Of a DNA stretch of 52,439 nt, positions 1 through 52,439 are shown piece after piece. Source of the stretch: Gammaproteobacteria bacterium (GTDB lineage Bacteria > Pseudomonadota > Gammaproteobacteria > GRL18); the NCBI GenBank assembly GCA_016744375.1, contig JADGEM010000029.1:1-52439 (forward strand), written 5' to 3'. The translations under genes and the position numbers were made by a program. Under the pieces are notes generated by a model that saw only the letters and a program-made list of their open reading frames with translations, did not search any database and was not told where the DNA came from. Position 1 is the stretch's first letter. Every line of letters begins with the position of its first letter.

Positions 1-2
1 TC

Positions 3-254
3 TTAAGTCGATATAAAATTGATCATTAATGATCCCAAATAGATCAAATCAGATCGATTGAGAAAAATTTTAACTCCAAACTTAAGTAATGATAACATGG
101 TGTATTTTTTATCATTCCATACACGACGACTTTTATGAAACCTCCTAAATGTGTGATAAGAATCCATAACCTTTTCAACTTCTGTAATTATTTGCTCAGA
201 TTCAGCTTGAATATCTTGTAAAATTTTTTTTATACCAAAACCAGTATCATTCAT
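3..254 (-). CDS. Small hypothetical protein (83 aa)
   Basis: An 83-residue open frame starting at an ATG preceded by a good ribosome binding site (GGAGA, 6 nt upstream), which is why I accept it. The N-terminal half is predicted helical and acidic (KKILQDIQAESEQIITEVEK); the C-terminal half is basic and hydrophobic. I recognise no family. It lies in the AT-rich mobile-element end and is convergent to nothing nearby. It may be an accessory gene of that element. It could be a shortened remnant of a larger protein. Confidence 0.5.
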   Translation of the reverse strand: MNDTGFGIKKILQDIQAESEQIITEVEKVMDSYHTFRRFHKSRRVWNDKKYTMLSLLKFGVKIFLNRSDLIYLGSLMINFIST

Positions 255-760
255 TTATGTTCTCCATTTATCAGTGGGTACAATACTAACTAGTGTCCCC
301 ATATTTTTATTGGGTCCCTCATTAAAATAACGAGCTGGGTTCATAGTGCCCCCACCCTGAGAAAATGGGGACACTAAATATGCCCTATTAAATTTATGAA
401 AAGTAATCTTTCTGGATTAGAAATTAATATTTATAAAAGCAGAAACAATTAATTGAATACACTATAGGTACCAACACTTCTTTTCATATTTCTATTTTAA
501 GTTAATCATATATTTCTATTCCCTAATGGTTGCACCATTTTTTACGTTTCATAGAACTTCCTTTAATTTCTAAAACATAAAACAACTATTTAAATCAGTT
601 ATCATCATTTCAAATTTAATTTATAAACATCAAAGAGCAGATCATCGCTATAAGCGCACAAAAAGTGTGTTTGAGGCAACTATAGACTTATTGAAATTCG
701 GTATCATAGTTTCATCGTAATCATGTATTACATTTAAAAATTATCACAACAGGAGAATTT
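255..760. other. AT-rich non-coding stretch of the mobile element
   Basis: No convincing gene on either strand. It contains the 11-bp inverted repeat described separately (291-301 and 366-376). The promoter of the gene at 761 should be in its right end, but I could not pick a clear -35/-10 pair. Confidence 0.5.
291..376. repeat. 11-bp inverted repeat, 64 bp apart
   Basis: TAGTGTCCCCA at 291-301 is exactly reverse-complementary to TGGGGACACTA at 366-376. The enclosed 64 bp contain further G/C-rich short blocks in otherwise AT-rich DNA. The arrangement resembles the ends of a miniature inverted-repeat element or a degenerate transposon remnant. No target-site duplication was identified. Confidence 0.5.
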
Positions 761-1036
761 ATGAAAAGCCTACATTTAAAAGTTCGAGTCGATGAATATT
801 CCCATCCACATTTGTATTGGTTATTAAAGGAGGAGTCTGACAAAGAGGCACAAGCGATTTCATTGATAGGATTAGGACAATATTATTTGGAGTTGATGGA
901 TGAACTCAATCGAGCAATTCCATCTGACCTTTTAGATAAAATTTTTAAAGAATCAATGAAATCTTGCAAAGACGAATTACTTGTTTCGCATATAATTCAG
1001 TATGTTGAAAAATCATTAAATAAATACCAATTCTAG
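761..1036 (+). CDS. Small hypothetical protein, possible ribbon-helix-helix fold (91 aa)
   Basis: The ATG follows a strong ribosome binding site (AGGAGA, 5-6 nt spacing). The protein opens with an alternating strand-like segment (SLHLKVRV) followed by helical acidic sequence. That layout is seen in small ribbon-helix-helix DNA-binding proteins of plasmids and integrative elements, but the match is only by shape. A strong hairpin (1054-1091) follows the stop. Function unknown; a role in copy control or partition of the element is a guess. Confidence 0.5.
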   Translation: MKSLHLKVRVDEYSHPHLYWLLKEESDKEAQAISLIGLGQYYLELMDELNRAIPSDLLDKIFKESMKSCKDELLVSHIIQYVEKSLNKYQF

Positions 1037-1053
1037 AAAGTCATGTAAAAAAG

Positions 1054-1091
1054 CCTGGTTATGGCCACACAATAGTGGCTATAACAACAGG
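1054..1091. other. Strong imperfect hairpin
   Basis: GTTATGGCCAC (1058-1068) pairs with GTGGCTATAAC (1075-1085) across a 6-nt loop, with one G-T pair. The stem extends through CCTG/CAGG with a 2-nt bulge. There is no T run, so a classic intrinsic terminator is unlikely. Confidence 0.55.
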
Positions 1092-1351
1092 TTCCCTCTC
1101 ACCATAATAACCACTCCTAAGTAATGGATGTTGGATGCATCTTTTATTCATATACACTTCCTGGATCGAATCATTTTTGACATATATTTAAGCCAAACAA
1201 CAATAAAACTGTATGAATTTTGACCTTCTCATACAAGTCAATTAAAAAAAACAAAAAAGTGTCAAAAAATCCAAACAATAAAAATCATCATTTTCCCCTT
1301 CAATTTCAGACACTTAAAAAATTAAACGTCTCACTCGTTACGTACGGCATG

Positions 1352-1376
1352 TGGGACGCACAAATCGTGCGTCCCA
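1352..1376. promoter_or_regulatory. Perfect 10-bp inverted repeat upstream of the AlpA-like gene
   Basis: TGGGACGCAC and GTGCGTCCCA flank a 5-nt spacer. The repeat is G/C-rich in AT-rich surroundings, about 70 bp upstream of the AlpA-like start. It could be an operator, an iteron-like site or a transcript hairpin. No T tract follows. Confidence 0.5.
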
Positions 1377-1444
1377 GTGAAGTAAAGACATTTTTAAATA
1401 CCTCAAAATGTATCCAAATCAACTATAAACGACAAGGATATACA

Positions 1445-1663
1445 ATGTTACGAGAAAAAAAATCATCAACAGAAACAGCTTATTATTTACGTTATTCAGA
1501 AAACACTTTACGAAAAAGCAGAGGAACAGGTCAACTGGGTGGTAGAAAAGCTCCTCCATACATAAAGATTGGAGGCAGAATTTTTTACGAGGTGACAGAT
1601 TTAGATAATTGGATAAATAGCTTTTGCTCACAAGAAAATACAGGAAAAAATTTTAAAGAGTAA
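1445..1663 (+). CDS. AlpA/excisionase-like small DNA-binding protein (72 aa)
   Basis: I start this gene at ATG 1445, which has AAGGA 8 nt upstream; the frame is open further upstream but that part is low-complexity and looks non-coding. The protein reads as a short winged or MerR-type helix-turn-helix: STETAYYLRYSENTLRKSR, then a GGRKAPPYIKIGGRIFY segment and DLDNWINS. That pattern (tail reading 'Y..DL..WI') is typical of AlpA and phage excisionase/regulator proteins. It sits just upstream of the replication genes and probably regulates or assists excision or replication. Family assignment is by motif only. Confidence 0.7.
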   Translation: MLREKKSSTETAYYLRYSENTLRKSRGTGQLGGRKAPPYIKIGGRIFYEVTDLDNWINSFCSQENTGKNFKE

Positions 1664-1725
1664 TAGTCAAATATTATAAAACTGCACTGGCCATAATAAA
1701 AACATAAATTATTTAGGAACAAAAA

Positions 1726-2727
1726 ATGAGATATCCCTGGTTTAAGCTTTACCCCAAACTCTGGTTATTAAATCAAAAAGTCATGAAATTGACATATGAA
1801 GAGCGAGGTATTTATTTTCAACTACTAGTCTTACTGTGGGAAATGGACAAAGAATGCACCCTATTAGATGATGACATTTTCATTGCCCAACTGCTATCAA
1901 TAAGAGTAGGAAAATGGAAAAAACTTCGTTCAGTATTAATTGAAGGTTCTAATCCCGTACTATTTGTCAAAAATGGCATGATTTATAATAAAAGATTAAC
2001 TTCTGAATATTTTGACGCAAGAAAAAGATCAGAAAATGGAAAATATGCTTCTGATATGAAAAAAATGAAGAAAAATAAAACAAGAATCGAGGGGAGTATA
2101 GACAAAAACTCTATAAATAATGATGTTTGTACAAAAAAAAGTAAGAAAAAACCTTCAGAAGAAAACGTTAACACTTTGAAAAATAAAGAATATAGTTTAA
2201 CGACAGTTAAGCCAGAGGTTACCTATAAAGATAAAGATAAAGATAAAGATAAAGATAAAGAAATAAATAATACAACTGAAGATACACCCACATCTACCTC
2301 AGTCCAAAAACAATCAGAAACCGTAAAGAAAATTTTTACTTTTTGGAAAAAAATAATGAACCATCCAAAAGCAAAGTTGGACCCCAAAAGATCTAAAGCA
2401 ATTTCAGCTCGACTAATGGACGGTTACACAGAAGAGGACATAAAAAAAGCAATTCTGGGTTGCAAAAAAAATCCCTTTAATATGGGTCAAAATGATAACA
2501 ATCAAATTTACGATGATATAGAGCTAATATGTCGTGATGTAATAAAGCTCGAAAAATATTTGAACTATAATCCAACAACCAATATTCATAAAAACTCTTT
2601 ATTAGAAAAGCAATTTGGTATTAAAACGACTGTTTTCTTGAACAAAGATCAACAGAAAGTGCAGGGGAATATTAATTCTGGAGATGAATTTCTTGCTCAA
2701 ATTGGAGAAATTAAAAATGATCAATGA
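1726..2727 (+). CDS. DUF1376-family phage/ICE replication protein (333 aa)
   Basis: The N-terminus (residues 1-100) has the DUF1376 (YdaU-type) signature: WFKLYPKLWL, then LTYEERGIYFQLLVLLWE. A lysine-rich linker follows, including a KD dipeptide repeat from a DNA hexamer repeat. The C-terminal part (about 195-285) resembles conserved phage replication C-terminal domains: FWKKIMNHPKAKLDPKRSKAI, then GCKKNPFNMGQNDN. Such proteins act as replication initiators or helicase-recruiting proteins in prophages. The stop overlaps the start of the next gene by 11 bp, so the two are probably translated together as an initiator/loader pair. Confidence 0.8.
   Translation: MRYPWFKLYPKLWLLNQKVMKLTYEERGIYFQLLVLLWEMDKECTLLDDDIFIAQLLSIRVGKWKKLRSVLIEGSNPVLFVKNGMIYNKRLTSEYFDARKRSENGKYASDMKKMKKNKTRIEGSIDKNSINNDVCTKKSKKKPSEENVNTLKNKEYSLTTVKPEVTYKDKDKDKDKDKEINNTTEDTPTSTSVQKQSETVKKIFTFWKKIMNHPKAKLDPKRSKAISARLMDGYTEEDIKKAILGCKKNPFNMGQNDNNQIYDDIELICRDVIKLEKYLNYNPTTNIHKNSLLEKQFGIKTTVFLNKDQQKVQGNINSGDEFLAQIGEIKNDQ
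2225..2260 (+). repeat. Six tandem copies of the hexamer ATAAAG inside the replication gene
   Basis: Six perfect head-to-tail copies encode a Lys-Asp repeat in the linker of the DUF1376 protein. The unit is a multiple of three, so gain or loss of copies keeps the frame and would only change linker length. Confidence 0.85.
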
Positions 2728-3349
2728 TCACGCAAAAATATTTAAAGATATGATGATCAGTACGGCTGAAATATATAATCGAAGTATAAGTCCTGGACTT
2801 ATTAATATATATTGGCGATCACTGGAACAGTACAGTATTAATGAAGTAATTAATGCATTTGAACGACACCTTTCAAATCCAGACAATGGAATGTTTATGC
2901 CTAAACCTGCAGATATCATTCGTCTATTGGAAGGTACGAGTCTAACAAATGCAATGCTAGCCTGGTCCAAAGTGGAAAAAGCAATTCATCAAATTGGTCC
3001 TCATAAATCCATTGTGTTTGATGATCCAATTATTCATCAAGTTTTGGATGATATGGGAGGGTGGATAGATTTATGTAGCCACAATCAGAAAGAAATGGAG
3101 TTTAAAAGTAATGAATTTACTAAACGTTTCATAAGCTTAAAAACTTCACCTCGTGATTATTATGTAAAAAGTTTAAAAGGTTTGGCTGATGTGCATAACA
3201 ATGCTGAAGGATTTGCATCATCATCACCATATCTATTCGGTAACAAAGAAAAAGCTGAGCAGGTATATATTGGTGGTCATAAAAATATTTCTGAAATACA
3301 TCAATTAACAAAAAAATTAAAAATTACTTCTACTACAGTAAATAAATAA
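2717..3349 (+). CDS. Replication-partner protein of the mobile element, DUF6475-like (210 aa)
   Basis: ATG 2717 is chosen because GGAG lies about 9 nt upstream and it overlaps the preceding stop by 11 bp. The N-terminal third (SPGLINIYWRSLEQYSINEVINAFERHLSNPDNGMFMP followed by KPADIIRLLEG) has the helical pattern of phage proteins encoded directly after replication initiators, where P-like helicase loaders sit. The rest includes WSKVEKAI and GGWIDLC segments common in that group. I assign it to replication by context and general resemblance. No ATPase motif is visible, so a structural loader or adaptor is more likely than an enzyme. Confidence 0.6.
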   Translation: MINDHAKIFKDMMISTAEIYNRSISPGLINIYWRSLEQYSINEVINAFERHLSNPDNGMFMPKPADIIRLLEGTSLTNAMLAWSKVEKAIHQIGPHKSIVFDDPIIHQVLDDMGGWIDLCSHNQKEMEFKSNEFTKRFISLKTSPRDYYVKSLKGLADVHNNAEGFASSSPYLFGNKEKAEQVYIGGHKNISEIHQLTKKLKITSTTVNK

Positions 3350-3382
3350 GAATATCTCTTCACGTTACTTAAAATGTTATAA

Positions 3383-3583
3383 GCGACAACTTATCTTGAC
3401 ATAGAGGGAATAGGTTTTCACGTTCGCAGGAATACGCTGCAAGCGGCATGGAATAATAACCTAAATAATTTAGCTATACAGTTTGTTATAGGAGATAGAG
3501 ATAAAACCATCGCTATTTATAATGAAGCCTGTGTGAGGACCAGCAAAAACAGCATTGCAAAAGAGAAAACTATTTTCACTTAA
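3383..3583 (+). pseudogene. 66-codon open fragment without a start codon
   Basis: Directly after an in-frame TAA (3380-3382), an open frame runs to a TAA at 3581-3583 with coding-like composition (IGFHVRRNTLQAAW and FVIGDRDKTIAIYNEA are representative segments). It has no ATG, GTG or TTG near its beginning and no ribosome binding site. It is better in GC than its surroundings. I read it as the C-terminal remnant of a gene broken by rearrangement at the element end. I cannot name the parent family. Confidence 0.35.
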
Positions 3584-3637
3584 TTTATTGATTTTTATAC
3601 GAATAATAAAGATAGAACGGGTATTTTAACTTTAACT

Positions 3638-3683
3638 CACCAGCACCCCATGCTGGTGCGCTACCAGGCTGCGCTATGCCCCG
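3638..3683 (-). pseudogene. Truncated tRNA-Pro(GGG): 5' half only
   Basis: Read on the minus strand from 3683, this is a textbook tRNA-Pro: acceptor 5' strand CGGGGCA, D arm GCGC/GCGC, anticodon stem CCAGC/GCTGG with loop ATGGGGT (anticodon GGG). After position 46 the sequence departs from any tRNA: no paired T stem, no 3' acceptor strand TGCCCCG and no CCA. The intact promoter is upstream. The break at the end of the anticodon arm marks an insertion or deletion junction with the element on the left. It cannot fold as a full tRNA, so proline CCC codons must be read by another tRNA, for example the UGG isoacceptor. Confidence 0.8.
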
Positions 3684-3729
3684 ACTGAAGAAAGATATCT
3701 GGAAACAGATATCCTGTTTGTTGGCGCAC

Positions 3730-3758
3730 ATTATAAACACAGACAAGCCCCATATCAA
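3730..3758 (-). promoter_or_regulatory. Promoter of the truncated tRNA-Pro gene
   Basis: On the minus strand TTGATA (3758-3753) and TATAAT (3735-3730) are 17 bp apart, followed by a G/C-rich discriminator (GTGCGCC). This is a near-consensus sigma-70 promoter of the stable-RNA type. It now drives only a tRNA fragment and then the mobile-element end. Confidence 0.75.
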
Positions 3759-3800
3759 GCGGTTTGTACCTGCTATCACAATATTTATCAGCCTTTCAGT

Positions 3801-3824
3801 TAGCTCCAATCATTTTGACTAATC
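3801..3824. repeat. 24-bp direct repeat, left copy
   Basis: These 24 bases are identical, same strand, to 11246-11269, with TAGCTCC at the start and GACTAATC at the end. The copy overlaps a 14-bp palindrome (3819-3832, CTAATCT/AGATTAG). It sits between the nadE remnant and the tRNA-Pro promoter. Together the two copies bracket the NAD/kinase cluster. Confidence 0.85.
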
Positions 3825-3836
3825 TAGATTAGCCAT

Positions 3837-4043
3837 TCACCCTAATGTCACTGAACCTACACCACCTGAAATCCCCAGTACAAAACCTCGTTGTCCTGAA
3901 TTAATTAATTGTTCTTTCATAAAAAAAATCCACTGCCTGATCTCAGCTGATTGATTAATCTCTGACTCAACCCGCATTTGAGATACAATTTCTTTTTACA
4001 TCTCCGACTTTTTTTGTATTACCACAGCATTTGAATTTTTCAT
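3837..4043 (-). pseudogene. nadE: nadE (NAD synthetase) N-terminal remnant
   Basis: After ATG 4043 (GAGGG 7 nt upstream) the frame reads MKNSNAVVIQKKSEM, then a TAA at 3996-3998. It continues in the same frame as an NAD synthetase N-terminus: EINQSAEIRQWIFFMKEQL, then GFVLGISGGVGS, ending in a TGA at 3837. The ATP-pyrophosphatase loop SGGxDS is present but its Asp is Gly, and about three quarters of the enzyme is missing. It is 37 bp downstream of nrtR on the same strand, so it was once the last gene of this NAD unit. A functional nadE must exist elsewhere. Confidence 0.75.
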
Positions 4044-4080
4044 GATCAAACCCTCTTTTTTAAATTAGCCAGTCTTTGTG

Positions 4081-4797
4081 TTAGTTTCTGGCATATAAAC
4101 CTCTTGGAAAAAAGAGTGATTTTTCTACCCCTTTTTTCATTTTATATAACACAGCTTTTTTGAAACCTTTATCTGATTTCTTACCTGTATCAATTAGAAA
4201 ATCGGCTTTTTTAATTGAGCGTCTAAAAAAGGTCTTATCTAATTTACATCCCATAATTAGCTCATAGACCGCCATCATGTCGGGTAATGTAAACTCATTG
4301 CCCAGTAAATGAGCAGCAATTGGACTGTACTCTAATTTAGCCTGAATACGACTCAAGGCCATCTTTATAATATCGCCATGATCAAAAGCCAGTTTTCTAG
4401 GCACCCTGTTTTGTACACTTTTCCACTTTGTCTCTGAAACACCATCTCCCGCGATCAGATCTACTTTGTCATAAGGCATTAATGCAAAATAAGCCACGCT
4501 GGTTACCCACCCTCTTGGATCGCGTTTTTCATCACCAAAGGTATACAACTGTTCCAGATAATTCGCTTTAGCTCCAGTTTCTTCAACTAATCGACGATTC
4601 GCAATATCAATTAATGATTTATCAATACCAATCTTTCGAAATCCACCAGGTAAAGCCCAATGATCTTTAAATGGATCATGCGCTCTATTAACCAGCAAAA
4701 CTTTTAGTTCATCTTCATGAACCGTAAAGATCACAATATCTGCTGAAAGCGAAGTGTCATATTTAATTGCTGCATCATCTATATTATTGTTACCCAT
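4081..4797 (-). CDS. nrtR: NrtR: Nudix-related transcriptional regulator of NAD metabolism (238 aa)
   Basis: An N-terminal Nudix-like domain (about 15-150: DIVIFTVHEDELKVLLVNR, WALPGGF, RRLVEETGA) is followed by a C-terminal winged helix (TLPDMMAVYELIMG; DKTFFRRSIKK). This is the NrtR architecture; the family represses NAD genes and senses ADP-ribose or related nucleotides. The Nudix box is degenerate (RE is RR), fitting a sensor rather than a hydrolase. I choose ATG 4797 (GGAAG 6 nt upstream) over a TTG at 4851 without a site. The start overlaps the decayed zinc-ribbon frame by 8 bp. The operator at 5042-5058 suggests self-regulation. Confidence 0.88.
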   Translation of the reverse strand: MGNNNIDDAAIKYDTSLSADIVIFTVHEDELKVLLVNRAHDPFKDHWALPGGFRKIGIDKSLIDIANRRLVEETGAKANYLEQLYTFGDEKRDPRGWVTSVAYFALMPYDKVDLIAGDGVSETKWKSVQNRVPRKLAFDHGDIIKMALSRIQAKLEYSPIAAHLLGNEFTLPDMMAVYELIMGCKLDKTFFRRSIKKADFLIDTGKKSDKGFKKAVLYKMKKGVEKSLFFPRGLYARN

Positions 4798-4998
4798 GAT
4801 ATTCTTCCAAATTAATGTCACTTGATTTGCCAATGACTTTTTTACAATCAAAGCAGGTGATATTTTTATTTTTTGCTAACATTTTTCCTGGAACATCCAA
4901 CACCTTTTTATCAAAAGATAGGGTTTCTGTATGCCGAGGGTTGATACCATCAGGAATTCAGTAATACTTCCACATTTGGGACGTTTATCTGGGAGCAT
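4790..4998 (-). pseudogene. Frameshifted small zinc-ribbon gene upstream of nrtR
   Basis: From ATG 4998 the frame reads MLPDKRPKCGSITEF. One missing base near 4951-4953 moves the rest to another frame: DGINPRHTETLSFDKK, then NITCFDCKKVIGKSSD, with a stop at 4790. The two parts resemble one zinc ribbon of about 70 residues with two Cys pairs (CPxCG and CFDC), in which the first Cys is now Arg (CGT for TGT). The stop overlaps the nrtR start by 8 bp, as in a coupled operon gene. Programmed frameshifting is possible, but the Cys loss favours decay. Confidence 0.5.
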
Positions 4999-5041
4999 CT
5001 TTCTCTCTATCCTTTTAACAAAACTATTAACCTTTCCATCT

Positions 5042-5075
5042 AGTAGTATCTTACTACCAACTAAGTGGAATGCAA
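5042..5075 (-). promoter_or_regulatory. NrtR operator and promoter of the zinc-ribbon/nrtR unit
   Basis: AGTAGTATCTTACTACC (5042-5058) is one base off the palindrome AGTAGTANNNTACTACT found three more times in this cluster. On the minus strand TTGCAT (5075-5070) and TAAGAT (5053-5048) are 16 bp apart, so the operator covers the -10 region. The -35 lies in the last codons of the kinase gene. This implies a second, autoregulated transcription start for nrtR. Confidence 0.7.
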
Positions 5076-6743
5076 GCTCATTGTGAACAACCTTTCATCA
5101 ACTGTAAATGCCACTCTGCCTGCATCATTAGCCAGTCTCATATAGCTGTGAATTTGCGGATCTTCAACCAATTTTACAGCGTCACTAAAAGGTTCAGATG
5201 AAGTAATTTCAATTAGATTATCACTGGATAAATACACCACGATCCCTTTATCCAAAACGGTAAAATTAATGGTCTGATCAACATCGGAACGAAACTCAAT
5301 ATCATAATTCAAATAATTGTGTGAGAAACGAACTCTAGCCTGAGTATAATTACCTTTCTTATCAGCTAAATTCATTACTGCCACACCTTGTTCATATTTT
5401 GCTTCAACAATGGTATAGGGATCTAACTCATTAATCGCCATTATTGGCATAATGCCTGATGCAACAGGAATTAGAAGATGCGTTTTACCTAAAATATTCT
5501 GAACAACCAAGCCATCAAATACTTCTGTGGCATGAGGCAATACTTTTCTGACCATTCCAGGTGCAACGATTAACTTATCGCCCATAGTGATTATTTGAAT
5601 TTCCATGAGGTCACTGCCATTTAGGACATAAGGAATATTTTTCTCAACAAATATTTTTTTAGCCTTAATCAATGTTTCATTTACAATCTCTCCACTGTCA
5701 TTCAATACCGTCAATAAATCATTACAAATCTTAAGAAAAAGAGGTTCAGTCTTATTATTAAGAACCATTGCTTTGACTTTTTCAGGAATGTCATAATGTG
5801 AGGATCCAATAAATAACTCATTACCTGCTCGTATCACTCTTTGACCATTAATCGTATTAAATCGTTTAATCAACGAATCAAACATCCCTATTTCTTTTAT
5901 TTGTACCTTGTCACCATTTTTGATTTCTCGACGATTGATCATTGAAACAATCTGTATATTACCCGTTGGCGGTTCTATTCTTTCACCCCGTTCAAACAAT
6001 GCTTCAAACCAGTTCATCCATTCTTTGGGGATCGTTGAAAAATCACGAACTGAAGAAGGGTATTTAATATCTGAGTTAAGCACGGATATTCCAGCTAAAA
6101 TTCGTGTCTCAAAATCTTTTTTCAAACCACTTTTACTACGACCTTTAAATGGGTGAATTCCTGTAAACAGTTGAAAAGCGATAATCGCAAATGAAAACCA
6201 ATCACTTTTAGTATTAAATGTCTGCTGTGTGTAATCCCTTATGCTAGGCATAATAGCTGTAGCCGAATACCCTGGTGTCTGAAATGAATCAACATCTATA
6301 AAATAAGCCTTGGATGATTTTGCATCCGTCAAATAGTTAAATTCATTGCCATCAATTTGTAGAAATCCACTTTTATGAATGTATTGAATTGTTTCCTGCA
6401 TCGATTTAATCAAAGTAAAGACTTTTTCAGTGGTGATCCCATTTGCCTGCCAATAGGAACTGGTAAATAAACGGGCCAATGGTACCGGATCATTAACTCG
6501 ACTCATCATAAAACCAATTCTTTGTTGCTGATCATTAAACACCGAACCTGTTGGACGAATAATATTTGATCGATCCAAATGCTGCAGCTCCTCCAATTTT
6601 CCAACTGAGATCACTTTGTGTTTATCGATATAAATTTTAAAGACATTTTGTTTGTCGACATATAACTTACCTTCACCACCTTCCGCTAAAAAATTATCCT
6701 GATTCAGTGTGATTACACGTCCCTTATTGTCAAATATCTTCAT
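5061..6743 (-). CDS. Atypical Ser/Thr protein kinase, YegI-like (560 aa)
   Basis: Kinase domain about 1-265: glycine loop LAEGGEGKLY, ATP lysine K36 (VFKIYI), catalytic Asp D131 with Asn N136 (QIDGNEFNYL, replacing the usual HRD...N), metal Asp D150 (FIDVDSFQ, replacing DFG), and an F helix (SDWFSFAIIAFQLFTG). The DVDS form is seen in YegI-type kinases that travel with a PP2C phosphatase and a vWA protein, exactly as here. Residues about 270-560 are strand-rich, perhaps a beta-propeller-like sensor. No membrane segment is visible. Start ATG 6743 has GGGAGG upstream. Active kinase is likely but unproven given the missing HRD His. Confidence 0.82.
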   Translation of the reverse strand: MKIFDNKGRVITLNQDNFLAEGGEGKLYVDKQNVFKIYIDKHKVISVGKLEELQHLDRSNIIRPTGSVFNDQQQRIGFMMSRVNDPVPLARLFTSSYWQANGITTEKVFTLIKSMQETIQYIHKSGFLQIDGNEFNYLTDAKSSKAYFIDVDSFQTPGYSATAIMPSIRDYTQQTFNTKSDWFSFAIIAFQLFTGIHPFKGRSKSGLKKDFETRILAGISVLNSDIKYPSSVRDFSTIPKEWMNWFEALFERGERIEPPTGNIQIVSMINRREIKNGDKVQIKEIGMFDSLIKRFNTINGQRVIRAGNELFIGSSHYDIPEKVKAMVLNNKTEPLFLKICNDLLTVLNDSGEIVNETLIKAKKIFVEKNIPYVLNGSDLMEIQIITMGDKLIVAPGMVRKVLPHATEVFDGLVVQNILGKTHLLIPVASGIMPIMAINELDPYTIVEAKYEQGVAVMNLADKKGNYTQARVRFSHNYLNYDIEFRSDVDQTINFTVLDKGIVVYLSSDNLIEITSSEPFSDAVKLVEDPQIHSYMRLANDAGRVAFTVDERLFTMSLHST

Positions 6744-6765
6744 ATCACACCTCCCAGATTATCTT

Positions 6766-7563
6766 CTAATGTGCAAATACCATCGCAGCCAGACTTAAAT
6801 CATCACTAGGATAAACATTCAGCTTATCCATCTCTTTTAAAAATCGTTTCATTCGACGTTTAATAAAGTTTTCATTGATGCTCTTAAATTCACTCAATGA
6901 GCAAGCAACGTCAATAGGCTCCATTAATTCACCCGAAATTGTATTCACAAAACTGCTTAAACCATCTGAAGCAATTATTAATGAACTCAAATTATTTTTA
7001 TTAAAACTCATAACGGTTGGTTCAAAAATCGATTCCTCAACTAAAACTCCATCACTTTCAATGGTTTTCGTCTCTGATAATGAGGAGCCTTGATATACAA
7101 CATCTCTGGATTTATCCAGTTTATAACTTAGGTAGTACGGCGCATTATGACTGTACTCAACCGTTTTCAAATGGACAATATTTGAGTTATCTCGATAAAT
7201 CACCGCACCATCACCATAAAAATAGACATAGACCTTATCATCAAAAGCAAAGGCAACAATCAGCGTGGCATCCAGTGATGATAAAGGTGTACCAACCACT
7301 TTTGTTGCCGCTTCTGATTTCAATGCTGCATACAGGCCCAGCTCCTTAGCATCAGGAACTTGCTCATGACTCAACTGCTCCTCAAGGTATTCTTTAACCG
7401 ACATCACCAGCAATCTCGCCCCTATGTCGGTAAAATTAGAAGAAGAACAACCATCCGACAGTATCAAATAAGGTTCTGGTTCAATACCACTGATGACATA
7501 ATCCTCATTAATCAAATGAGACTTCCCCATCACGAAATAGGAATCAACCACTATCTGCTCCAT
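6766..7563 (-). CDS. PP2C-family Ser/Thr phosphatase, PphC/YegK-like (265 aa)
   Basis: Metal-binding PP2C motifs appear in order: SHLINEDYV, LILSDGCSSS, SLDATLIVAF, YGDGAVIYR, IIASDGLSSF and the final SDDLSLAAM. These give the full set of Asp residues for two metals. Start ATG 7563 is used because GGGAGG precedes it; an in-frame GTG 27 bases earlier has no site. The gene ends 22 bp before the kinase and begins 40 bp after the vWA gene, so it is co-transcribed with both. It most likely reverses phosphorylation by the neighbouring kinase, as in other kinase/phosphatase/vWA triads. Confidence 0.88.
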   Translation of the reverse strand: MEQIVVDSYFVMGKSHLINEDYVISGIEPEPYLILSDGCSSSNFTDIGARLLVMSVKEYLEEQLSHEQVPDAKELGLYAALKSEAATKVVGTPLSSLDATLIVAFAFDDKVYVYFYGDGAVIYRDNSNIVHLKTVEYSHNAPYYLSYKLDKSRDVVYQGSSLSETKTIESDGVLVEESIFEPTVMSFNKNNLSSLIIASDGLSSFVNTISGELMEPIDVACSLSEFKSINENFIKRRMKRFLKEMDKLNVYPSDDLSLAAMVFAH

Positions 7564-7603
7564 AACATCCTCCCGTTGCCCTGAATCCACAGGGCTTTAG
7601 AAA

Positions 7604-8341
7604 TTAAAAAGATAAGGACTGACTGGCCGCACCAGAACCAAGCGCCTGAGACTGACTGGAGATTGATTTAGAAACAAATCCCGCTAATTTAGCCAGAGAC
7701 TGAGCTGAAGCATCTTTTACATCAACATACTGAGAAAATTCAGCATCCTTAGCATAATTTTCAAGTAGCTTTTTCACCTGACCATTATCTGTATTGATCC
7801 CAATTAACATGGTTACAATGGACTCCAGTTGCTCATTGCGTCTTATTTCTTGCACCTTGTCAGCAATATTTCTTTCTGTTGCAAGGCGAGATTGGTTATC
7901 ACCACCATCTGAAATAATATAAACAGCAGCATTGGTGTCAAAGTCTTGTTGATACAATACGTTGGCATATTGTTCAGTTGCAGCAACGGCATCCATAGTG
8001 GCATCAAACAACGATGTCATTCCATTAGGAACAAAATCATTAATATCTAAGGACTGAATATCACTGATTGATTTAAACCCAAATATTTCCACAGTTTCAG
8101 TATTAAAAGTTAAAAGGCGGACCAAAAGATTATCTGCCCTGGGTGACTTACGTGAGGCATCAAGTACTGCTAAGACCGCTGATTTAAGTTCTGCATTAAA
8201 ACCATAAACACTGGCTGAAATATCCACCGCTATGGTAACCAGTGTGTATTCCGTTGCACCCAAGTCATCAGGTCTCACAGCCGAGAACTTAAAATTACTG
8301 GCTCCAGGGATAGTGATGCTTTGCATATTATTGTTATTCAT
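7604..8341 (-). CDS. vWA-domain protein, TerY/YegL-like (245 aa)
   Basis: A single von Willebrand factor A domain: MIDAS motif DISAS (in TIAVDISASVYGF), the MIDAS Thr in PNGMTSLFDA, and the Asp in YIISDGGDNQS. This is a complete metal site, so the protein probably binds a partner through a divalent cation. No signal peptide, so cytoplasmic. ATG 8341 is chosen (GGAG 8 nt upstream) over GTG 8350. It leads the kinase/PP2C pair, as YegL/TerY proteins do. Its start is preceded by a hairpin that ends next to the ribosome binding site. Confidence 0.88.
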   Translation of the reverse strand: MNNNNMQSITIPGASNFKFSAVRPDDLGATEYTLVTIAVDISASVYGFNAELKSAVLAVLDASRKSPRADNLLVRLLTFNTETVEIFGFKSISDIQSLDINDFVPNGMTSLFDATMDAVAATEQYANVLYQQDFDTNAAVYIISDGGDNQSRLATERNIADKVQEIRRNEQLESIVTMLIGINTDNGQVKKLLENYAKDAEFSQYVDVKDASAQSLAKLAGFVSKSISSQSQALGSGAASQSLSF

Positions 8342-8353
8342 AGTGATCACTCC

Positions 8354-8408
8354 TTCACTTCAATTAAGTGAATTGTTTGGTTAGCCTTAATTCAAAGTAA
8401 ATTAAGGC
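8354..8408 (-). promoter_or_regulatory. Two tandem hairpins between pncA and the vWA gene
   Basis: GCCTTAATT and AATTAAGGC (8384-8408) form a perfect 9-bp stem with a 7-nt loop. TTCACTT and AAGTGAA (8354-8372) form a 7-bp stem with a 5-nt loop. On the transcript the second stem ends immediately before the GGAG of the vWA gene. There is no T run. Differential expression or mRNA processing between the salvage and signalling halves is plausible. Confidence 0.55.
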
Positions 8409-8417
8409 ATTTCAAAT

Positions 8418-9218
8418 TTAAATAATAACTTCAGCCGCCTTAACCGTTTGCATGCCACGATTTTTCATCTCAGCTAGAAAATCCGTAGCCAAAGATTCAA
8501 AGCCAGGAACAGGTGAAGTTGTGTCCTCAATTAAAACCATTTTCCTAATTGATTCATCACCAAAATTATCGGCAATATCACGAACTGTTTCGGCAACACA
8601 GTGACTTAAGGCTTGCCCTGTTATTAAAACTAAATCAGCATTTTCCAACGTCTGGATTAAGCCCGTATTTAACTGAGTGGTTGGGTCGCTAGGATCGCTT
8701 ACGTCTGCCTTAACCGCACTGTATTGCTCTGACCATGGATTATGACCTTTAGTAACGGCATTAAACCGAGTCATTCTGGCGATTTCCCAATCTGTAACCG
8801 CACCATAAATACTATCAACAATATTGTGTCCCCAGTTTCCAACTAAGGTGTGAGGTGGCCAGATACAGAGAGCGTATTTACCATTTTTCTCTAATTCAAT
8901 GACATAATTCAGTAAACGCTTTTGGTAAGCTGGATTAAATGCTCGCCATTTTCCTTGCTCAACATCCTCTTTTGATATAATGGTAAAAGGATCAGGATTA
9001 CGCCCTTTACTGTCAACCCACATTAGAGGGTGAGCGATATCAAGTAGTTGGTGAGTATCAAGAGTAATATTAATACTGCTGATTGCTCGCTGATTTTTTG
9101 CAATTACCTGACTTAAACGCTTAGAATCGTCTACAGCACCCGGCACACCAAGCGCTGAATCAGGCAGATCCATGAAGTCATTTTGCGGATCGATTATAAT
9201 GAGTTCGACTTTTTGCAT
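8418..9218 (-). CDS. pncA: Nicotinamidase-like cysteine hydrolase (266 aa)
   Basis: Isochorismatase/nicotinamidase fold with the catalytic triad in view: D10 (IIDPQNDF), K157 (VTKGHNPWSEQYSA) and C207 (ALSHCVAETVRD); metal-site candidates are D54, H56 and H63. It should deaminate nicotinamide to nicotinate, the substrate of the pncB product encoded 62 bp upstream. At 266 residues it is longer than the usual 180-215 aa, with extra sequence around 65-135, so a related amide substrate is not excluded. A ribosome binding site (GGAGG) precedes ATG 9218. Its own operator (9247-9263) suggests an internal NrtR-controlled start. Confidence 0.85.
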   Translation of the reverse strand: MQKVELIIIDPQNDFMDLPDSALGVPGAVDDSKRLSQVIAKNQRAISSINITLDTHQLLDIAHPLMWVDSKGRNPDPFTIISKEDVEQGKWRAFNPAYQKRLLNYVIELEKNGKYALCIWPPHTLVGNWGHNIVDSIYGAVTDWEIARMTRFNAVTKGHNPWSEQYSAVKADVSDPSDPTTQLNTGLIQTLENADLVLITGQALSHCVAETVRDIADNFGDESIRKMVLIEDTTSPVPGFESLATDFLAEMKNRGMQTVKAAEVII

Positions 9219-9243
9219 AATACACCTCCAAGTGCATCAATCT

Positions 9244-9266
9244 GCAAGTAGTATTATACTACTTGC
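9244..9266 (-). promoter_or_regulatory. NrtR operator between pncB and pncA
   Basis: A perfect 23-bp palindrome (11-bp arms) contains the 17-mer AGTAGTATTATACTACT at 9247-9263. The minus strand carries a consensus -10 TATAAT inside it, but I find no good -35 at the right distance, so the promoter is weaker evidence than the operator. It would let NrtR control pncA and downstream genes separately from pncB. Confidence 0.7.
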
Positions 9267-9280
9267 TAGGCTAAAAAAGG

Positions 9281-10750
9281 TTAACAATTAGACATCTGAA
9301 TTTCATTTAATGAAACCAGTTGTGACTCTCTTATCCATTGAACGGAAGCTTCTAACCTTTGAGAATACTGAGGTCTTAAAGCAAAGTTCTCAGGACGTTT
9401 TGCATCGCCAATATACCCCTTGGCAACCGTCTTCCAACGCTCCGTAAGACGAGCGATACGTTCTTGTTTGCTGGCAATGGTGACTTGCATTAGACCATCC
9501 AAACAAATTGTTTCAAATAAATCATCCCATCCCTGTGCTTTCAATGATTCAACTTCACTGACTAAAGCAATTTGACGTTCAATGCCTTTAATCGTTTGGC
9601 GCTCCATAAGGCTGATTTCACCAGGATAAGATTCTTTACCACGATTATCCTCATCACCAAACTTCATTGTTTCGATACCATCGTCATAGCTGGAGACTTT
9701 ATAGACCATGGAAATATCATCACGCTTCACTCCACTGACAAGATACCCACCAACACCATATAATATTTTATTTAACGGAAAACCTTTCCTTTTTGCAATC
9801 GCCTCAAAAGAAGCAATATCACGAGGGTTTAATCCTGATTCCAATATAATTGATGGCATAAATACACTGGCATCAAATTTATTTAAAAACTGATCAATAA
9901 TCACCTCTAACTGATAAGCTATATCTCCCGAGTCTAGACGAACTGACAAATCAACATTAACCACAATATCTTCATAGCGTTCTTCAATTACGGCTAAAGC
10001 TGCAGGCAAACCTGACAGTAATGTATTTCTGGTATCAAGTAAGAACGATAACTTTACTTTTTCTTTAACCTGTTCAGAATCTTTAAACCATAACATTTGT
10101 TCTAAAGCCTGAATAAAGGCATCATAATCAGATGAAAAACGTTGTGTAAAACGATGCCCCATTGAGCCGCCAGCTTTAATACCCGCTTCTTTAGCGGCTA
10201 TACCTGATGACGTCATTTGTAATCCAACACCAGCCAACGTTTTAATTTTCTTAATATGCTCCTCTACCTTGTCAGCTCGCATACCCACTTCAAAAACACG
10301 TTCTCTTTCCCAGTTAAGCGCCTGAGCAATTTTTGTAAAACGGGTTGCCACTTGAATCGATGTCATCATATTAGCAATAAATACAGGCTCTGGTATCGCC
10401 GCCAAAAATGCAGGCGCTTTGATAACTGCAATCGGTTCACCAGGTAGAATGACTTCCCCAGCTTTTACACCTCTTACCGTAATAGGCAAGTTGGTTAATT
10501 TAACAATCTCTTCTGCAGCGTCTTTATTAAAAGGAACCCCTTGTGAAATCCAAAATTGATACGCTTCTTCAACATCTCTCATGGTTGGACGCCATACAAT
10601 ATATTCTTTAACCATTTCAGCCAAATCAGGAACGACTAAAGGCCCACCCGTTCTTGCGTATAAAATATGTGTTTCTGATTTCAAAGCCCCTTCATTAATA
10701 AGAAAGCCCATAGTCAGATGATAACCATCAGTTGTTAAAAAAATATTCAT
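9281..10750 (-). CDS. pncB: Nicotinate phosphoribosyltransferase (489 aa)
   Basis: Makes nicotinate mononucleotide from nicotinate and PRPP, the committed step of NAD salvage. Recognisable family features: N-terminal TTDGYHLTMGFL, the Tyr/Arg substrate region LYARTGGPL, the GSMGHRFTQRF motif of NAPRTases, VRLDSGDIAY (phosphate/PRPP site) and YGVGGYLVSG. Length is close to the bacterial form. Start ATG 10750 has AGGGGG about 8 nt upstream. It is the first gene of the cluster and has a strong promoter overlapped by two operators. Confidence 0.92.
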   Translation of the reverse strand: MNIFLTTDGYHLTMGFLINEGALKSETHILYARTGGPLVVPDLAEMVKEYIVWRPTMRDVEEAYQFWISQGVPFNKDAAEEIVKLTNLPITVRGVKAGEVILPGEPIAVIKAPAFLAAIPEPVFIANMMTSIQVATRFTKIAQALNWERERVFEVGMRADKVEEHIKKIKTLAGVGLQMTSSGIAAKEAGIKAGGSMGHRFTQRFSSDYDAFIQALEQMLWFKDSEQVKEKVKLSFLLDTRNTLLSGLPAALAVIEERYEDIVVNVDLSVRLDSGDIAYQLEVIIDQFLNKFDASVFMPSIILESGLNPRDIASFEAIAKRKGFPLNKILYGVGGYLVSGVKRDDISMVYKVSSYDDGIETMKFGDEDNRGKESYPGEISLMERQTIKGIERQIALVSEVESLKAQGWDDLFETICLDGLMQVTIASKQERIARLTERWKTVAKGYIGDAKRPENFALRPQYSQRLEASVQWIRESQLVSLNEIQMSNC

Positions 10751-10767
10751 AATGTTACCCCCTTGTT

Positions 10768-10784
10768 AGTAGTGTTTTACTACT
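10768..10784 (-). promoter_or_regulatory. NrtR operator 1 at the pncB transcription start
   Basis: AGTAGTGTTTTACTACT, one base off the shared palindrome. It lies about 14-30 bp downstream of the -10 box, so it would overlap the start of transcription. Its centre is 35 bp from operator 2. Confidence 0.75.
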
Positions 10785-10797
10785 TACTATAGATATC

Positions 10798-10826
10798 ATA
10801 TTAGTAGTATATTACTACTAAGTCAA
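10798..10826 (-). promoter_or_regulatory. pncB promoter with NrtR operator 2 in its spacer
   Basis: On the minus strand TTGACT (10826-10821) and TAATAT (10803-10798) are exactly 17 bp apart. The palindrome AGTAGTATATTACTACT (10803-10819) fills the spacer. A repressor bound there must exclude RNA polymerase. Confidence 0.82.
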
Positions 10827-10935
10827 GAGTTATTTAAAAAATGATGATTTTATTCAAAATAGCATAATAGAAAGGCATGTGTTTTACTATATACCCCTAA
10901 AGGGGCGAGTTAGCCCGTGGCTGGTGAATTCTTAT

Positions 10936-11094
10936 TCAGGTAGGCGCGGGTATTTGAAATAATCCATGGCAATGATTTCGCCACCGGTAATTATCTAATG
11001 GAATGACTCCAGCACTGAAAATCACAGCTTTTTCTTCTGGAGTTGGGCCATCCAGAGGCTTCAAGATGTTTATACTTTGATAACTTTCAAACAT
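10936..11094 (-). pseudogene. Orphan 52-codon frame, probable gene fragment
   Basis: ATG 11094 to TGA 10936 encodes a coding-looking peptide (segments LKPLDGPTPEEKAVIF and GVIPLDNYRWRN). No ribosome binding site precedes it, and it is short, isolated and unlike anything I can name. It may be the remnant of a transposase or metabolic gene, or chance. Confidence 0.25.
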
Positions 11095-11245
11095 TTAGGG
11101 CGCTTGTGAAAAAATTCTTGCTACTTTTAAGGTAGGCTATGTGCAGACCAGCCAAAAAAGCGTAGAAACACAAGAAGGCAGATTGCCGTTAAGTTATTGA
11201 TTAATACAAATAGAATAATTGTTAAATAGGGATATTAACTTTTGC

Positions 11246-11269
11246 TAGCTCCAATCATTTTGACTAATC
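11246..11269. repeat. 24-bp direct repeat, right copy
   Basis: Identical to 3801-3824, 7,445 bp away in the same orientation. It lies between the pncB promoter side and the sucrose operon, so the two copies bracket the NAD/kinase cluster. Confidence 0.85.
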
Positions 11270-11347
11270 CAGCAATGTCATTTCTCCCTTAAGCCAGGAA
11301 AAAGCTCCTCCAAAAATTAGACTTAAACTATCTTAACTATCCATGGC

Positions 11348-12154
11348 TCAATCAAAAGCCCCAAAATGATAGGCCCCTTCAATCACACCACTCGTATAAT
11401 ATCCATTCAAGCCCTTGAAATTTCCTTTTGCGAAATACACTTTCAAACCAGAGTTCTGGTTCATTGCTTTTTTTACATTTTCTACCAATTGATCATCGGC
11501 ATTCCTCACAAGAACACCCGAAAAACCCGCTGTCAGAGGGAAGATATCGTTGCCGCTGTCCCCGCAAAATACAACATCCTTTTTCGCAGTACCAAACTCC
11601 TCAGCCACATACTCCAAGGCAGTCAGTTTTGTCGCACTTGCTGGCAAAAAATCAAGAAGCCCTTTGCCGTCCTGGGAATCAAAACTATAGATGATTTCTT
11701 CATCAAATTTTCCCTTCACCAGTTCATCAACTTTTTTTAAAACCTGATCTTTTTCGTCGTGCTTAACATAATAACTCTGCTTGAACTGGTTCTGGTGTTC
11801 ACTTTCCTGTTCCCGCAGACCATCAATCCCGGCAACAGCATCTCTTATTGCCATGGCATCCCACCTTGGACTCTCCCTGTTGACATGATCAACCCAGCCA
11901 TCATCAAACTTCCACTTACCATTCTCATGCTTTCTAATCGAAGTGCCGACGTCACTACACAGAACATTGGGGTATCTGACCCCAAATTCTTTTATCGCAT
12001 TCTCAGTGAGAGCAAGATTTCGTCCCGTTACATAAACCACGAGCACGTCATGTTTTTCTGTCAATTCATTAAACAGCTTGATCGCTTCTCTATCAATTTC
12101 CCAACGGCCATTAGGGAGTAGCGTTCTATCTAAATCCGTCGCTAATATTTTCAT
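11348..12154 (-). CDS. spp: Sucrose-6-phosphate phosphatase, HAD superfamily (268 aa)
   Basis: HAD-IIB phosphatase with motif I TDLDRTLLP (D7, D9), motif II TGRN, the lysine region PASATK and motif IV GDSGND. Overall it matches S6P-phosphatases, which release free sucrose from the sps product. It is the last gene of a three-gene minus-strand operon, 32 bp after the phosphorylase gene. Unlike the HAD tail fused to the sps product, all catalytic Asp residues are intact, so this is probably the working phosphatase. Confidence 0.85.
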   Translation of the reverse strand: MKILATDLDRTLLPNGRWEIDREAIKLFNELTEKHDVLVVYVTGRNLALTENAIKEFGVRYPNVLCSDVGTSIRKHENGKWKFDDGWVDHVNRESPRWDAMAIRDAVAGIDGLREQESEHQNQFKQSYYVKHDEKDQVLKKVDELVKGKFDEEIIYSFDSQDGKGLLDFLPASATKLTALEYVAEEFGTAKKDVVFCGDSGNDIFPLTAGFSGVLVRNADDQLVENVKKAMNQNSGLKVYFAKGNFKGLNGYYTSGVIEGAYHFGAFD

Positions 12155-12186
12155 ATTGATCCTCTACAAAATGTCGATTCCAGCGT

Positions 12187-13953
12187 CTAGAGAAATGTCA
12201 TCACATTTTCTTCACTGGCATTTTCCTTATGTGTAATACTAAAACTATAATCGCGTAAGTCAGCGTTCAAACTTGCTATACTTCCCGTATTTTTCCAGGT
12301 TAAGTGCAGACTGTGCTCATCTGTATCACTGACAGTCAGCTCGCCGTCAAAAGCAGGTGATGTATTCCGAAGTCTTATGAGCTCAAGTTGGTCTTGCACA
12401 ACAGTTTGCTTAAGTCCTTGCTCGATATTGCTGTTTGTAAGCGTTGTGCGATTGATTTCTTTATGACCCGCCGTACCGCCTTTGTCAGCAGCTGCGTAGT
12501 TATTCTTGCCGGCAAACAGATCCAGATACCACACTTGCGGTATGCCCGGCATAAACATTTGAATTGCCCGGGCAAGAAGCAATTTTCGTTCGTCTTCCCC
12601 CAGTGCACTGAAGAATGTCGCATTTACCTGATAATACGAAATTTTCTTTCCATCCGAGCCGTATAGATCTTTTACTCTCCCGCCTCTGTCCATTATTCCT
12701 TCGATAAGGGCATCGATCTCTTTATCACTTACTAATCCTTCTCTTGAGCTGACATTATCTTTCCCTTTCAAGTCCAGGACAGGGATGCCATCATGACATC
12801 CAAGCATATTAATCGTTTTGATATTTTTCTCTATTAGCTCGTCAATCCAGTGCAGAAGATGCTTGTTTGTTCCGCGATCCAGGGCATGAATAACCAAACC
12901 GGGAAAGAAAAAATCATAGATAGGAAATCCTTCAGCAGCCACTTCTTCATGCAGCCTGGTGCCATACTCAGAATGTAATTCAGGCAGGAGAATCAAGTCA
13001 TACTTGTCGGCTATGCGTTTCAGTTTTGCCAGGTACTCCCACGTACCCGGTTTATTGAAGAAATTAATCTCACCCGGTTTCTTGTGCAAATAAGCAAATG
13101 CATCAAGCCTGACAAGCTTCGCGCCATGGTCACGTAACTTCTTAAAGGTTTCATCATAAAAATCCCAGACCTCTTGCGATTGAGCATTTAAATCCATTTG
13201 CCCCAGATATTGACGGTTTTGTTCAATAACAGAAATAACATCATCTCTGAGATAGGAAAAGTCGCCTAAATCTATTTCGCTAATATCCCGCTTCGCAATC
13301 AATACATCATTCACAAGCGATGCAATATTCTGCGCGTGCTCATGCGTGAATTTTTCCGTCCCTAATGCCTGGAGTAGATCCTGAACGGAGATCTTGTGAT
13401 AATTAACCTCCTGATAAAACGTATTCCAATAAGGTCTGTCAGATCCATCCGGAAAGCGTACTTTCAATATCGGAAAACCAGGTTTTCTCATGAAAAGCTT
13501 CTCTAGATGTTCTGCGTATGGTATCACATAACCGTCAGAGCCCATCTCTCCGTGCGAACACCAGAATTCGTTCCAATCAATAAAGAAATTCTTATATTTT
13601 GATTCGTCCCCATGCTTCAATAGATCTTGAAATTGGGGAGAGCCTACGGACAGATGGTTCAGAACGAGATCAAACTTGAACATAATATTGAGTTTATGGA
13701 GCTCTTCTAAATCTCCCCGAGAAACAAGCTCATCATTGATGTCATAATCTATGATAGAAAAGCCGCGATCTAAATCACTATTAAAAATAGTAGGCAGGAT
13801 ATAGAATAAGGAAAAAACATCCTTGAATTCTGGTCTTTTGAGCATACGCACTGTATCAGCCATATTTTGGCCAATGCTGTCAGGGTAAGCATTAAACATT
13901 ACACCTTTCGGTAAATCAATTTTTGTTAACATGAATTCAGCTTTAATAGCCAC
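12187..13953 (-). CDS. GH13 sucrose phosphorylase-family enzyme (up to 588 aa)
   Basis: A GH13 subfamily 18-like protein: nucleophile D284 (VRLDAFAYLHKK), acid/base E325 (LLPELHSEY), transition-state D388 (GCHDGIPVLDLKG). Such enzymes split sucrose, or a phosphorylated or related glucoside, with phosphate to give glucose-1-phosphate. Residues about 185-245 form an insertion not typical of short sucrose phosphorylases, so substrate is uncertain. The start is unclear: GTG 13953 overlaps its own AGGAG, while ATG 13932 is 20 nt from it. It lies 70 bp after sps and 32 bp before spp, giving both synthesis and recycling of sucrose. Confidence 0.8.
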   Translation of the reverse strand: MAIKAEFMLTKIDLPKGVMFNAYPDSIGQNMADTVRMLKRPEFKDVFSLFYILPTIFNSDLDRGFSIIDYDINDELVSRGDLEELHKLNIMFKFDLVLNHLSVGSPQFQDLLKHGDESKYKNFFIDWNEFWCSHGEMGSDGYVIPYAEHLEKLFMRKPGFPILKVRFPDGSDRPYWNTFYQEVNYHKISVQDLLQALGTEKFTHEHAQNIASLVNDVLIAKRDISEIDLGDFSYLRDDVISVIEQNRQYLGQMDLNAQSQEVWDFYDETFKKLRDHGAKLVRLDAFAYLHKKPGEINFFNKPGTWEYLAKLKRIADKYDLILLPELHSEYGTRLHEEVAAEGFPIYDFFFPGLVIHALDRGTNKHLLHWIDELIEKNIKTINMLGCHDGIPVLDLKGKDNVSSREGLVSDKEIDALIEGIMDRGGRVKDLYGSDGKKISYYQVNATFFSALGEDERKLLLARAIQMFMPGIPQVWYLDLFAGKNNYAAADKGGTAGHKEINRTTLTNSNIEQGLKQTVVQDQLELIRLRNTSPAFDGELTVSDTDEHSLHLTWKNTGSIASLNADLRDYSFSITHKENASEENVMTFL

Positions 13954-14023
13954 TCCTCAATTATTTATATTTTTTCGCAAAAATAGTCTTGACCAATTTA
14001 ACAGACAAGCATTTTAACACTCA

Positions 14024-16174
14024 TCACGCTTTCGGTACCATGCACGCATGAAAGAAATCATAATAATCTATTGCTTCAAGAATACCAGGAGCATGCTCCA
14101 ATCCCGCAAAATAAATCCTTTCCTGATCGACCAGTTGAGAAAGCTCTTCATCATGCCTATTACCAACAACAACCGCTAAAGTATTACCTCGCATCATGTC
14201 TTCGTCAGATCCAGAACCACCTGCAACAAGAATTTGTTCTAGTGGGATATCCAGACGTTGTGATGCATAGCGCAATGCCTGCCCCTTGGAAGCGCGTGCA
14301 GGAACAATGTCAAGAAACTGGCCAAAGGACAGCATGACATTAGCGGTGATTTCTTGTTGTCGAAGTTGACTAACAATCTCTTCAATTGTTGGCGCTATTT
14401 CTGGGTCATAATAATAAGAAACCTTAAACGGCGTTTGTTCTATTTTCGGTTGAAGCTTCAGCCCAGGTACTTTGCCCAGTATACGCCGTACGCGCTGACC
14501 ACTCCAGTCATGATCGACATGATCAGCCCAATAACCATCTTCTGTCAGACTCTGACCATAATGTATGCGCGTACCAAGACTACTGATCAGAATATCCGGT
14601 GTTGGTATGCGGTGTTTTTTCATTAATGCTAATGCTGAATCCATACGACGGCCAGTCGCTATTCCGAAAGTAACGCATTTGCGATTCTTTTTAATGACAT
14701 CAGAGAAACGTTTTAAACCTTCTGGGTTCCCTACAAGATTTTGATCAAGATCGCTAAAAATGGCACGATCACGATAACGCGCTGCTCGAGCAGGGCGTTT
14801 GCTTGGTATAGGCTGGTATTTACCCTGCAACTCGCCAACCTTTTCTATATAAGTCTTTACATGCGCCTGCCATGAATAATATTTTCTAACGCCTTTAATG
14901 CCATTCTTAGCAGCTTGTGACCAGACATTCTTTTTTTGCAATAATTTTAACAGGGCTTCAGTTATCCCTGGCTTGTCTAATGGATCAATCAGCAAGCCAT
15001 TTTTGCAGTTTTCAATGATATCGACTGGGCCCCCATTTTCTGTTGCAACAAGTGGCAATCCACTGGCTGCAGCTTCCAGAAGTGTCAGGCCAAAAGGCTC
15101 CGTTAAAGCTGGGTTAATAAAAACGCCTCGAGAGGATGCAACCAGCCGGTATATTGCAGGTACCTGATCGGCACTATGGGACTTAGGTACAGCAACTTTT
15201 CCATATAAGTCGTAACTGTCAATTAGCAGCAGGATATTTGTTAAAACAGACTGAGCACCACTTTCCATATCCCGAATATCATCTCGACTACCGGCAACAA
15301 TCAGTAAGTTAGCAACTTCTTGTAAACTTTTCGACTCGCCAAAAGTCTCGAGTAGGGTAAGAATGTTTTTACGTTCATCAGGTCGAGACAGGGCTAGTAT
15401 CAATGGCTTATCAGGCTCATTTAAAAATCGTGGCAACTGAGTTGAAAATGATGTCTCCTCATTTTCTTGTGAAGGATAGAACAATGTTAAATCAGTTCCT
15501 GGAGGTACAACTAACATGCGCTCAGGGTCATAGTAATTATAGAGCCCATACTGTGCTTCAATTTCATTATGAGTACTGGTAATTACCAGATCAGCATTAG
15601 CCAGTATTTCCTCTTCCGCATCAATACGCCTTACCATGTTGTAAGTGTGCTCAATTTCATCACGCGACACTCCCATGGCCAATAAGCGTTTGCGTTTATC
15701 TCGCCCGAGTGAATGACCAGTATGAATCAAAGGAACGCCAAGTAAGTTAGCAAGTCGTACACCTACATAACCGGCATCAGCATAATGACTATGCACCAGA
15801 TCAGGCATACGTGGCTGCACGTTGAGCCAGCTGGTCAAGTTATCCATAAAGCTATCAAGGTGATCCCACAGTTGTTCTTTGGGAATGTATTCTTCAGTGC
15901 CCGCATCAATGCGAACAATCCTGGCCTTATCGGAAAGTACTTCAGTCGGGTTAGCGTAATCATCACTGACATTCACATCAGCAACACGACGGGTAATTAA
16001 GTCAACCTGCTCAACATCATCGTGTTCAGCAAGCGCCTTGGCAAGATCAACCACGTATTTTGTCTGGCCGCCTGTATCAGCATCACGCCCAAGTTCAAGA
16101 TCATGGCTGCGAATGAGCCCATGAATACTGATAAGTACTAAGTATTTTGCTTTGTTATTTTTCCCCATAAACAT
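14024..16174 (-). CDS. sps: Sucrose-phosphate synthase with fused HAD domain (716 aa)
   Basis: Residues 1-450 are a GT4 glycosyltransferase of the sucrose-phosphate synthase type: SIHGLIRSHDLELGRDADTG, HTGHSLGRDKR and the EX7E pair E359/E367 (TEPFGLTLLEAAASG). It joins UDP-glucose and fructose-6-phosphate. Residues about 465-716 are an SPP-like HAD domain with SDLDQNLVG (D475, D477) and K630. Where phosphatases have GDSGND it reads AGGSGSDEDM, so one Asp is lost and activity is doubtful. Start could be ATG 16174 or ATG 16168; the second has better spacing to GTGGA. Sucrose probably serves as compatible solute here. Confidence 0.92.
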   Translation of the reverse strand: MFMGKNNKAKYLVLISIHGLIRSHDLELGRDADTGGQTKYVVDLAKALAEHDDVEQVDLITRRVADVNVSDDYANPTEVLSDKARIVRIDAGTEEYIPKEQLWDHLDSFMDNLTSWLNVQPRMPDLVHSHYADAGYVGVRLANLLGVPLIHTGHSLGRDKRKRLLAMGVSRDEIEHTYNMVRRIDAEEEILANADLVITSTHNEIEAQYGLYNYYDPERMLVVPPGTDLTLFYPSQENEETSFSTQLPRFLNEPDKPLILALSRPDERKNILTLLETFGESKSLQEVANLLIVAGSRDDIRDMESGAQSVLTNILLLIDSYDLYGKVAVPKSHSADQVPAIYRLVASSRGVFINPALTEPFGLTLLEAAASGLPLVATENGGPVDIIENCKNGLLIDPLDKPGITEALLKLLQKKNVWSQAAKNGIKGVRKYYSWQAHVKTYIEKVGELQGKYQPIPSKRPARAARYRDRAIFSDLDQNLVGNPEGLKRFSDVIKKNRKCVTFGIATGRRMDSALALMKKHRIPTPDILISSLGTRIHYGQSLTEDGYWADHVDHDWSGQRVRRILGKVPGLKLQPKIEQTPFKVSYYYDPEIAPTIEEIVSQLRQQEITANVMLSFGQFLDIVPARASKGQALRYASQRLDIPLEQILVAGGSGSDEDMMRGNTLAVVVGNRHDEELSQLVDQERIYFAGLEHAPGILEAIDYYDFFHACMVPKA

Positions 16175-16476
16175 CCACTATTTAATTACAACCAGGCACT
16201 AATACTACATTAGTGTTGCTTGTTTCAGATGATCTATTACCAAAAGCTTTTTAGTAACTATATCATATTTAGCCTGATATTTAGTTTTCACTTGGCTGGG
16301 AATGACGACTTCTGGTAAATTGAGCCATATTTGACAAACAAGAGAAATAAATCAAGTACTTCATAATGATTTTTTCAAATAGGTTATAAGTCTCACAGCA
16401 AGATGCAATCATTTTTGTTTGTAAATCCCTTGGATATATTTGAGAATTCCTCTATGGTATTGATTTATAACAATGT
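16175..16476. other. Upstream region of the sucrose operon
   Basis: No gene. It holds the sps promoter region, including a perfect inverted repeat CACTAAT-5-ATTAGTG (16197-16215) whose near edge lies 23 bp upstream of the sps start, a candidate operator. The rest is AT-rich sequence downstream of the LysR gene with no clear terminator. Confidence 0.5.
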
Positions 16477-17361
16477 TCATTGATTAAAAAATGAAATAAG
16501 ATGGCTTATATGTGGTTTATTTCTATCTACTTTTCTAGTCGCTATCCATAGATCATTTTTTATAGTTTTCTTAGGTTTCCATAATATATTTAGTTTTCCC
16601 TCACTTAATGAGTGTTCACAAATATAACGCGGTAGAACACTGATTCCCCACCCTGTTTCAATTGCTTTACGAATTGCTAACAGACTCGGCACTACCATTA
16701 CAGGTTTAATACTGGGTCGTTGGTTAAAAGCAATGTGCCAGAACCTCCGAATAATGGGTAGCTCTGCCGAATAACTGATCCAGTTTTGTTTCAATATAAA
16801 CTGTTCGATTTTATTGAGTAAATTTCTCTGGCTTATAAGGTTCTTCGGAAGTTTGATATCAGGAGGTGCAACCAGGCAAAACTCCTCTTCATCAATTTTT
16901 AAATAATCCAAATTATTTCCCCGAATTTGTTGTGTAGAAATAACCGCATCAAGTTTTCCAAGGGATAACTTTTCTATCATTTTTTCTGCATCACTTGTTT
17001 CAACATACAACTTAAGTTGTGAATTTTTCAGTTTTTCTATACCCATATTATGAAAATAATCTAAAGGCACACCAAAGCGAATACTTGGAATCTTCTTTAC
17101 AGATGTATCTCGTAAGGTAGTTGATACTTTTTCAAGACTATCCATTGAGGGAGCCATGCGACTATACAACTCATTGCCATATTCAGTCGGGATCATTTTT
17201 CTCGGTGTACGTTTAAACAATAACTGTTTAACGGTTGTTTCAAGCGCAACTAAGTGTTGACTTATTGCTGGCTGAGTAAGGTTACGTGCTTCTGCTGCAC
17301 CTGTGACTGTCCCACTTCGATAAACAGCAATAAAGCTTCTATACCATTCAAAATTTACCAT
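16477..17361 (-). CDS. LysR-family transcriptional regulator (294 aa)
   Basis: N-terminal winged helix-turn-helix of the LysR type (FEWYRSFIAVYRSGTVTGAA, then NLTQPAISQHLVALE and LFKRTPRKMIPTEYG), followed by a periplasmic-binding-protein-like effector domain to the C-terminus. I start at ATG 17361, which aligns with the usual LysR N-terminus, rather than TTG 17385; neither has a strong ribosome binding site. It is divergent from the DJ-1/PfpI gene across about 120 bp that contain a LysR-like palindrome, so it likely controls that gene and itself. Confidence 0.85.
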   Translation of the reverse strand: MVNFEWYRSFIAVYRSGTVTGAAEARNLTQPAISQHLVALETTVKQLLFKRTPRKMIPTEYGNELYSRMAPSMDSLEKVSTTLRDTSVKKIPSIRFGVPLDYFHNMGIEKLKNSQLKLYVETSDAEKMIEKLSLGKLDAVISTQQIRGNNLDYLKIDEEEFCLVAPPDIKLPKNLISQRNLLNKIEQFILKQNWISYSAELPIIRRFWHIAFNQRPSIKPVMVVPSLLAIRKAIETGWGISVLPRYICEHSLSEGKLNILWKPKKTIKNDLWIATRKVDRNKPHISHLISFFNQ

Positions 17362-17383
17362 AAATATATTTATACCTACTGAC

Positions 17384-17413
17384 AATTAATATAATTATTA
17401 TTGTATATTAATT
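17384..17413. promoter_or_regulatory. Candidate LysR operator in the divergent region
   Basis: AATTAATATA (17384-17393) and TATATTAATT (17404-17413) are a perfect 10-bp inverted repeat with a 10-bp spacer. It contains the T-N11-A layout typical of LysR sites. It is between the two divergent genes. Confidence 0.5.
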
Positions 17414-17483
17414 ACTTGTATGCTGTCACAAAATAATACGTTAATACTTTTTTTATAAACCAAAAACAACTAAGGAAAATGTG

Positions 17484-18167
17484 ATGACGACAATACATAG
17501 TATTTTGATTATTGTGACCAGCTTTGGTGAAATTACTCCAGGTGAACAGACAGGAGTCTGGCTGGAAGAATTTGCCGTGCCTTATGTCGAATTTATTAAC
17601 AGGGGCTACAAGGTCACTGTTGCCAGCATAAAAGGAGGTAAAGCGCCTATTGATCCTCGAAGTAAGCCTACAGATGGACAGGAAGAACTTTGGGGTGATG
17701 CCATTAAAGCATTAGAAAACACCTCACTTCTCTCTTCTATAAACTCATCTGATTTTAGTGCAGTACTTTTGCCTGGAGGTCATGGAACAATGTATGATTT
17801 TCCAGAAAGTAAGAGTTTAGGTGAATTGCTAAGCAAATTTGTCCAGCAAGAAAAAATAATTGCCTCAATGTGTCATGGCCCAGCTAGTCTTGTTAATGTA
17901 AAACTGTCAGATGGTTCACATTTAGTCTCAGGTAAAGTGCTCACCAGCTTTACCAATGAAGAAGAGTCTGCAGCAGGATTCACTGAAAAAATGCCGTTTT
18001 TACTTGAAAGCCGTTTGCGTGAGCTTGGCGCGAAATTTGTTGTTCAGCCCAATTGGTCTGATCATGTGGAAATCGATGGTAAGCTTATTACAGGACAAAA
18101 CCCACAATCGAGCAAAAGTGTTGCTTTGTCAATTATTGACTTACTTTCAGATAACTCAGGAGAGTAA
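17484..18167 (+). CDS. DJ-1/PfpI-family protein, Hsp31/glyoxalase III-like (227 aa)
   Basis: Class I glutamine-amidotransferase-like fold with the nucleophile-elbow cysteine in SMCHGPASL, the glutamate region GEITPGEQTGVWLEEFAVPY near the N-terminus, and LLPGGHGTMYDF. These match the Hsp31-type branch, whose members detoxify methylglyoxal or act as redox chaperones. ATG 17484 has AAGGA upstream; a GTG directly before is also possible. The next gene starts 1 base after its stop, so they form an operon divergent from a LysR gene. Confidence 0.85.
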   Translation: MTTIHSILIIVTSFGEITPGEQTGVWLEEFAVPYVEFINRGYKVTVASIKGGKAPIDPRSKPTDGQEELWGDAIKALENTSLLSSINSSDFSAVLLPGGHGTMYDFPESKSLGELLSKFVQQEKIIASMCHGPASLVNVKLSDGSHLVSGKVLTSFTNEEESAAGFTEKMPFLLESRLRELGAKFVVQPNWSDHVEIDGKLITGQNPQSSKSVALSIIDLLSDNSGE

Positions 18168-18168
18168 A

Positions 18169-18927
18169 ATGAAAGCTATTTTTGCTCTGATGATTATTAT
18201 TTTAGCAAGTCAGAATATTATGGCTCATGAAGATATTATTCAGGGAGTTATGAAACATAGCTATTATTTGAAAGAATTGCAGGTAAAATCATTTGGAGAT
18301 TTACGCTTGATTCGAGAAAATAAGCTAACTCAAAGTTTTCCATTCTCTAAAATCAAATCTGATGATTTATATGGGATAGGAATGCCAAAGGGGCTTGATA
18401 AAGAATTATTAATTACATCTGGTGATTTGTATGAAAGCTTTTTTGATAATCATACCTATTCAGCTGGTATTGTCAAAGAAGATCGTGATATTGCTTTTTT
18501 GGCTTATGTTAATGTAAAAAAATGGACCACAATGAAACTGCCTGAAGATATTATGACCTTTGCTCAACTTGAAAGTGCATTACCTGAATTAGCTAAGAGT
18601 GCTGGCATTGATTCAACAGTACCATTTCCATTTATTTTACATGCAAAAATAGACGGTTTGAAATGGTTTATTGTCGATGGGATGGGAAACGGTAAACCAG
18701 ATCATCTGTCCAGTTTTCTAAGGTCTCGGTATATTGGTGGACTGAATGATATAGAAATTGAAAGCGTGGGTTTCTATTCTGACAAACATAAGGGAATTAT
18801 GTCTGCGCCAAATAGTGGTATGCATATCCATTTTCGTACAATTTCAGAACCATTATTTGTTGGTCATATCGACAATAAAATGTTTCTGGCTAAGGGAGCG
18901 ACACTTCAGTTTCCTTCGCTGGATTAA
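18169..18927 (+). CDS. Secreted acetolactate-decarboxylase-like protein (252 aa)
   Basis: A signal peptide (residues 1-19, ending NIMA-HED) precedes a domain resembling alpha-acetolactate decarboxylase: VPFPFILHAKIDGLKWFIVDG, then SGMHIHFRTISEPLFVGHI, where the HIH and later GH supply the zinc histidines. ATG 18169 is set by AGGAG 5 nt upstream. The frame is open upstream but overlaps the DJ-1 gene, so I reject that extension. True activity is uncertain: bacterial acetolactate decarboxylases with signal peptides are known, but the pairing with a DJ-1 protein under LysR control suggests carbonyl stress chemistry. Confidence 0.65.
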   Translation: MKAIFALMIIILASQNIMAHEDIIQGVMKHSYYLKELQVKSFGDLRLIRENKLTQSFPFSKIKSDDLYGIGMPKGLDKELLITSGDLYESFFDNHTYSAGIVKEDRDIAFLAYVNVKKWTTMKLPEDIMTFAQLESALPELAKSAGIDSTVPFPFILHAKIDGLKWFIVDGMGNGKPDHLSSFLRSRYIGGLNDIEIESVGFYSDKHKGIMSAPNSGMHIHFRTISEPLFVGHIDNKMFLAKGATLQFPSLD

Positions 18928-19163
18928 TATAATGTCTGTACAAAACATGTTTGAATTTTGTCTTGTACAGAGCATTAACTCTTGTATGGTCAAAGATTCC
19001 CAGTCTACTTGGAATTTATAACTTTTTGGAACCAACTGGATTATATCAATAACTAATCTTACAGAGACCTAAGTTAGTTTATCCGATTTTGTGAATGGCT
19101 GCTTTTTATAATTTGCAGACTTCATATCCCCCAAATCAGCAATTTTTCTACTATCCGCCAACT

Positions 19164-19445
19164 TTAATCTGGTTTAACAAAAGATTTTACTTTATCAGAA
19201 GCATCCTGTGCCGCTGATTTCACTTTATCAGAAGTATCACTTGCCGCTGATTTTACTTTATCAGAAGCATCACTTGCCGCTGATTTTACTTTATCAGAAG
19301 CATTACTTGCTGCTGATTTTACTTTATCAGAAGCATCTTGTGCCACATCTTTTATTGTTTTCTGGCTCGTTTTATCTTTATAAATATAAGTCGCCACAGA
19401 ACCTACTGCTGAACCAATGAGGAAAGGTACTAAATGTAATCCCAT
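19164..19445 (-). CDS. Membrane-anchored repeat protein, YtxH/LEA-like (93 aa)
   Basis: A short hydrophobic N-terminus (LVPFLIGSAVGSVATYIY, about residues 5-22) is followed by five copies of an 11-residue unit of type SDKVKSAASDA, strongly helical and amphipathic. The architecture is that of YtxH-like or late-embryogenesis-type stress proteins that lie along membranes. ATG 19445 follows AGGTGA with 6-nt spacing; a GTG three codons earlier is less likely. Single gene, convergent with the upstream operon. Function unknown; desiccation or envelope stress is a guess by composition. Confidence 0.7.
   Translation of the reverse strand: MGLHLVPFLIGSAVGSVATYIYKDKTSQKTIKDVAQDASDKVKSAASNASDKVKSAASDASDKVKSAASDTSDKVKSAAQDASDKVKSFVKPD
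19189..19353 (-). repeat. Five tandem 33-bp repeats
   Basis: The block ACTTTATCAG recurs at 19189, 19222, 19255, 19288 and 19321, exactly every 33 bp. Each repeat encodes 11 residues of the 93-aa protein. There are no spacers between repeats, so it is not a CRISPR array. Confidence 0.9.
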
Positions 19446-20264
19446 AACAATCACCTTTAATAATAAGATTAAGTTAAATAGAATTTATAACAGAATCTGT
19501 TACTTTAGTTCTATAAACAGATAAAATCAAGTCATTAAATTCAATGGCATTTTTCAATCTATAAATTAGGGATGGTGGTGTTATTGCTGTTTTGACTAGA
19601 ATGCCTACTCTATGCTGATCCTGGTGATTGGCGGCAGAGGTTTCAGAAAAAGTGATTCGGAAATCCGAAATAACTTGTTTTAACTGAATTTGTCCTGAGT
19701 CTTAGAGGCTTGCTGGATTAAACTACTTTTGTAATTACTTGTTTTTTAGGGATGCTTTTCATATCGTGCAATGTTTTGCCTATGCCAATTTGGATTCTTT
19801 GCAGAGAAAGGCTTATCCCATTTACTTGAAGGTTGTGATTTTCCAATTTTATTTTTGTTAACTCATCGATATTCTGTAAAGCATTGTTCAGCTTGACAGC
19901 CAAAACTTCGATATCTTCCAGGTTATTTCTTTGCTTGTTAATGGCTGTTTTCCTGTTTGAATTAGTCGAGACGAGAATTACAAATAATTTATTAAAACGA
20001 TATGAGTTGTATATATTTAACCGGATTTTATTTTAGTGTTATATATATTTCTTGGAATCGATACCCATACAGCCCTTGCTTTATAAGTAATTTAAAAGAT
20101 TATAACATAATATTTATATTTGTAAATTATTTGAAACTTAGAAAAACACAATCTCCACATCCGGGCTGGATGCAAAAAGATTTGGTGCAATATCATATAA
20201 GAATTTCTTACAAAGATTTAATGCACCATGGGATTATATCACCCGTAATTTCACCTTATCGCTT

Positions 20265-20281
20265 TGCACCATAGTGGTGCA
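20265..20281 (+). promoter_or_regulatory. NtrC-type binding site
   Basis: TGCACCATAGTGGTGCA is a perfect palindrome around a 3-bp centre and fits the NtrC consensus (GCAC...GTGC). Related half sites (TGGTGCA at 20183-20189, TGCACCA at 20222-20228) lie upstream. It is 65-80 bp ahead of the sigma-54-like promoter, the usual enhancer distance. Confidence 0.7.
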
Positions 20282-20345
20282 CACATTAAATTCAAACAAG
20301 ACCATGCAGAAATGTTTATATTTATTAACATGAAGTTATATTAAT

Positions 20346-20360
20346 TGGCCTATTAAATGC
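20346..20360 (+). promoter_or_regulatory. Sigma-54-like promoter of the nitrate transporter operon
   Basis: TGGCCTATTAAATGC keeps the invariant GG and GC with exactly 10 bp between them, as in TGGCAC-N5-TTGCA promoters. It ends 42 bp before the transporter ATG. Combined with the NtrC site, this predicts induction under nitrogen limitation. Confidence 0.65.
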
Positions 20361-20402
20361 TTTAACCAATTTATTAATAAATTATTCAAAGAGTATACAA
20401 TC

Positions 20403-21881
20403 ATGTCCAACAGTAAACTGAATTTATTTTCCTTTACCGGAAAAACAAAGATACTGCATTTAACCTGGGTTGCTTTTTTTATCAGTTTTTTTGTCTGGTT
20501 TAATCACGCTCCCCTTCTCATCGTCATCAAAGAGAGCCTGGGTTTAAGCTCGCAGCAAATCAAAACACTCTTAATTCTGAATGTTGCTTTGACAATTCCC
20601 GCCCGCATTATCATCGGTATGCTGGTTGATAGGTTCGGTCCCAAAAGAACCTATGCAACACTCTTGTCTCTGGGCAGCATCCCCTGTTTTATGTTTGCCC
20701 TGGCTGACACTTTTGAACAGCTGGCACTGGCTCGTTTTTTACTAGGTTTTGTCGGTGCCGGGTTTGTAATTGGTATCCGTATGATGGGAGAATGGTTCCC
20801 TGCAAAACAGGTAGGCGTTGCTGAAGGTATATATGGTGGCTGGGGTAATTTTGGCTCTGCAGCTGCTGCAATGAGCCTGCCAACGATTGCTCTGGCTTTT
20901 GGCGGTGATGATGGCTGGAGATATGCCGTTGCTCTAACCGGGGTAATTGCCCTGATTTATGCCGCTATTTATTTCTTAAGTGTCACAGACACACCCAAAG
21001 GCTCAACTTACTTTAAGCCTAAGCGTATCGGAGCAATGGAAGTCACTTCTAAAGGTGATTTATATTTTTACATTTTAATGTCAATTCCAATGTATGCTAC
21101 CTTATCATTACTCACCTGGAAGCTTTCTCCTGCAGGTGTCAGTTTACTTGAGGGCAATACCGCTAATATAATTTACGCAGGTATTAGTGCTTTGTTTTTG
21201 TATAATGTTTATAAAATATTTCATATTAATAATGAGCATTTAAAAGAGCCCATTCCCGAAATTCACCGTTATAAGTTTAAGCAGGTTGCTATTCTGGATT
21301 TAGCCTATATGGTGACCTTTGGTTCTGAGCTGGCGGTTGTTTCTATGTTACCACTGTTCTTCTATGATACTTTCAATGAAACTCATGGCGTCACAGCAGT
21401 GATGGCTGGTCTATTAGCTTCTGGTTTTGCCTTTATGAATCTGATTGCACGCCCGGGCGGTGGCCTCATCAGTGATAAGTATGGTCGCAAGAAATCATTG
21501 ACGATATTTTTATTAGGTCTGGTTGCAGGTTATTTTATTATGAGTCAGATTGAGTCCAGCTGGTCATTATTTCTGGCGGTAGCAGTGACTATGCTTTGTT
21601 CGTTTTTTGTACAAGCTGGGGAGGGAGCTGTTTTTGCCATGGTGCCCTTGATTAAACGACGTATGACGGGACAGATTGCCGGCATGGTCGGTGCCTACGG
21701 TAATGTTGGTGCAGTTTTGTTTCTTACAGTACTGTCATTTGTCTCACCACAAATCTTCTTTTTAACCATCGCCGGGGCGGCACTTTTTGTGCTAGTCGCC
21801 ATTCAGTTTATTGAGGAGCCCAGGGGACATATGGCTGAAGTCCTGCCTGATGGCACAGTTGAGATGATTGAAGTTGATTAA
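20403..21881 (+). CDS. nasA: Nitrate/nitrite MFS transporter, NarK/NasA type (492 aa)
   Basis: Twelve-helix major facilitator protein with two copies of the nitrate signature region: around 140-160 ([16 protein letters not shown]) and around 420-435 ([18 protein letters not shown]), plus the conserved arginine in [13 protein letters not shown] and DKYGRKKS loops. It imports nitrate and/or exports nitrite across the inner membrane. The sigma-54/NtrC promoter and the linked PP2C-kinase gene point to assimilation rather than respiration. No reductase genes are in the window. Start ATG 20403; the PP2C-kinase gene follows after 35 bp. Confidence 0.88.
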
Positions 21882-21916
21882 TTGACAATTAATGTTTAAT
21901 ACACAACACTTTTAAT

Positions 21917-23668
21917 ATGGCTAAACTCATGAACAAAAAGCTGGAAATCAGTCTTGGTTCCTATAGTGACAAAGGCGTTAAGGCTGACAACGATGATTGT
22001 CTCGGCTTTTTAATACCTGATAAACACCCCCTGAGAAACAAAGGGATAGTGGTTGCCATTGCTGACGGCATGAGTTCCAGTGAAGCAGGAAAGGAAGCCA
22101 GTCATGCCTGTATCAGTGGTTTTATCAACGACTACTACAGTACTCCCGATTCGTGGACAGTAAAGAGTTCATCACAGAAAATACTTTCTGCACTTAACAG
22201 CTGGCTATACAGCCGGGGGCATACAGACTATCAAAGTGCCCGGGGGATGGTAACAACACTGACCCTGTTAATTTTAAAATCAACTACAGCACATATTTTT
22301 CATATTGGCGACTCACGCATTTACCGTTTACGTGATGGTGAGCTGGAACAATTGACCAGAGACCATCGATTCTGGGTTTCCGACGAAAAAAATTATCTTA
22401 ATCGAGCCATGGGCATTGATCTCCATCTGGATATTGATTATCGCAAAGTACCACTAGAACAGGATGATATTTTTTTATTATCCACGGATGGCATACATGA
22501 TTTTATCACGACAAAATCACTCAAAGAAATCCTCACCAGTTCCAGCAGTAATCTCTGTGACACGGATTTATTAAATCAAAAATGCCTTAAAATTGCCCAG
22601 CTTGCCAGTAGCAACCAGAGTGACGATAATCTTAGCCTGCAGTTGCTGAAAATAGAAAATCTCCCTCTGCCTGAAGAAGAGGAAGTTCTACAGACAGCCC
22701 ATGAACTGCCATTCCCTCCCCCCTTAGAACCAGGAATGATCCTGGATGGTTATCGAATCATCAAAGAAATCCATGCCAGTAAGCGCACCCAGATTTATAA
22801 GGCTCAACAACAAAAAACAAAACAAACAGTCATTCTAAAAACACCTTCTATTAATTATCAGGATGATGAATATTTTATCGAACAATTTCTCCATGAAGAA
22901 TGGGCTGGTAAACGTATCGATTCGCCCTATGTTCTAAAAATCATCAGTTCGAAAAAAAAACCACATTCGCTCTATTATGTGACAGAGTTTCTCGAAGGAA
23001 TCACTCTGCGGGAATGGATGCAGAAAAATCCTCTGCCACCAATTGAACAAGTGCTGCCCATTATTGAACAAATAACCCGGGGCTTACGAGCATTTCATCG
23101 CCTGGAAATGTTACATCAGGATTTAAAACCTGAAAATATAATCATCACCTCAGAAGGAAAGGTTAAAATTATTGATTTTGGTTCGGTTAAAATTGCCGGA
23201 ATCAATGAAATGAAAAAACAAACATCGGATGAAATTATTTTAGGCACAGTTAACTATAGTGCACCTGAATTTTATCTGGGTCAGTCCGGTGACGAACGCA
23301 GTGATTTATATTCACTGGCCGTTATTACCTATGAACTGCTGAATAATCATTTACCCTTTGGTAAGGATATGTCGGAAAAAGCCACTTATCGACAACTTTC
23401 CCAATTGCAATATGTTGCCAGCATTCATTTAAACCCGATGGTGCCCAACTGGATGGATGGTGCCATACAAAAAGCCTTATCTCTGGATATTAAAGTACGA
23501 CAAGAAGATGTTTTTGAATTCCTGCACGATTTGCAGCACCCGAATCCTCACTTTCTGAAGACCAGTGCAATCCCCCTCATTGAACGCAATCCGATGCTGG
23601 TTTGGCGGAGTTTGAGCATTGTTTCACTGATATTAAATTTAATCCTTTTTTATCTTTTGGCAACCTGA
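21917..23668 (+). CDS. Fused PP2C phosphatase - Ser/Thr protein kinase with C-terminal TM (583 aa)
   Basis: Residues 8-245 are a PP2C domain (VKADNDDCLGF, VAIADGMSSS, HIGDSRIYRLRDG, LSTDGIHDF, SDDNLSLQLL). Residues 270-545 are a canonical Hanks kinase (LHQDLKPENII, KIIDFGSVK, YSAPEFYLG, ERSDLYSLAVITYELL). One C-terminal helix (SLSIVSLILNLILFYLLA) anchors it. All catalytic residues look intact, so one polypeptide can phosphorylate and dephosphorylate. An equivalent gene sits beside nasA in Pseudomonas (PA1782/PA1783), so a role in nitrate uptake control is likely but is not established by sequence alone. Confidence 0.9.
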   Translation: MAKLMNKKLEISLGSYSDKGVKADNDDCLGFLIPDKHPLRNKGIVVAIADGMSSSEAGKEASHACISGFINDYYSTPDSWTVKSSSQKILSALNSWLYSRGHTDYQSARGMVTTLTLLILKSTTAHIFHIGDSRIYRLRDGELEQLTRDHRFWVSDEKNYLNRAMGIDLHLDIDYRKVPLEQDDIFLLSTDGIHDFITTKSLKEILTSSSSNLCDTDLLNQKCLKIAQLASSNQSDDNLSLQLLKIENLPLPEEEEVLQTAHELPFPPPLEPGMILDGYRIIKEIHASKRTQIYKAQQQKTKQTVILKTPSINYQDDEYFIEQFLHEEWAGKRIDSPYVLKIISSKKKPHSLYYVTEFLEGITLREWMQKNPLPPIEQVLPIIEQITRGLRAFHRLEMLHQDLKPENIIITSEGKVKIIDFGSVKIAGINEMKKQTSDEIILGTVNYSAPEFYLGQSGDERSDLYSLAVITYELLNNHLPFGKDMSEKATYRQLSQLQYVASIHLNPMVPNWMDGAIQKALSLDIKVRQEDVFEFLHDLQHPNPHFLKTSAIPLIERNPMLVWRSLSIVSLILNLILFYLLAT

Positions 23669-23777
23669 AATACGATTTCTATATTGGTTCAAGTAAGTAG
23701 AATCATGTATTGGCTTCACGATAACTTCTCTAGTAAGATAAACGCCTGTTCTTAATAAAGGGTAAAGGTTCATTATC

Positions 23778-24209
23778 ATGGCCAGGAATGCATTTAGTTT
23801 TGAAAGTTTTTTTGTTCGTCTGTTTTTTGCACTTATTTTAGTTTTTGCAACATTTAACCCCAGTGGTTATTCTTTTTATCACTGGATGCTCACTGGCCTG
23901 GAAACAGGCTTTGAACCATTAATGGCTTTTTCTGGTATTGTCCTGCTCATTGGCTGGATTGTTTATATTCGTGCAACAATTACATCATTAGGTCTCATCG
24001 GCCTGATTCTGGCTTTTGCCTTCTTTGGCACCTTATTATGGATGGTCATCGACTGGGGAATTGTCCCTGCTGACAGCATTCAAACCATCACCTATATTAT
24101 TTTGAGTTTATTATCCATGGTATTAGCAATTGGTATGTCATGGTCACATGTTCGACGTCGAATGTCCGGTCAAGTTGATGTTAATGAAACAGATGATGAT
24201 CTCAGGTAA
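23778..24209 (+). CDS. Small inner-membrane protein, DUF6524-like (143 aa)
   Basis: Four predicted membrane helices (about 14-30, 50-70, 75-95, 103-120) and a short acidic cytoplasmic tail (QVDVNETDDDLR). The N-terminal signature FATFNPSGYSFYHW is characteristic of a small conserved proteobacterial membrane family of unknown function that I place with DUF6524. It is 110 bp after the kinase gene on the same strand and may be a separate unit. No catalytic residues are apparent. Confidence 0.65.
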   Translation: MARNAFSFESFFVRLFFALILVFATFNPSGYSFYHWMLTGLETGFEPLMAFSGIVLLIGWIVYIRATITSLGLIGLILAFAFFGTLLWMVIDWGIVPADSIQTITYIILSLLSMVLAIGMSWSHVRRRMSGQVDVNETDDDLR

Positions 24210-24286
24210 ATAAACTGAAAACTTGTTATTAAGCTTCTTTTTGCTATCCTTAAATGGTCTCTACTACTTTAATTTAAGACTTTTAT

Positions 24287-25840
24287 ATGTCTAGACTGGA
24301 TCTATCAAAAATACATTTTCTGATCATTGACGATTTTGCAAATTATCGCTCTATGCTCCGCTCAATCCTGGTCAGCTGTGGTGCTCAACACATTGACGAT
24401 GCAAAAGATGCCGCTGAAGCTTTAAAAAAAGTCACCTATAACAAGTTTGATGTCATTTTATGTGATTATAATCTTGGTGACGGTCAAAACGGGCAGCAAT
24501 TACTTGAAGAAATCATGCACCGCCATTTAATTCCTTATGGCACAATTTATATTATGATCACTGCAGAAAATACTCAAAGTATGGTCATGGCAGCCGTGGA
24601 ATATCGCCCTGATGGCTATCTGAACAAACCCTTTCCAAAGGACTTATTACTTAAACGTCTGAAAATGCTGGTTGAAAAAAAATCAATCATGAAAGATATT
24701 TATGAGGCATACAATAAAAAAGACTATCTCAGAGCTTTAGCAATCGCAGATAAAAAAATTGCTCAACACAGTCGACAGGCTTTAGATATTGGCAAACTCA
24801 AAGGTGAGATTGCTCTGGCAGGAAATGAGCTGGATGTCGCCCTGAAAGTTTATGACAAAGCACTCGCAGTAAGAGACTTTCAATGGGCAAAAGTAGGCAA
24901 AGCAAAAGTATTAATCGAGCAAAACAAACACAAATCAGCTCAGTCTCTACTGGAAGAAGTCATCGAAGAAAACAAAAATTATATTGAAGCTTATGATCTG
25001 TTAGCACAGATTTTAGAATACCAGGGAAAGACTAAAGAAGTACAGAATGTCCTCAGCAATGCCACTATAATATCCCCAAATACCATTGCCAGACAACAAC
25101 ATCTGGCCCAGGTTGCACTGCAAAACGATGATCAAAGCACGGCAGAAAAATCCTTAAAAAGAGCCATACTGCAAGGCAAAAATTCTTGCTTTGGCAGTGT
25201 TAATGACAACATGAATCTGGTTAAACTCTATGTGGACTCCGGCAAGGGTAAACAAGCCGTCCAAACAATCCGTTCTGCACAAAAAATCTATAAAAAAGAT
25301 AAAGCCGCATTACTGCATACGCAGTTTGTTGAAAGCATGGCTCAACTCAAATTGGGACATGAAGATAATGCTCGTGATTTGTTTCAGCAGGCCATTGCCA
25401 ATATTCATGGACACCTATCCGAACTGCCCCCTGAGTTTCAAAAAGATCTCATTGCCACAACTGAAGAGCTGGGTGAAACAGAATTAGCCGAAGCTCTAAA
25501 AGATGATATTAATAATAAAAATGGTCATGAGCAGAGCAATATTGAAGAAATGACTAAAAAATACCATTACCTTCTTCAAAATGGTAAAGGCATGCGGCTC
25601 TATAATAGTAATCTTTTACTTGAATCCACCCGAATATTTGAGGATGCTGCTGAGCACCTGCCTGACAGGATCTCAGTCAATATGAATGCTGCACAAGCAC
25701 TCTTATTTCATCTCAAAGAAACCGGTAAAAACGCTGAATTACTTGGCAGGGCAAGGCATTTTCTTGATGTCAGTCAAAACCTGGATAAAAACAACGAGAA
25801 ATATCAGAAGCTGGAACACATTTATTCGGAGCTTTGTTGA
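24287..25840 (+). CDS. Response regulator with TPR repeats (517 aa)
   Basis: A receiver domain occupies residues 8-130 (FLIIDDFANYRSML acidic pair, phospho-acceptor Asp in VILCDYNLGD, YLNKPFP with the conserved Lys). The remainder is a series of tetratricopeptide repeats (for example ALAIADKKIAQ, AYDLLAQILEYQGK) and no DNA-binding domain. The output is therefore protein-protein interaction. The stop codon overlaps the histidine kinase start (TGATG), so the two form a tightly coupled pair. Confidence 0.88.
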   Translation: MSRLDLSKIHFLIIDDFANYRSMLRSILVSCGAQHIDDAKDAAEALKKVTYNKFDVILCDYNLGDGQNGQQLLEEIMHRHLIPYGTIYIMITAENTQSMVMAAVEYRPDGYLNKPFPKDLLLKRLKMLVEKKSIMKDIYEAYNKKDYLRALAIADKKIAQHSRQALDIGKLKGEIALAGNELDVALKVYDKALAVRDFQWAKVGKAKVLIEQNKHKSAQSLLEEVIEENKNYIEAYDLLAQILEYQGKTKEVQNVLSNATIISPNTIARQQHLAQVALQNDDQSTAEKSLKRAILQGKNSCFGSVNDNMNLVKLYVDSGKGKQAVQTIRSAQKIYKKDKAALLHTQFVESMAQLKLGHEDNARDLFQQAIANIHGHLSELPPEFQKDLIATTEELGETELAEALKDDINNKNGHEQSNIEEMTKKYHYLLQNGKGMRLYNSNLLLESTRIFEDAAEHLPDRISVNMNAAQALLFHLKETGKNAELLGRARHFLDVSQNLDKNNEKYQKLEHIYSELC

Positions 25841-26547
25841 TGCCCCATCCACAAGCCGATACTGTACATTCTTCTGAACAATTTAATGCCGTCTTAATGT
25901 CATTCATCCATGATATTAAAAACTCTCTGCTAATCTCCTTAAGTGGCCTTGAAATGCTGTATCACAACCTTGACTCAGCACTTCCAGAACAAAAGGAAAG
26001 CATATCGACCATTCAATATGAATTACATCGTATTAATAACTCGCTGGTACAATTACTCTCATTGTACAAAATGGAAACCCATTTGTTTTCGATACAGGCT
26101 GACCAGTACAACCTCTACGACTTTCTTGACGAACTCATCATCAACAATACCCAGATAAGAACCCGGCATGATTTTTCAATTGATATGGATTGTGATGACA
26201 GTATTGAATGGTTTTTTGACAAAGATTTAATTTCAACCATTATTAACAGCATTATCAACAATTCAATTCGATATGCTGATAAGCACATCAAACTCAGTGC
26301 AAGAATAGAAAATGGCTATCTTATAATAATCGTTGAAGATGATGGCAAAGGATTTCCAGAGAAGATGTTTGCCCATCCGGACACACTGGAAACAGCAATT
26401 AATATGCAGTCTGGCAGTACTGGACTTGGGCTTTATTTTGCAGAAAAAATTGCTAATATTCACACAAATAAAGACAGAGCAGGTTCAACCGTAATTGATA
26501 ATAAATCACAATTGGGCGGCGGGCGGTTTACGCTTCTATTACCCTAG
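25840..26547 (+). CDS. Minimal sensor histidine kinase without a sensor domain (235 aa)
   Basis: Dimerisation/phospho-acceptor helix with FIHDIKNSLLISLSG (His of the H box), then an HATPase domain with N box (INSIINNSIRYAD), G1 (EDDGKGF) and G2 (STGLGLYFAEKIA). There is no transmembrane or PAS region, so it is soluble and probably takes input from a partner. ATG 25840 overlaps the upstream stop by one base; TTG 25834 is in frame but less likely. A bidirectional terminator follows at about 26597-26636. Confidence 0.85.
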   Translation: MPHPQADTVHSSEQFNAVLMSFIHDIKNSLLISLSGLEMLYHNLDSALPEQKESISTIQYELHRINNSLVQLLSLYKMETHLFSIQADQYNLYDFLDELIINNTQIRTRHDFSIDMDCDDSIEWFFDKDLISTIINSIINNSIRYADKHIKLSARIENGYLIIIVEDDGKGFPEKMFAHPDTLETAINMQSGSTGLGLYFAEKIANIHTNKDRAGSTVIDNKSQLGGGRFTLLLP

Positions 26548-26596
26548 ATTCTTACCTCAAGCGACTTCCTTTAGCAACAAAAAAGCCTTTAGTAAT

Positions 26597-26636
26597 AAAA
26601 AAAAAGCCATTCCTCATAAATAAGAAACGGCCCTTT
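26597..26636. terminator. Bidirectional intrinsic terminator
   Basis: GCCATTCC (26606-26613) pairs with GAAACGGC (26624-26631), with G-T wobbles, across a 10-nt loop. On the minus strand nine T's follow (26605-26597), ending the rplI operon. On the plus strand CCTTTTT follows, ending the histidine kinase operon. Confidence 0.7.
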
Positions 26637-26665
26637 TTGCAAAGTATAAAGTTTAAGTCTGGAAT

Positions 26666-27112
26666 TTACTCAGCTTCAACAATTACCTTGACGGTTGCAT
26701 TGACATCAGTATGCAGATGAATAACTATTTCATATTCACCCAGCTCACGAATTGCACCTTCTGGCATACGGACTTCACGTTTTTCAACCTGAATACCAGC
26801 AGCAACTAATGCTTCTTCAATATCACCATTGGTTACTGAACCAAACATACGACCTTCATCACCGGCCTTACGAACGATAACAATTTCTTTATCATTCACT
26901 TCATCAGCACGACTATTAGCCGCAGCTAATGACTCAGCCGCAGCCACTTCAAGTTCTGCGCGACGCTCTTCAAACATTTTAATGTTTGGTTTTGTTGCTG
27001 GTAATGCCTTACCCTTGGGGATAAGGAAGTTACGACCAAAGCCTGCTTTTACAGAAACCTGTTCGCCTAGTTCGCCCAGGTTATTGATTTTTTCTAATAG
27101 AATAATGTTCAT
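26666..27112 (-). CDS. rplI: Large-subunit ribosomal protein bL9 (148 aa)
   Basis: The N-terminal RNA-binding motif [24 protein letters not shown]-like stretch with [15 protein letters not shown], a long connecting helix ([19 protein letters not shown]) and a C-terminal domain are all present. Full length for L9. It is the last gene of the rpsF-rpsR-rplI operon and is followed by a terminator. Confidence 0.97.
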
Positions 27113-27173
27113 GTGAACTCTCTCTAAATTGCACTATCTTCAAGTCAAACTCTTTCTCTAGATAAAAAAAGAG

Positions 27174-27401
27174 TTAATCGTGACTATCAGTGTATGGAAG
27201 TAAAGCCAGGTAACGGGCACGTTTAATTGCTGTTGACAGCTGACGCTGATATTTAGCACTGGTACCAGTGATACGACTTGGTACAATTTTACCGTTTTCC
27301 ATGACATAGTTCTTCAGGGTTGCAAGATCTTTATAATCGATCTCAGTAATACCCTCAGCAGTAAAACGACAGTATTTTCTACGACGGAAATAGCGTGACA
27401 T
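27174..27401 (-). CDS. rpsR: Small-subunit ribosomal protein bS18 (75 aa)
   Basis: Clear S18: [12 protein letters not shown] at the N-terminus, the [13 protein letters not shown] segment, and [19 protein letters not shown] followed by a basic [13 protein letters not shown] tail. S18 binds S6 on the 30S platform, and the two genes are adjacent. The priB gene often found between rpsF and rpsR in enteric relatives is absent; the gap is 110 bp and carries no gene. Confidence 0.97.
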
Positions 27402-27511
27402 TCTTCTTCACCTTTTCTTTTTAATCTCTATTTAAACATAAGTTAATGCATTCTAATCTGGCTATTAATTTTAGCCATTAGTTTTATTATTAACTTTACT
27501 TTTAGTCTTAA

Positions 27512-27874
27512 TTACGCAGCTTTTTCTTCACTGCCTTTAGCGGGTGCACTCTCTTCTTTCTCTTTAACAAGAGGAGAAGGATCGGTGTACGGACCTTTCA
27601 TAGAGATGATCAGGTTACGAATAACGGCATCGTTAAATTTAAAAGCATGTGTTAATTCATCGATACTTGCTGGCTCACACTCAACATTCATTAAAACATA
27701 ATGAGCTTTGTGGATTTTGTTAATTGGATAAGCCAGTTGACGGCGTCCCCAATCTTCAAGACGATGGATACTTCCACCATTAGATTCAATCGTTGAACGA
27801 TAACGTTCTATCATAGCGGGTACTTGTTCACTCTGATCTGGGTGGACAAGAAATATTATTTCATAATGTCTCAT
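27512..27874 (-). CDS. rpsF: Small-subunit ribosomal protein bS6 (120 aa)
   Basis: S6 fold: [18 protein letters not shown], then [21 protein letters not shown] charged tail of about 20 residues ([16 protein letters not shown]) extends the core. The mRNA leader just upstream contains ACCCGTAAGGA, which both supplies the ribosome binding site and resembles the CCG-containing S6:S18 autoregulatory site known from other bacteria; that role is inference. First gene of the operon with rpsR and rplI. Confidence 0.97.
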
Positions 27875-28067
27875 TTAGACAATCCTTACGGGTAATTAGC
27901 CTTTAAGAGTGGTTAATCAGCTTTCTGAGCAATTAATCTTTAATTAATAAAGCGATTAAAAATGCCAAAAAGCAAGGAAATGACAAGCCTCTTGGCTGTC
28001 AAAGGTGCGGTATTATATTATTTTTCAAAATGGATTTCAAGGCTAAAGTTTGAAATGAGTAAATGAA

Positions 28068-28334
28068 TTATTTATCTGAAATATCGTCTAACAGCTGTTC
28101 TAATTCAGCCTGTATTTCCTGGGAATTACAATCAATTAAGGTAGAGCCTGAGCCTTCAGCTTCTGAAGCGCTTAAATCAAGATTCCCCAAAAAGTCTTTC
28201 ACAGAGATTTGCACATCAATAGCAAATGTGGTTCGACCATTGTCTCTTTTAAAGCGTTTGATACGGGTGCTGCCGGCTTTATGAGCTATCTGGCGTAATT
28301 CACTTTCTGAACCTGCAATGCGTATTTTTAGCAT
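28068..28334 (-). CDS. Hypothetical protein downstream of rlmB (88 aa)
   Basis: ATG 28334 with AAGGA 8 nt upstream defines an 88-residue protein; a longer upstream frame overlaps rlmB and is rejected. It begins with a strand-helix pattern (LKIRIAGSESELRQIAHKAG), has a basic middle (STRIKRFKRDNGRT) and an acidic helical end (EIQAELEQLLDDISDK). I do not recognise a family. Its position 16 bp after rlmB suggests it is co-transcribed with rnr-rlmB and might act on RNA, but that is only context. Confidence 0.6.
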   Translation of the reverse strand: MLKIRIAGSESELRQIAHKAGSTRIKRFKRDNGRTTFAIDVQISVKDFLGNLDLSASEAEGSGSTLIDCNSQEIQAELEQLLDDISDK

Positions 28335-28350
28335 AAGAATTTTCCTTATT

Positions 28351-29136
28351 CTACTTTTTAGCGCGTTGGCGAACCGCTTCAAATAAACTGATGCCAGTGG
28401 CAACAGACACATTCAGACTTTCAACACTGCCTTCCATGGGAATTTTAACCAGAGTATCACAGTTTTCTCTCGTTAAGCGCCGCATTCCCTTACCTTCAGT
28501 TCCCATAACCAGCGCCAAAGCCCCTGTAAGATCACTATTATAGATTGTATCATTAGTTTCCCCTGCGGTGCCAACAATCCATATTTGATAACTTTTAAGC
28601 AGTTTAAGCGTACGAGCCAGATTTGTCACCTGAATCAGAGGAACACTTTGATCCGCACCGCAGGCTACTTTTCGTACCGTAGGGGTTAATGAAACAGAAC
28701 GATCTTTAGGAACAATAATGCCATGAACACCAGCTGCATCCGCAGTACGTAAACAAGCGCCCAGGTTATGAGGGTCCTGAACACCATCCAAAATCAGCAA
28801 GAAAGCTGGCACTTCTAAAGTTTGCAGCAACTCATCTAAAAAACTTTCTGATTTGACTTTAGGTGCACGACTTTGAGCAACAACACCCTGATGGTTACCA
28901 CTAGTAAGTTCATCCAGTTTCTTTCGCTGTACGAAAGTCACTTTCACGGATTTTTTTTTGGCCAGCTCAATAATGGCAGTAATTCTTTTGTCTTTTCTAC
29001 CCCGATCGACATAAAGAGCAGAGATTTGCTCAGTAGCAATATCATCCCCTTCACCCTGTACTGCATCACACTTGGCATCCAGACAATAGTTAAGCGCTGA
29101 TTTTACTGCATGAATGCCAAAAATCAGTTCATCCAT
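28351..29136 (-). CDS. rlmB: 23S rRNA (guanosine-2251-2'-O)-methyltransferase (261 aa)
   Basis: A SPOUT/TrmH methyltransferase with an N-terminal substrate-binding domain (FGIHAVKSALNY) and a C-terminal knot: LDGVQDPHNLGACLRTADAAG, then GTEGKGMRRLT and IPMEGSVESLNVSVATGI. These match RlmB, which methylates G2251 of 23S rRNA. It overlaps the end of rnr by 13 bp, the classical rnr-rlmB pairing. The N-terminal region has an unusual Asp/Gly-rich insertion (KCDAVQGEGDD). Confidence 0.94.
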   Translation of the reverse strand: MDELIFGIHAVKSALNYCLDAKCDAVQGEGDDIATEQISALYVDRGRKDKRITAIIELAKKKSVKVTFVQRKKLDELTSGNHQGVVAQSRAPKVKSESFLDELLQTLEVPAFLLILDGVQDPHNLGACLRTADAAGVHGIIVPKDRSVSLTPTVRKVACGADQSVPLIQVTNLARTLKLLKSYQIWIVGTAGETNDTIYNSDLTGALALVMGTEGKGMRRLTRENCDTLVKIPMEGSVESLNVSVATGISLFEAVRQRAKK

Positions 29137-31460
29137 CGACGTCTTCTATTACGTTTCTTTTTGGTTTTTTCCTTAGCCGCAGGTTTATTGTCCGAATTTT
29201 TTGGTAATTTCTGCTGTGTTTTATTCTGAGACTTTGGCTGAGATTTCTTTTTCTTATTTTTTGAAAAATCACCACCATGACCAGAGCTTTTTAAAACAAA
29301 GTCAATTTTACGTTCATCCAGATTGACGGCAGCCACTCTGATACTGATTTTATCACCTAATTGATAAGACTGCCCGGTTCGCTCACCTTTCATTTTGTGA
29401 TTCATTTTATCAAAGTGATAATAATCATCTTTCAGTGCAGTGATGTGAATAAGACCTTCAACATGAATCTCATCCAGAACAACAAACAGACCAAAACCAG
29501 TGACAGTGCTGATTCTACCGTCAAATTCTTCTCCGACTTTATCCAGCATATATTCACATTTCAGCCAATCTGTGGCATCACGGGTTGCATCATCGGCGCG
29601 ACGTTCAGTAATGGAACAATGCTGCCCCAAATCAGACATCTGTTCAACGGTATAGCCGTAAGTGGATGCTTTTTGTCCACGAACAATGTGCCTTATTGCC
29701 CTGTGAACCAATAAATCCGGATAGCGGCGTATGGGTGAAGTAAAGTGGGCATAAGCCTCAAATGACAGACCAAAGTGACCGACATTTTCTGCTTCATAAA
29801 CAGCCTGAGACAGGCTGCGCAGCATAACAGTCTGCAGTACTTCAAAATCAGGACGTTCTTTTATTTCATTGAGCAGCTTAGAAAAATCTTTAGCCTGGGG
29901 TTCATCACCACCGTCCAGTGTAATTCCCAAAGGTGAAAGAAATTCTTTCAGAGCCTTCAGCTTGTCATCAGTTGGCCCTTTATGGTTACGGTACAGTGCA
30001 ACAATTTTATTTTCCAAAAGGAAGTTAGCCGCACTAACATTGGCAGCCAGCATGCATTCTTCAATGACTCGATGGGCATCATTACGAATAATAGGTGTCA
30101 GCTTTTCGATTTTTCTGTCTTCACCGAAGACAATTTGTGTTTCTACTGTTTCAAAATCAATGGCACCACGCTGTGAGCGTTTTTTAGCTAGAACCTGATA
30201 TAGTTGATAAAGCTCATGCAGATGTGGTAACAAATCAGCATGTTGTTCACATAAATCGGCATCACCATCAATCACCATGGCGGCATACTGGTTGTAGGTC
30301 AGACGAGCATGTGAACGCATCAAGCCTTCACTAAAGCTATAACTTTTCACTTCACCAGTGTCTGAAATTTCCATTTCGCAAACCATGCTCAGACGATCCA
30401 CATCAGGATTTAGTGAACATAGACCATTAGAAAGAACTTCCGGCAACATGGGAACAACCCGCCCAGGGAAGTAGACAGAGGTACCACGACGTTTGGCTTC
30501 TGCATCCAGAGCAGTACCTCGCTCCACATAAGATGAAACATCAGCAATGGCCACCCATAAGCGCCAGCCGCCTTTGTTGGCACCAGAACTAACCTTTTCA
30601 CAACAAACCGCATCATCAAAATCTTTAGCATCGGCGCCATCGATGGTCACCAGAAGATGGTTACGAAAATCTTTACGTCCAGTCTTGCTGGATTCTGGCA
30701 CAGAAGCTTCTAAATCGCCAATTTCAGCTTCCAGCATAATGGGCCATTCATGAGGAATATCGTAGCTGCGAATCGCAACATCAATTTCCTGTCCCGGCTC
30801 CATATGGCCACCCAGATTCTGAATGACACGTCCTTTAGCCTGTTGAAAACGGGTTGGGAAATGCAGCACTTCAATCATAACCATCTGACCGACTTCAGCA
30901 CCATAGGTATGTTCTTTAGAAACGACAATATCATGATTAATGCGCTTGTGATCAGGCACAACCATCAGGACACCATCACGATCTTCCAATTGACCGACAA
31001 TGGTACCGGTATTATGTTCAAGAATTTTAACTAATGCACCTTCACGTCGCCCCTTGCGATCGAGTCCAGCTACTCTGACCTGCACTCGGTCTCCATGAAA
31101 TAACATCCGCATATCACGCATGCCCATGAACAAATCACCGCCACCGTCTTCAGCCAGGACAAAGCCAAAGCCATCCGGATGAGCAGAAACAATCCCTTCC
31201 AGAACTTCCATTTCTGAAATTAATTCATAACATTTACGCTTATTAAAAAAGATTTGTCCGTCTCGCTCCATCGCACGTAAACGCCGTCTCAACCCTTCTT
31301 TTTGATCGGGATCTGTCAGCTTTAGTAGTTTTTCTACCTGAAATCGATTGATAGGCTCAGGCTGTTCAGCCAAGAGATCAAGAATGAATTCTCGACTGGG
31401 AATGGGATTTTCGTAATTTTTAGCTTCGCGTTTTGCGTAGGGATCGTTCTTTTGACTCAT
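29124..31460 (-). CDS. rnr: Ribonuclease R (778 aa)
   Basis: Exoribonuclease of the RNB family: N-terminal helix-turn-helix, cold-shock domains (GFGFVLAEDGGGDLFMG), catalytic core with DGADAKDFDDAVCCE and the SFSEGLMRSHARLTYN region, HFTSPIRRYPDLLVHRAI, then an S1 domain (EFDGRISTVTGFGLFVVLDEI) and a Lys/Arg-rich tail. It degrades structured RNA 3' to 5'. Normal length. It lies between purA and rlmB; the 69-bp leader contains a hairpin (AGTCCT/AGGACT at 31492-31506). Confidence 0.95.
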   Translation of the reverse strand: MSQKNDPYAKREAKNYENPIPSREFILDLLAEQPEPINRFQVEKLLKLTDPDQKEGLRRRLRAMERDGQIFFNKRKCYELISEMEVLEGIVSAHPDGFGFVLAEDGGGDLFMGMRDMRMLFHGDRVQVRVAGLDRKGRREGALVKILEHNTGTIVGQLEDRDGVLMVVPDHKRINHDIVVSKEHTYGAEVGQMVMIEVLHFPTRFQQAKGRVIQNLGGHMEPGQEIDVAIRSYDIPHEWPIMLEAEIGDLEASVPESSKTGRKDFRNHLLVTIDGADAKDFDDAVCCEKVSSGANKGGWRLWVAIADVSSYVERGTALDAEAKRRGTSVYFPGRVVPMLPEVLSNGLCSLNPDVDRLSMVCEMEISDTGEVKSYSFSEGLMRSHARLTYNQYAAMVIDGDADLCEQHADLLPHLHELYQLYQVLAKKRSQRGAIDFETVETQIVFGEDRKIEKLTPIIRNDAHRVIEECMLAANVSAANFLLENKIVALYRNHKGPTDDKLKALKEFLSPLGITLDGGDEPQAKDFSKLLNEIKERPDFEVLQTVMLRSLSQAVYEAENVGHFGLSFEAYAHFTSPIRRYPDLLVHRAIRHIVRGQKASTYGYTVEQMSDLGQHCSITERRADDATRDATDWLKCEYMLDKVGEEFDGRISTVTGFGLFVVLDEIHVEGLIHITALKDDYYHFDKMNHKMKGERTGQSYQLGDKISIRVAAVNLDERKIDFVLKSSGHGGDFSKNKKKKSQPKSQNKTQQKLPKNSDNKPAAKEKTKKKRNRRRRWMN

Positions 31461-31529
31461 ATTTGTCCTTGATTTTTAATGACAGCCCAGTAGTCCTCCC
31501 AGGACTCTGCTAAGCTGCCATTAAACCAT

Positions 31530-32840
<1,311 letters not shown>

Positions 32841-32937
32841 TTACTTCAAAAAAACTCTTTTAAATCATTATAATGATAAAGAGTTGTGTTAAATAGATGT
32901 ATTAATTGTATTTAAAAACCCAAGAATACAAAGATTG

Positions 32938-34128
32938 CTAAATAGAAGCCCGTTTAACCACTTCCCATTGCCCTGATTTTTTTTCCAGAGTATGAGTACA
33001 ATTCATTGTTTGTACATTTGAACTAGAAGTAGCTAGTTCACAAATAACTCGCTTACCTTGTTGGCGTAATTCAGCAACCATTAGCATCAACTCAGTATCC
33101 TGAAGCGCCGGTGCGAAAATTGATTCAACTGAAACACTTTGATCGGATTGAGCCTTCATTGAGACCAGGTAAGTCAAGTCTGTGCTAAAACCTGTTGCTG
33201 CTCTGGAGCGACCAAAGATTTTACCGATGCCATCATAGCGCCCGCCCTTCGCAATTTCTTGCCCATGTCCGGGCAAATAGGCGGCAAAAACAACACCGGT
33301 ATGATAGTTATAACCACGTAATTCAGAGAGATCAAAATAAAGGGTTTGTTCAGGCACTCTGGCCAGCAAACCTTTTGCAATGGCTTCCAGATTATCAAGC
33401 TCTTTTTGAACTTCATCACCAGTTAATTGCTGACGAGCCTTATCAATAACAGAGATATCGCCATTGAGCTCAACTAAAGCTAAAAGCTGTTGTTTATGCT
33501 CATCGCTAATTGCTAATGTTGATAAGTAATCATTCAGCTCGGTGACTGCTTTTCGCTGCAGTGCGTCAAAAAGAGTTTCTTCTTCTTCCTGACTTAATTC
33601 AGCTTGTTGAGATAAGCTGCGAAAAATGCCCACATGCCCCAAATCAATATGAAAATCCTTAAGGCCCACTGCATTGAGGGTTTCAATCATTAGCAGCAGT
33701 ACTTCAATGTCGCTGTCCGGCCCCGCATGTCCATACAGTTCGACACCAACTTGCAAAGGGCTGCGTGACTGATTAAAACCTTCCAGCCGAGTTTTTAAAA
33801 CCTGGCCAATATAGCAAAAGCGTGAAGGTTGTTCCGTTTTTATATGATGGGCATCAATACGGGCGATCTGGGGTGTTATATCAGCACGAATCCCCAGAAG
33901 CTTCCCTGAAATCTGATCCGTCAGGGTGAACGTCATTAACTGCAGGTCATATCCTGTACCGGTTAGTAGTGAATCCAGAAAATCGATCATCGGAGATTCG
34001 ACGAGCTCATAACCCCATGTATGATATAAATCGAGTAAAGTGCGACGCTGTGATTCAATTGTTAAGGCTTGTGGTGATAAAACTTCCTGAATGCCTTCAG
34101 GCAATAACCAGCGATCTTTATTTAACAT
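32938..34128 (-). CDS. hisZ: ATP phosphoribosyltransferase regulatory subunit (396 aa)
   Basis: A histidyl-tRNA-synthetase-like protein without tRNA-binding domain: LRADITPQIARI (class II motif 2 remnant), RGYNYHTGVVFAAYLPG and KGGRYDGIG. HisZ binds the short form of HisG and makes histidine biosynthesis feedback-controlled. Its location between DUF2065 and purA is the standard one. It implies that the hisG elsewhere in this genome is the short form. Confidence 0.93.
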   Translation of the reverse strand: MLNKDRWLLPEGIQEVLSPQALTIESQRRTLLDLYHTWGYELVESPMIDFLDSLLTGTGYDLQLMTFTLTDQISGKLLGIRADITPQIARIDAHHIKTEQPSRFCYIGQVLKTRLEGFNQSRSPLQVGVELYGHAGPDSDIEVLLLMIETLNAVGLKDFHIDLGHVGIFRSLSQQAELSQEEEETLFDALQRKAVTELNDYLSTLAISDEHKQQLLALVELNGDISVIDKARQQLTGDEVQKELDNLEAIAKGLLARVPEQTLYFDLSELRGYNYHTGVVFAAYLPGHGQEIAKGGRYDGIGKIFGRSRAATGFSTDLTYLVSMKAQSDQSVSVESIFAPALQDTELMLMVAELRQQGKRVICELATSSSNVQTMNCTHTLEKKSGQWEVVKRASI

Positions 34129-34198
34129 ATTAAACGGTAATATCTCATTTCAGCTCTACAGAGCGAGTAAAAAGGCGTATAAGAAAATAAACAGATCC

Positions 34199-34387
34199 TT
34201 AATGCTTTAGTATATAGATAGCAAAAGCACCGATGACCATACTAATGATCCCGGTCCAGCGCAACTGTTGTTCAGTCATTTGAGAAGCACTGAGCATCAT
34301 CTGCTTAAACATTTTAGGATTCAGTATTGGCAGTAAACCTTCCAATACCAACATCAAAGCACCTGCAATTAGGATTTCATGCCACAT
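34199..34387 (-). CDS. DUF2065 small membrane protein, YjeT-like (62 aa)
   Basis: Two hydrophobic helices with the family pattern WHEILIAGALMLVLEGLLPI and a second helix (WTGIISMVIGAFAIYIL). This is the YjeT/DUF2065 protein that follows hflC in many gammaproteobacteria. Start ATG 34387 is assumed; no ribosome binding site precedes it because an intrinsic-terminator-like hairpin ends only 5 nt upstream. Function unknown. Confidence 0.85.
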   Translation of the reverse strand: MWHEILIAGALMLVLEGLLPILNPKMFKQMMLSASQMTEQQLRWTGIISMVIGAFAIYILKH

Positions 34388-34391
34388 AAAC

Positions 34392-34426
34392 AAAAAAAAT
34401 CCGGATTTTAACCAAAACCGGATTTT
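34392..34426 (-). terminator. Terminator-like hairpin between hflC and DUF2065
   Basis: AAATCCGG (34397-34404) and CCGGATTT (34418-34425) are perfect 8-bp arms. On the minus strand a run of T's follows. It would end most hflX-hflK-hflC transcripts before the DUF2065 gene. Confidence 0.7.
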
Positions 34427-34497
34427 ATACTATTTTACCAGCAGTTTGTACTAATTTATTCAGCTTTCACAAAAGTGGCTAAATTAGTACTTAACTA

Positions 34498-35361
34498 TTA
34501 CTGTTTACCCTGGTTATTTTTAAAATAATCAAAGAAATCAGAGTCCGGTTCAATCACCATAATATCTGAGGCACTGCCAAAGGTATTCTGATAGGCATTT
34601 AAGCTGCGATAGAAGGTAAAAAACTCCTTATTTTTACTATAAGCCACGGCATAAATATCAGACGCTTTCGCATCACCCTGACCACGGATTTCTTCTGCCT
34701 GTTTAAATGCATCCGCTTTAAGAATAGTCACCTGACGATCCGCTTCAGCCGTAATCTTAGCCGCACTTTCATTACCCTGAGCCCTGAGTTCCTTTGCGAT
34801 TCGAGTTCTTTCAGTTTCCATACGGCGGAAGATTTTATCACTGACCTTAGGTGGGAATTCAATGCGTTTGATACGCACATCAACAATGCGCACACCAAAA
34901 TCTTTAACATCTTTGTTTGCAGACTTGTTAATGTCATCCATAATGATATGACGCTCTCCGGAAATCACTTCATACATATTTCGTCGGCCAAACTCATTAC
35001 GCAGACCTTCCTTCACGATGGTTGCGATACGTTCCTGAGCAATATCCATATCACCTCTCATGGAAACATAGAAAGCTTTAACATCACTAATTTTCCACTG
35101 AATAAAAGAATCAACCACAAGGATTTTCTTCTCTTCCGTTAAATAATCTTCAGGTTTTGCATCAAATGTCTGAATACGCTTATCAAATTTGCGCACATTG
35201 TTCACAAATGGAATTTTAACATGCAGTCCCGGCTGGTAATCCGAGCGCTCAATCTTGCCCCATTTGAATAGAATTGCGGCTTCAGTTTCAGACACGGTAA
35301 ACAATGAAGCGGAAGCAATTATACCGATGACCAGTACTGCGATTGCTACTAATAGTTTCAT
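34498..35361 (-). CDS. hflC: HflC, SPFH/prohibitin-type modulator of FtsH (287 aa)
   Basis: N-terminal membrane anchor (LLVAIAVLVIGIIASASLF), then an SPFH domain (TEAAILFKWGKIERSDYQPG, LHVKIPFVNNVRKFDKRIQ) and a coiled coil rich in Ala/Glu (RAQGNESAAKITAEADRQ). It forms the periplasmic HflKC cage around the FtsH protease. ATG 35361 overlaps the hflK stop (TGATG), so translation is coupled. Length is slightly below the E. coli protein. Confidence 0.95.
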   Translation of the reverse strand: MKLLVAIAVLVIGIIASASLFTVSETEAAILFKWGKIERSDYQPGLHVKIPFVNNVRKFDKRIQTFDAKPEDYLTEEKKILVVDSFIQWKISDVKAFYVSMRGDMDIAQERIATIVKEGLRNEFGRRNMYEVISGERHIIMDDINKSANKDVKDFGVRIVDVRIKRIEFPPKVSDKIFRRMETERTRIAKELRAQGNESAAKITAEADRQVTILKADAFKQAEEIRGQGDAKASDIYAVAYSKNKEFFTFYRSLNAYQNTFGSASDIMVIEPDSDFFDYFKNNQGKQ

Positions 35362-36605
35362 CAATTTCTCTCCCTGATAGATGGTCTGGCACGAGAATTG
35401 TCAGAATTACTCGTTCTGAACTTAGAAGAACGGTAGTCCGACTGCTGACTACCTTTTTGGTAATTGCCGTCTTGTCCTGGCGTTGTCTCAAGATGACTGC
35501 CAGATGGCATACCACTAATTGTGCCGCGCATCATTTTATCCAGAGGTAAGTACAAAAGGTTATTGCTTCCTTTAGTGTCAATCATCACTTTACTTGTTTT
35601 ACTATAAACACCTTCCATGGCATCCAGATACAGACGATCACGTGTCACTTCAGGCGCTTTTTCATACTCGGTTAAGACACTTATAAAACGGGCTGTTTCA
35701 CCTTCAGCTTCTGCAATAACACGACCATTATAGGCCTGAGCACCAGCTACCTGACGTGCTGCTATACCACGAGCTTTTGGTATGACATCATTGCTATAAG
35801 CCTGAGCTTCATTGATATAACGCTCTTTGTCCTCTCGGGCCGCGTTAACATCTTCAAAGGCATCCTGTACCTGAAGGGGTGCTTTCGCACTTTGCAGAGT
35901 AAATCGTGTAATAAGCAAACCGGTTTTATAACGATCAAGAATTTCCTGAGCCAGAAGACCAATTTTTGCAGCAATATCGCTACGTCCTTCAGTCAGAATA
36001 AAATCCATACCATTTTTACCAACAATTTCACGTACAGCACTTTCTGAAACCTGTCTTAAAACCAGTCCTGGATCTTTGACATTAAAGAGAAAATGTTCTG
36101 CGTTACTGACTTTATATTGCACTGCCACTTTCACTTCAATAATGTTTTCATCTTTAGTCAACATGTGAGCCTCATGCTGAGAACCGCCAATATTCAGGCT
36201 TCGTGAAGCGCTGACATCAACAATCTGATAGATTTGTATGCCCGGTGCATACCACTGAATACCCGCCTCAACGGTTTTATAGACTTCCCCAAATTGCAAC
36301 ACAACCGCCTTTTTACCTTGATCAACGGTGTAAATGCCGGATAAAGCCCAGACACCTACTGCAATCACTGCAACAATAACAAGTAGATATGTCGGTGGTG
36401 GATTGCTAAAACTGGGGCCGCCAAAGCGATTATCCCCTGAATCAGAGCCATTTGAACCACCCTTTTTGTTTCCACCAAACAATTTACCAATCTTATCATT
36501 AAGGTTTTTTATGACTTCATCCAGATCAGGGGGGCCTTGATCATTATTATTCTTATTACCCCAAGGATCATTATTTTTTGGACCGCCAGGTTCATTCCAG
36601 GCCAT
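35361..36605 (-). CDS. hflK: HflK, SPFH/prohibitin-type modulator of FtsH (414 aa)
   Basis: Glycine/asparagine-rich cytosolic N-terminus (PGGPKNNDPWGNKNNN), one membrane helix near residues 75-95 (YLLVIVAVIAVGVWALSGIY), then an SPFH domain (VDQGKKAVVLQFGEVYKTVE) and coiled coil. Partner of HflC. Typical length. The order hfq-hflX-hflK-hflC is kept. Confidence 0.95.
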   Translation of the reverse strand: MAWNEPGGPKNNDPWGNKNNNDQGPPDLDEVIKNLNDKIGKLFGGNKKGGSNGSDSGDNRFGGPSFSNPPPTYLLVIVAVIAVGVWALSGIYTVDQGKKAVVLQFGEVYKTVEAGIQWYAPGIQIYQIVDVSASRSLNIGGSQHEAHMLTKDENIIEVKVAVQYKVSNAEHFLFNVKDPGLVLRQVSESAVREIVGKNGMDFILTEGRSDIAAKIGLLAQEILDRYKTGLLITRFTLQSAKAPLQVQDAFEDVNAAREDKERYINEAQAYSNDVIPKARGIAARQVAGAQAYNGRVIAEAEGETARFISVLTEYEKAPEVTRDRLYLDAMEGVYSKTSKVMIDTKGSNNLLYLPLDKMMRGTISGMPSGSHLETTPGQDGNYQKGSQQSDYRSSKFRTSNSDNSRARPSIRERN

Positions 36606-36688
36606 TTAATACTCCAATATTCGTTAAATATCCTGCTCCCAGGATAAAAGTTGTTGATGTTCCAAAACTAATTTGAATTTTATCGAAC

Positions 36689-38035
36689 TCATTCCACAGT
36701 GTCTATGACTAAGTCACGAAATCCTGATTTTTTCAGCAGATTATTAAAATCTCTTGAGCTGGATTCAATTAAAACTAACCAATCTCCCATTTCATTATAA
36801 CTTTCTTCAAGGATATCAACCTGATCATACAAAATGGCTCGCCACTGACCAGCATTGGCAGGCACTTTCAAGTGCTTTTGCACTCGGTCCTTGCTAAAAA
36901 TTTCGGCAATCGTCTCCAATAATAAATTTAATCCGTTGTCATCCATCGCAGATAACCAGACTCGCAGCACATTATCAGAGTTGCCCTTCTCTATGCGCGG
37001 TTGCTGACCTTTGAGTAAATCAACTTTATTGTAAACCAGCAATTGCGGCGTTTCATCTGCACCAACCTGTTCTAATACTGAATTAACTTCTGCGATATGT
37101 TTATCACGATTATCCGCATGGGCATCAATAACGTGCAGTAACAAATCTGCTTCGCGGGTTTCTAACAGGGTCGCATGGAAAGCCTCAACTAGATCATGGG
37201 GGAGATCACTGATAAAACCAACCGTATCCGCTAAAACCATTGATAAATTTTTTGGTAATTCAACCCGCCTTAAAGTGGGATCCAATGTAGCAAACAATTG
37301 ATCAGCAACGTAAACGCTTGATTTTGTTAATTGATTGAAGAGTGTTGACTTGCCAGCATTGGTATAACCAACCAGAGAAACTGTGGGCAACTCAGCTCTT
37401 TGACGTGAGCGACGGCTCTGTTCACGCTGCTTGCGCACTTTATCAAGACGCTTATTGAGTTGCTTAATTCGCATGCCTAATAAACGGCGATCGGTTTCCA
37501 GCTGTGTTTCACCCGGTCCACGCAAGCCAATACCACCTTTTTGTCGTTCAAGGTGAGTCCAACCTCTCACAAGGCGGGTAGTCATATGGCTCAACTGCGC
37601 CAGCTCTACTTGTAGTTTACCTTCATGAGAGCGGGCTCTTTGAGCAAAGATATCTAAAATCAACCCGGTTCTGTCGAGCACCCGGCACTGTAACATAATT
37701 TCAAGATTTCGTTCCTGTGCTGGTGACAGCTGATGATTCACTAGAACTAAATCAGCCTGGTAGAGCTCTACCGCATCTTTAACTTCTTGAGCCTTTCCGG
37801 TACCAATGAAATATTTTGGTTCAGGCTTTACGCGCTTGCCTTTTATAAAGGACAGGGGTTCTGCTCCAGCAGACAGGGCTAAATCATAAAACTCATTTTG
37901 AGCTTCATCCCGGAGACTGGCCGCATTTTGCAAAGCACCTTCAATATTGGATACAGGGGAAGAATGATTGGCTGAGGGGAAATCAATATGAACTAATAAA
38001 GCACGTTCCCCGGTACCTACCGGACGATCAAACAA
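36689..38035 (-). CDS. hflX: GTPase HflX, ribosome rescue factor (448 aa)
   Basis: N-terminal HflX domain (LSPAQERNLEIMLQCRVLDR, IFAQRARSHEGKLQVELAQL), HLERQKGGIGLRGPGETQLE, then the G domain: P-loop GYTNAGKSTLFN, DTVGFI and NKVDLL. HflX splits stalled ribosomes after heat or antibiotic stress. The start is TTG 38035 (AAGGA 9 nt upstream): the reading MFDRPVG aligns with the MFDRY start of E. coli HflX and a stop lies three codons upstream, so a rare start codon is well supported. Confidence 0.95.
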   Translation of the reverse strand: MFDRPVGTGERALLVHIDFPSANHSSPVSNIEGALQNAASLRDEAQNEFYDLALSAGAEPLSFIKGKRVKPEPKYFIGTGKAQEVKDAVELYQADLVLVNHQLSPAQERNLEIMLQCRVLDRTGLILDIFAQRARSHEGKLQVELAQLSHMTTRLVRGWTHLERQKGGIGLRGPGETQLETDRRLLGMRIKQLNKRLDKVRKQREQSRRSRQRAELPTVSLVGYTNAGKSTLFNQLTKSSVYVADQLFATLDPTLRRVELPKNLSMVLADTVGFISDLPHDLVEAFHATLLETREADLLLHVIDAHADNRDKHIAEVNSVLEQVGADETPQLLVYNKVDLLKGQQPRIEKGNSDNVLRVWLSAMDDNGLNLLLETIAEIFSKDRVQKHLKVPANAGQWRAILYDQVDILEESYNEMGDWLVLIESSSRDFNNLLKKSGFRDLVIDTVE

Positions 38036-38167
38036 TGATACTTATCCTTGTAATAATGGAGAAAGTATCTATTTGATCACAGCACTCATTAATATAACGC
38101 TCTGTTTTATTTACAGATACAACTTCGTTTTTGCTCATTGACACTGCGAAGCTCTGACTATCATTTC

Positions 38168-38416
38168 TTATGAATTATTACCTGAGGAGGTTGTTTCATC
38201 AGTCGCTAATTTGACGTTTCTTGAAGGAACAATAGTAGAAATTGCATGCTTATAAACCATTTGGCTTACAGCATTTTTTAATAAAATTACAAATTGGTCA
38301 AAAGATTCGACCTGGCCCTGGAGTTTGATACCATTAACGAGATAAATTGAGACGGGGATCCGCTCTTTTCTCAAAACGTTCAAATAAGGGTCTTGTAGCG
38401 CTTGCCCTTTACTCAT
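38168..38416 (-). CDS. hfq: RNA chaperone Hfq (82 aa)
   Basis: Sm-like core: [40 protein letters not shown], and the Sm2 [12 protein letters not shown] motif. It forms the hexamer that pairs small RNAs with mRNAs. The tail after the core is short (about 15 residues). ATG 38416 has GGAG 8 nt upstream; a GTG two codons before is rejected. An unusually long gap (482 bp) separates it from miaA. Confidence 0.97.
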
Positions 38417-38898
38417 TTTCACTTCTCCTAAATTATCATTTTTAGTATTATTTTCTTTTAATGCAAGCCACCCTCATGCAAAAAGGGCAATCAGTTTATA
38501 GTAATTGAAAAAAATTGTATATAAGCAAATTACGATAAATGACTAAAGCCAGCATTCCTCCTATAGAATTAACCACGACATTAATCGATAAAAGAAATAT
38601 CCATTGACCAAAATAGCAATTGACACTCCGAGTAACAAACCTTATGTGTCAAAGAAGCCAGTAAATACAGACAATTTAATTCATTTTATATTGATTATTA
38701 GAAAAAAAACATAGCGATATGACAGGAGAGTCAAGGGTAAACCCTTAATTTCTATCCATCTATAACATTTTAAGAGTCGCAGAAACTCAATAAAAGCATA
38801 TTAACATAAACTTATATTTAAGATAAGTGACTTTTTGCACATTTTCCTATTTCTTTTTAAATTTCACTCTTTATTCAGGTTTAACCAGGCCCAGCAGA
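38417..38898. other. Long non-coding gap between miaA and hfq
   Basis: No gene longer than about 15 codons on either strand. It includes a small palindrome AAGGGT-AA-ACCCTT (38733-38746) and AT-rich tracts. It must contain an hfq promoter. A small RNA is possible but I see no recognisable one. Confidence 0.5.
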
Positions 38899-39837
38899 TT
38901 AAAGAATGGGGGCCAGATAATGAACTGCCTGCTCAAAAATTTTGCTATCTTCATCTTCTGTCGCAATCCATAAAGCATCTTCTTCTCTTCGCAACCAGGT
39001 CATCTGACGTTTAGCAAATTGTCGGGTGATAGTAATACCCCGCTCTATCATTTGTTTTTTATCTGTTTTACCTTCCAGATATTCCCAGACTTGCCGATAT
39101 CCAACGGCTCGTATGGAGGGCATTGATAAATCCAGATCACCGCGAGCAAATAGTTTCTCGACTTCTTCAATAAAACCTTCATTGATCATATTATTAAACC
39201 GAGCAGCAATACGTTCTCTTAATAGCTCGCGGGACTCTGGTGCCACAATTATTTTATACACCTCACAATCCAGAGCTTCAGCCTGGTTCTCTTTCTGTAA
39301 TTGAGTCATCGACTTACCCGAAATTTGATAAACTTCCAGTGCCCGCTGTACTCGTTGAGGATCATTTGGATGAATTTTATTGGCTGCCAGCGGATCAACT
39401 GCCTTCAATTTCTGATGCATAAAATCTGCACCCTTGAGTTTTGCTTCTGCTTCTATTTGACTGCGTACACTTTCATCAGCTTTAGGCAATTCTGAAAGAC
39501 CGTACAATAAACTGCGGTGATAAAGCATGGTACCACCAACTAATAGCGGTATCTTATCTCGACTATGAATATCAGCCATGGCAGTTAAAGCATCTGTTCT
39601 GAACCGGGCAGTAGAATAAGCTTGAGAGGGATCCAGAAAATCAATCAGACGATGTGGGGCCATCTCAAGTTCTTCAGGAGTTGGCTTAGCCGTACCAATA
39701 TCCATCTCTTTATAAACCAGAGCAGAATCAACACTGATAATTTCAAAAGGATAATGTTTGACTAACTCAATGGCCAGATCGGTTTTCCCCGAGGCAGTGG
39801 GTCCCATAATAAAAACAGCTGCAGGTTTTTTTATCAT
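38899..39837 (-). CDS. miaA: tRNA dimethylallyltransferase (312 aa)
   Basis: P-loop at the N-terminus (FIMGPTASGKTDLAIEL), then ISVDSALVYKEMDIGTAKP, HRLIDFLDP and the RQFAKRQMTWLRRE motif near the C-terminus. It transfers a dimethylallyl group to A37 of tRNAs reading UNN codons. Standard length. It follows mutL by 33 bp and precedes hfq, as in other gammaproteobacteria. Confidence 0.96.
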   Translation of the reverse strand: MIKKPAAVFIMGPTASGKTDLAIELVKHYPFEIISVDSALVYKEMDIGTAKPTPEELEMAPHRLIDFLDPSQAYSTARFRTDALTAMADIHSRDKIPLLVGGTMLYHRSLLYGLSELPKADESVRSQIEAEAKLKGADFMHQKLKAVDPLAANKIHPNDPQRVQRALEVYQISGKSMTQLQKENQAEALDCEVYKIIVAPESRELLRERIAARFNNMINEGFIEEVEKLFARGDLDLSMPSIRAVGYRQVWEYLEGKTDKKQMIERGITITRQFAKRQMTWLRREEDALWIATEDEDSKIFEQAVHYLAPIL

Positions 39838-39870
39838 TATTGCTCATTGTTCACATTAAAAATGTTCATA

Positions 39871-41748
39871 TTAAAAAAGTTTATCCAATTTTGATTCATC
39901 CAGGGTTCTCCACACAGCCTTATTGTTCACAAAAACCTCCTCCCTTCCTGATTGTTCAACTTGTTCAGCAAGCATACTCAACAGATTATCCTGCTCAGAT
40001 TCACTTAACACATCAGAACGAATTGATTTTAGCAGCATATCCATTAAGCCTGCATTTTTTAACTCTGCACTGCCCAATACCTGAAACTCTCTTGCCTCAT
40101 TCAAGAAGCATTTTATCAGGAATTCAATATCAATATTGCAGCCTGGAATGCCGCATTGAGAAGGAATCTCTCGAACGGTTAAAGCCCCCTCTCCCAACTG
40201 ACTTAATTCGAGTCCCCACTGTTTTAGTTCGGTCTGACAGCTCAACACAGACTCAATTTCTGAAGCAGTTAGAGAAATGGTTTCAGGGATCAATAGTGGT
40301 ACTTGCTGGCCCGGTTTAAATAATTGCATTAATAGATACTGTTGTGTCCGAAGAATATGGACAACAAAAACCTGTGCACTGCCATTATCAGAATTCATCT
40401 GGCTCAGTAAATAGTTTGGGAATAAACACCCCAGAGAACGCCCCAAAAAAGCATGACCTGTCTTTTTAATCTCGTTATTAGCTGGGGGTGTGGCATTATA
40501 AAGCTGTTTTAATCCATTTAGCTGTTCTGCTATCACATTTTGATTTAAAGACGATTGAATTCTCGGCTGGTAAGCAGACTGACTGTAGCGATTAACATAT
40601 TGTGGTTCGACATTTGCCTGGGTGGCTGCTTCAGTATGCCCAGAGAACGCTGGCAGTTCTGGCTTGTGCGACACCTGTGACTCTAGTGATAGATCAGGCG
40701 ATGAGGCCTCAGAAAAAAGAGCCCGTTTCAGCGCGCTGTAAATAAAGTCATGCACCAGGCGAGACTCTCTGAAACGTACTTCATGTTTGGTCGGATGCAC
40801 ATTAACATCCACTTGCTGCGGATCAATTTCAAGATAGAGTAAATAGGCAGAAAAAGTATCTTCGGGCAAAAGCTCCTGATAAGCCTGCCTTAAGGCATGA
40901 TTAACCAGTTTGTCTTTTATATAGCGCCCATTGACATAAAAATATTGCCAATCTGCCTGCTTTCTATGCCATTGGGGATCACTCACCCAACCCCATAAGC
41001 GCAAAGTACCTATATTACTGAAGTGATCTGAACTGAATTCCACCTTTTTGGCATGAGCAATAAATTCCTGAGAAAAAAGCCGGGTAATACGCTGAATAAT
41101 AGCTTTTTCTGTCTCTGCCGGAGGCAGATTTCTCAATAATTTTTTGTTATGACTCAGTTTAAAAGCAATATCAAATCGGCTCAGAGCAATCCGTTTAACA
41201 ATATCATCGATATGTCTGAATTCCGTTTTAACCGTCCGCATAAACTTGCGTCGTGCAGGCGTATTAAAAAACAAATCCCGGACATCAATTGTCGTGCCCT
41301 GAGGATGAGCAACAGGTTCTGGTATTGCCCCATAGTCGGCAAAGTCACTCTCCGTACCTGTATCAATCATCCAGGCCTGTTCCTGCTCAGCCTGTTTGCT
41401 TTTTATGGTGAGTTTTGACACAGCGCTGATACTGGCCAGGGCCTCCCCGCGGAAGCCCAGACTCATAATTTGCTCTAATTCATTCAGAGTGTGCAATTTA
41501 CTGGTCGCATGGCGTGTCACTGCCAGAGCGAGATCATCTTTAACAATCCCGACGCCATCATCACTGATACGGATAAGAGCACTACCACCCCGTTCAATTT
41601 CAATATGAATATGATAACTTTGAGCATCAATAGCATTCTCCAGCAGCTCTTTAACCACTGATGCTGGCCGTTCAACCACTTCACCGGCAGAAATCTGATT
41701 AGCCAGCTGCAAACTGAGGGGTTTGATTCGAGAAGTAACGACTGACAC
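39871..41748 (-). CDS. mutL: DNA mismatch repair protein MutL (625 aa)
   Basis: GHKL ATPase N-terminus: LANQISAGEVVERPASVVKE, NAIDAQ, ISDDGVGIVKDD, TRHATSKL and GFRGEALASI, followed by the transducer domain and a linker (about 330-430). The C-terminal dimerisation domain lacks the DQHAxxE endonuclease motif, as expected for a gammaproteobacterium with a MutH-type system. The first possible start is GTG 41748, which overlaps AGGAG; stops lie just upstream, so the true initiation signal is odd. Confidence 0.95.
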   Translation of the reverse strand: MSVVTSRIKPLSLQLANQISAGEVVERPASVVKELLENAIDAQSYHIHIEIERGGSALIRISDDGVGIVKDDLALAVTRHATSKLHTLNELEQIMSLGFRGEALASISAVSKLTIKSKQAEQEQAWMIDTGTESDFADYGAIPEPVAHPQGTTIDVRDLFFNTPARRKFMRTVKTEFRHIDDIVKRIALSRFDIAFKLSHNKKLLRNLPPAETEKAIIQRITRLFSQEFIAHAKKVEFSSDHFSNIGTLRLWGWVSDPQWHRKQADWQYFYVNGRYIKDKLVNHALRQAYQELLPEDTFSAYLLYLEIDPQQVDVNVHPTKHEVRFRESRLVHDFIYSALKRALFSEASSPDLSLESQVSHKPELPAFSGHTEAATQANVEPQYVNRYSQSAYQPRIQSSLNQNVIAEQLNGLKQLYNATPPANNEIKKTGHAFLGRSLGCLFPNYLLSQMNSDNGSAQVFVVHILRTQQYLLMQLFKPGQQVPLLIPETISLTASEIESVLSCQTELKQWGLELSQLGEGALTVREIPSQCGIPGCNIDIEFLIKCFLNEAREFQVLGSAELKNAGLMDMLLKSIRSDVLSESEQDNLLSMLAEQVEQSGREEVFVNNKAVWRTLDESKLDKLF

Positions 41749-41869
41749 TCCTATTAATAGTTATTTTTAGAAAAACTCATATGTTATGAATTTTATGTTA
41801 CAACAAATGGATTGGCAACCAGTTGTGGCGAAAATACTCACTGCAAAAAATTGGTGAGTTTGCACTATT

Positions 41870-43384
41870 TCACTTTAACCTGGAGAAATTTAACCAATAT
41901 CTAAAAGTATGTATTTTTAAAAGTTCAGCCTGAATGTCGCTCACCTGAGTTTGAGAGCTTTGTGCAAGTAGAGAGCTTCGTGCATAGCAGAGTGTGTTTA
42001 GCCGCCGGGCAATTTTTCCGAAAAGATCACTCTCATGGGTAGGAGATTGAGCTTGTGACCAGGCTTCAAGAGTACCACACTCCATCTGCGCCAGCAGCAG
42101 CTGCCTGATATCATGAGGGTCAGTTTTTTGTTGCAGCTGCAAGAGGTATTGTCGCCAGGCTAAAAAATTTTTTAGCCGCTTAAAACTCAACCATAACAGG
42201 CTAACAAGCATTAAAGTCCCTAACACAATAAAGACATAAGACCAGGCATCAGGAATATTCCAGACAGCAGGCAGTCTTTGAGATACTTTTTTTATTTTCC
42301 CATCGGCAGCATCAAAATAAGAAACTTCTATATGCAAGCCGGCACTCACTCCCATTGTCCATTGTGGAACAGGAAATTGATAATGCTGGATACTAGTAAA
42401 ATTTTCAGTGGTTTGATCTAGGACTCTGTTGGAGTGCTTCACAGATTCAGCCTTTAAACCTGAAAGTCTCATTAGTTGAGAACGAATGCCATAAATCTCT
42501 TCAGGCAAGGCACCTTTGTTCATGACCTCAATAAACCAGAATGGCTTATTTTTTTCATAAATCAGTCCGGTCTGAAGAAAAACCTTGCCGACAGGAATCG
42601 TCGGTGGAATATAACTGGGTAAGGGTTTTACTCTGACTTCAATACGAGGAAAATAGAAGCGCCAACGTCCTCTGCCACGCTGTACAATTGCAGGAGGATC
42701 AAGTTGAAAAACACCCGGACTTTGAGCACTCAGAAGCCAATTTAATTGTATTATTTTATGGCTGTTTATTTGTGTTGAATCCGCCCGCTTTATTTCAATC
42801 ATTTCGGTTTTTTGAATAAAAAACCCCGGAAAGAAATCAGAGGGCAAATCATCTTCCACAATCACTTCATTGGATGCATGCAACAGGTTTTGCCTGATGC
42901 TCACCTGAATAGTTTCACCCTGCCAGATGCTTTCAGTTAATAATTGCCCTGTGGGTGAAGGCTCTGCCTGTAAAAGCCCTTTATTAATAAACCAAAGCGG
43001 AGTGCCATTAATTTTATTTCGAACCAGCGGCTTTACCTCTATTTTAAGCGGCGCTGATACAGCGCCGCCCAGTGCAATGCTGGTTAGCACTTTATCACCC
43101 ACTACTCTTGGATGCAGGCGTAAAAACTCCGTGTACTGTATGAGACCATCAGGTAAATTTTCAGCTTCTGTATCCCGTAATTCAACAAAAAAATCTTCAT
43201 ACCATTGCTTCAGATTACTACTGCCAGGCACACTTTCACCAGTATAAATCAGACGCACGCTCAGGTATTTTCCTATTTCTACGGCGGTCTTATCCACAAC
43301 CACATTAAGCTCGGCAGCAGATATAATACTGGCTGTCAAGCTGAACAACAATAAAACAAAAAACATTACCCTTTGTTTTACCAT
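41870..43384 (-). CDS. batD: BatD-type secreted membrane protein (504 aa)
   Basis: Signal peptide (residues 1-23), a large extracytoplasmic beta-rich region including paired BatD motifs (VGDKVLTSIALGG; WQGETIQVSIRQNLL), a helix near 380-400 (WSYVFIVLGTLMLVSLLWLSF) and a cytoplasmic tail. Last gene of the moxR operon, overlapping batB by 7 bp. In other bacteria Bat proteins link MoxR-type AAA+ ATPases to envelope stress or oxygen tolerance; the role here is inferred. Confidence 0.82.
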   Translation of the reverse strand: MVKQRVMFFVLLLFSLTASIISAAELNVVVDKTAVEIGKYLSVRLIYTGESVPGSSNLKQWYEDFFVELRDTEAENLPDGLIQYTEFLRLHPRVVGDKVLTSIALGGAVSAPLKIEVKPLVRNKINGTPLWFINKGLLQAEPSPTGQLLTESIWQGETIQVSIRQNLLHASNEVIVEDDLPSDFFPGFFIQKTEMIEIKRADSTQINSHKIIQLNWLLSAQSPGVFQLDPPAIVQRGRGRWRFYFPRIEVRVKPLPSYIPPTIPVGKVFLQTGLIYEKNKPFWFIEVMNKGALPEEIYGIRSQLMRLSGLKAESVKHSNRVLDQTTENFTSIQHYQFPVPQWTMGVSAGLHIEVSYFDAADGKIKKVSQRLPAVWNIPDAWSYVFIVLGTLMLVSLLWLSFKRLKNFLAWRQYLLQLQQKTDPHDIRQLLLAQMECGTLEAWSQAQSPTHESDLFGKIARRLNTLCYARSSLLAQSSQTQVSDIQAELLKIHTFRYWLNFSRLK

Positions 43385-45075
43385 GTCCTTGAACCCTCAA
43401 TTTCAATCGCTTCATCCGGTACATAATGAAGACCTGCTTCAATTGACATGAGACGATTAAACAAACCCGATGTCTGTTGCGGTACATGGCCCTGCTTCGC
43501 TGAAACCCAGACACCGCTGGCAGATAAGGTCTTTGTTTTATCAATACTTTGTATACGTTTTATGCCACGTTCAATTAACAGTTGTTGTTCACTGGGCATT
43601 AAACCCGATAATATTGTTTTCGTCTTATCCATTTGCTGCAGATAAATCCCTTCAGCAATCCTGCCGTCAAAATCTTCAGGCAATTTATGTGCAGATGATA
43701 ACCAATCTGCTCGCTGCATGGTTCTGGCAATATCTGCAAAATGTCGTCTAATACTTTTAGCAAGACTGTCTGCAAACGACTGATTAATACGGGTCTTTGA
43801 TTCGGGTACACCAAGAGATGCAGCATCCTGAAATAAAATGGAAGCCTGTTCATAATCCCCCAGTTTAAAGTGTGTGTTCGCCAGATTAAAGACTGCTTTT
43901 CCTCGTCGTTCTTTATTCTCAGTCGACCATGCTGCTGATGCAAAGGACTGTTGAGCACAGGCATAATCTTTCATTTGATAACAATTCACACCTTCACTAA
44001 AGTATTCAAAATATTTATCATGAGAAGAATAACACCCGCTTAGAAAGAATATCAGTGAAAGCGCTGTCAGCTTATAGGGTGTCTTTCTGCTGATCTGTAA
44101 TGCCAGAAGACTCAATAAAATCCCACCTGAAAGTGGGATAAAAAAATACTCATTCCAGAGAATTTGATGATTAAACTCTGGATCAATGCGTGGCTTTGCT
44201 AAACCAAGAACTTGTTCAAGTTTTTCATCTGGCAGTGATTCCGCATTATGGTATGTACCTCCGGCTTGCTCTGTTATTTCTTTTAACCAGCCAGTTTGTC
44301 GACGGCTGACAATGACTTTACCCTCAACTGTGAGCGATTGGTAAGTTCCAACGGGGATTCTAACTGCCTCAGAGCGGCCCACACCAATCACCGTCAGATT
44401 TAATATTTTGTCTGCAGAAATATGAGCAATAAATCCCTCAGCAGCATCACTGGCCTTACTGCCAAGATCACCATCACTGAATAAAACAATCTGTTTTTTG
44501 CCTTTAAAATCCTTTAATTGTCCAATTGCCGCCTGCAATGATACAGCAAGATTGTTACCCAGTGTCGGGGGAGTGAATTGATGCAGCTGGGTCACATAAT
44601 GCTTTAGTAAGTCTTTATCTTTAGTGGGAATAAGAAGTGTATGAGAGTATCCAGAATAAATAATAAGTCCCATACGAAGCTGCGTGGGGAATTTTTCCAG
44701 CCAGTACTTAAGGATATTCTGAGCTTGGACAATACGATTTATTTTTTCATCAACCGCCTTCATCGATTGGGAAAAATCAATAATGGCAATCACAGCAACA
44801 TCATCTGTCTGTAATGCTGGAGGAATTTTCTGAGGACTTCTGGGACCGGCCAGAGCAAGACAGAGTAAGGCCCATGCAAGAGCAAAAAAGATCTGGCTCA
44901 GTATCTGACGTGATGATTGAGAAGGCACCTGCAGCCAGGGTAATAAAGATTCATCCGCTATTTCCTGCCAGATTTTTTTCTGATGATAGTACACCATGAA
45001 TACTATCAGCAGTGGAATTAGTAGTGCAAACAGCCATAGAGGCTCACGCAAATAAAGGGAATCAAACACCTTCAT
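43378..45075 (-). CDS. batB: BatB/BatC-like vWA protein with TPR repeats (565 aa)
   Basis: Two N-terminal membrane helices (for example LFALLIPLLIVFMVYY), a vWA domain with MIDAS motif DFSQSMKAVD and DGDLGSKASD, a further helix (LSGGILLSLLALQIS), then TPR repeats (FNLANTHFKLGDYEQA). This joins what are separate batB and batC genes elsewhere. Start ATG 45075 overlaps the end of batA by 14 bp; the GGGGG just before it is too close, so GTG 45069 is an alternative. A TM-like LSLIFFLSGCYSS segment may mark an ancestral lipoprotein start. Confidence 0.82.
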   Translation of the reverse strand: MKVFDSLYLREPLWLFALLIPLLIVFMVYYHQKKIWQEIADESLLPWLQVPSQSSRQILSQIFFALAWALLCLALAGPRSPQKIPPALQTDDVAVIAIIDFSQSMKAVDEKINRIVQAQNILKYWLEKFPTQLRMGLIIYSGYSHTLLIPTKDKDLLKHYVTQLHQFTPPTLGNNLAVSLQAAIGQLKDFKGKKQIVLFSDGDLGSKASDAAEGFIAHISADKILNLTVIGVGRSEAVRIPVGTYQSLTVEGKVIVSRRQTGWLKEITEQAGGTYHNAESLPDEKLEQVLGLAKPRIDPEFNHQILWNEYFFIPLSGGILLSLLALQISRKTPYKLTALSLIFFLSGCYSSHDKYFEYFSEGVNCYQMKDYACAQQSFASAAWSTENKERRGKAVFNLANTHFKLGDYEQASILFQDAASLGVPESKTRINQSFADSLAKSIRRHFADIARTMQRADWLSSAHKLPEDFDGRIAEGIYLQQMDKTKTILSGLMPSEQQLLIERGIKRIQSIDKTKTLSASGVWVSAKQGHVPQQTSGLFNRLMSIEAGLHYVPDEAIEIEGSRTW

Positions 45076-46069
45076 CCCCCTTAAAAAAGGCAGTATAGAG
45101 AAGTAACACCATAGCAATACCCAGAGGCAGTGGATACCAGGGTTCACTTAATCTTAAAGCCTGTTCTTTCTTTATCGGCTTACGATGGCGCTTTTCAATG
45201 GTTAAAAGTGCTTCACTAAATCCCTGTGCATCCAGCGCATGAAATAAGAGCCCCTGCCCCTTCTCAGCCACCTTCTGCAACATATTTAAATTAGCCGCCT
45301 CATAAATCAAACTGCTATTGCCCAGGGACTCAGCTTCCGGATCAGAAGAACCCACGGCAATAACATAAACACTAAAGCCATTATCGGCCAGTTCTTGTGC
45401 CGCATTTTCGGGTGAAACTGAGCCAATTTGAGTACCGCCATCAGAGACTATTACCACAACTTTTTCCTGCTGATCTTTAAATTGCTCACGTACCAGCTGG
45501 AGACTTGCCCCCATATCAGAGATTCGACCACCCAGAAAAGTTCTGATGCGATTAACAGCATCTTCTATGACCGCTTTATCTCCGGTCAATGGCAGCCACA
45601 GAGAAGGTGGATTCCCAAGAGTAACCAGCCCCATGCGGGTACCTGAATAATTGTTGACAAACTTTTTCAATAATAATCGTGCCAGGTCAATACGGCTCAA
45701 TGCCTCCCCTTCAATTTCATAATCACTCAAAGTCATTGAAAGTGCTGTATCCACAACTAAAATCAGATCAACCGCTTCTGAGTTTTTTTCCTGTCCAAAA
45801 AAATGACTATAACGTACCGGTTGCGCCAGAGCCAGAATCATAAAACTCATTGCAATTGCCATATTCCGATCAGCCTGCATTTTTTTTATCTTTGCTCTCT
45901 CACTGTTTTTTTCAAAAGATAAGTCGTGTAAAAGCGGATAGCGCATCGCCAGCATTGGTAAAATTCTGGGCCACGCTGATGGGTAACGACGACGCCAATA
46001 AAGCCACAGCCAGGGAACAGGCAGCGAGAAAAGCCAGTAGGCTTGCAGTAAAGCGATATCAGCGTTCAT
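45062..46069 (-). CDS. batA: BatA-type vWA membrane protein (335 aa)
   Basis: N-terminal membrane segments (LLQAYWLFSLPVPWLWLYW; NMAIAMSFMILALAQPV), a vWA domain with MIDAS sequence DTALSMTL (DxxxS with Asp) and SDGGTQIG, and a C-terminal helix (WYPLPLGIAMVLLLYTAFF). The classic DxSxS is DTALS, so metal binding may be altered. It overlaps the DUF4381 and batB genes at both ends. Confidence 0.85.
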   Translation of the reverse strand: MNADIALLQAYWLFSLPVPWLWLYWRRRYPSAWPRILPMLAMRYPLLHDLSFEKNSERAKIKKMQADRNMAIAMSFMILALAQPVRYSHFFGQEKNSEAVDLILVVDTALSMTLSDYEIEGEALSRIDLARLLLKKFVNNYSGTRMGLVTLGNPPSLWLPLTGDKAVIEDAVNRIRTFLGGRISDMGASLQLVREQFKDQQEKVVVIVSDGGTQIGSVSPENAAQELADNGFSVYVIAVGSSDPEAESLGNSSLIYEAANLNMLQKVAEKGQGLLFHALDAQGFSEALLTIEKRHRKPIKKEQALRLSEPWYPLPLGIAMVLLLYTAFFKGDEGV

Positions 46070-46427
46070 ATTTAGCTCTTACAATTAAAGCAAGCAATTC
46101 ACTGCTTTCCGGGGGCTGACGCTGAAAACGCAGATGATCAATTTGTGGTCGGGTTAATTGATTGTTTTTATGCTTTTTTGTCTCTCTCAAGTCAAGTAAA
46201 TAAGCCAGTCGATGCGCGGCTTCACGTGAGGACAGCTTTTCCTGTTTCAGCTGATGCTCAAGTTCAGTCAGGGGATCATTAAAGTATTGCCATAAAAAAT
46301 ACAATATAAAAAACAGCCCGATCAAACTAATAATAATTCCTGTCAATAATAGCCACACTGGTATGTCCGTGTCCGGTGCTGCTGATAAATAAATATCAGC
46401 CATTTGTTCCAGTCTGGCCTGAGTCAT
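46059..46427 (-). CDS. DUF4381 membrane protein of the moxR operon (122 aa)
   Basis: One clear membrane helix (LLTGIIISLIGLFFILYFLW) after a short N-terminus, then a basic cytoplasmic helical region. The pattern matches DUF4381 proteins found between DUF58 and BatA genes in proteobacterial moxR operons. Its start overlaps the DUF58 stop by 4 bp (ATGA) and its stop overlaps batA. Confidence 0.8.
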   Translation of the reverse strand: MTQARLEQMADIYLSAAPDTDIPVWLLLTGIIISLIGLFFILYFLWQYFNDPLTELEHQLKQEKLSSREAAHRLAYLLDLRETKKHKNNQLTRPQIDHLRFQRQPPESSELLALIVRAKYER

Positions 46428-47356
46428 TCCAGATCTCCGGTCCCAAACGATGAAAGCTCATTTTGCTCAACAGACAGCTGAAGATAGTTTATATTCGCCT
46501 GCCGAAATTGCCTGCTTATCCTTTCTGTGCGTTGCTGCAACGCTTGCTGTAAAAGAAAAATCTGTTTGCTGCTTTTTGCCGGAAGCTGTTGTGTTTTTTG
46601 GCCCCACTGTAATTGCATCGAAGCACTTAACAATGCTTTTTCTAAGCCCTCTCGAGTTTCAAAAGGATCCGTAATCTGTACTGCCGTTGTTCTGCAGTGG
46701 TTTCCCAGCAGATGCAGTATTTTATTATCTTCTTTCCCCAGCCCATAAAAATCAGATAACAAAATCAGTTCACTACCCCTTGCTACATGCTGTTCTAATC
46801 CAGCAATAATTCTTTTCCAGTTGCTATCATGCGGTGTTTCCATCTCACAGGGAGGGCAAGGGCTGTTAGCAAGTTTTGCCATTAATTTAAGGCTGGCCAT
46901 ACCTTGCTGGGGCGGCAACCAATGGCTGGGTTCATCCAGTAAGACTGCAGATATTTCACGCCCCGAACGTGCTTCACGCCCCCCCAGCCAGAGAGCCAGA
47001 CGCAATGCCTGAGTGACTTTTAATCGGGTTCGTGTTGCATAGCGCATGGCAGTACGACGATCAATTAACAAACAAAGCGATTGACTCATTTCATTATGGT
47101 AAGTTCGAATTAGAGGTTTCCCTGTACGGGCAGTGGCACGCCAGTCAATATGACGTGGTTCATCCCCAGGCAGGTAAGCTCTGACTTCTGCAAAATCACT
47201 GCCTGCACCTCTGGCTGAAGTGATTTGTTCTCCAACACGTCCTCGCTGAAATAAAGCACTGGAATAATCTGCTTTTTTAACAGGTGCCGCAAAGATGAGC
47301 TGGTTAATTTCCTGCTCAGTTAACAGATTTTGGGAAATAACAGACTGTCCAAACAT
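46424..47356 (-). CDS. DUF58-domain protein (310 aa)
   Basis: The DUF58 signature AEVRAYLPGDEPRHIDWRATART is complete, with a vWA-like fold before and after (LCLLIDRRTAMRY). These soluble proteins are constant partners of MoxR ATPases and likely substrates or adaptors. 12 bp after moxR, 4-bp overlap with DUF4381. Confidence 0.9.
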   Translation of the reverse strand: MFGQSVISQNLLTEQEINQLIFAAPVKKADYSSALFQRGRVGEQITSARGAGSDFAEVRAYLPGDEPRHIDWRATARTGKPLIRTYHNEMSQSLCLLIDRRTAMRYATRTRLKVTQALRLALWLGGREARSGREISAVLLDEPSHWLPPQQGMASLKLMAKLANSPCPPCEMETPHDSNWKRIIAGLEQHVARGSELILLSDFYGLGKEDNKILHLLGNHCRTTAVQITDPFETREGLEKALLSASMQLQWGQKTQQLPAKSSKQIFLLQQALQQRTERISRQFRQANINYLQLSVEQNELSSFGTGDLE

Positions 47357-47368
47357 CTCTGATTAAGC

Positions 47369-48331
47369 CTAAGGTGCTTTAATTGTCTTGAGCAGTGCAC
47401 TAATAATATCATCGACACTCACCCCTTCAGCCTGAGCCGAGAAGTCCAGCACCAGACGATGACGCAGCACATCAGGAGCCAGAGCAACAACATCTTCCGG
47501 CAGAACATAATCTCGATCATCAAGAAATGCACGGGCCATAGAAGCCCGTAATAATGAAATTGAAGCCCGTGGAGAAGCACCAATTTGAATCATATCAGAC
47601 CACTCCGGCAGATGCCGGGACAGATTTCGAGTGGCCACGACTAACTCAACCACAAAACGCTCAAGAGTTTCTTCAATAAAGACATCATTCACCTGTTGCC
47701 GCAAAGAAAGAATTTCATTGGGTTTAAGTGCTGCGGTAACTGATTCCTCAACATGCCCTTCATGTGCCTTTCTAGCCAGTCTGGATATTTTAATTTCTTC
47801 TTCCAGACTAGGGTAGTCCAAAATAATCTGGAACAAAAAACGATCCAGCTGAGCTTCCGGTAATCGATAAGTGCCCGACTGTTCCAGTGGATTTTGTGTG
47901 GCCAGGACCATAAAAAGATCAGGCAATGATCGCGTCTTACCTCCTACGGTAATCTGGTGCTCAGCCATTGCTTCAAGCAATGCCGACTGGACTTTGGGAG
48001 GTGCCCGGTTAATTTCATCAGCTAATAGAATCTCATTAAACAATGGCCCTTCAACAAACCGAAAAGTCCCGTTGCCTGATTCATAAATTTCACTACCGGT
48101 GAGATCACCCGGCATTAAATCCGGTGTAAACTGAATCCTCTGAAAACGTGCATCAAGCCCTGTTGCAAGAGCATGCACAATCGTTGTCTTGGCTAGTCCC
48201 GGAGGTCCTTCCAGTAATACATGACCTCCGGCTAATACTGCAATTACAAGACGATCAAGTAATTCATTCTGGCCAACAATCACGGAACTAAGCTGGGCTC
48301 TTAATTCATGCAAGCGGTGAATATTTGTCAT
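47369..48331 (-). CDS. moxR: MoxR-family AAA+ ATPase (320 aa)
   Basis: Walker A LLEGPPGLAKTTIVHAL, Walker B LLADEINRAPPKVQSALLEAM, sensor ATQNPLEQSGTYRLPEAQLDRF. The MoxR group acts as a chaperone-like ATPase assembling or activating vWA-containing complexes. It is the first gene of an apparently complete moxR-DUF58-DUF4381-batA-batB-batD operon on the minus strand. Confidence 0.95.
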   Translation of the reverse strand: MTNIHRLHELRAQLSSVIVGQNELLDRLVIAVLAGGHVLLEGPPGLAKTTIVHALATGLDARFQRIQFTPDLMPGDLTGSEIYESGNGTFRFVEGPLFNEILLADEINRAPPKVQSALLEAMAEHQITVGGKTRSLPDLFMVLATQNPLEQSGTYRLPEAQLDRFLFQIILDYPSLEEEIKISRLARKAHEGHVEESVTAALKPNEILSLRQQVNDVFIEETLERFVVELVVATRNLSRHLPEWSDMIQIGASPRASISLLRASMARAFLDDRDYVLPEDVVALAPDVLRHRLVLDFSAQAEGVSVDDIISALLKTIKAP

Positions 48332-48717
48332 AGGTAAGTTTTTCTTTATTTTGTACTATACAATTAGTTTAGCAGATTAACTGCAAGCCAAAAAGTATGC
48401 TTTATAATTGCTTATTCTCACAGACAACCCATTGATTATGATGAAAAACTTTGACATAGTTTCAAAAATAGTTTATTAGTGTAACCTTCGTTGGTTACCG
48501 GATAACGGAGTTAATCACGGATACCAACGAAGGTTACACTAAGCAATGAGTTTTTTTAGCTATCGTGATCCATTTTTTGCAATCAGAAGTCTATAGCCAG
48601 CATTGAGAACTAGCCGCTTCACCAGACAAGCTGGTGAGCTTCTATCAATATCACTTTAAAGCTTTATACTCTTAGTCCACTCCCTCTAAAATAATATGTT
48701 AATAAGACAGAGTTTGA
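48332..48717. other. Divergent intergenic region between moxR and the plus-strand cluster
   Basis: No gene. It contains the 20-bp-arm palindrome at 48476-48542. The promoters of moxR (minus) and the 211-aa gene (plus) should lie here; no strong consensus boxes were found. Confidence 0.5.
48476..48542. repeat. 20-bp perfect inverted repeat with 27-nt loop
   Basis: Arms at 48476-48495 and 48523-48542 are exact reverse complements (TTAGTGTAACC... and ...GGTTACACTAA). The loop itself holds a second weaker pairing (GTTACCGG and nearby). Such palindromes usually occur many times in a genome as REP-like or MITE-type elements. Confidence 0.8.
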
Positions 48718-49353
48718 ATGACTGAAATTAAAAAGCTATTTTTTATTATCTACTTATTTCCAGTACTTGCTTTCGCTCAACCAGACTCTGTATCTGAAGT
48801 CACTACCGATGCCGCAACAGGATTAAAAACCTGGTCATTAATTCAATCCAGTCTGGATTTGCGACTGGTCCAGCGTTTACCCGATCAAACTCGTGGCTTT
48901 TATCAAGGCAGAGGTTTTACTAAACAGCAAGCTGACGACATAGGCACATCATGCGTCTTTCAGACCATTGTTAAAAATACTGCTTTAAAAGGATCAGGTG
49001 AGCCCATCTCTATTTCACTTAAAACGTGGCGTTTAAAGAAAATTCATGTACCTCTTAATAGTCTCTCTAAAGAAGAGCCGGAACAGGGAATAAAACTCAA
49101 AGAGGACTGGGCCAAAGAATGGTCGTCGATAAAGGACAAAGAAAAACAGGTTAAACTCTCTGCCCGAATTGCCTTCAAATGGTCAACCTTTCCCAGTGAA
49201 CAGACCTTTGAACCCGGCGGTGATTACAATTGGGGGATGATCAGTTTTGGTTTAGCACCCGGCGAGCAATTTGACTTACAGCTTGTCTGGCAAACCACTC
49301 AGCAGTCCTATAAAAAATGGCTCAGAAATATTCAGTGCCCTAAAGATAGATAA
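48718..49353 (+). CDS. Periplasmic hypothetical protein (211 aa)
   Basis: A signal peptide (residues 1-20, LFFIIYLFPVLAFA-QPD) precedes a soluble domain with two cysteines (C81-like SCVFQT and the C-terminal QCPKDR) and a regularly spaced GGDYNWGMISFGLAPG motif. I recognise no named family. It is followed 8 bp later by a TlpA-like thioredoxin gene, so it may be a substrate or partner of that protein. Confidence 0.75.
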   Translation: MTEIKKLFFIIYLFPVLAFAQPDSVSEVTTDAATGLKTWSLIQSSLDLRLVQRLPDQTRGFYQGRGFTKQQADDIGTSCVFQTIVKNTALKGSGEPISISLKTWRLKKIHVPLNSLSKEEPEQGIKLKEDWAKEWSSIKDKEKQVKLSARIAFKWSTFPSEQTFEPGGDYNWGMISFGLAPGEQFDLQLVWQTTQQSYKKWLRNIQCPKDR

Positions 49354-49361
49354 GGAATAAT

Positions 49362-49877
49362 ATGTTTAAAATAACGCTCAAGCTCCTACTGATAATAATC
49401 AGCCTGATTTGTATAAGCTCTGTTTCTGCCGCTCAGTCTTTAACCAGACTTTCCAATCCTGAGATGGCTCCTGATTTTACCTTACAGGATATGGATGGCG
49501 TTGAACACAAGTTATCAGATTATAAGGGCCAGCCTGTCATTGTTAATTTCTGGGCAACCTGGTGCCCGCCCTGTCGAGCAGAAATGCCATCAATGGAACG
49601 GGCTTGGAATAAACTGAAAGATCAGGGCGTTGCCATGCTGGCCATTAATGTCGGTGAAGACGAGGATACTATTTTTACTTTTCTGGGTGACTATCCGGCT
49701 AATTTTACAATTTTATTAGATCAAACCGGGACCACCTCAGAAGCATGGCCACTAAGAGGTTTACCCACAACATTTATTATTTCCCCTGATGGCCGAATCA
49801 TTTACCAGGCCATTGGCGGCAGAGAATGGGATGATGAGCAGTTATTGCAACAGATCCTGGCACTTAAAAAGCAGTAA
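49362..49877 (+). CDS. TlpA/ResA-type periplasmic thioredoxin (171 aa)
   Basis: Signal peptide or anchor (LLLIIISLICISSVSAAQ), then a thioredoxin fold with the redox motif FWATWCPPCRAEMP and the cis-Pro region LRGLPTTFIISPDG. Such proteins reduce disulfides outside the membrane, often for cytochrome c maturation. AAGGA precedes ATG 49362. The neighbouring cytochrome c gene is on the other strand, so a link is possible but unproven. Confidence 0.9.
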   Translation: MFKITLKLLLIIISLICISSVSAAQSLTRLSNPEMAPDFTLQDMDGVEHKLSDYKGQPVIVNFWATWCPPCRAEMPSMERAWNKLKDQGVAMLAINVGEDEDTIFTFLGDYPANFTILLDQTGTTSEAWPLRGLPTTFIISPDGRIIYQAIGGREWDDEQLLQQILALKKQ

Positions 49878-49969
49878 ATCGCGTAAACTTACTAGTTGCC
49901 ATATTTTATTACATAGACTTTTTCATAAAATAAGATATAATTTGATTATCGTACACTTATCATCAAATT

Positions 49970-50365
49970 ATGAAATTATTTACTTTACCTGTTTTTATTC
50001 ATTCTGTCCCCGCCGGCTTTCCATCACCTGCGGATGATTATCTTGATCGTTCTTTAGATCTCAATGATTATCTTATCAGACACCCTGCAGCCACATATCT
50101 TGCCCGTGCCAAAGGTGATTCAATGGAAGGCTGCGGCATCTATGACGGTGATTTATTAATTGTAGATCGTAGTCTGGAGCCACAGCATGGGCAAGTTATT
50201 ATTGCTGCACTGGACGGGCAACTGACCTGTAAGATCCTGGATAAAAACAAGCATTGCCTGATTTCAGCCAATAAAAATTATACCCCCATTGGCATCAATG
50301 AGTTCTCCGATCTGATCATTGAAGGCGTTGTTATCCACTCGATACGCCATCACCTTTTTCCCTAA
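49970..50365 (+). CDS. umuD: UmuD, self-cleaving subunit of DNA polymerase V (131 aa)
   Basis: LexA-like S24 peptidase: catalytic Ser in KGDSMEGCGI and Lys in DGQLTCKILDK, with the cleavage-site region PAGFPSP near residue 15. RecA-stimulated cleavage gives active UmuD'. Length is that of UmuD. umuC begins 12 bp later. I found no clear LexA box (CTG-N10-CAG) in the 90 bp upstream; a TATAAT is present. Confidence 0.93.
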   Translation: MKLFTLPVFIHSVPAGFPSPADDYLDRSLDLNDYLIRHPAATYLARAKGDSMEGCGIYDGDLLIVDRSLEPQHGQVIIAALDGQLTCKILDKNKHCLISANKNYTPIGINEFSDLIIEGVVIHSIRHHLFP

Positions 50366-50377
50366 AGAGAGGCAAGC

Positions 50378-51646
50378 ATGTTCTGCCTGGTTGACTGTAA
50401 CAGCTTCTACGCATCCTGTGAGCAGGTATTTCGTCCAGATTTACGCAATAAACCCGTTGTGGTTCTCTCAAATAATGACTGTTTTATTGTGGCACGTTCT
50501 GCTCAGGCTAAAGCTATGGGAATTGGTGATTTACAGACAATCTTTGAAATCAAATCCTGGATGCAGCAACAACAGGTGACAATATTTTCCAGCAACTACT
50601 CCCTGTATGGTGATCTGTCTGCCCGGGTGATGGAAACCTTGAGGTTATTTTCTTCTCAGGTTGAAATTTACAGTATTGATGAAATGTTTCTTTATCTGGA
50701 CGATACCAGTGACTCAAGAGCAAGCGACTCAATGAATCATTATGGCCATCAAATTAAAAATACCATTCTTAAACATACTGCAATGCCTGTCAGTGTCGGC
50801 ATCGCCCCCACAAAAACACTGGCAAAACTGGCAAACCGGGCTGCCAAGACCATAGCAAAGTGCCAGGGAGTCTGTGTTCTGGATACTGCTGAAAAATGGG
50901 ACTGGATGAAAAAACGCACCCCGGTTAATAAGATTTGGGGGATATCTTCTCGTTTTTCAGCACGTTTGGCCGAGTTAAATATTTATACCGCTCTGGAGCT
51001 GGCTAATGCCGATCCCAAATACATACGGCGTTATTTTAATATCTGTGTGGAACGCATTGTTGAAGAACTCAATGGCCGTGCCTGTCTGTCATTAGAAGAA
51101 ATACCAGCAGTCAAAAAACAAATTTATTGCTCCCGATCATTTGCCAATAAAAGCACTCACTTACCCTCCATATTGAATGCTGTCAGTCTTTACGTTGCTC
51201 GTGCCTGTGAAAAACTTCGGGCCCAGCAATCATTCTGTCGCTCATTGCAGGTCCTGCTTTATAGCGCAAATTATGAAAGCAGCTACCATAGCCGCCACCA
51301 GGTTATTCAACTGCCTTATCCCTGCGATGATACACGATTAATTTCAAATATTGCTCGTACTGCAATACAGCACCTGTTTAAACCAGGGGTTGCTTACATT
51401 AAAGCAGGAGTAGGATTGCTGGACCTCAGTGCAAAGAAACAGCAGCAGCTGGATATGTTCCACTCAGGGCAATCGGCTAAAACCGATCAGCTAATGGCAG
51501 TAGTGGACAGGATTAATAGCACTCATGGTAAAAACTCTATTTATATTGCTGCGGAGGGTGTACATAAAAAATGGGCCATGCGTCAGGCTTATCGCTCACC
51601 ATCCTATACAAGCCGATGGAGTGAGTTACCTGAGATAGTCTGTTAA
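50378..51646 (+). CDS. umuC: UmuC, translesion Y-family polymerase (422 aa)
   Basis: Y-family motifs: FCLVDCNSFYASCEQVF (first metal Asp), SNNDCFIVARSAQAKAMG and YSIDEMFLYLD (catalytic Asp-Glu), followed by the little-finger domain and a C-terminal DUF4113-like tail (KTDQLMAVVDRINSTHGKNS, IYIAAEG). It copies past lesions in damaged DNA, at the cost of mutations. Complete length; co-transcribed with umuD. Confidence 0.95.
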   Translation: MFCLVDCNSFYASCEQVFRPDLRNKPVVVLSNNDCFIVARSAQAKAMGIGDLQTIFEIKSWMQQQQVTIFSSNYSLYGDLSARVMETLRLFSSQVEIYSIDEMFLYLDDTSDSRASDSMNHYGHQIKNTILKHTAMPVSVGIAPTKTLAKLANRAAKTIAKCQGVCVLDTAEKWDWMKKRTPVNKIWGISSRFSARLAELNIYTALELANADPKYIRRYFNICVERIVEELNGRACLSLEEIPAVKKQIYCSRSFANKSTHLPSILNAVSLYVARACEKLRAQQSFCRSLQVLLYSANYESSYHSRHQVIQLPYPCDDTRLISNIARTAIQHLFKPGVAYIKAGVGLLDLSAKKQQQLDMFHSGQSAKTDQLMAVVDRINSTHGKNSIYIAAEGVHKKWAMRQAYRSPSYTSRWSELPEIVC

Positions 51647-51656
51647 GACTGGAATA

Positions 51657-52145
51657 TTACTCAGGTAACATTGGAGGTGTATCGTTCAAAGTGCTTAGAA
51701 AAAGCAATAGTTTGGCCCGGTATTTATCCTGCCGTATTCCCCTGAAATTCATAATACGACCCGGTACTGCACGCTCAGTTCGTGTTAAATAATAGTTCAA
51801 CGTCGCAAAATTCCAGATATGACCTGACTGTCGCATCGCATCAGAATACTCAAAGCCTTCTGATGTACCGGCTGTACGTCCAAAAACATTCCACAGATTC
51901 GGCCCTTTGCCATGGATCTCACTTTTGTATTCATCATGACAGGATGAACATTTACGCATAAAAAATTCTTTACCTTCAGCAATATCAGCTGTTTTAATTA
52001 ATTGTATTAAACCAACACTCAAAGTTGGTTTAAAAGATGCAAGAGATGTCTGACTTTTATCACCCATATTTTCAGCAAATGAACTCATCACACAGACACT
52101 TAACAATAAATACAGACTAAAGAGGAAGCATTTTTTCATCATCAT
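51657..52145 (-). CDS. Secreted class I cytochrome c (162 aa)
   Basis: Signal peptide (FLFSLYLLLSVCVMSSFA-E), haem-binding CSSCH, and the distal-ligand Met in RIMNFRGI, plus the GPNLWNVFGRTAG and YYLTRTE segments typical of cytochrome c2/mitochondrial-type proteins. It carries electrons in the periplasm. Two or three ATGs run together at the start (MMMKK); they overlap the stop of the small membrane gene upstream, so translation is coupled. Confidence 0.9.
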   Translation of the reverse strand: MMMKKCFLFSLYLLLSVCVMSSFAENMGDKSQTSLASFKPTLSVGLIQLIKTADIAEGKEFFMRKCSSCHDEYKSEIHGKGPNLWNVFGRTAGTSEGFEYSDAMRQSGHIWNFATLNYYLTRTERAVPGRIMNFRGIRQDKYRAKLLLFLSTLNDTPPMLPE

Positions 52146-52264
52146 TTCCAGAACTTGGCAAAAGCAAAAAATTCAAATAAGAACAATAGCATAAAGATAA
52201 GACCAATAATATTAGCAAACCATTTAAAATAGTTAAAATATTGAGTTGCTTTTTCTATATCCAC
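52142..52264 (-). CDS. Tiny membrane protein overlapping the cytochrome c gene (40 aa)
   Basis: From GTG 52264 the frame encodes VDIEKATQYFNYFKWFANII then a hydrophobic helix ending FFAFAKFWK; its TGA overlaps the ATG run of the cytochrome gene, as in real coupled genes. No ATG exists, and a weak GGA precedes the GTG. A short frame just upstream (52255-52320, MSDDVNVKSEQKFNALWMMW) has a similar DDV...FN start in another frame. Either may be a degraded copy of the other. Function unknown. Confidence 0.4.
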   Translation of the reverse strand: MDIEKATQYFNYFKWFANIIGLIFMLLFLFEFFAFAKFWK

Positions 52265-52320
52265 ATCATCCAGAGAGCATTAAATTTTTGTTCTGACTTT
52301 ACATTCACATCATCACTCAT
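52255..52320 (-). CDS. Very short upstream frame (21 aa)
   Basis: ATG 52320 to TAG 52255 with a weak GAGA upstream. Its sequence (SDDVNVKSEQKFNALW) resembles the start of the next frame (DDVDIEKATQYFNYFKW). It could be a leader peptide or a frame-broken duplicate. Nothing else is seen from 52321 to the end of the window. Confidence 0.25.
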   Translation of the reverse strand: MSDDVNVKSEQKFNALWMMWI

Positions 52321-52439
52321 ATTGTCTCTATCATAGAAAAATCATCAGTGTTCCCTTTAAAATTAACAGTGTTTTAAAAAGATCGTTATAGATGTGCCAT
52401 CCCAGCTTGGTTAAGGCATAACTCAATTTTTTTCAAAAT

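Follow-up and report, generated by a model that had tools for sequence, protein, structure and literature searches.

A gene cluster with a nicotinamidase-like protein, a kinase, a phosphatase and a vWA protein recurs in viral contigs and huge phages

A gene cluster that joins a PncA-like, nicotinamidase-family protein to a protein kinase, a PP2C-type phosphatase and a vWA-domain protein belongs mainly to viral contigs and huge phages. In the gammaproteobacterial genome analysed here the cluster is strain-specific and adjoins an integration site. Neither point was noticed in a sequence-only reading of the window, by which we mean the whole 52,439-nt stretch of contig JADGEM010000029.1. We interpret the cluster as a mobile module for NAD+ repletion by the deamidating route, induced by ADP-ribose and fitted with a YegI-type phospho-switch, and put the probability of this interpretation at about 0.6.

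Gene content and order

The minus strand of the window holds six intact open reading frames in the order pncB, pncA-like, vWA, PP2C, kinase and nrtR, just as the sequence-only reading had it, separated by gaps of 62, 76, 40, 22 and 263 bp. The genes and gene remnants are as follows.

9281–10750, minus strand: pncB-like nicotinate phosphoribosyltransferase (NAPRT), 489 aa (Pfam/TIGR and PDB profile searches)
8418–9218, minus strand: PncA-like nicotinamidase-family hydrolase, 266 aa (isochorismatase/nicotinamidase-like profile, catalytic residues)
7604–8341, minus strand: vWA-domain protein, 245 aa (VWA_2 0.028, weak; MIDAS residues)
6766–7563, minus strand: PP2C-type phosphatase, 265 aa (PP2C_2 1.1e-12)
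5061–6743, minus strand: YegI-type protein kinase with C-terminal beta-propeller-like domain (Pkinase 1.5e-7, just below the cut-off; hhalign; structure model)
4790–5094, minus strand: two overlapping, out-of-frame coding pieces with Cys pairs
4081–4797, minus strand: nrtR, Nudix-like sensor and NrtR winged helix (PF21906 3.2e-16, PF00293 2e-9)
3837–3995, minus strand: nadE (NAD synthetase) N-terminal remnant, 52 aa (NCBIfam PRK00768 2.9e-11)

The nadE remnant proposed earlier is real. The Cys-pair pieces had been taken for a zinc-ribbon remnant, which we could not confirm; family profile searches with them gave no match, and no relative below E 0.6 was present among the loci compared. A search of open-licence papers found no description of a system of this composition, in line with the earlier reading, which knew of none. 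Catalytic residues of the cluster proteins are present and conserved across relatives.

The identification of pncB as a NAPRT follows from sequence profiles, the predicted structure being poor (pLDDT 66) and set aside. Its family scores are 2.6e-6 for Pfam NAPRTase and 1.4e-29 for TIGR01513, the latter below the model's cut-off. The profile was also compared with the PDB, where the best NAPRT (2f7f) scored 3.7e-75 and NAMPT-type enzymes 3e-13; an identity as NAMPT or Namat was dropped on account of this ranking. The host assembly yielded no other NAPRTase match. The PncA-like protein matches the isochorismatase/nicotinamidase-like family at 7.9e-6, just below the Pfam cut-off, retains all of the residues D10/K157/C207 and D54/H56/H63, and five of its six profile matches in the PDB are named nicotinamidase or pyrazinamidase. 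PncA-like and PncB are predicted to act on nicotinamide and nicotinate. The Preiss-Handler classes nicotinamidase, NAPRT, NadD and NadE are all represented in the genome: the cluster supplies the first two and the nadE remnant, and the genome has a full nadE elsewhere and five CTP_transf_like matches, any of which may be NadD or one of its kin.

The sequence-only reading likened the kinase, PP2C and vWA genes to the YegI-PphC-YegL triad of enteric bacteria, and this likeness holds well for the kinase and weakly for its partners. The kinase aligns with YegI across the kinase domain (hhalign probability 98.7, E 4e-16), whereas the matches of vWA to YegL and of PP2C to PphC are remote (probability 84 each, about 21% identity). 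The kinase domain occupies approximately residues 1–265 and the beta-propeller-like domain residues 280–560 of the predicted structure (pLDDT 93); the alignment ends with the kinase domain, so that the C-terminal half of YegI is unmatched and the propeller-like domain stands in its place. The vWA protein has a complete MIDAS motif (D40, S42, S44, T109, D145), and its profile found no match in the PDB at E 0.01.

Predicted control by NrtR

The nrtR product has a degenerate Nudix box, and it matches NF050029 at 4.6e-54, yet falls below that model's cut-off. A palindrome scan found four sites resembling NrtR operators, listed here together with a hairpin.

10803–10819: operator-like palindrome, the second for pncB, inside a promoter-like site (10826–10798, minus strand)
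10768–10784: operator-like palindrome upstream of pncB
9247–9263: operator-like palindrome upstream of the pncA-like gene
5042–5058: operator-like palindrome between the kinase stop and nrtR
8384–8408, minus strand: strong 11-bp hairpin in the gap between pncA and vWA, with no T-run after it

Across the whole window, palindromes with two or fewer mismatches lie only upstream of pncB, which has two, and of pncA and nrtR, which have one each; none of 100 shuffles reached the match count of the four. Because the palindromes are confined to these gene starts, control of the cluster by NrtR, as the earlier reading proposed, is a well-supported prediction. Palindromes recur at comparable gene starts in three other loci (L150, L152 and L160), and in only 4 of 39 nrtR loci overall. 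The hairpin is not a typical terminator, since no T-run follows it; a terminator between pncA and vWA was considered and dropped, none being called there despite the strong hairpin. Promoter and terminator scans of the window were not above chance.

Recurrence in viral contigs and phages

By its own terms the sequence-only reading would have failed had the arrangement been confined to this genome, but a neighbourhood survey found it elsewhere. Among 63 distinct viral loci found by the PncA-like protein alone and having 6 kb of room, 59 carry the vWA gene, 60 the kinase, 59 PP2C and 57 all three, compared with all three in 13 of 49 distinct cellular loci with room. Viral loci retrieved through vWA, which were counted separately, number 36, or 31 once near-copies are merged; PncA-like lies upstream on the same strand in 36/36, and the kinase and PP2C are each present in 33/36. 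A single-sequence vWA search of viral contigs retrieved nothing, whereas a four-row vWA alignment did retrieve loci. Among 50,697 phage records, PncA-like was found in four and the kinase in exactly those four, and the gap between PncA and vWA has a median of 37 bp (103 distinct loci). Four viral contigs and one Planctomycetota MAG (L013, L015, L090, L107, L186) carry pncB-nadE-pncA-vWA-PP2C-kinase-nrtR, which keeps the order of the window with nadE placed between pncB and pncA. Since gene order recurs elsewhere, the cluster is more than a chance assembly.

Judged by family matches, the relatives appear to carry a near-complete deamidating NAD pathway, a point missed in the earlier reading. 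Pfam models detected NadE in 18, NAPRT in 17 (15 above the cut-off) and CTP_transf_like in 18 of 20 hand-picked viral records. Phage NadE is not new by itself, because 34 of 50,697 phage records, Bacillus phage G included, encode it (tblastn with one phage NadE, E 1e-10), a rate that comes from a different method and is not strictly comparable with 18 of 20. The NAPRT of the window had no tblastn match among the phages at E 1e-10; it is too divergent for that tblastn search, since the Pfam model did detect NAPRTs in the chosen viral records. NrtR is nearby in at least 20 of 94 loci with PncA, vWA and kinase, and NAPRT, NadE or NrtR in at least 42, both counts being lower bounds owing to contig ends. 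The kinase is missing from some loci, which have PncA-vWA or PncA-PP2C-NrtR.

The variable company of the core bears on a different interpretation, in which the PncA-like protein would produce or break down a signal instead of supplying NAD synthesis. The PncA-vWA-PP2C-kinase set would then serve phage signalling or the takeover of the host, with NAPRT, NadE and NrtR added only in some lineages. The core stands without these three in 52 of the 94 loci, within the stretch examined, and the PncA-like protein, at 266 aa, exceeds the solved proteins that match its profile (180–235 aa); both observations suit a signalling role. We nonetheless regard that role as unlikely: 25–27 of 27 relatives keep the catalytic and metal residues of the nicotinamidase type, and NadE and NAPRT are present in nearly all of the hand-picked whole viral records.

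Genomic setting and cellular distribution

The cluster lies between two 27-bp repeats and adjoins prophage and tRNA-Pro remnants.

11246–11272, plus strand: right 27-bp direct repeat, which brackets the cluster with the left copy
3801–3827, plus strand: left 27-bp direct repeat, 26/27 identical to the right copy
3638–3837, minus strand: truncated tRNA-Pro(GGG) copy and flank, 84.7% identical to an integrase-linked tRNA-Pro region on contig C136

No complete tRNA was called within the window. The 27-bp repeats have a related copy beside an integrase, which favours site-specific integration over a transposon-type target duplication as their source. Searches of 15 other congeners found no full copy of the cluster, and when 274 genomes of the class were searched with vWA alone, the window gave the only match. 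Nine of 398 genomes drawn from the phylum had PncA-like; of these nine, the window's genome alone also had the kinase, at the E-value limit applied.

That a strain-specific stretch adjoins an integration site would also fit an anti-phage defence island, in which the NAD genes supply or sense NAD, the kinase is an effector and the mobile stretch protects the bacterium. The kinase does have weak PADLOC matches (best mad6, 7.2e-8 over 32 residues), but the other five cluster proteins have none at E 0.01, viral loci hold the full module more often than cellular ones do (57/63 against 13/49), and in a huge phage the module lies near RIIA/RIIB genes; we consider a defence island quite improbable. 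A further alternative is an ordinary operon for NAD salvage in bacteria, to which unrelated genes were joined by chance in this strain. It would suit the many cellular PncA-like genes found apart from the triad (PncA-like only in 29 of 78 distinct genome loci, short contigs included), but it is contradicted by the recurrence of the arrangement, since phage and bacterial loci that are independent of each other share the gene order and the gaps are tight and conserved, and we give it almost no credence.

Proposed mechanism and significance

NrtR repressors are described as being released by ADP-ribose, which is formed when NAD+ is cleaved. In the NAD+ repletion module that we propose, NrtR would repress pncB, pncA and nrtR, as predicted from the operators, and ADP-ribose from NAD+ cleavage would lift the repression. 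The PncA-like enzyme would then deamidate nicotinamide and PncB would make nicotinate mononucleotide, roles predicted from family and catalytic residues, after which NadD-type and NadE enzymes would complete the deamidating Preiss-Handler route to NAD+. In this genome the host would provide NadE, and in many phages the element would bring its own. The vWA protein, PP2C and propeller-bearing kinase, read from the pncA promoter, may form a reversible phospho-switch acting with PncA-like, which would either gate the salvage enzymes or tune a host target to the NAD state. A phage would probably use the module to refill NAD+ while it infects a cell, for instance to counter NADase-type defences.

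Depleting NAD+ is a common way to fight phages. Recurrence of the cluster in giant phages suggests a new way for mobile elements to keep the cell's NAD supplied. In the literature examined, described phage NAD+ routes run through nicotinamide, nicotinamide riboside or ADP-ribose, not nicotinate, and a module conserved in huge phages and centred on a nicotinamidase would add a separate one. The broader proposition, to which we assign somewhat less than even odds, is that huge phages and mobile elements carry a third, deamidating pathway of NAD+ reconstitution, which ADP-ribose would induce by way of NrtR and which a dedicated kinase-phosphatase-vWA switch would gate. If this is true, YegI-type triads gain their first biological setting.

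Comparison with known systems

NadV, NadM and NadR are the principal phage NAD+ enzymes (PMC9503650 sec. 3.6). The cluster resembles phage NadV-NadM/NadR salvage and NARP1 (Adps-Namat; PMC12774641, PMC13232231) in that mobile or phage genes rebuild NAD+, partly from cleavage products. Those systems retain the amide, NadV and Namat using nicotinamide and NadR nicotinamide riboside. In contrast, the nicotinamidase-like gene and NAPRT of the cluster, with NadE, point to a deamidating route, and the cluster has in addition the kinase-phosphatase-vWA set and, in some loci, NrtR.

E. coli YegI-PphC-YegL has the same three classes in one stretch, with yegJ between them, and the kinase domains are clearly related, whereas YegL and PphC are only remotely similar to the vWA and PP2C of the cluster. 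The annotation of the 16 kb surrounding E. coli yegI-pphC-yegL shows no NAD gene. The TerY-P triad of tellurite systems has a TerY-type vWA protein with Ter neighbours; a plasmid stretch taken for comparison contained no gene under the name terY. YegI is reported as membrane-bound (PMC13232886), while the cluster kinase has a beta-propeller-like domain. The ARG-centred bacterial conflict systems are similar in having a Nudix-type repressor, a phosphatase and vWA near ADP-ribose chemistry, but they are built around an ADP-ribosylglycohydrolase, in most cases together with a rhodanese-type phosphatase, and the section on them mentions neither a protein kinase nor a nicotinamidase (PMC9503650 sec. 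3.8). NrtR regulons share with the cluster the Nudix-winged-helix repressor and palindromic sites at NAD genes and at the repressor's own gene. The cluster palindrome differs from the mycobacterial and streptococcal NrtR sites given in PMC6800001, and the kinase, PP2C and vWA genes also lie behind the pncA site.

Gene content of the cluster

Six genes lie on one strand of the window in the order that the sequence-only reading had given them, as coordinates and family matches confirm, and behind them is the start of a nadE gene.

9281-10750, minus strand: pncB, NAPRT-type (Pfam/NCBIfam family match)
8418-9218, minus strand: PncA-like hydrolase (below Pfam's own cut-off; PDB profile matches and conserved residues add support)
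7604-8341, minus strand: vWA protein (below Pfam's own cut-off; conserved residues add support)
6766-7563, minus strand: PP2C (Pfam/NCBIfam family match)
5061-6743, minus strand: kinase (below Pfam's own cut-off; profile comparison, structure model and conserved residues add support)
4790-5094, minus strand: pieces with Cys pairs, previously called a zinc ribbon
4081-4797, minus strand: nrtR (Pfam/NCBIfam family match)
3837-3995, minus strand: nadE start (remnant), 52 residues (NAD synthetase model PRK00768, 2.9e-11)

The gaps from pncB through the PncA-like, vWA, PP2C and kinase genes to nrtR are 62, 76, 40, 22 and 263 bp. The PRK00768 match upholds the nadE remnant proposed earlier. For the supposed zinc-ribbon remnant the Cys pairs are real, but its identity as a zinc ribbon is unproven, since Pfam/NCBIfam gave the pieces no family match and comparison with the retrieved loci found them no relative at an E-value below 0.6.

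Recurrence in viral and plasmid records

The sequence-only reading had left it to a neighbourhood survey whether the arrangement occurs beyond this genome; it does, in both viral and cellular loci. A scan of viral contigs with four vWA sequences yielded 36 loci, all with a PncA-like gene upstream on the same strand, 33 with a PP2C and 33 with a kinase; of the three loci that lack a kinase, two stop soon after the vWA gene. Merging near-copies left 31 loci, 29 of them with 6 kb of room, and the whole triad (vWA, PP2C and kinase, PncA-like gene upstream) is present in 28 of the 29. When the PncA-like protein was the query, 80 of 120 viral loci were kept, 66 of which were distinct and 63 had 6 kb of room; these 63 include 59 with vWA, 60 with kinase, 59 with PP2C and 57 with all three. 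Quartiles of the PncA-vWA gap are 17, 37 and 88 bp (103 distinct loci).

Viral status was taken from IMG/VR and the GenBank phage records. The 595-kb phage LR756511 also has RIIA and RIIB lysis-inhibitor genes (923-4408) situated 2-6 kb upstream of its PncA-like gene, which support its viral status. Among 50,697 phage records, PncA-like (E 1e-10) and kinase (E 1e-5) matches fell in the identical four records, of which one is a 6.6-kb fragment whose kinase is incomplete; vWA matches (E < 1e-3) occurred in 41, including three of these four. The 72,556 plasmid records held PncA-like matches in 10 and kinase matches in three of those 10, with about 21 kb between the genes. On two Variovorax megaplasmids (L004, L005) the PncA-like and vWA genes are accompanied by a divergent NrtR and by genes for NUDIX, RecX, macro-domain and nucleoside deoxyribosyltransferase proteins and an NAD kinase; three plasmids of this type have a kinase relative some 21 kb away. 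Five contigs filed as Patescibacteria-type CPR MAGs (L152, L178, L191, L197 and L200) have the PncA-vWA-PP2C-kinase set, the kinase frame being split in L191, and may be phage contigs binned with their host.

The most frequent extra neighbour is NadE, found at 30 loci; 28 of its 30 copies are encoded on the same strand, and one matches Pfam NAD_synthase at 8e-18. Other recurrent neighbours are CTP_transf_like (NadD-like), NADAR, ADP-ribosylglycohydrolase and a Macro-like protein below its cut-off. PncA-like, vWA and kinase genes share a strand at 94 loci (69 from viruses or plasmids, 25 from genomes). Within the stretch examined, NAPRT occurs at 27 of these loci, NadE at 22 and a good NrtR at 20; at least one of the three is present at 42. 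The gene order of the window, judged from gene ends, is found again in five loci, the Planctomycetota MAG L186 and L013, L015, L090 and L107 (the automatic starts of L013 and L186 lie too far upstream and would give a different order); in all five nadE sits between pncB and pncA. Whole-record searches of 20 hand-picked, mostly long viral records from 76 distinct viral or plasmid loci found NadE in 18, NAPRT in 17 (15 above cut-off) and CTP_transf_like, a broad family in which NadD as such is unproven, in 18. Phage records in general seldom hold NadE: tblastn, a method differing from the 20-record search, found it in 34 of 50,697.

Distribution in cellular genomes

Genomes gave at least 426 PncA-like loci, of which 80 were kept and 49 had 6 kb of room; among the matches listed, 17 of these 49 have vWA and 13 all three triad genes. 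In a phylum draw of 398 genomes (E 1e-20), PncA-like matches occurred in nine and kinase matches in four, both together in the window's genome only. Among the matches listed, 29 of 78 distinct genome loci, short contigs included, have the PncA-like gene only. The draw and these loci argue against a general bacterial linkage of the PncA-like gene with the triad.

The nearest relatives of the window's PncA-like protein among the matches listed are from Competibacteraceae and one further proteobacterial MAG, at 59-60% identity at best. Four of seven Competibacteraceae loci (L121-L123, L125) have PncA, PP2C and NrtR in a row, which we read as a reduced or ancestral form, and three (L124, L131, L134) have the PncA-like gene only; none of the seven has a vWA or kinase match. 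Because the viral/genome label changes at least 21 times on the PncA-like tree (FastTree, 155 rows), 11 changes being forced by starred branches, the gene seems to have moved repeatedly between viruses and genomes.

Predicted activity and regulation

Judged by conserved residues, the cluster proteins look active. PncA-like D10, D54, H56, K157 and C207 are unchanged in 27/27 aligned relatives and H63 in 25/27; vWA D40, S44, T109 and D145 in 24/24, with S or T at position 42; seven checked PP2C positions in 33/33; and kinase K36, D131, N136 and D150 in 60/60. The roles of these residues are those known for their families. Six PDB sequences match the PncA-like profile, five of them named nicotinamidase or pyrazinamidase (best 5.6e-16), and the pncB profile matches NAPRT at 3.7e-75 but NAMPT-type enzymes at merely 3e-13. 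In the kinase model (pLDDT 93), beta-sheet repeats come after the kinase domain, and Foldseek matched the model to kinases and to propellers of the WD/NHL type. NrtR has a Nudix box that deviates from the canonical pattern, in keeping with a sensing role instead of a catalytic one.

The pattern AGTAGTNTNNTACTACT, with up to three mismatches and with each strand and overlapping shift counted separately, occurs 13 times in the window versus 3.6 expected, a number reached by 0 of 100 shuffles. All matches with 0-2 mismatches sit at four places: 5042 (before nrtR), 9247 (before pncA), and 10768 and 10800-10803 (before pncB). One pncB palindrome overlaps a promoter-like site, though such sites are not above chance in the region (24 versus 28.6). 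The window scan found no palindrome of this quality before vWA, PP2C or kinase, and a minus-strand scan called no terminator in the pncA-vWA gap; the three genes are therefore probably transcribed from the pncA promoter. The pncA-vWA gap also contains a stable hairpin (z -4.0) that could reduce read-through into the triad. The hairpin, at 8384-8408, is perfect and AT-rich, and an attenuator or processing site is possible.

Among 39 loci with a good nrtR (near-copies unmerged), repeated palindromes at different gene starts exceeded all 20 shuffles in the window, L150, L152 and L160. Those of L120 beat the shuffles, yet both sites are at one gene; those of L144 and L157 failed to beat all shuffles, and the survey reported no recurring palindrome in the remaining 32. 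Since published NrtR sites vary between lineages (PMC6800001), no single consensus is expected.

Proposed mechanism and relation to known systems

The mechanism we propose starts from direct observations of gene order, conservation, catalytic residues, palindromes, recurrence and context. PncA-like and PncB, with NadD and NadE, would form a deamidating salvage route, and NrtR is predicted to repress its own gene, pncB, and pncA together with the triad downstream of it. ADP-ribose from NAD+ cleavage would induce the module, nicotinamide released by the same cleavage would feed it, and kinase, PP2C and vWA may act together with the PncA-like protein as a reversible switch. Either direction proposed in the sequence-only reading may hold: NAD status could set the triad, or the triad could set the enzymes. 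In E. coli, PphC reportedly dephosphorylates YegI, and earlier work found no condition promoting expression of the pair (PMC13232886).

Section 3.6 of PMC9503650 lists NadV, NadM and NadR as the chief NAD+ enzymes of phages; "nicotinamidase" is absent from the main text of that paper, as is "PP2C" from that of PMC7824862. PMC12774641, PMC13232231 and PMC13292451 were also compared, and among open-licence papers we found no description of NAD salvage combined with the triad. We would file the system as mobile NAD+ repletion, a known kind, with a new signalling part.

A mobile stretch in the host genome

Direct repeats of 27 bp, at 3801 and 11246 (26/27 identical), bracket the cluster, and their exact 22-bp core occurs nowhere else in the 4.29-Mb assembly. 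A third copy, with two mismatches, lies on another contig of the assembly, C136, where a phage-integrase gene and an intact tRNA-Pro(GGG) gene flank it; this contig also encodes a terminase small subunit. The C136 tRNA-Pro region has an 84.7% copy in window 3638-3837, broken off inside the tRNA, and tRNA-Pro is probably an integration hot spot. The intact counterpart of the truncated tRNA-Pro(GGG) lies beside the integrase gene (L220, contig C136, 3519-3750). Window 1-3350, with DUF1376, DUF6475 and a weak HTH_17 match, is read as prophage debris.

No full copy of the cluster was found at the DNA level in 15 other genomes of the genus (completeness 64 to 100%), two of which gave matches of only 143 and 63 bp. 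In a congener with a 96.7% identical flank, homology ends at 11316, 44 bp beyond the right repeat. A full nadE is present elsewhere in the host assembly. The assembly (about 95% complete) has no second NAPRTase match, so the cluster may be this strain's only source of nicotinate salvage. The window also encodes, at 21917-23668, a PP2C-kinase fusion protein unrelated to the cluster; the MFS-type transporter gene immediately before it (20403-21881) looks like that of a nitrate-type carrier.
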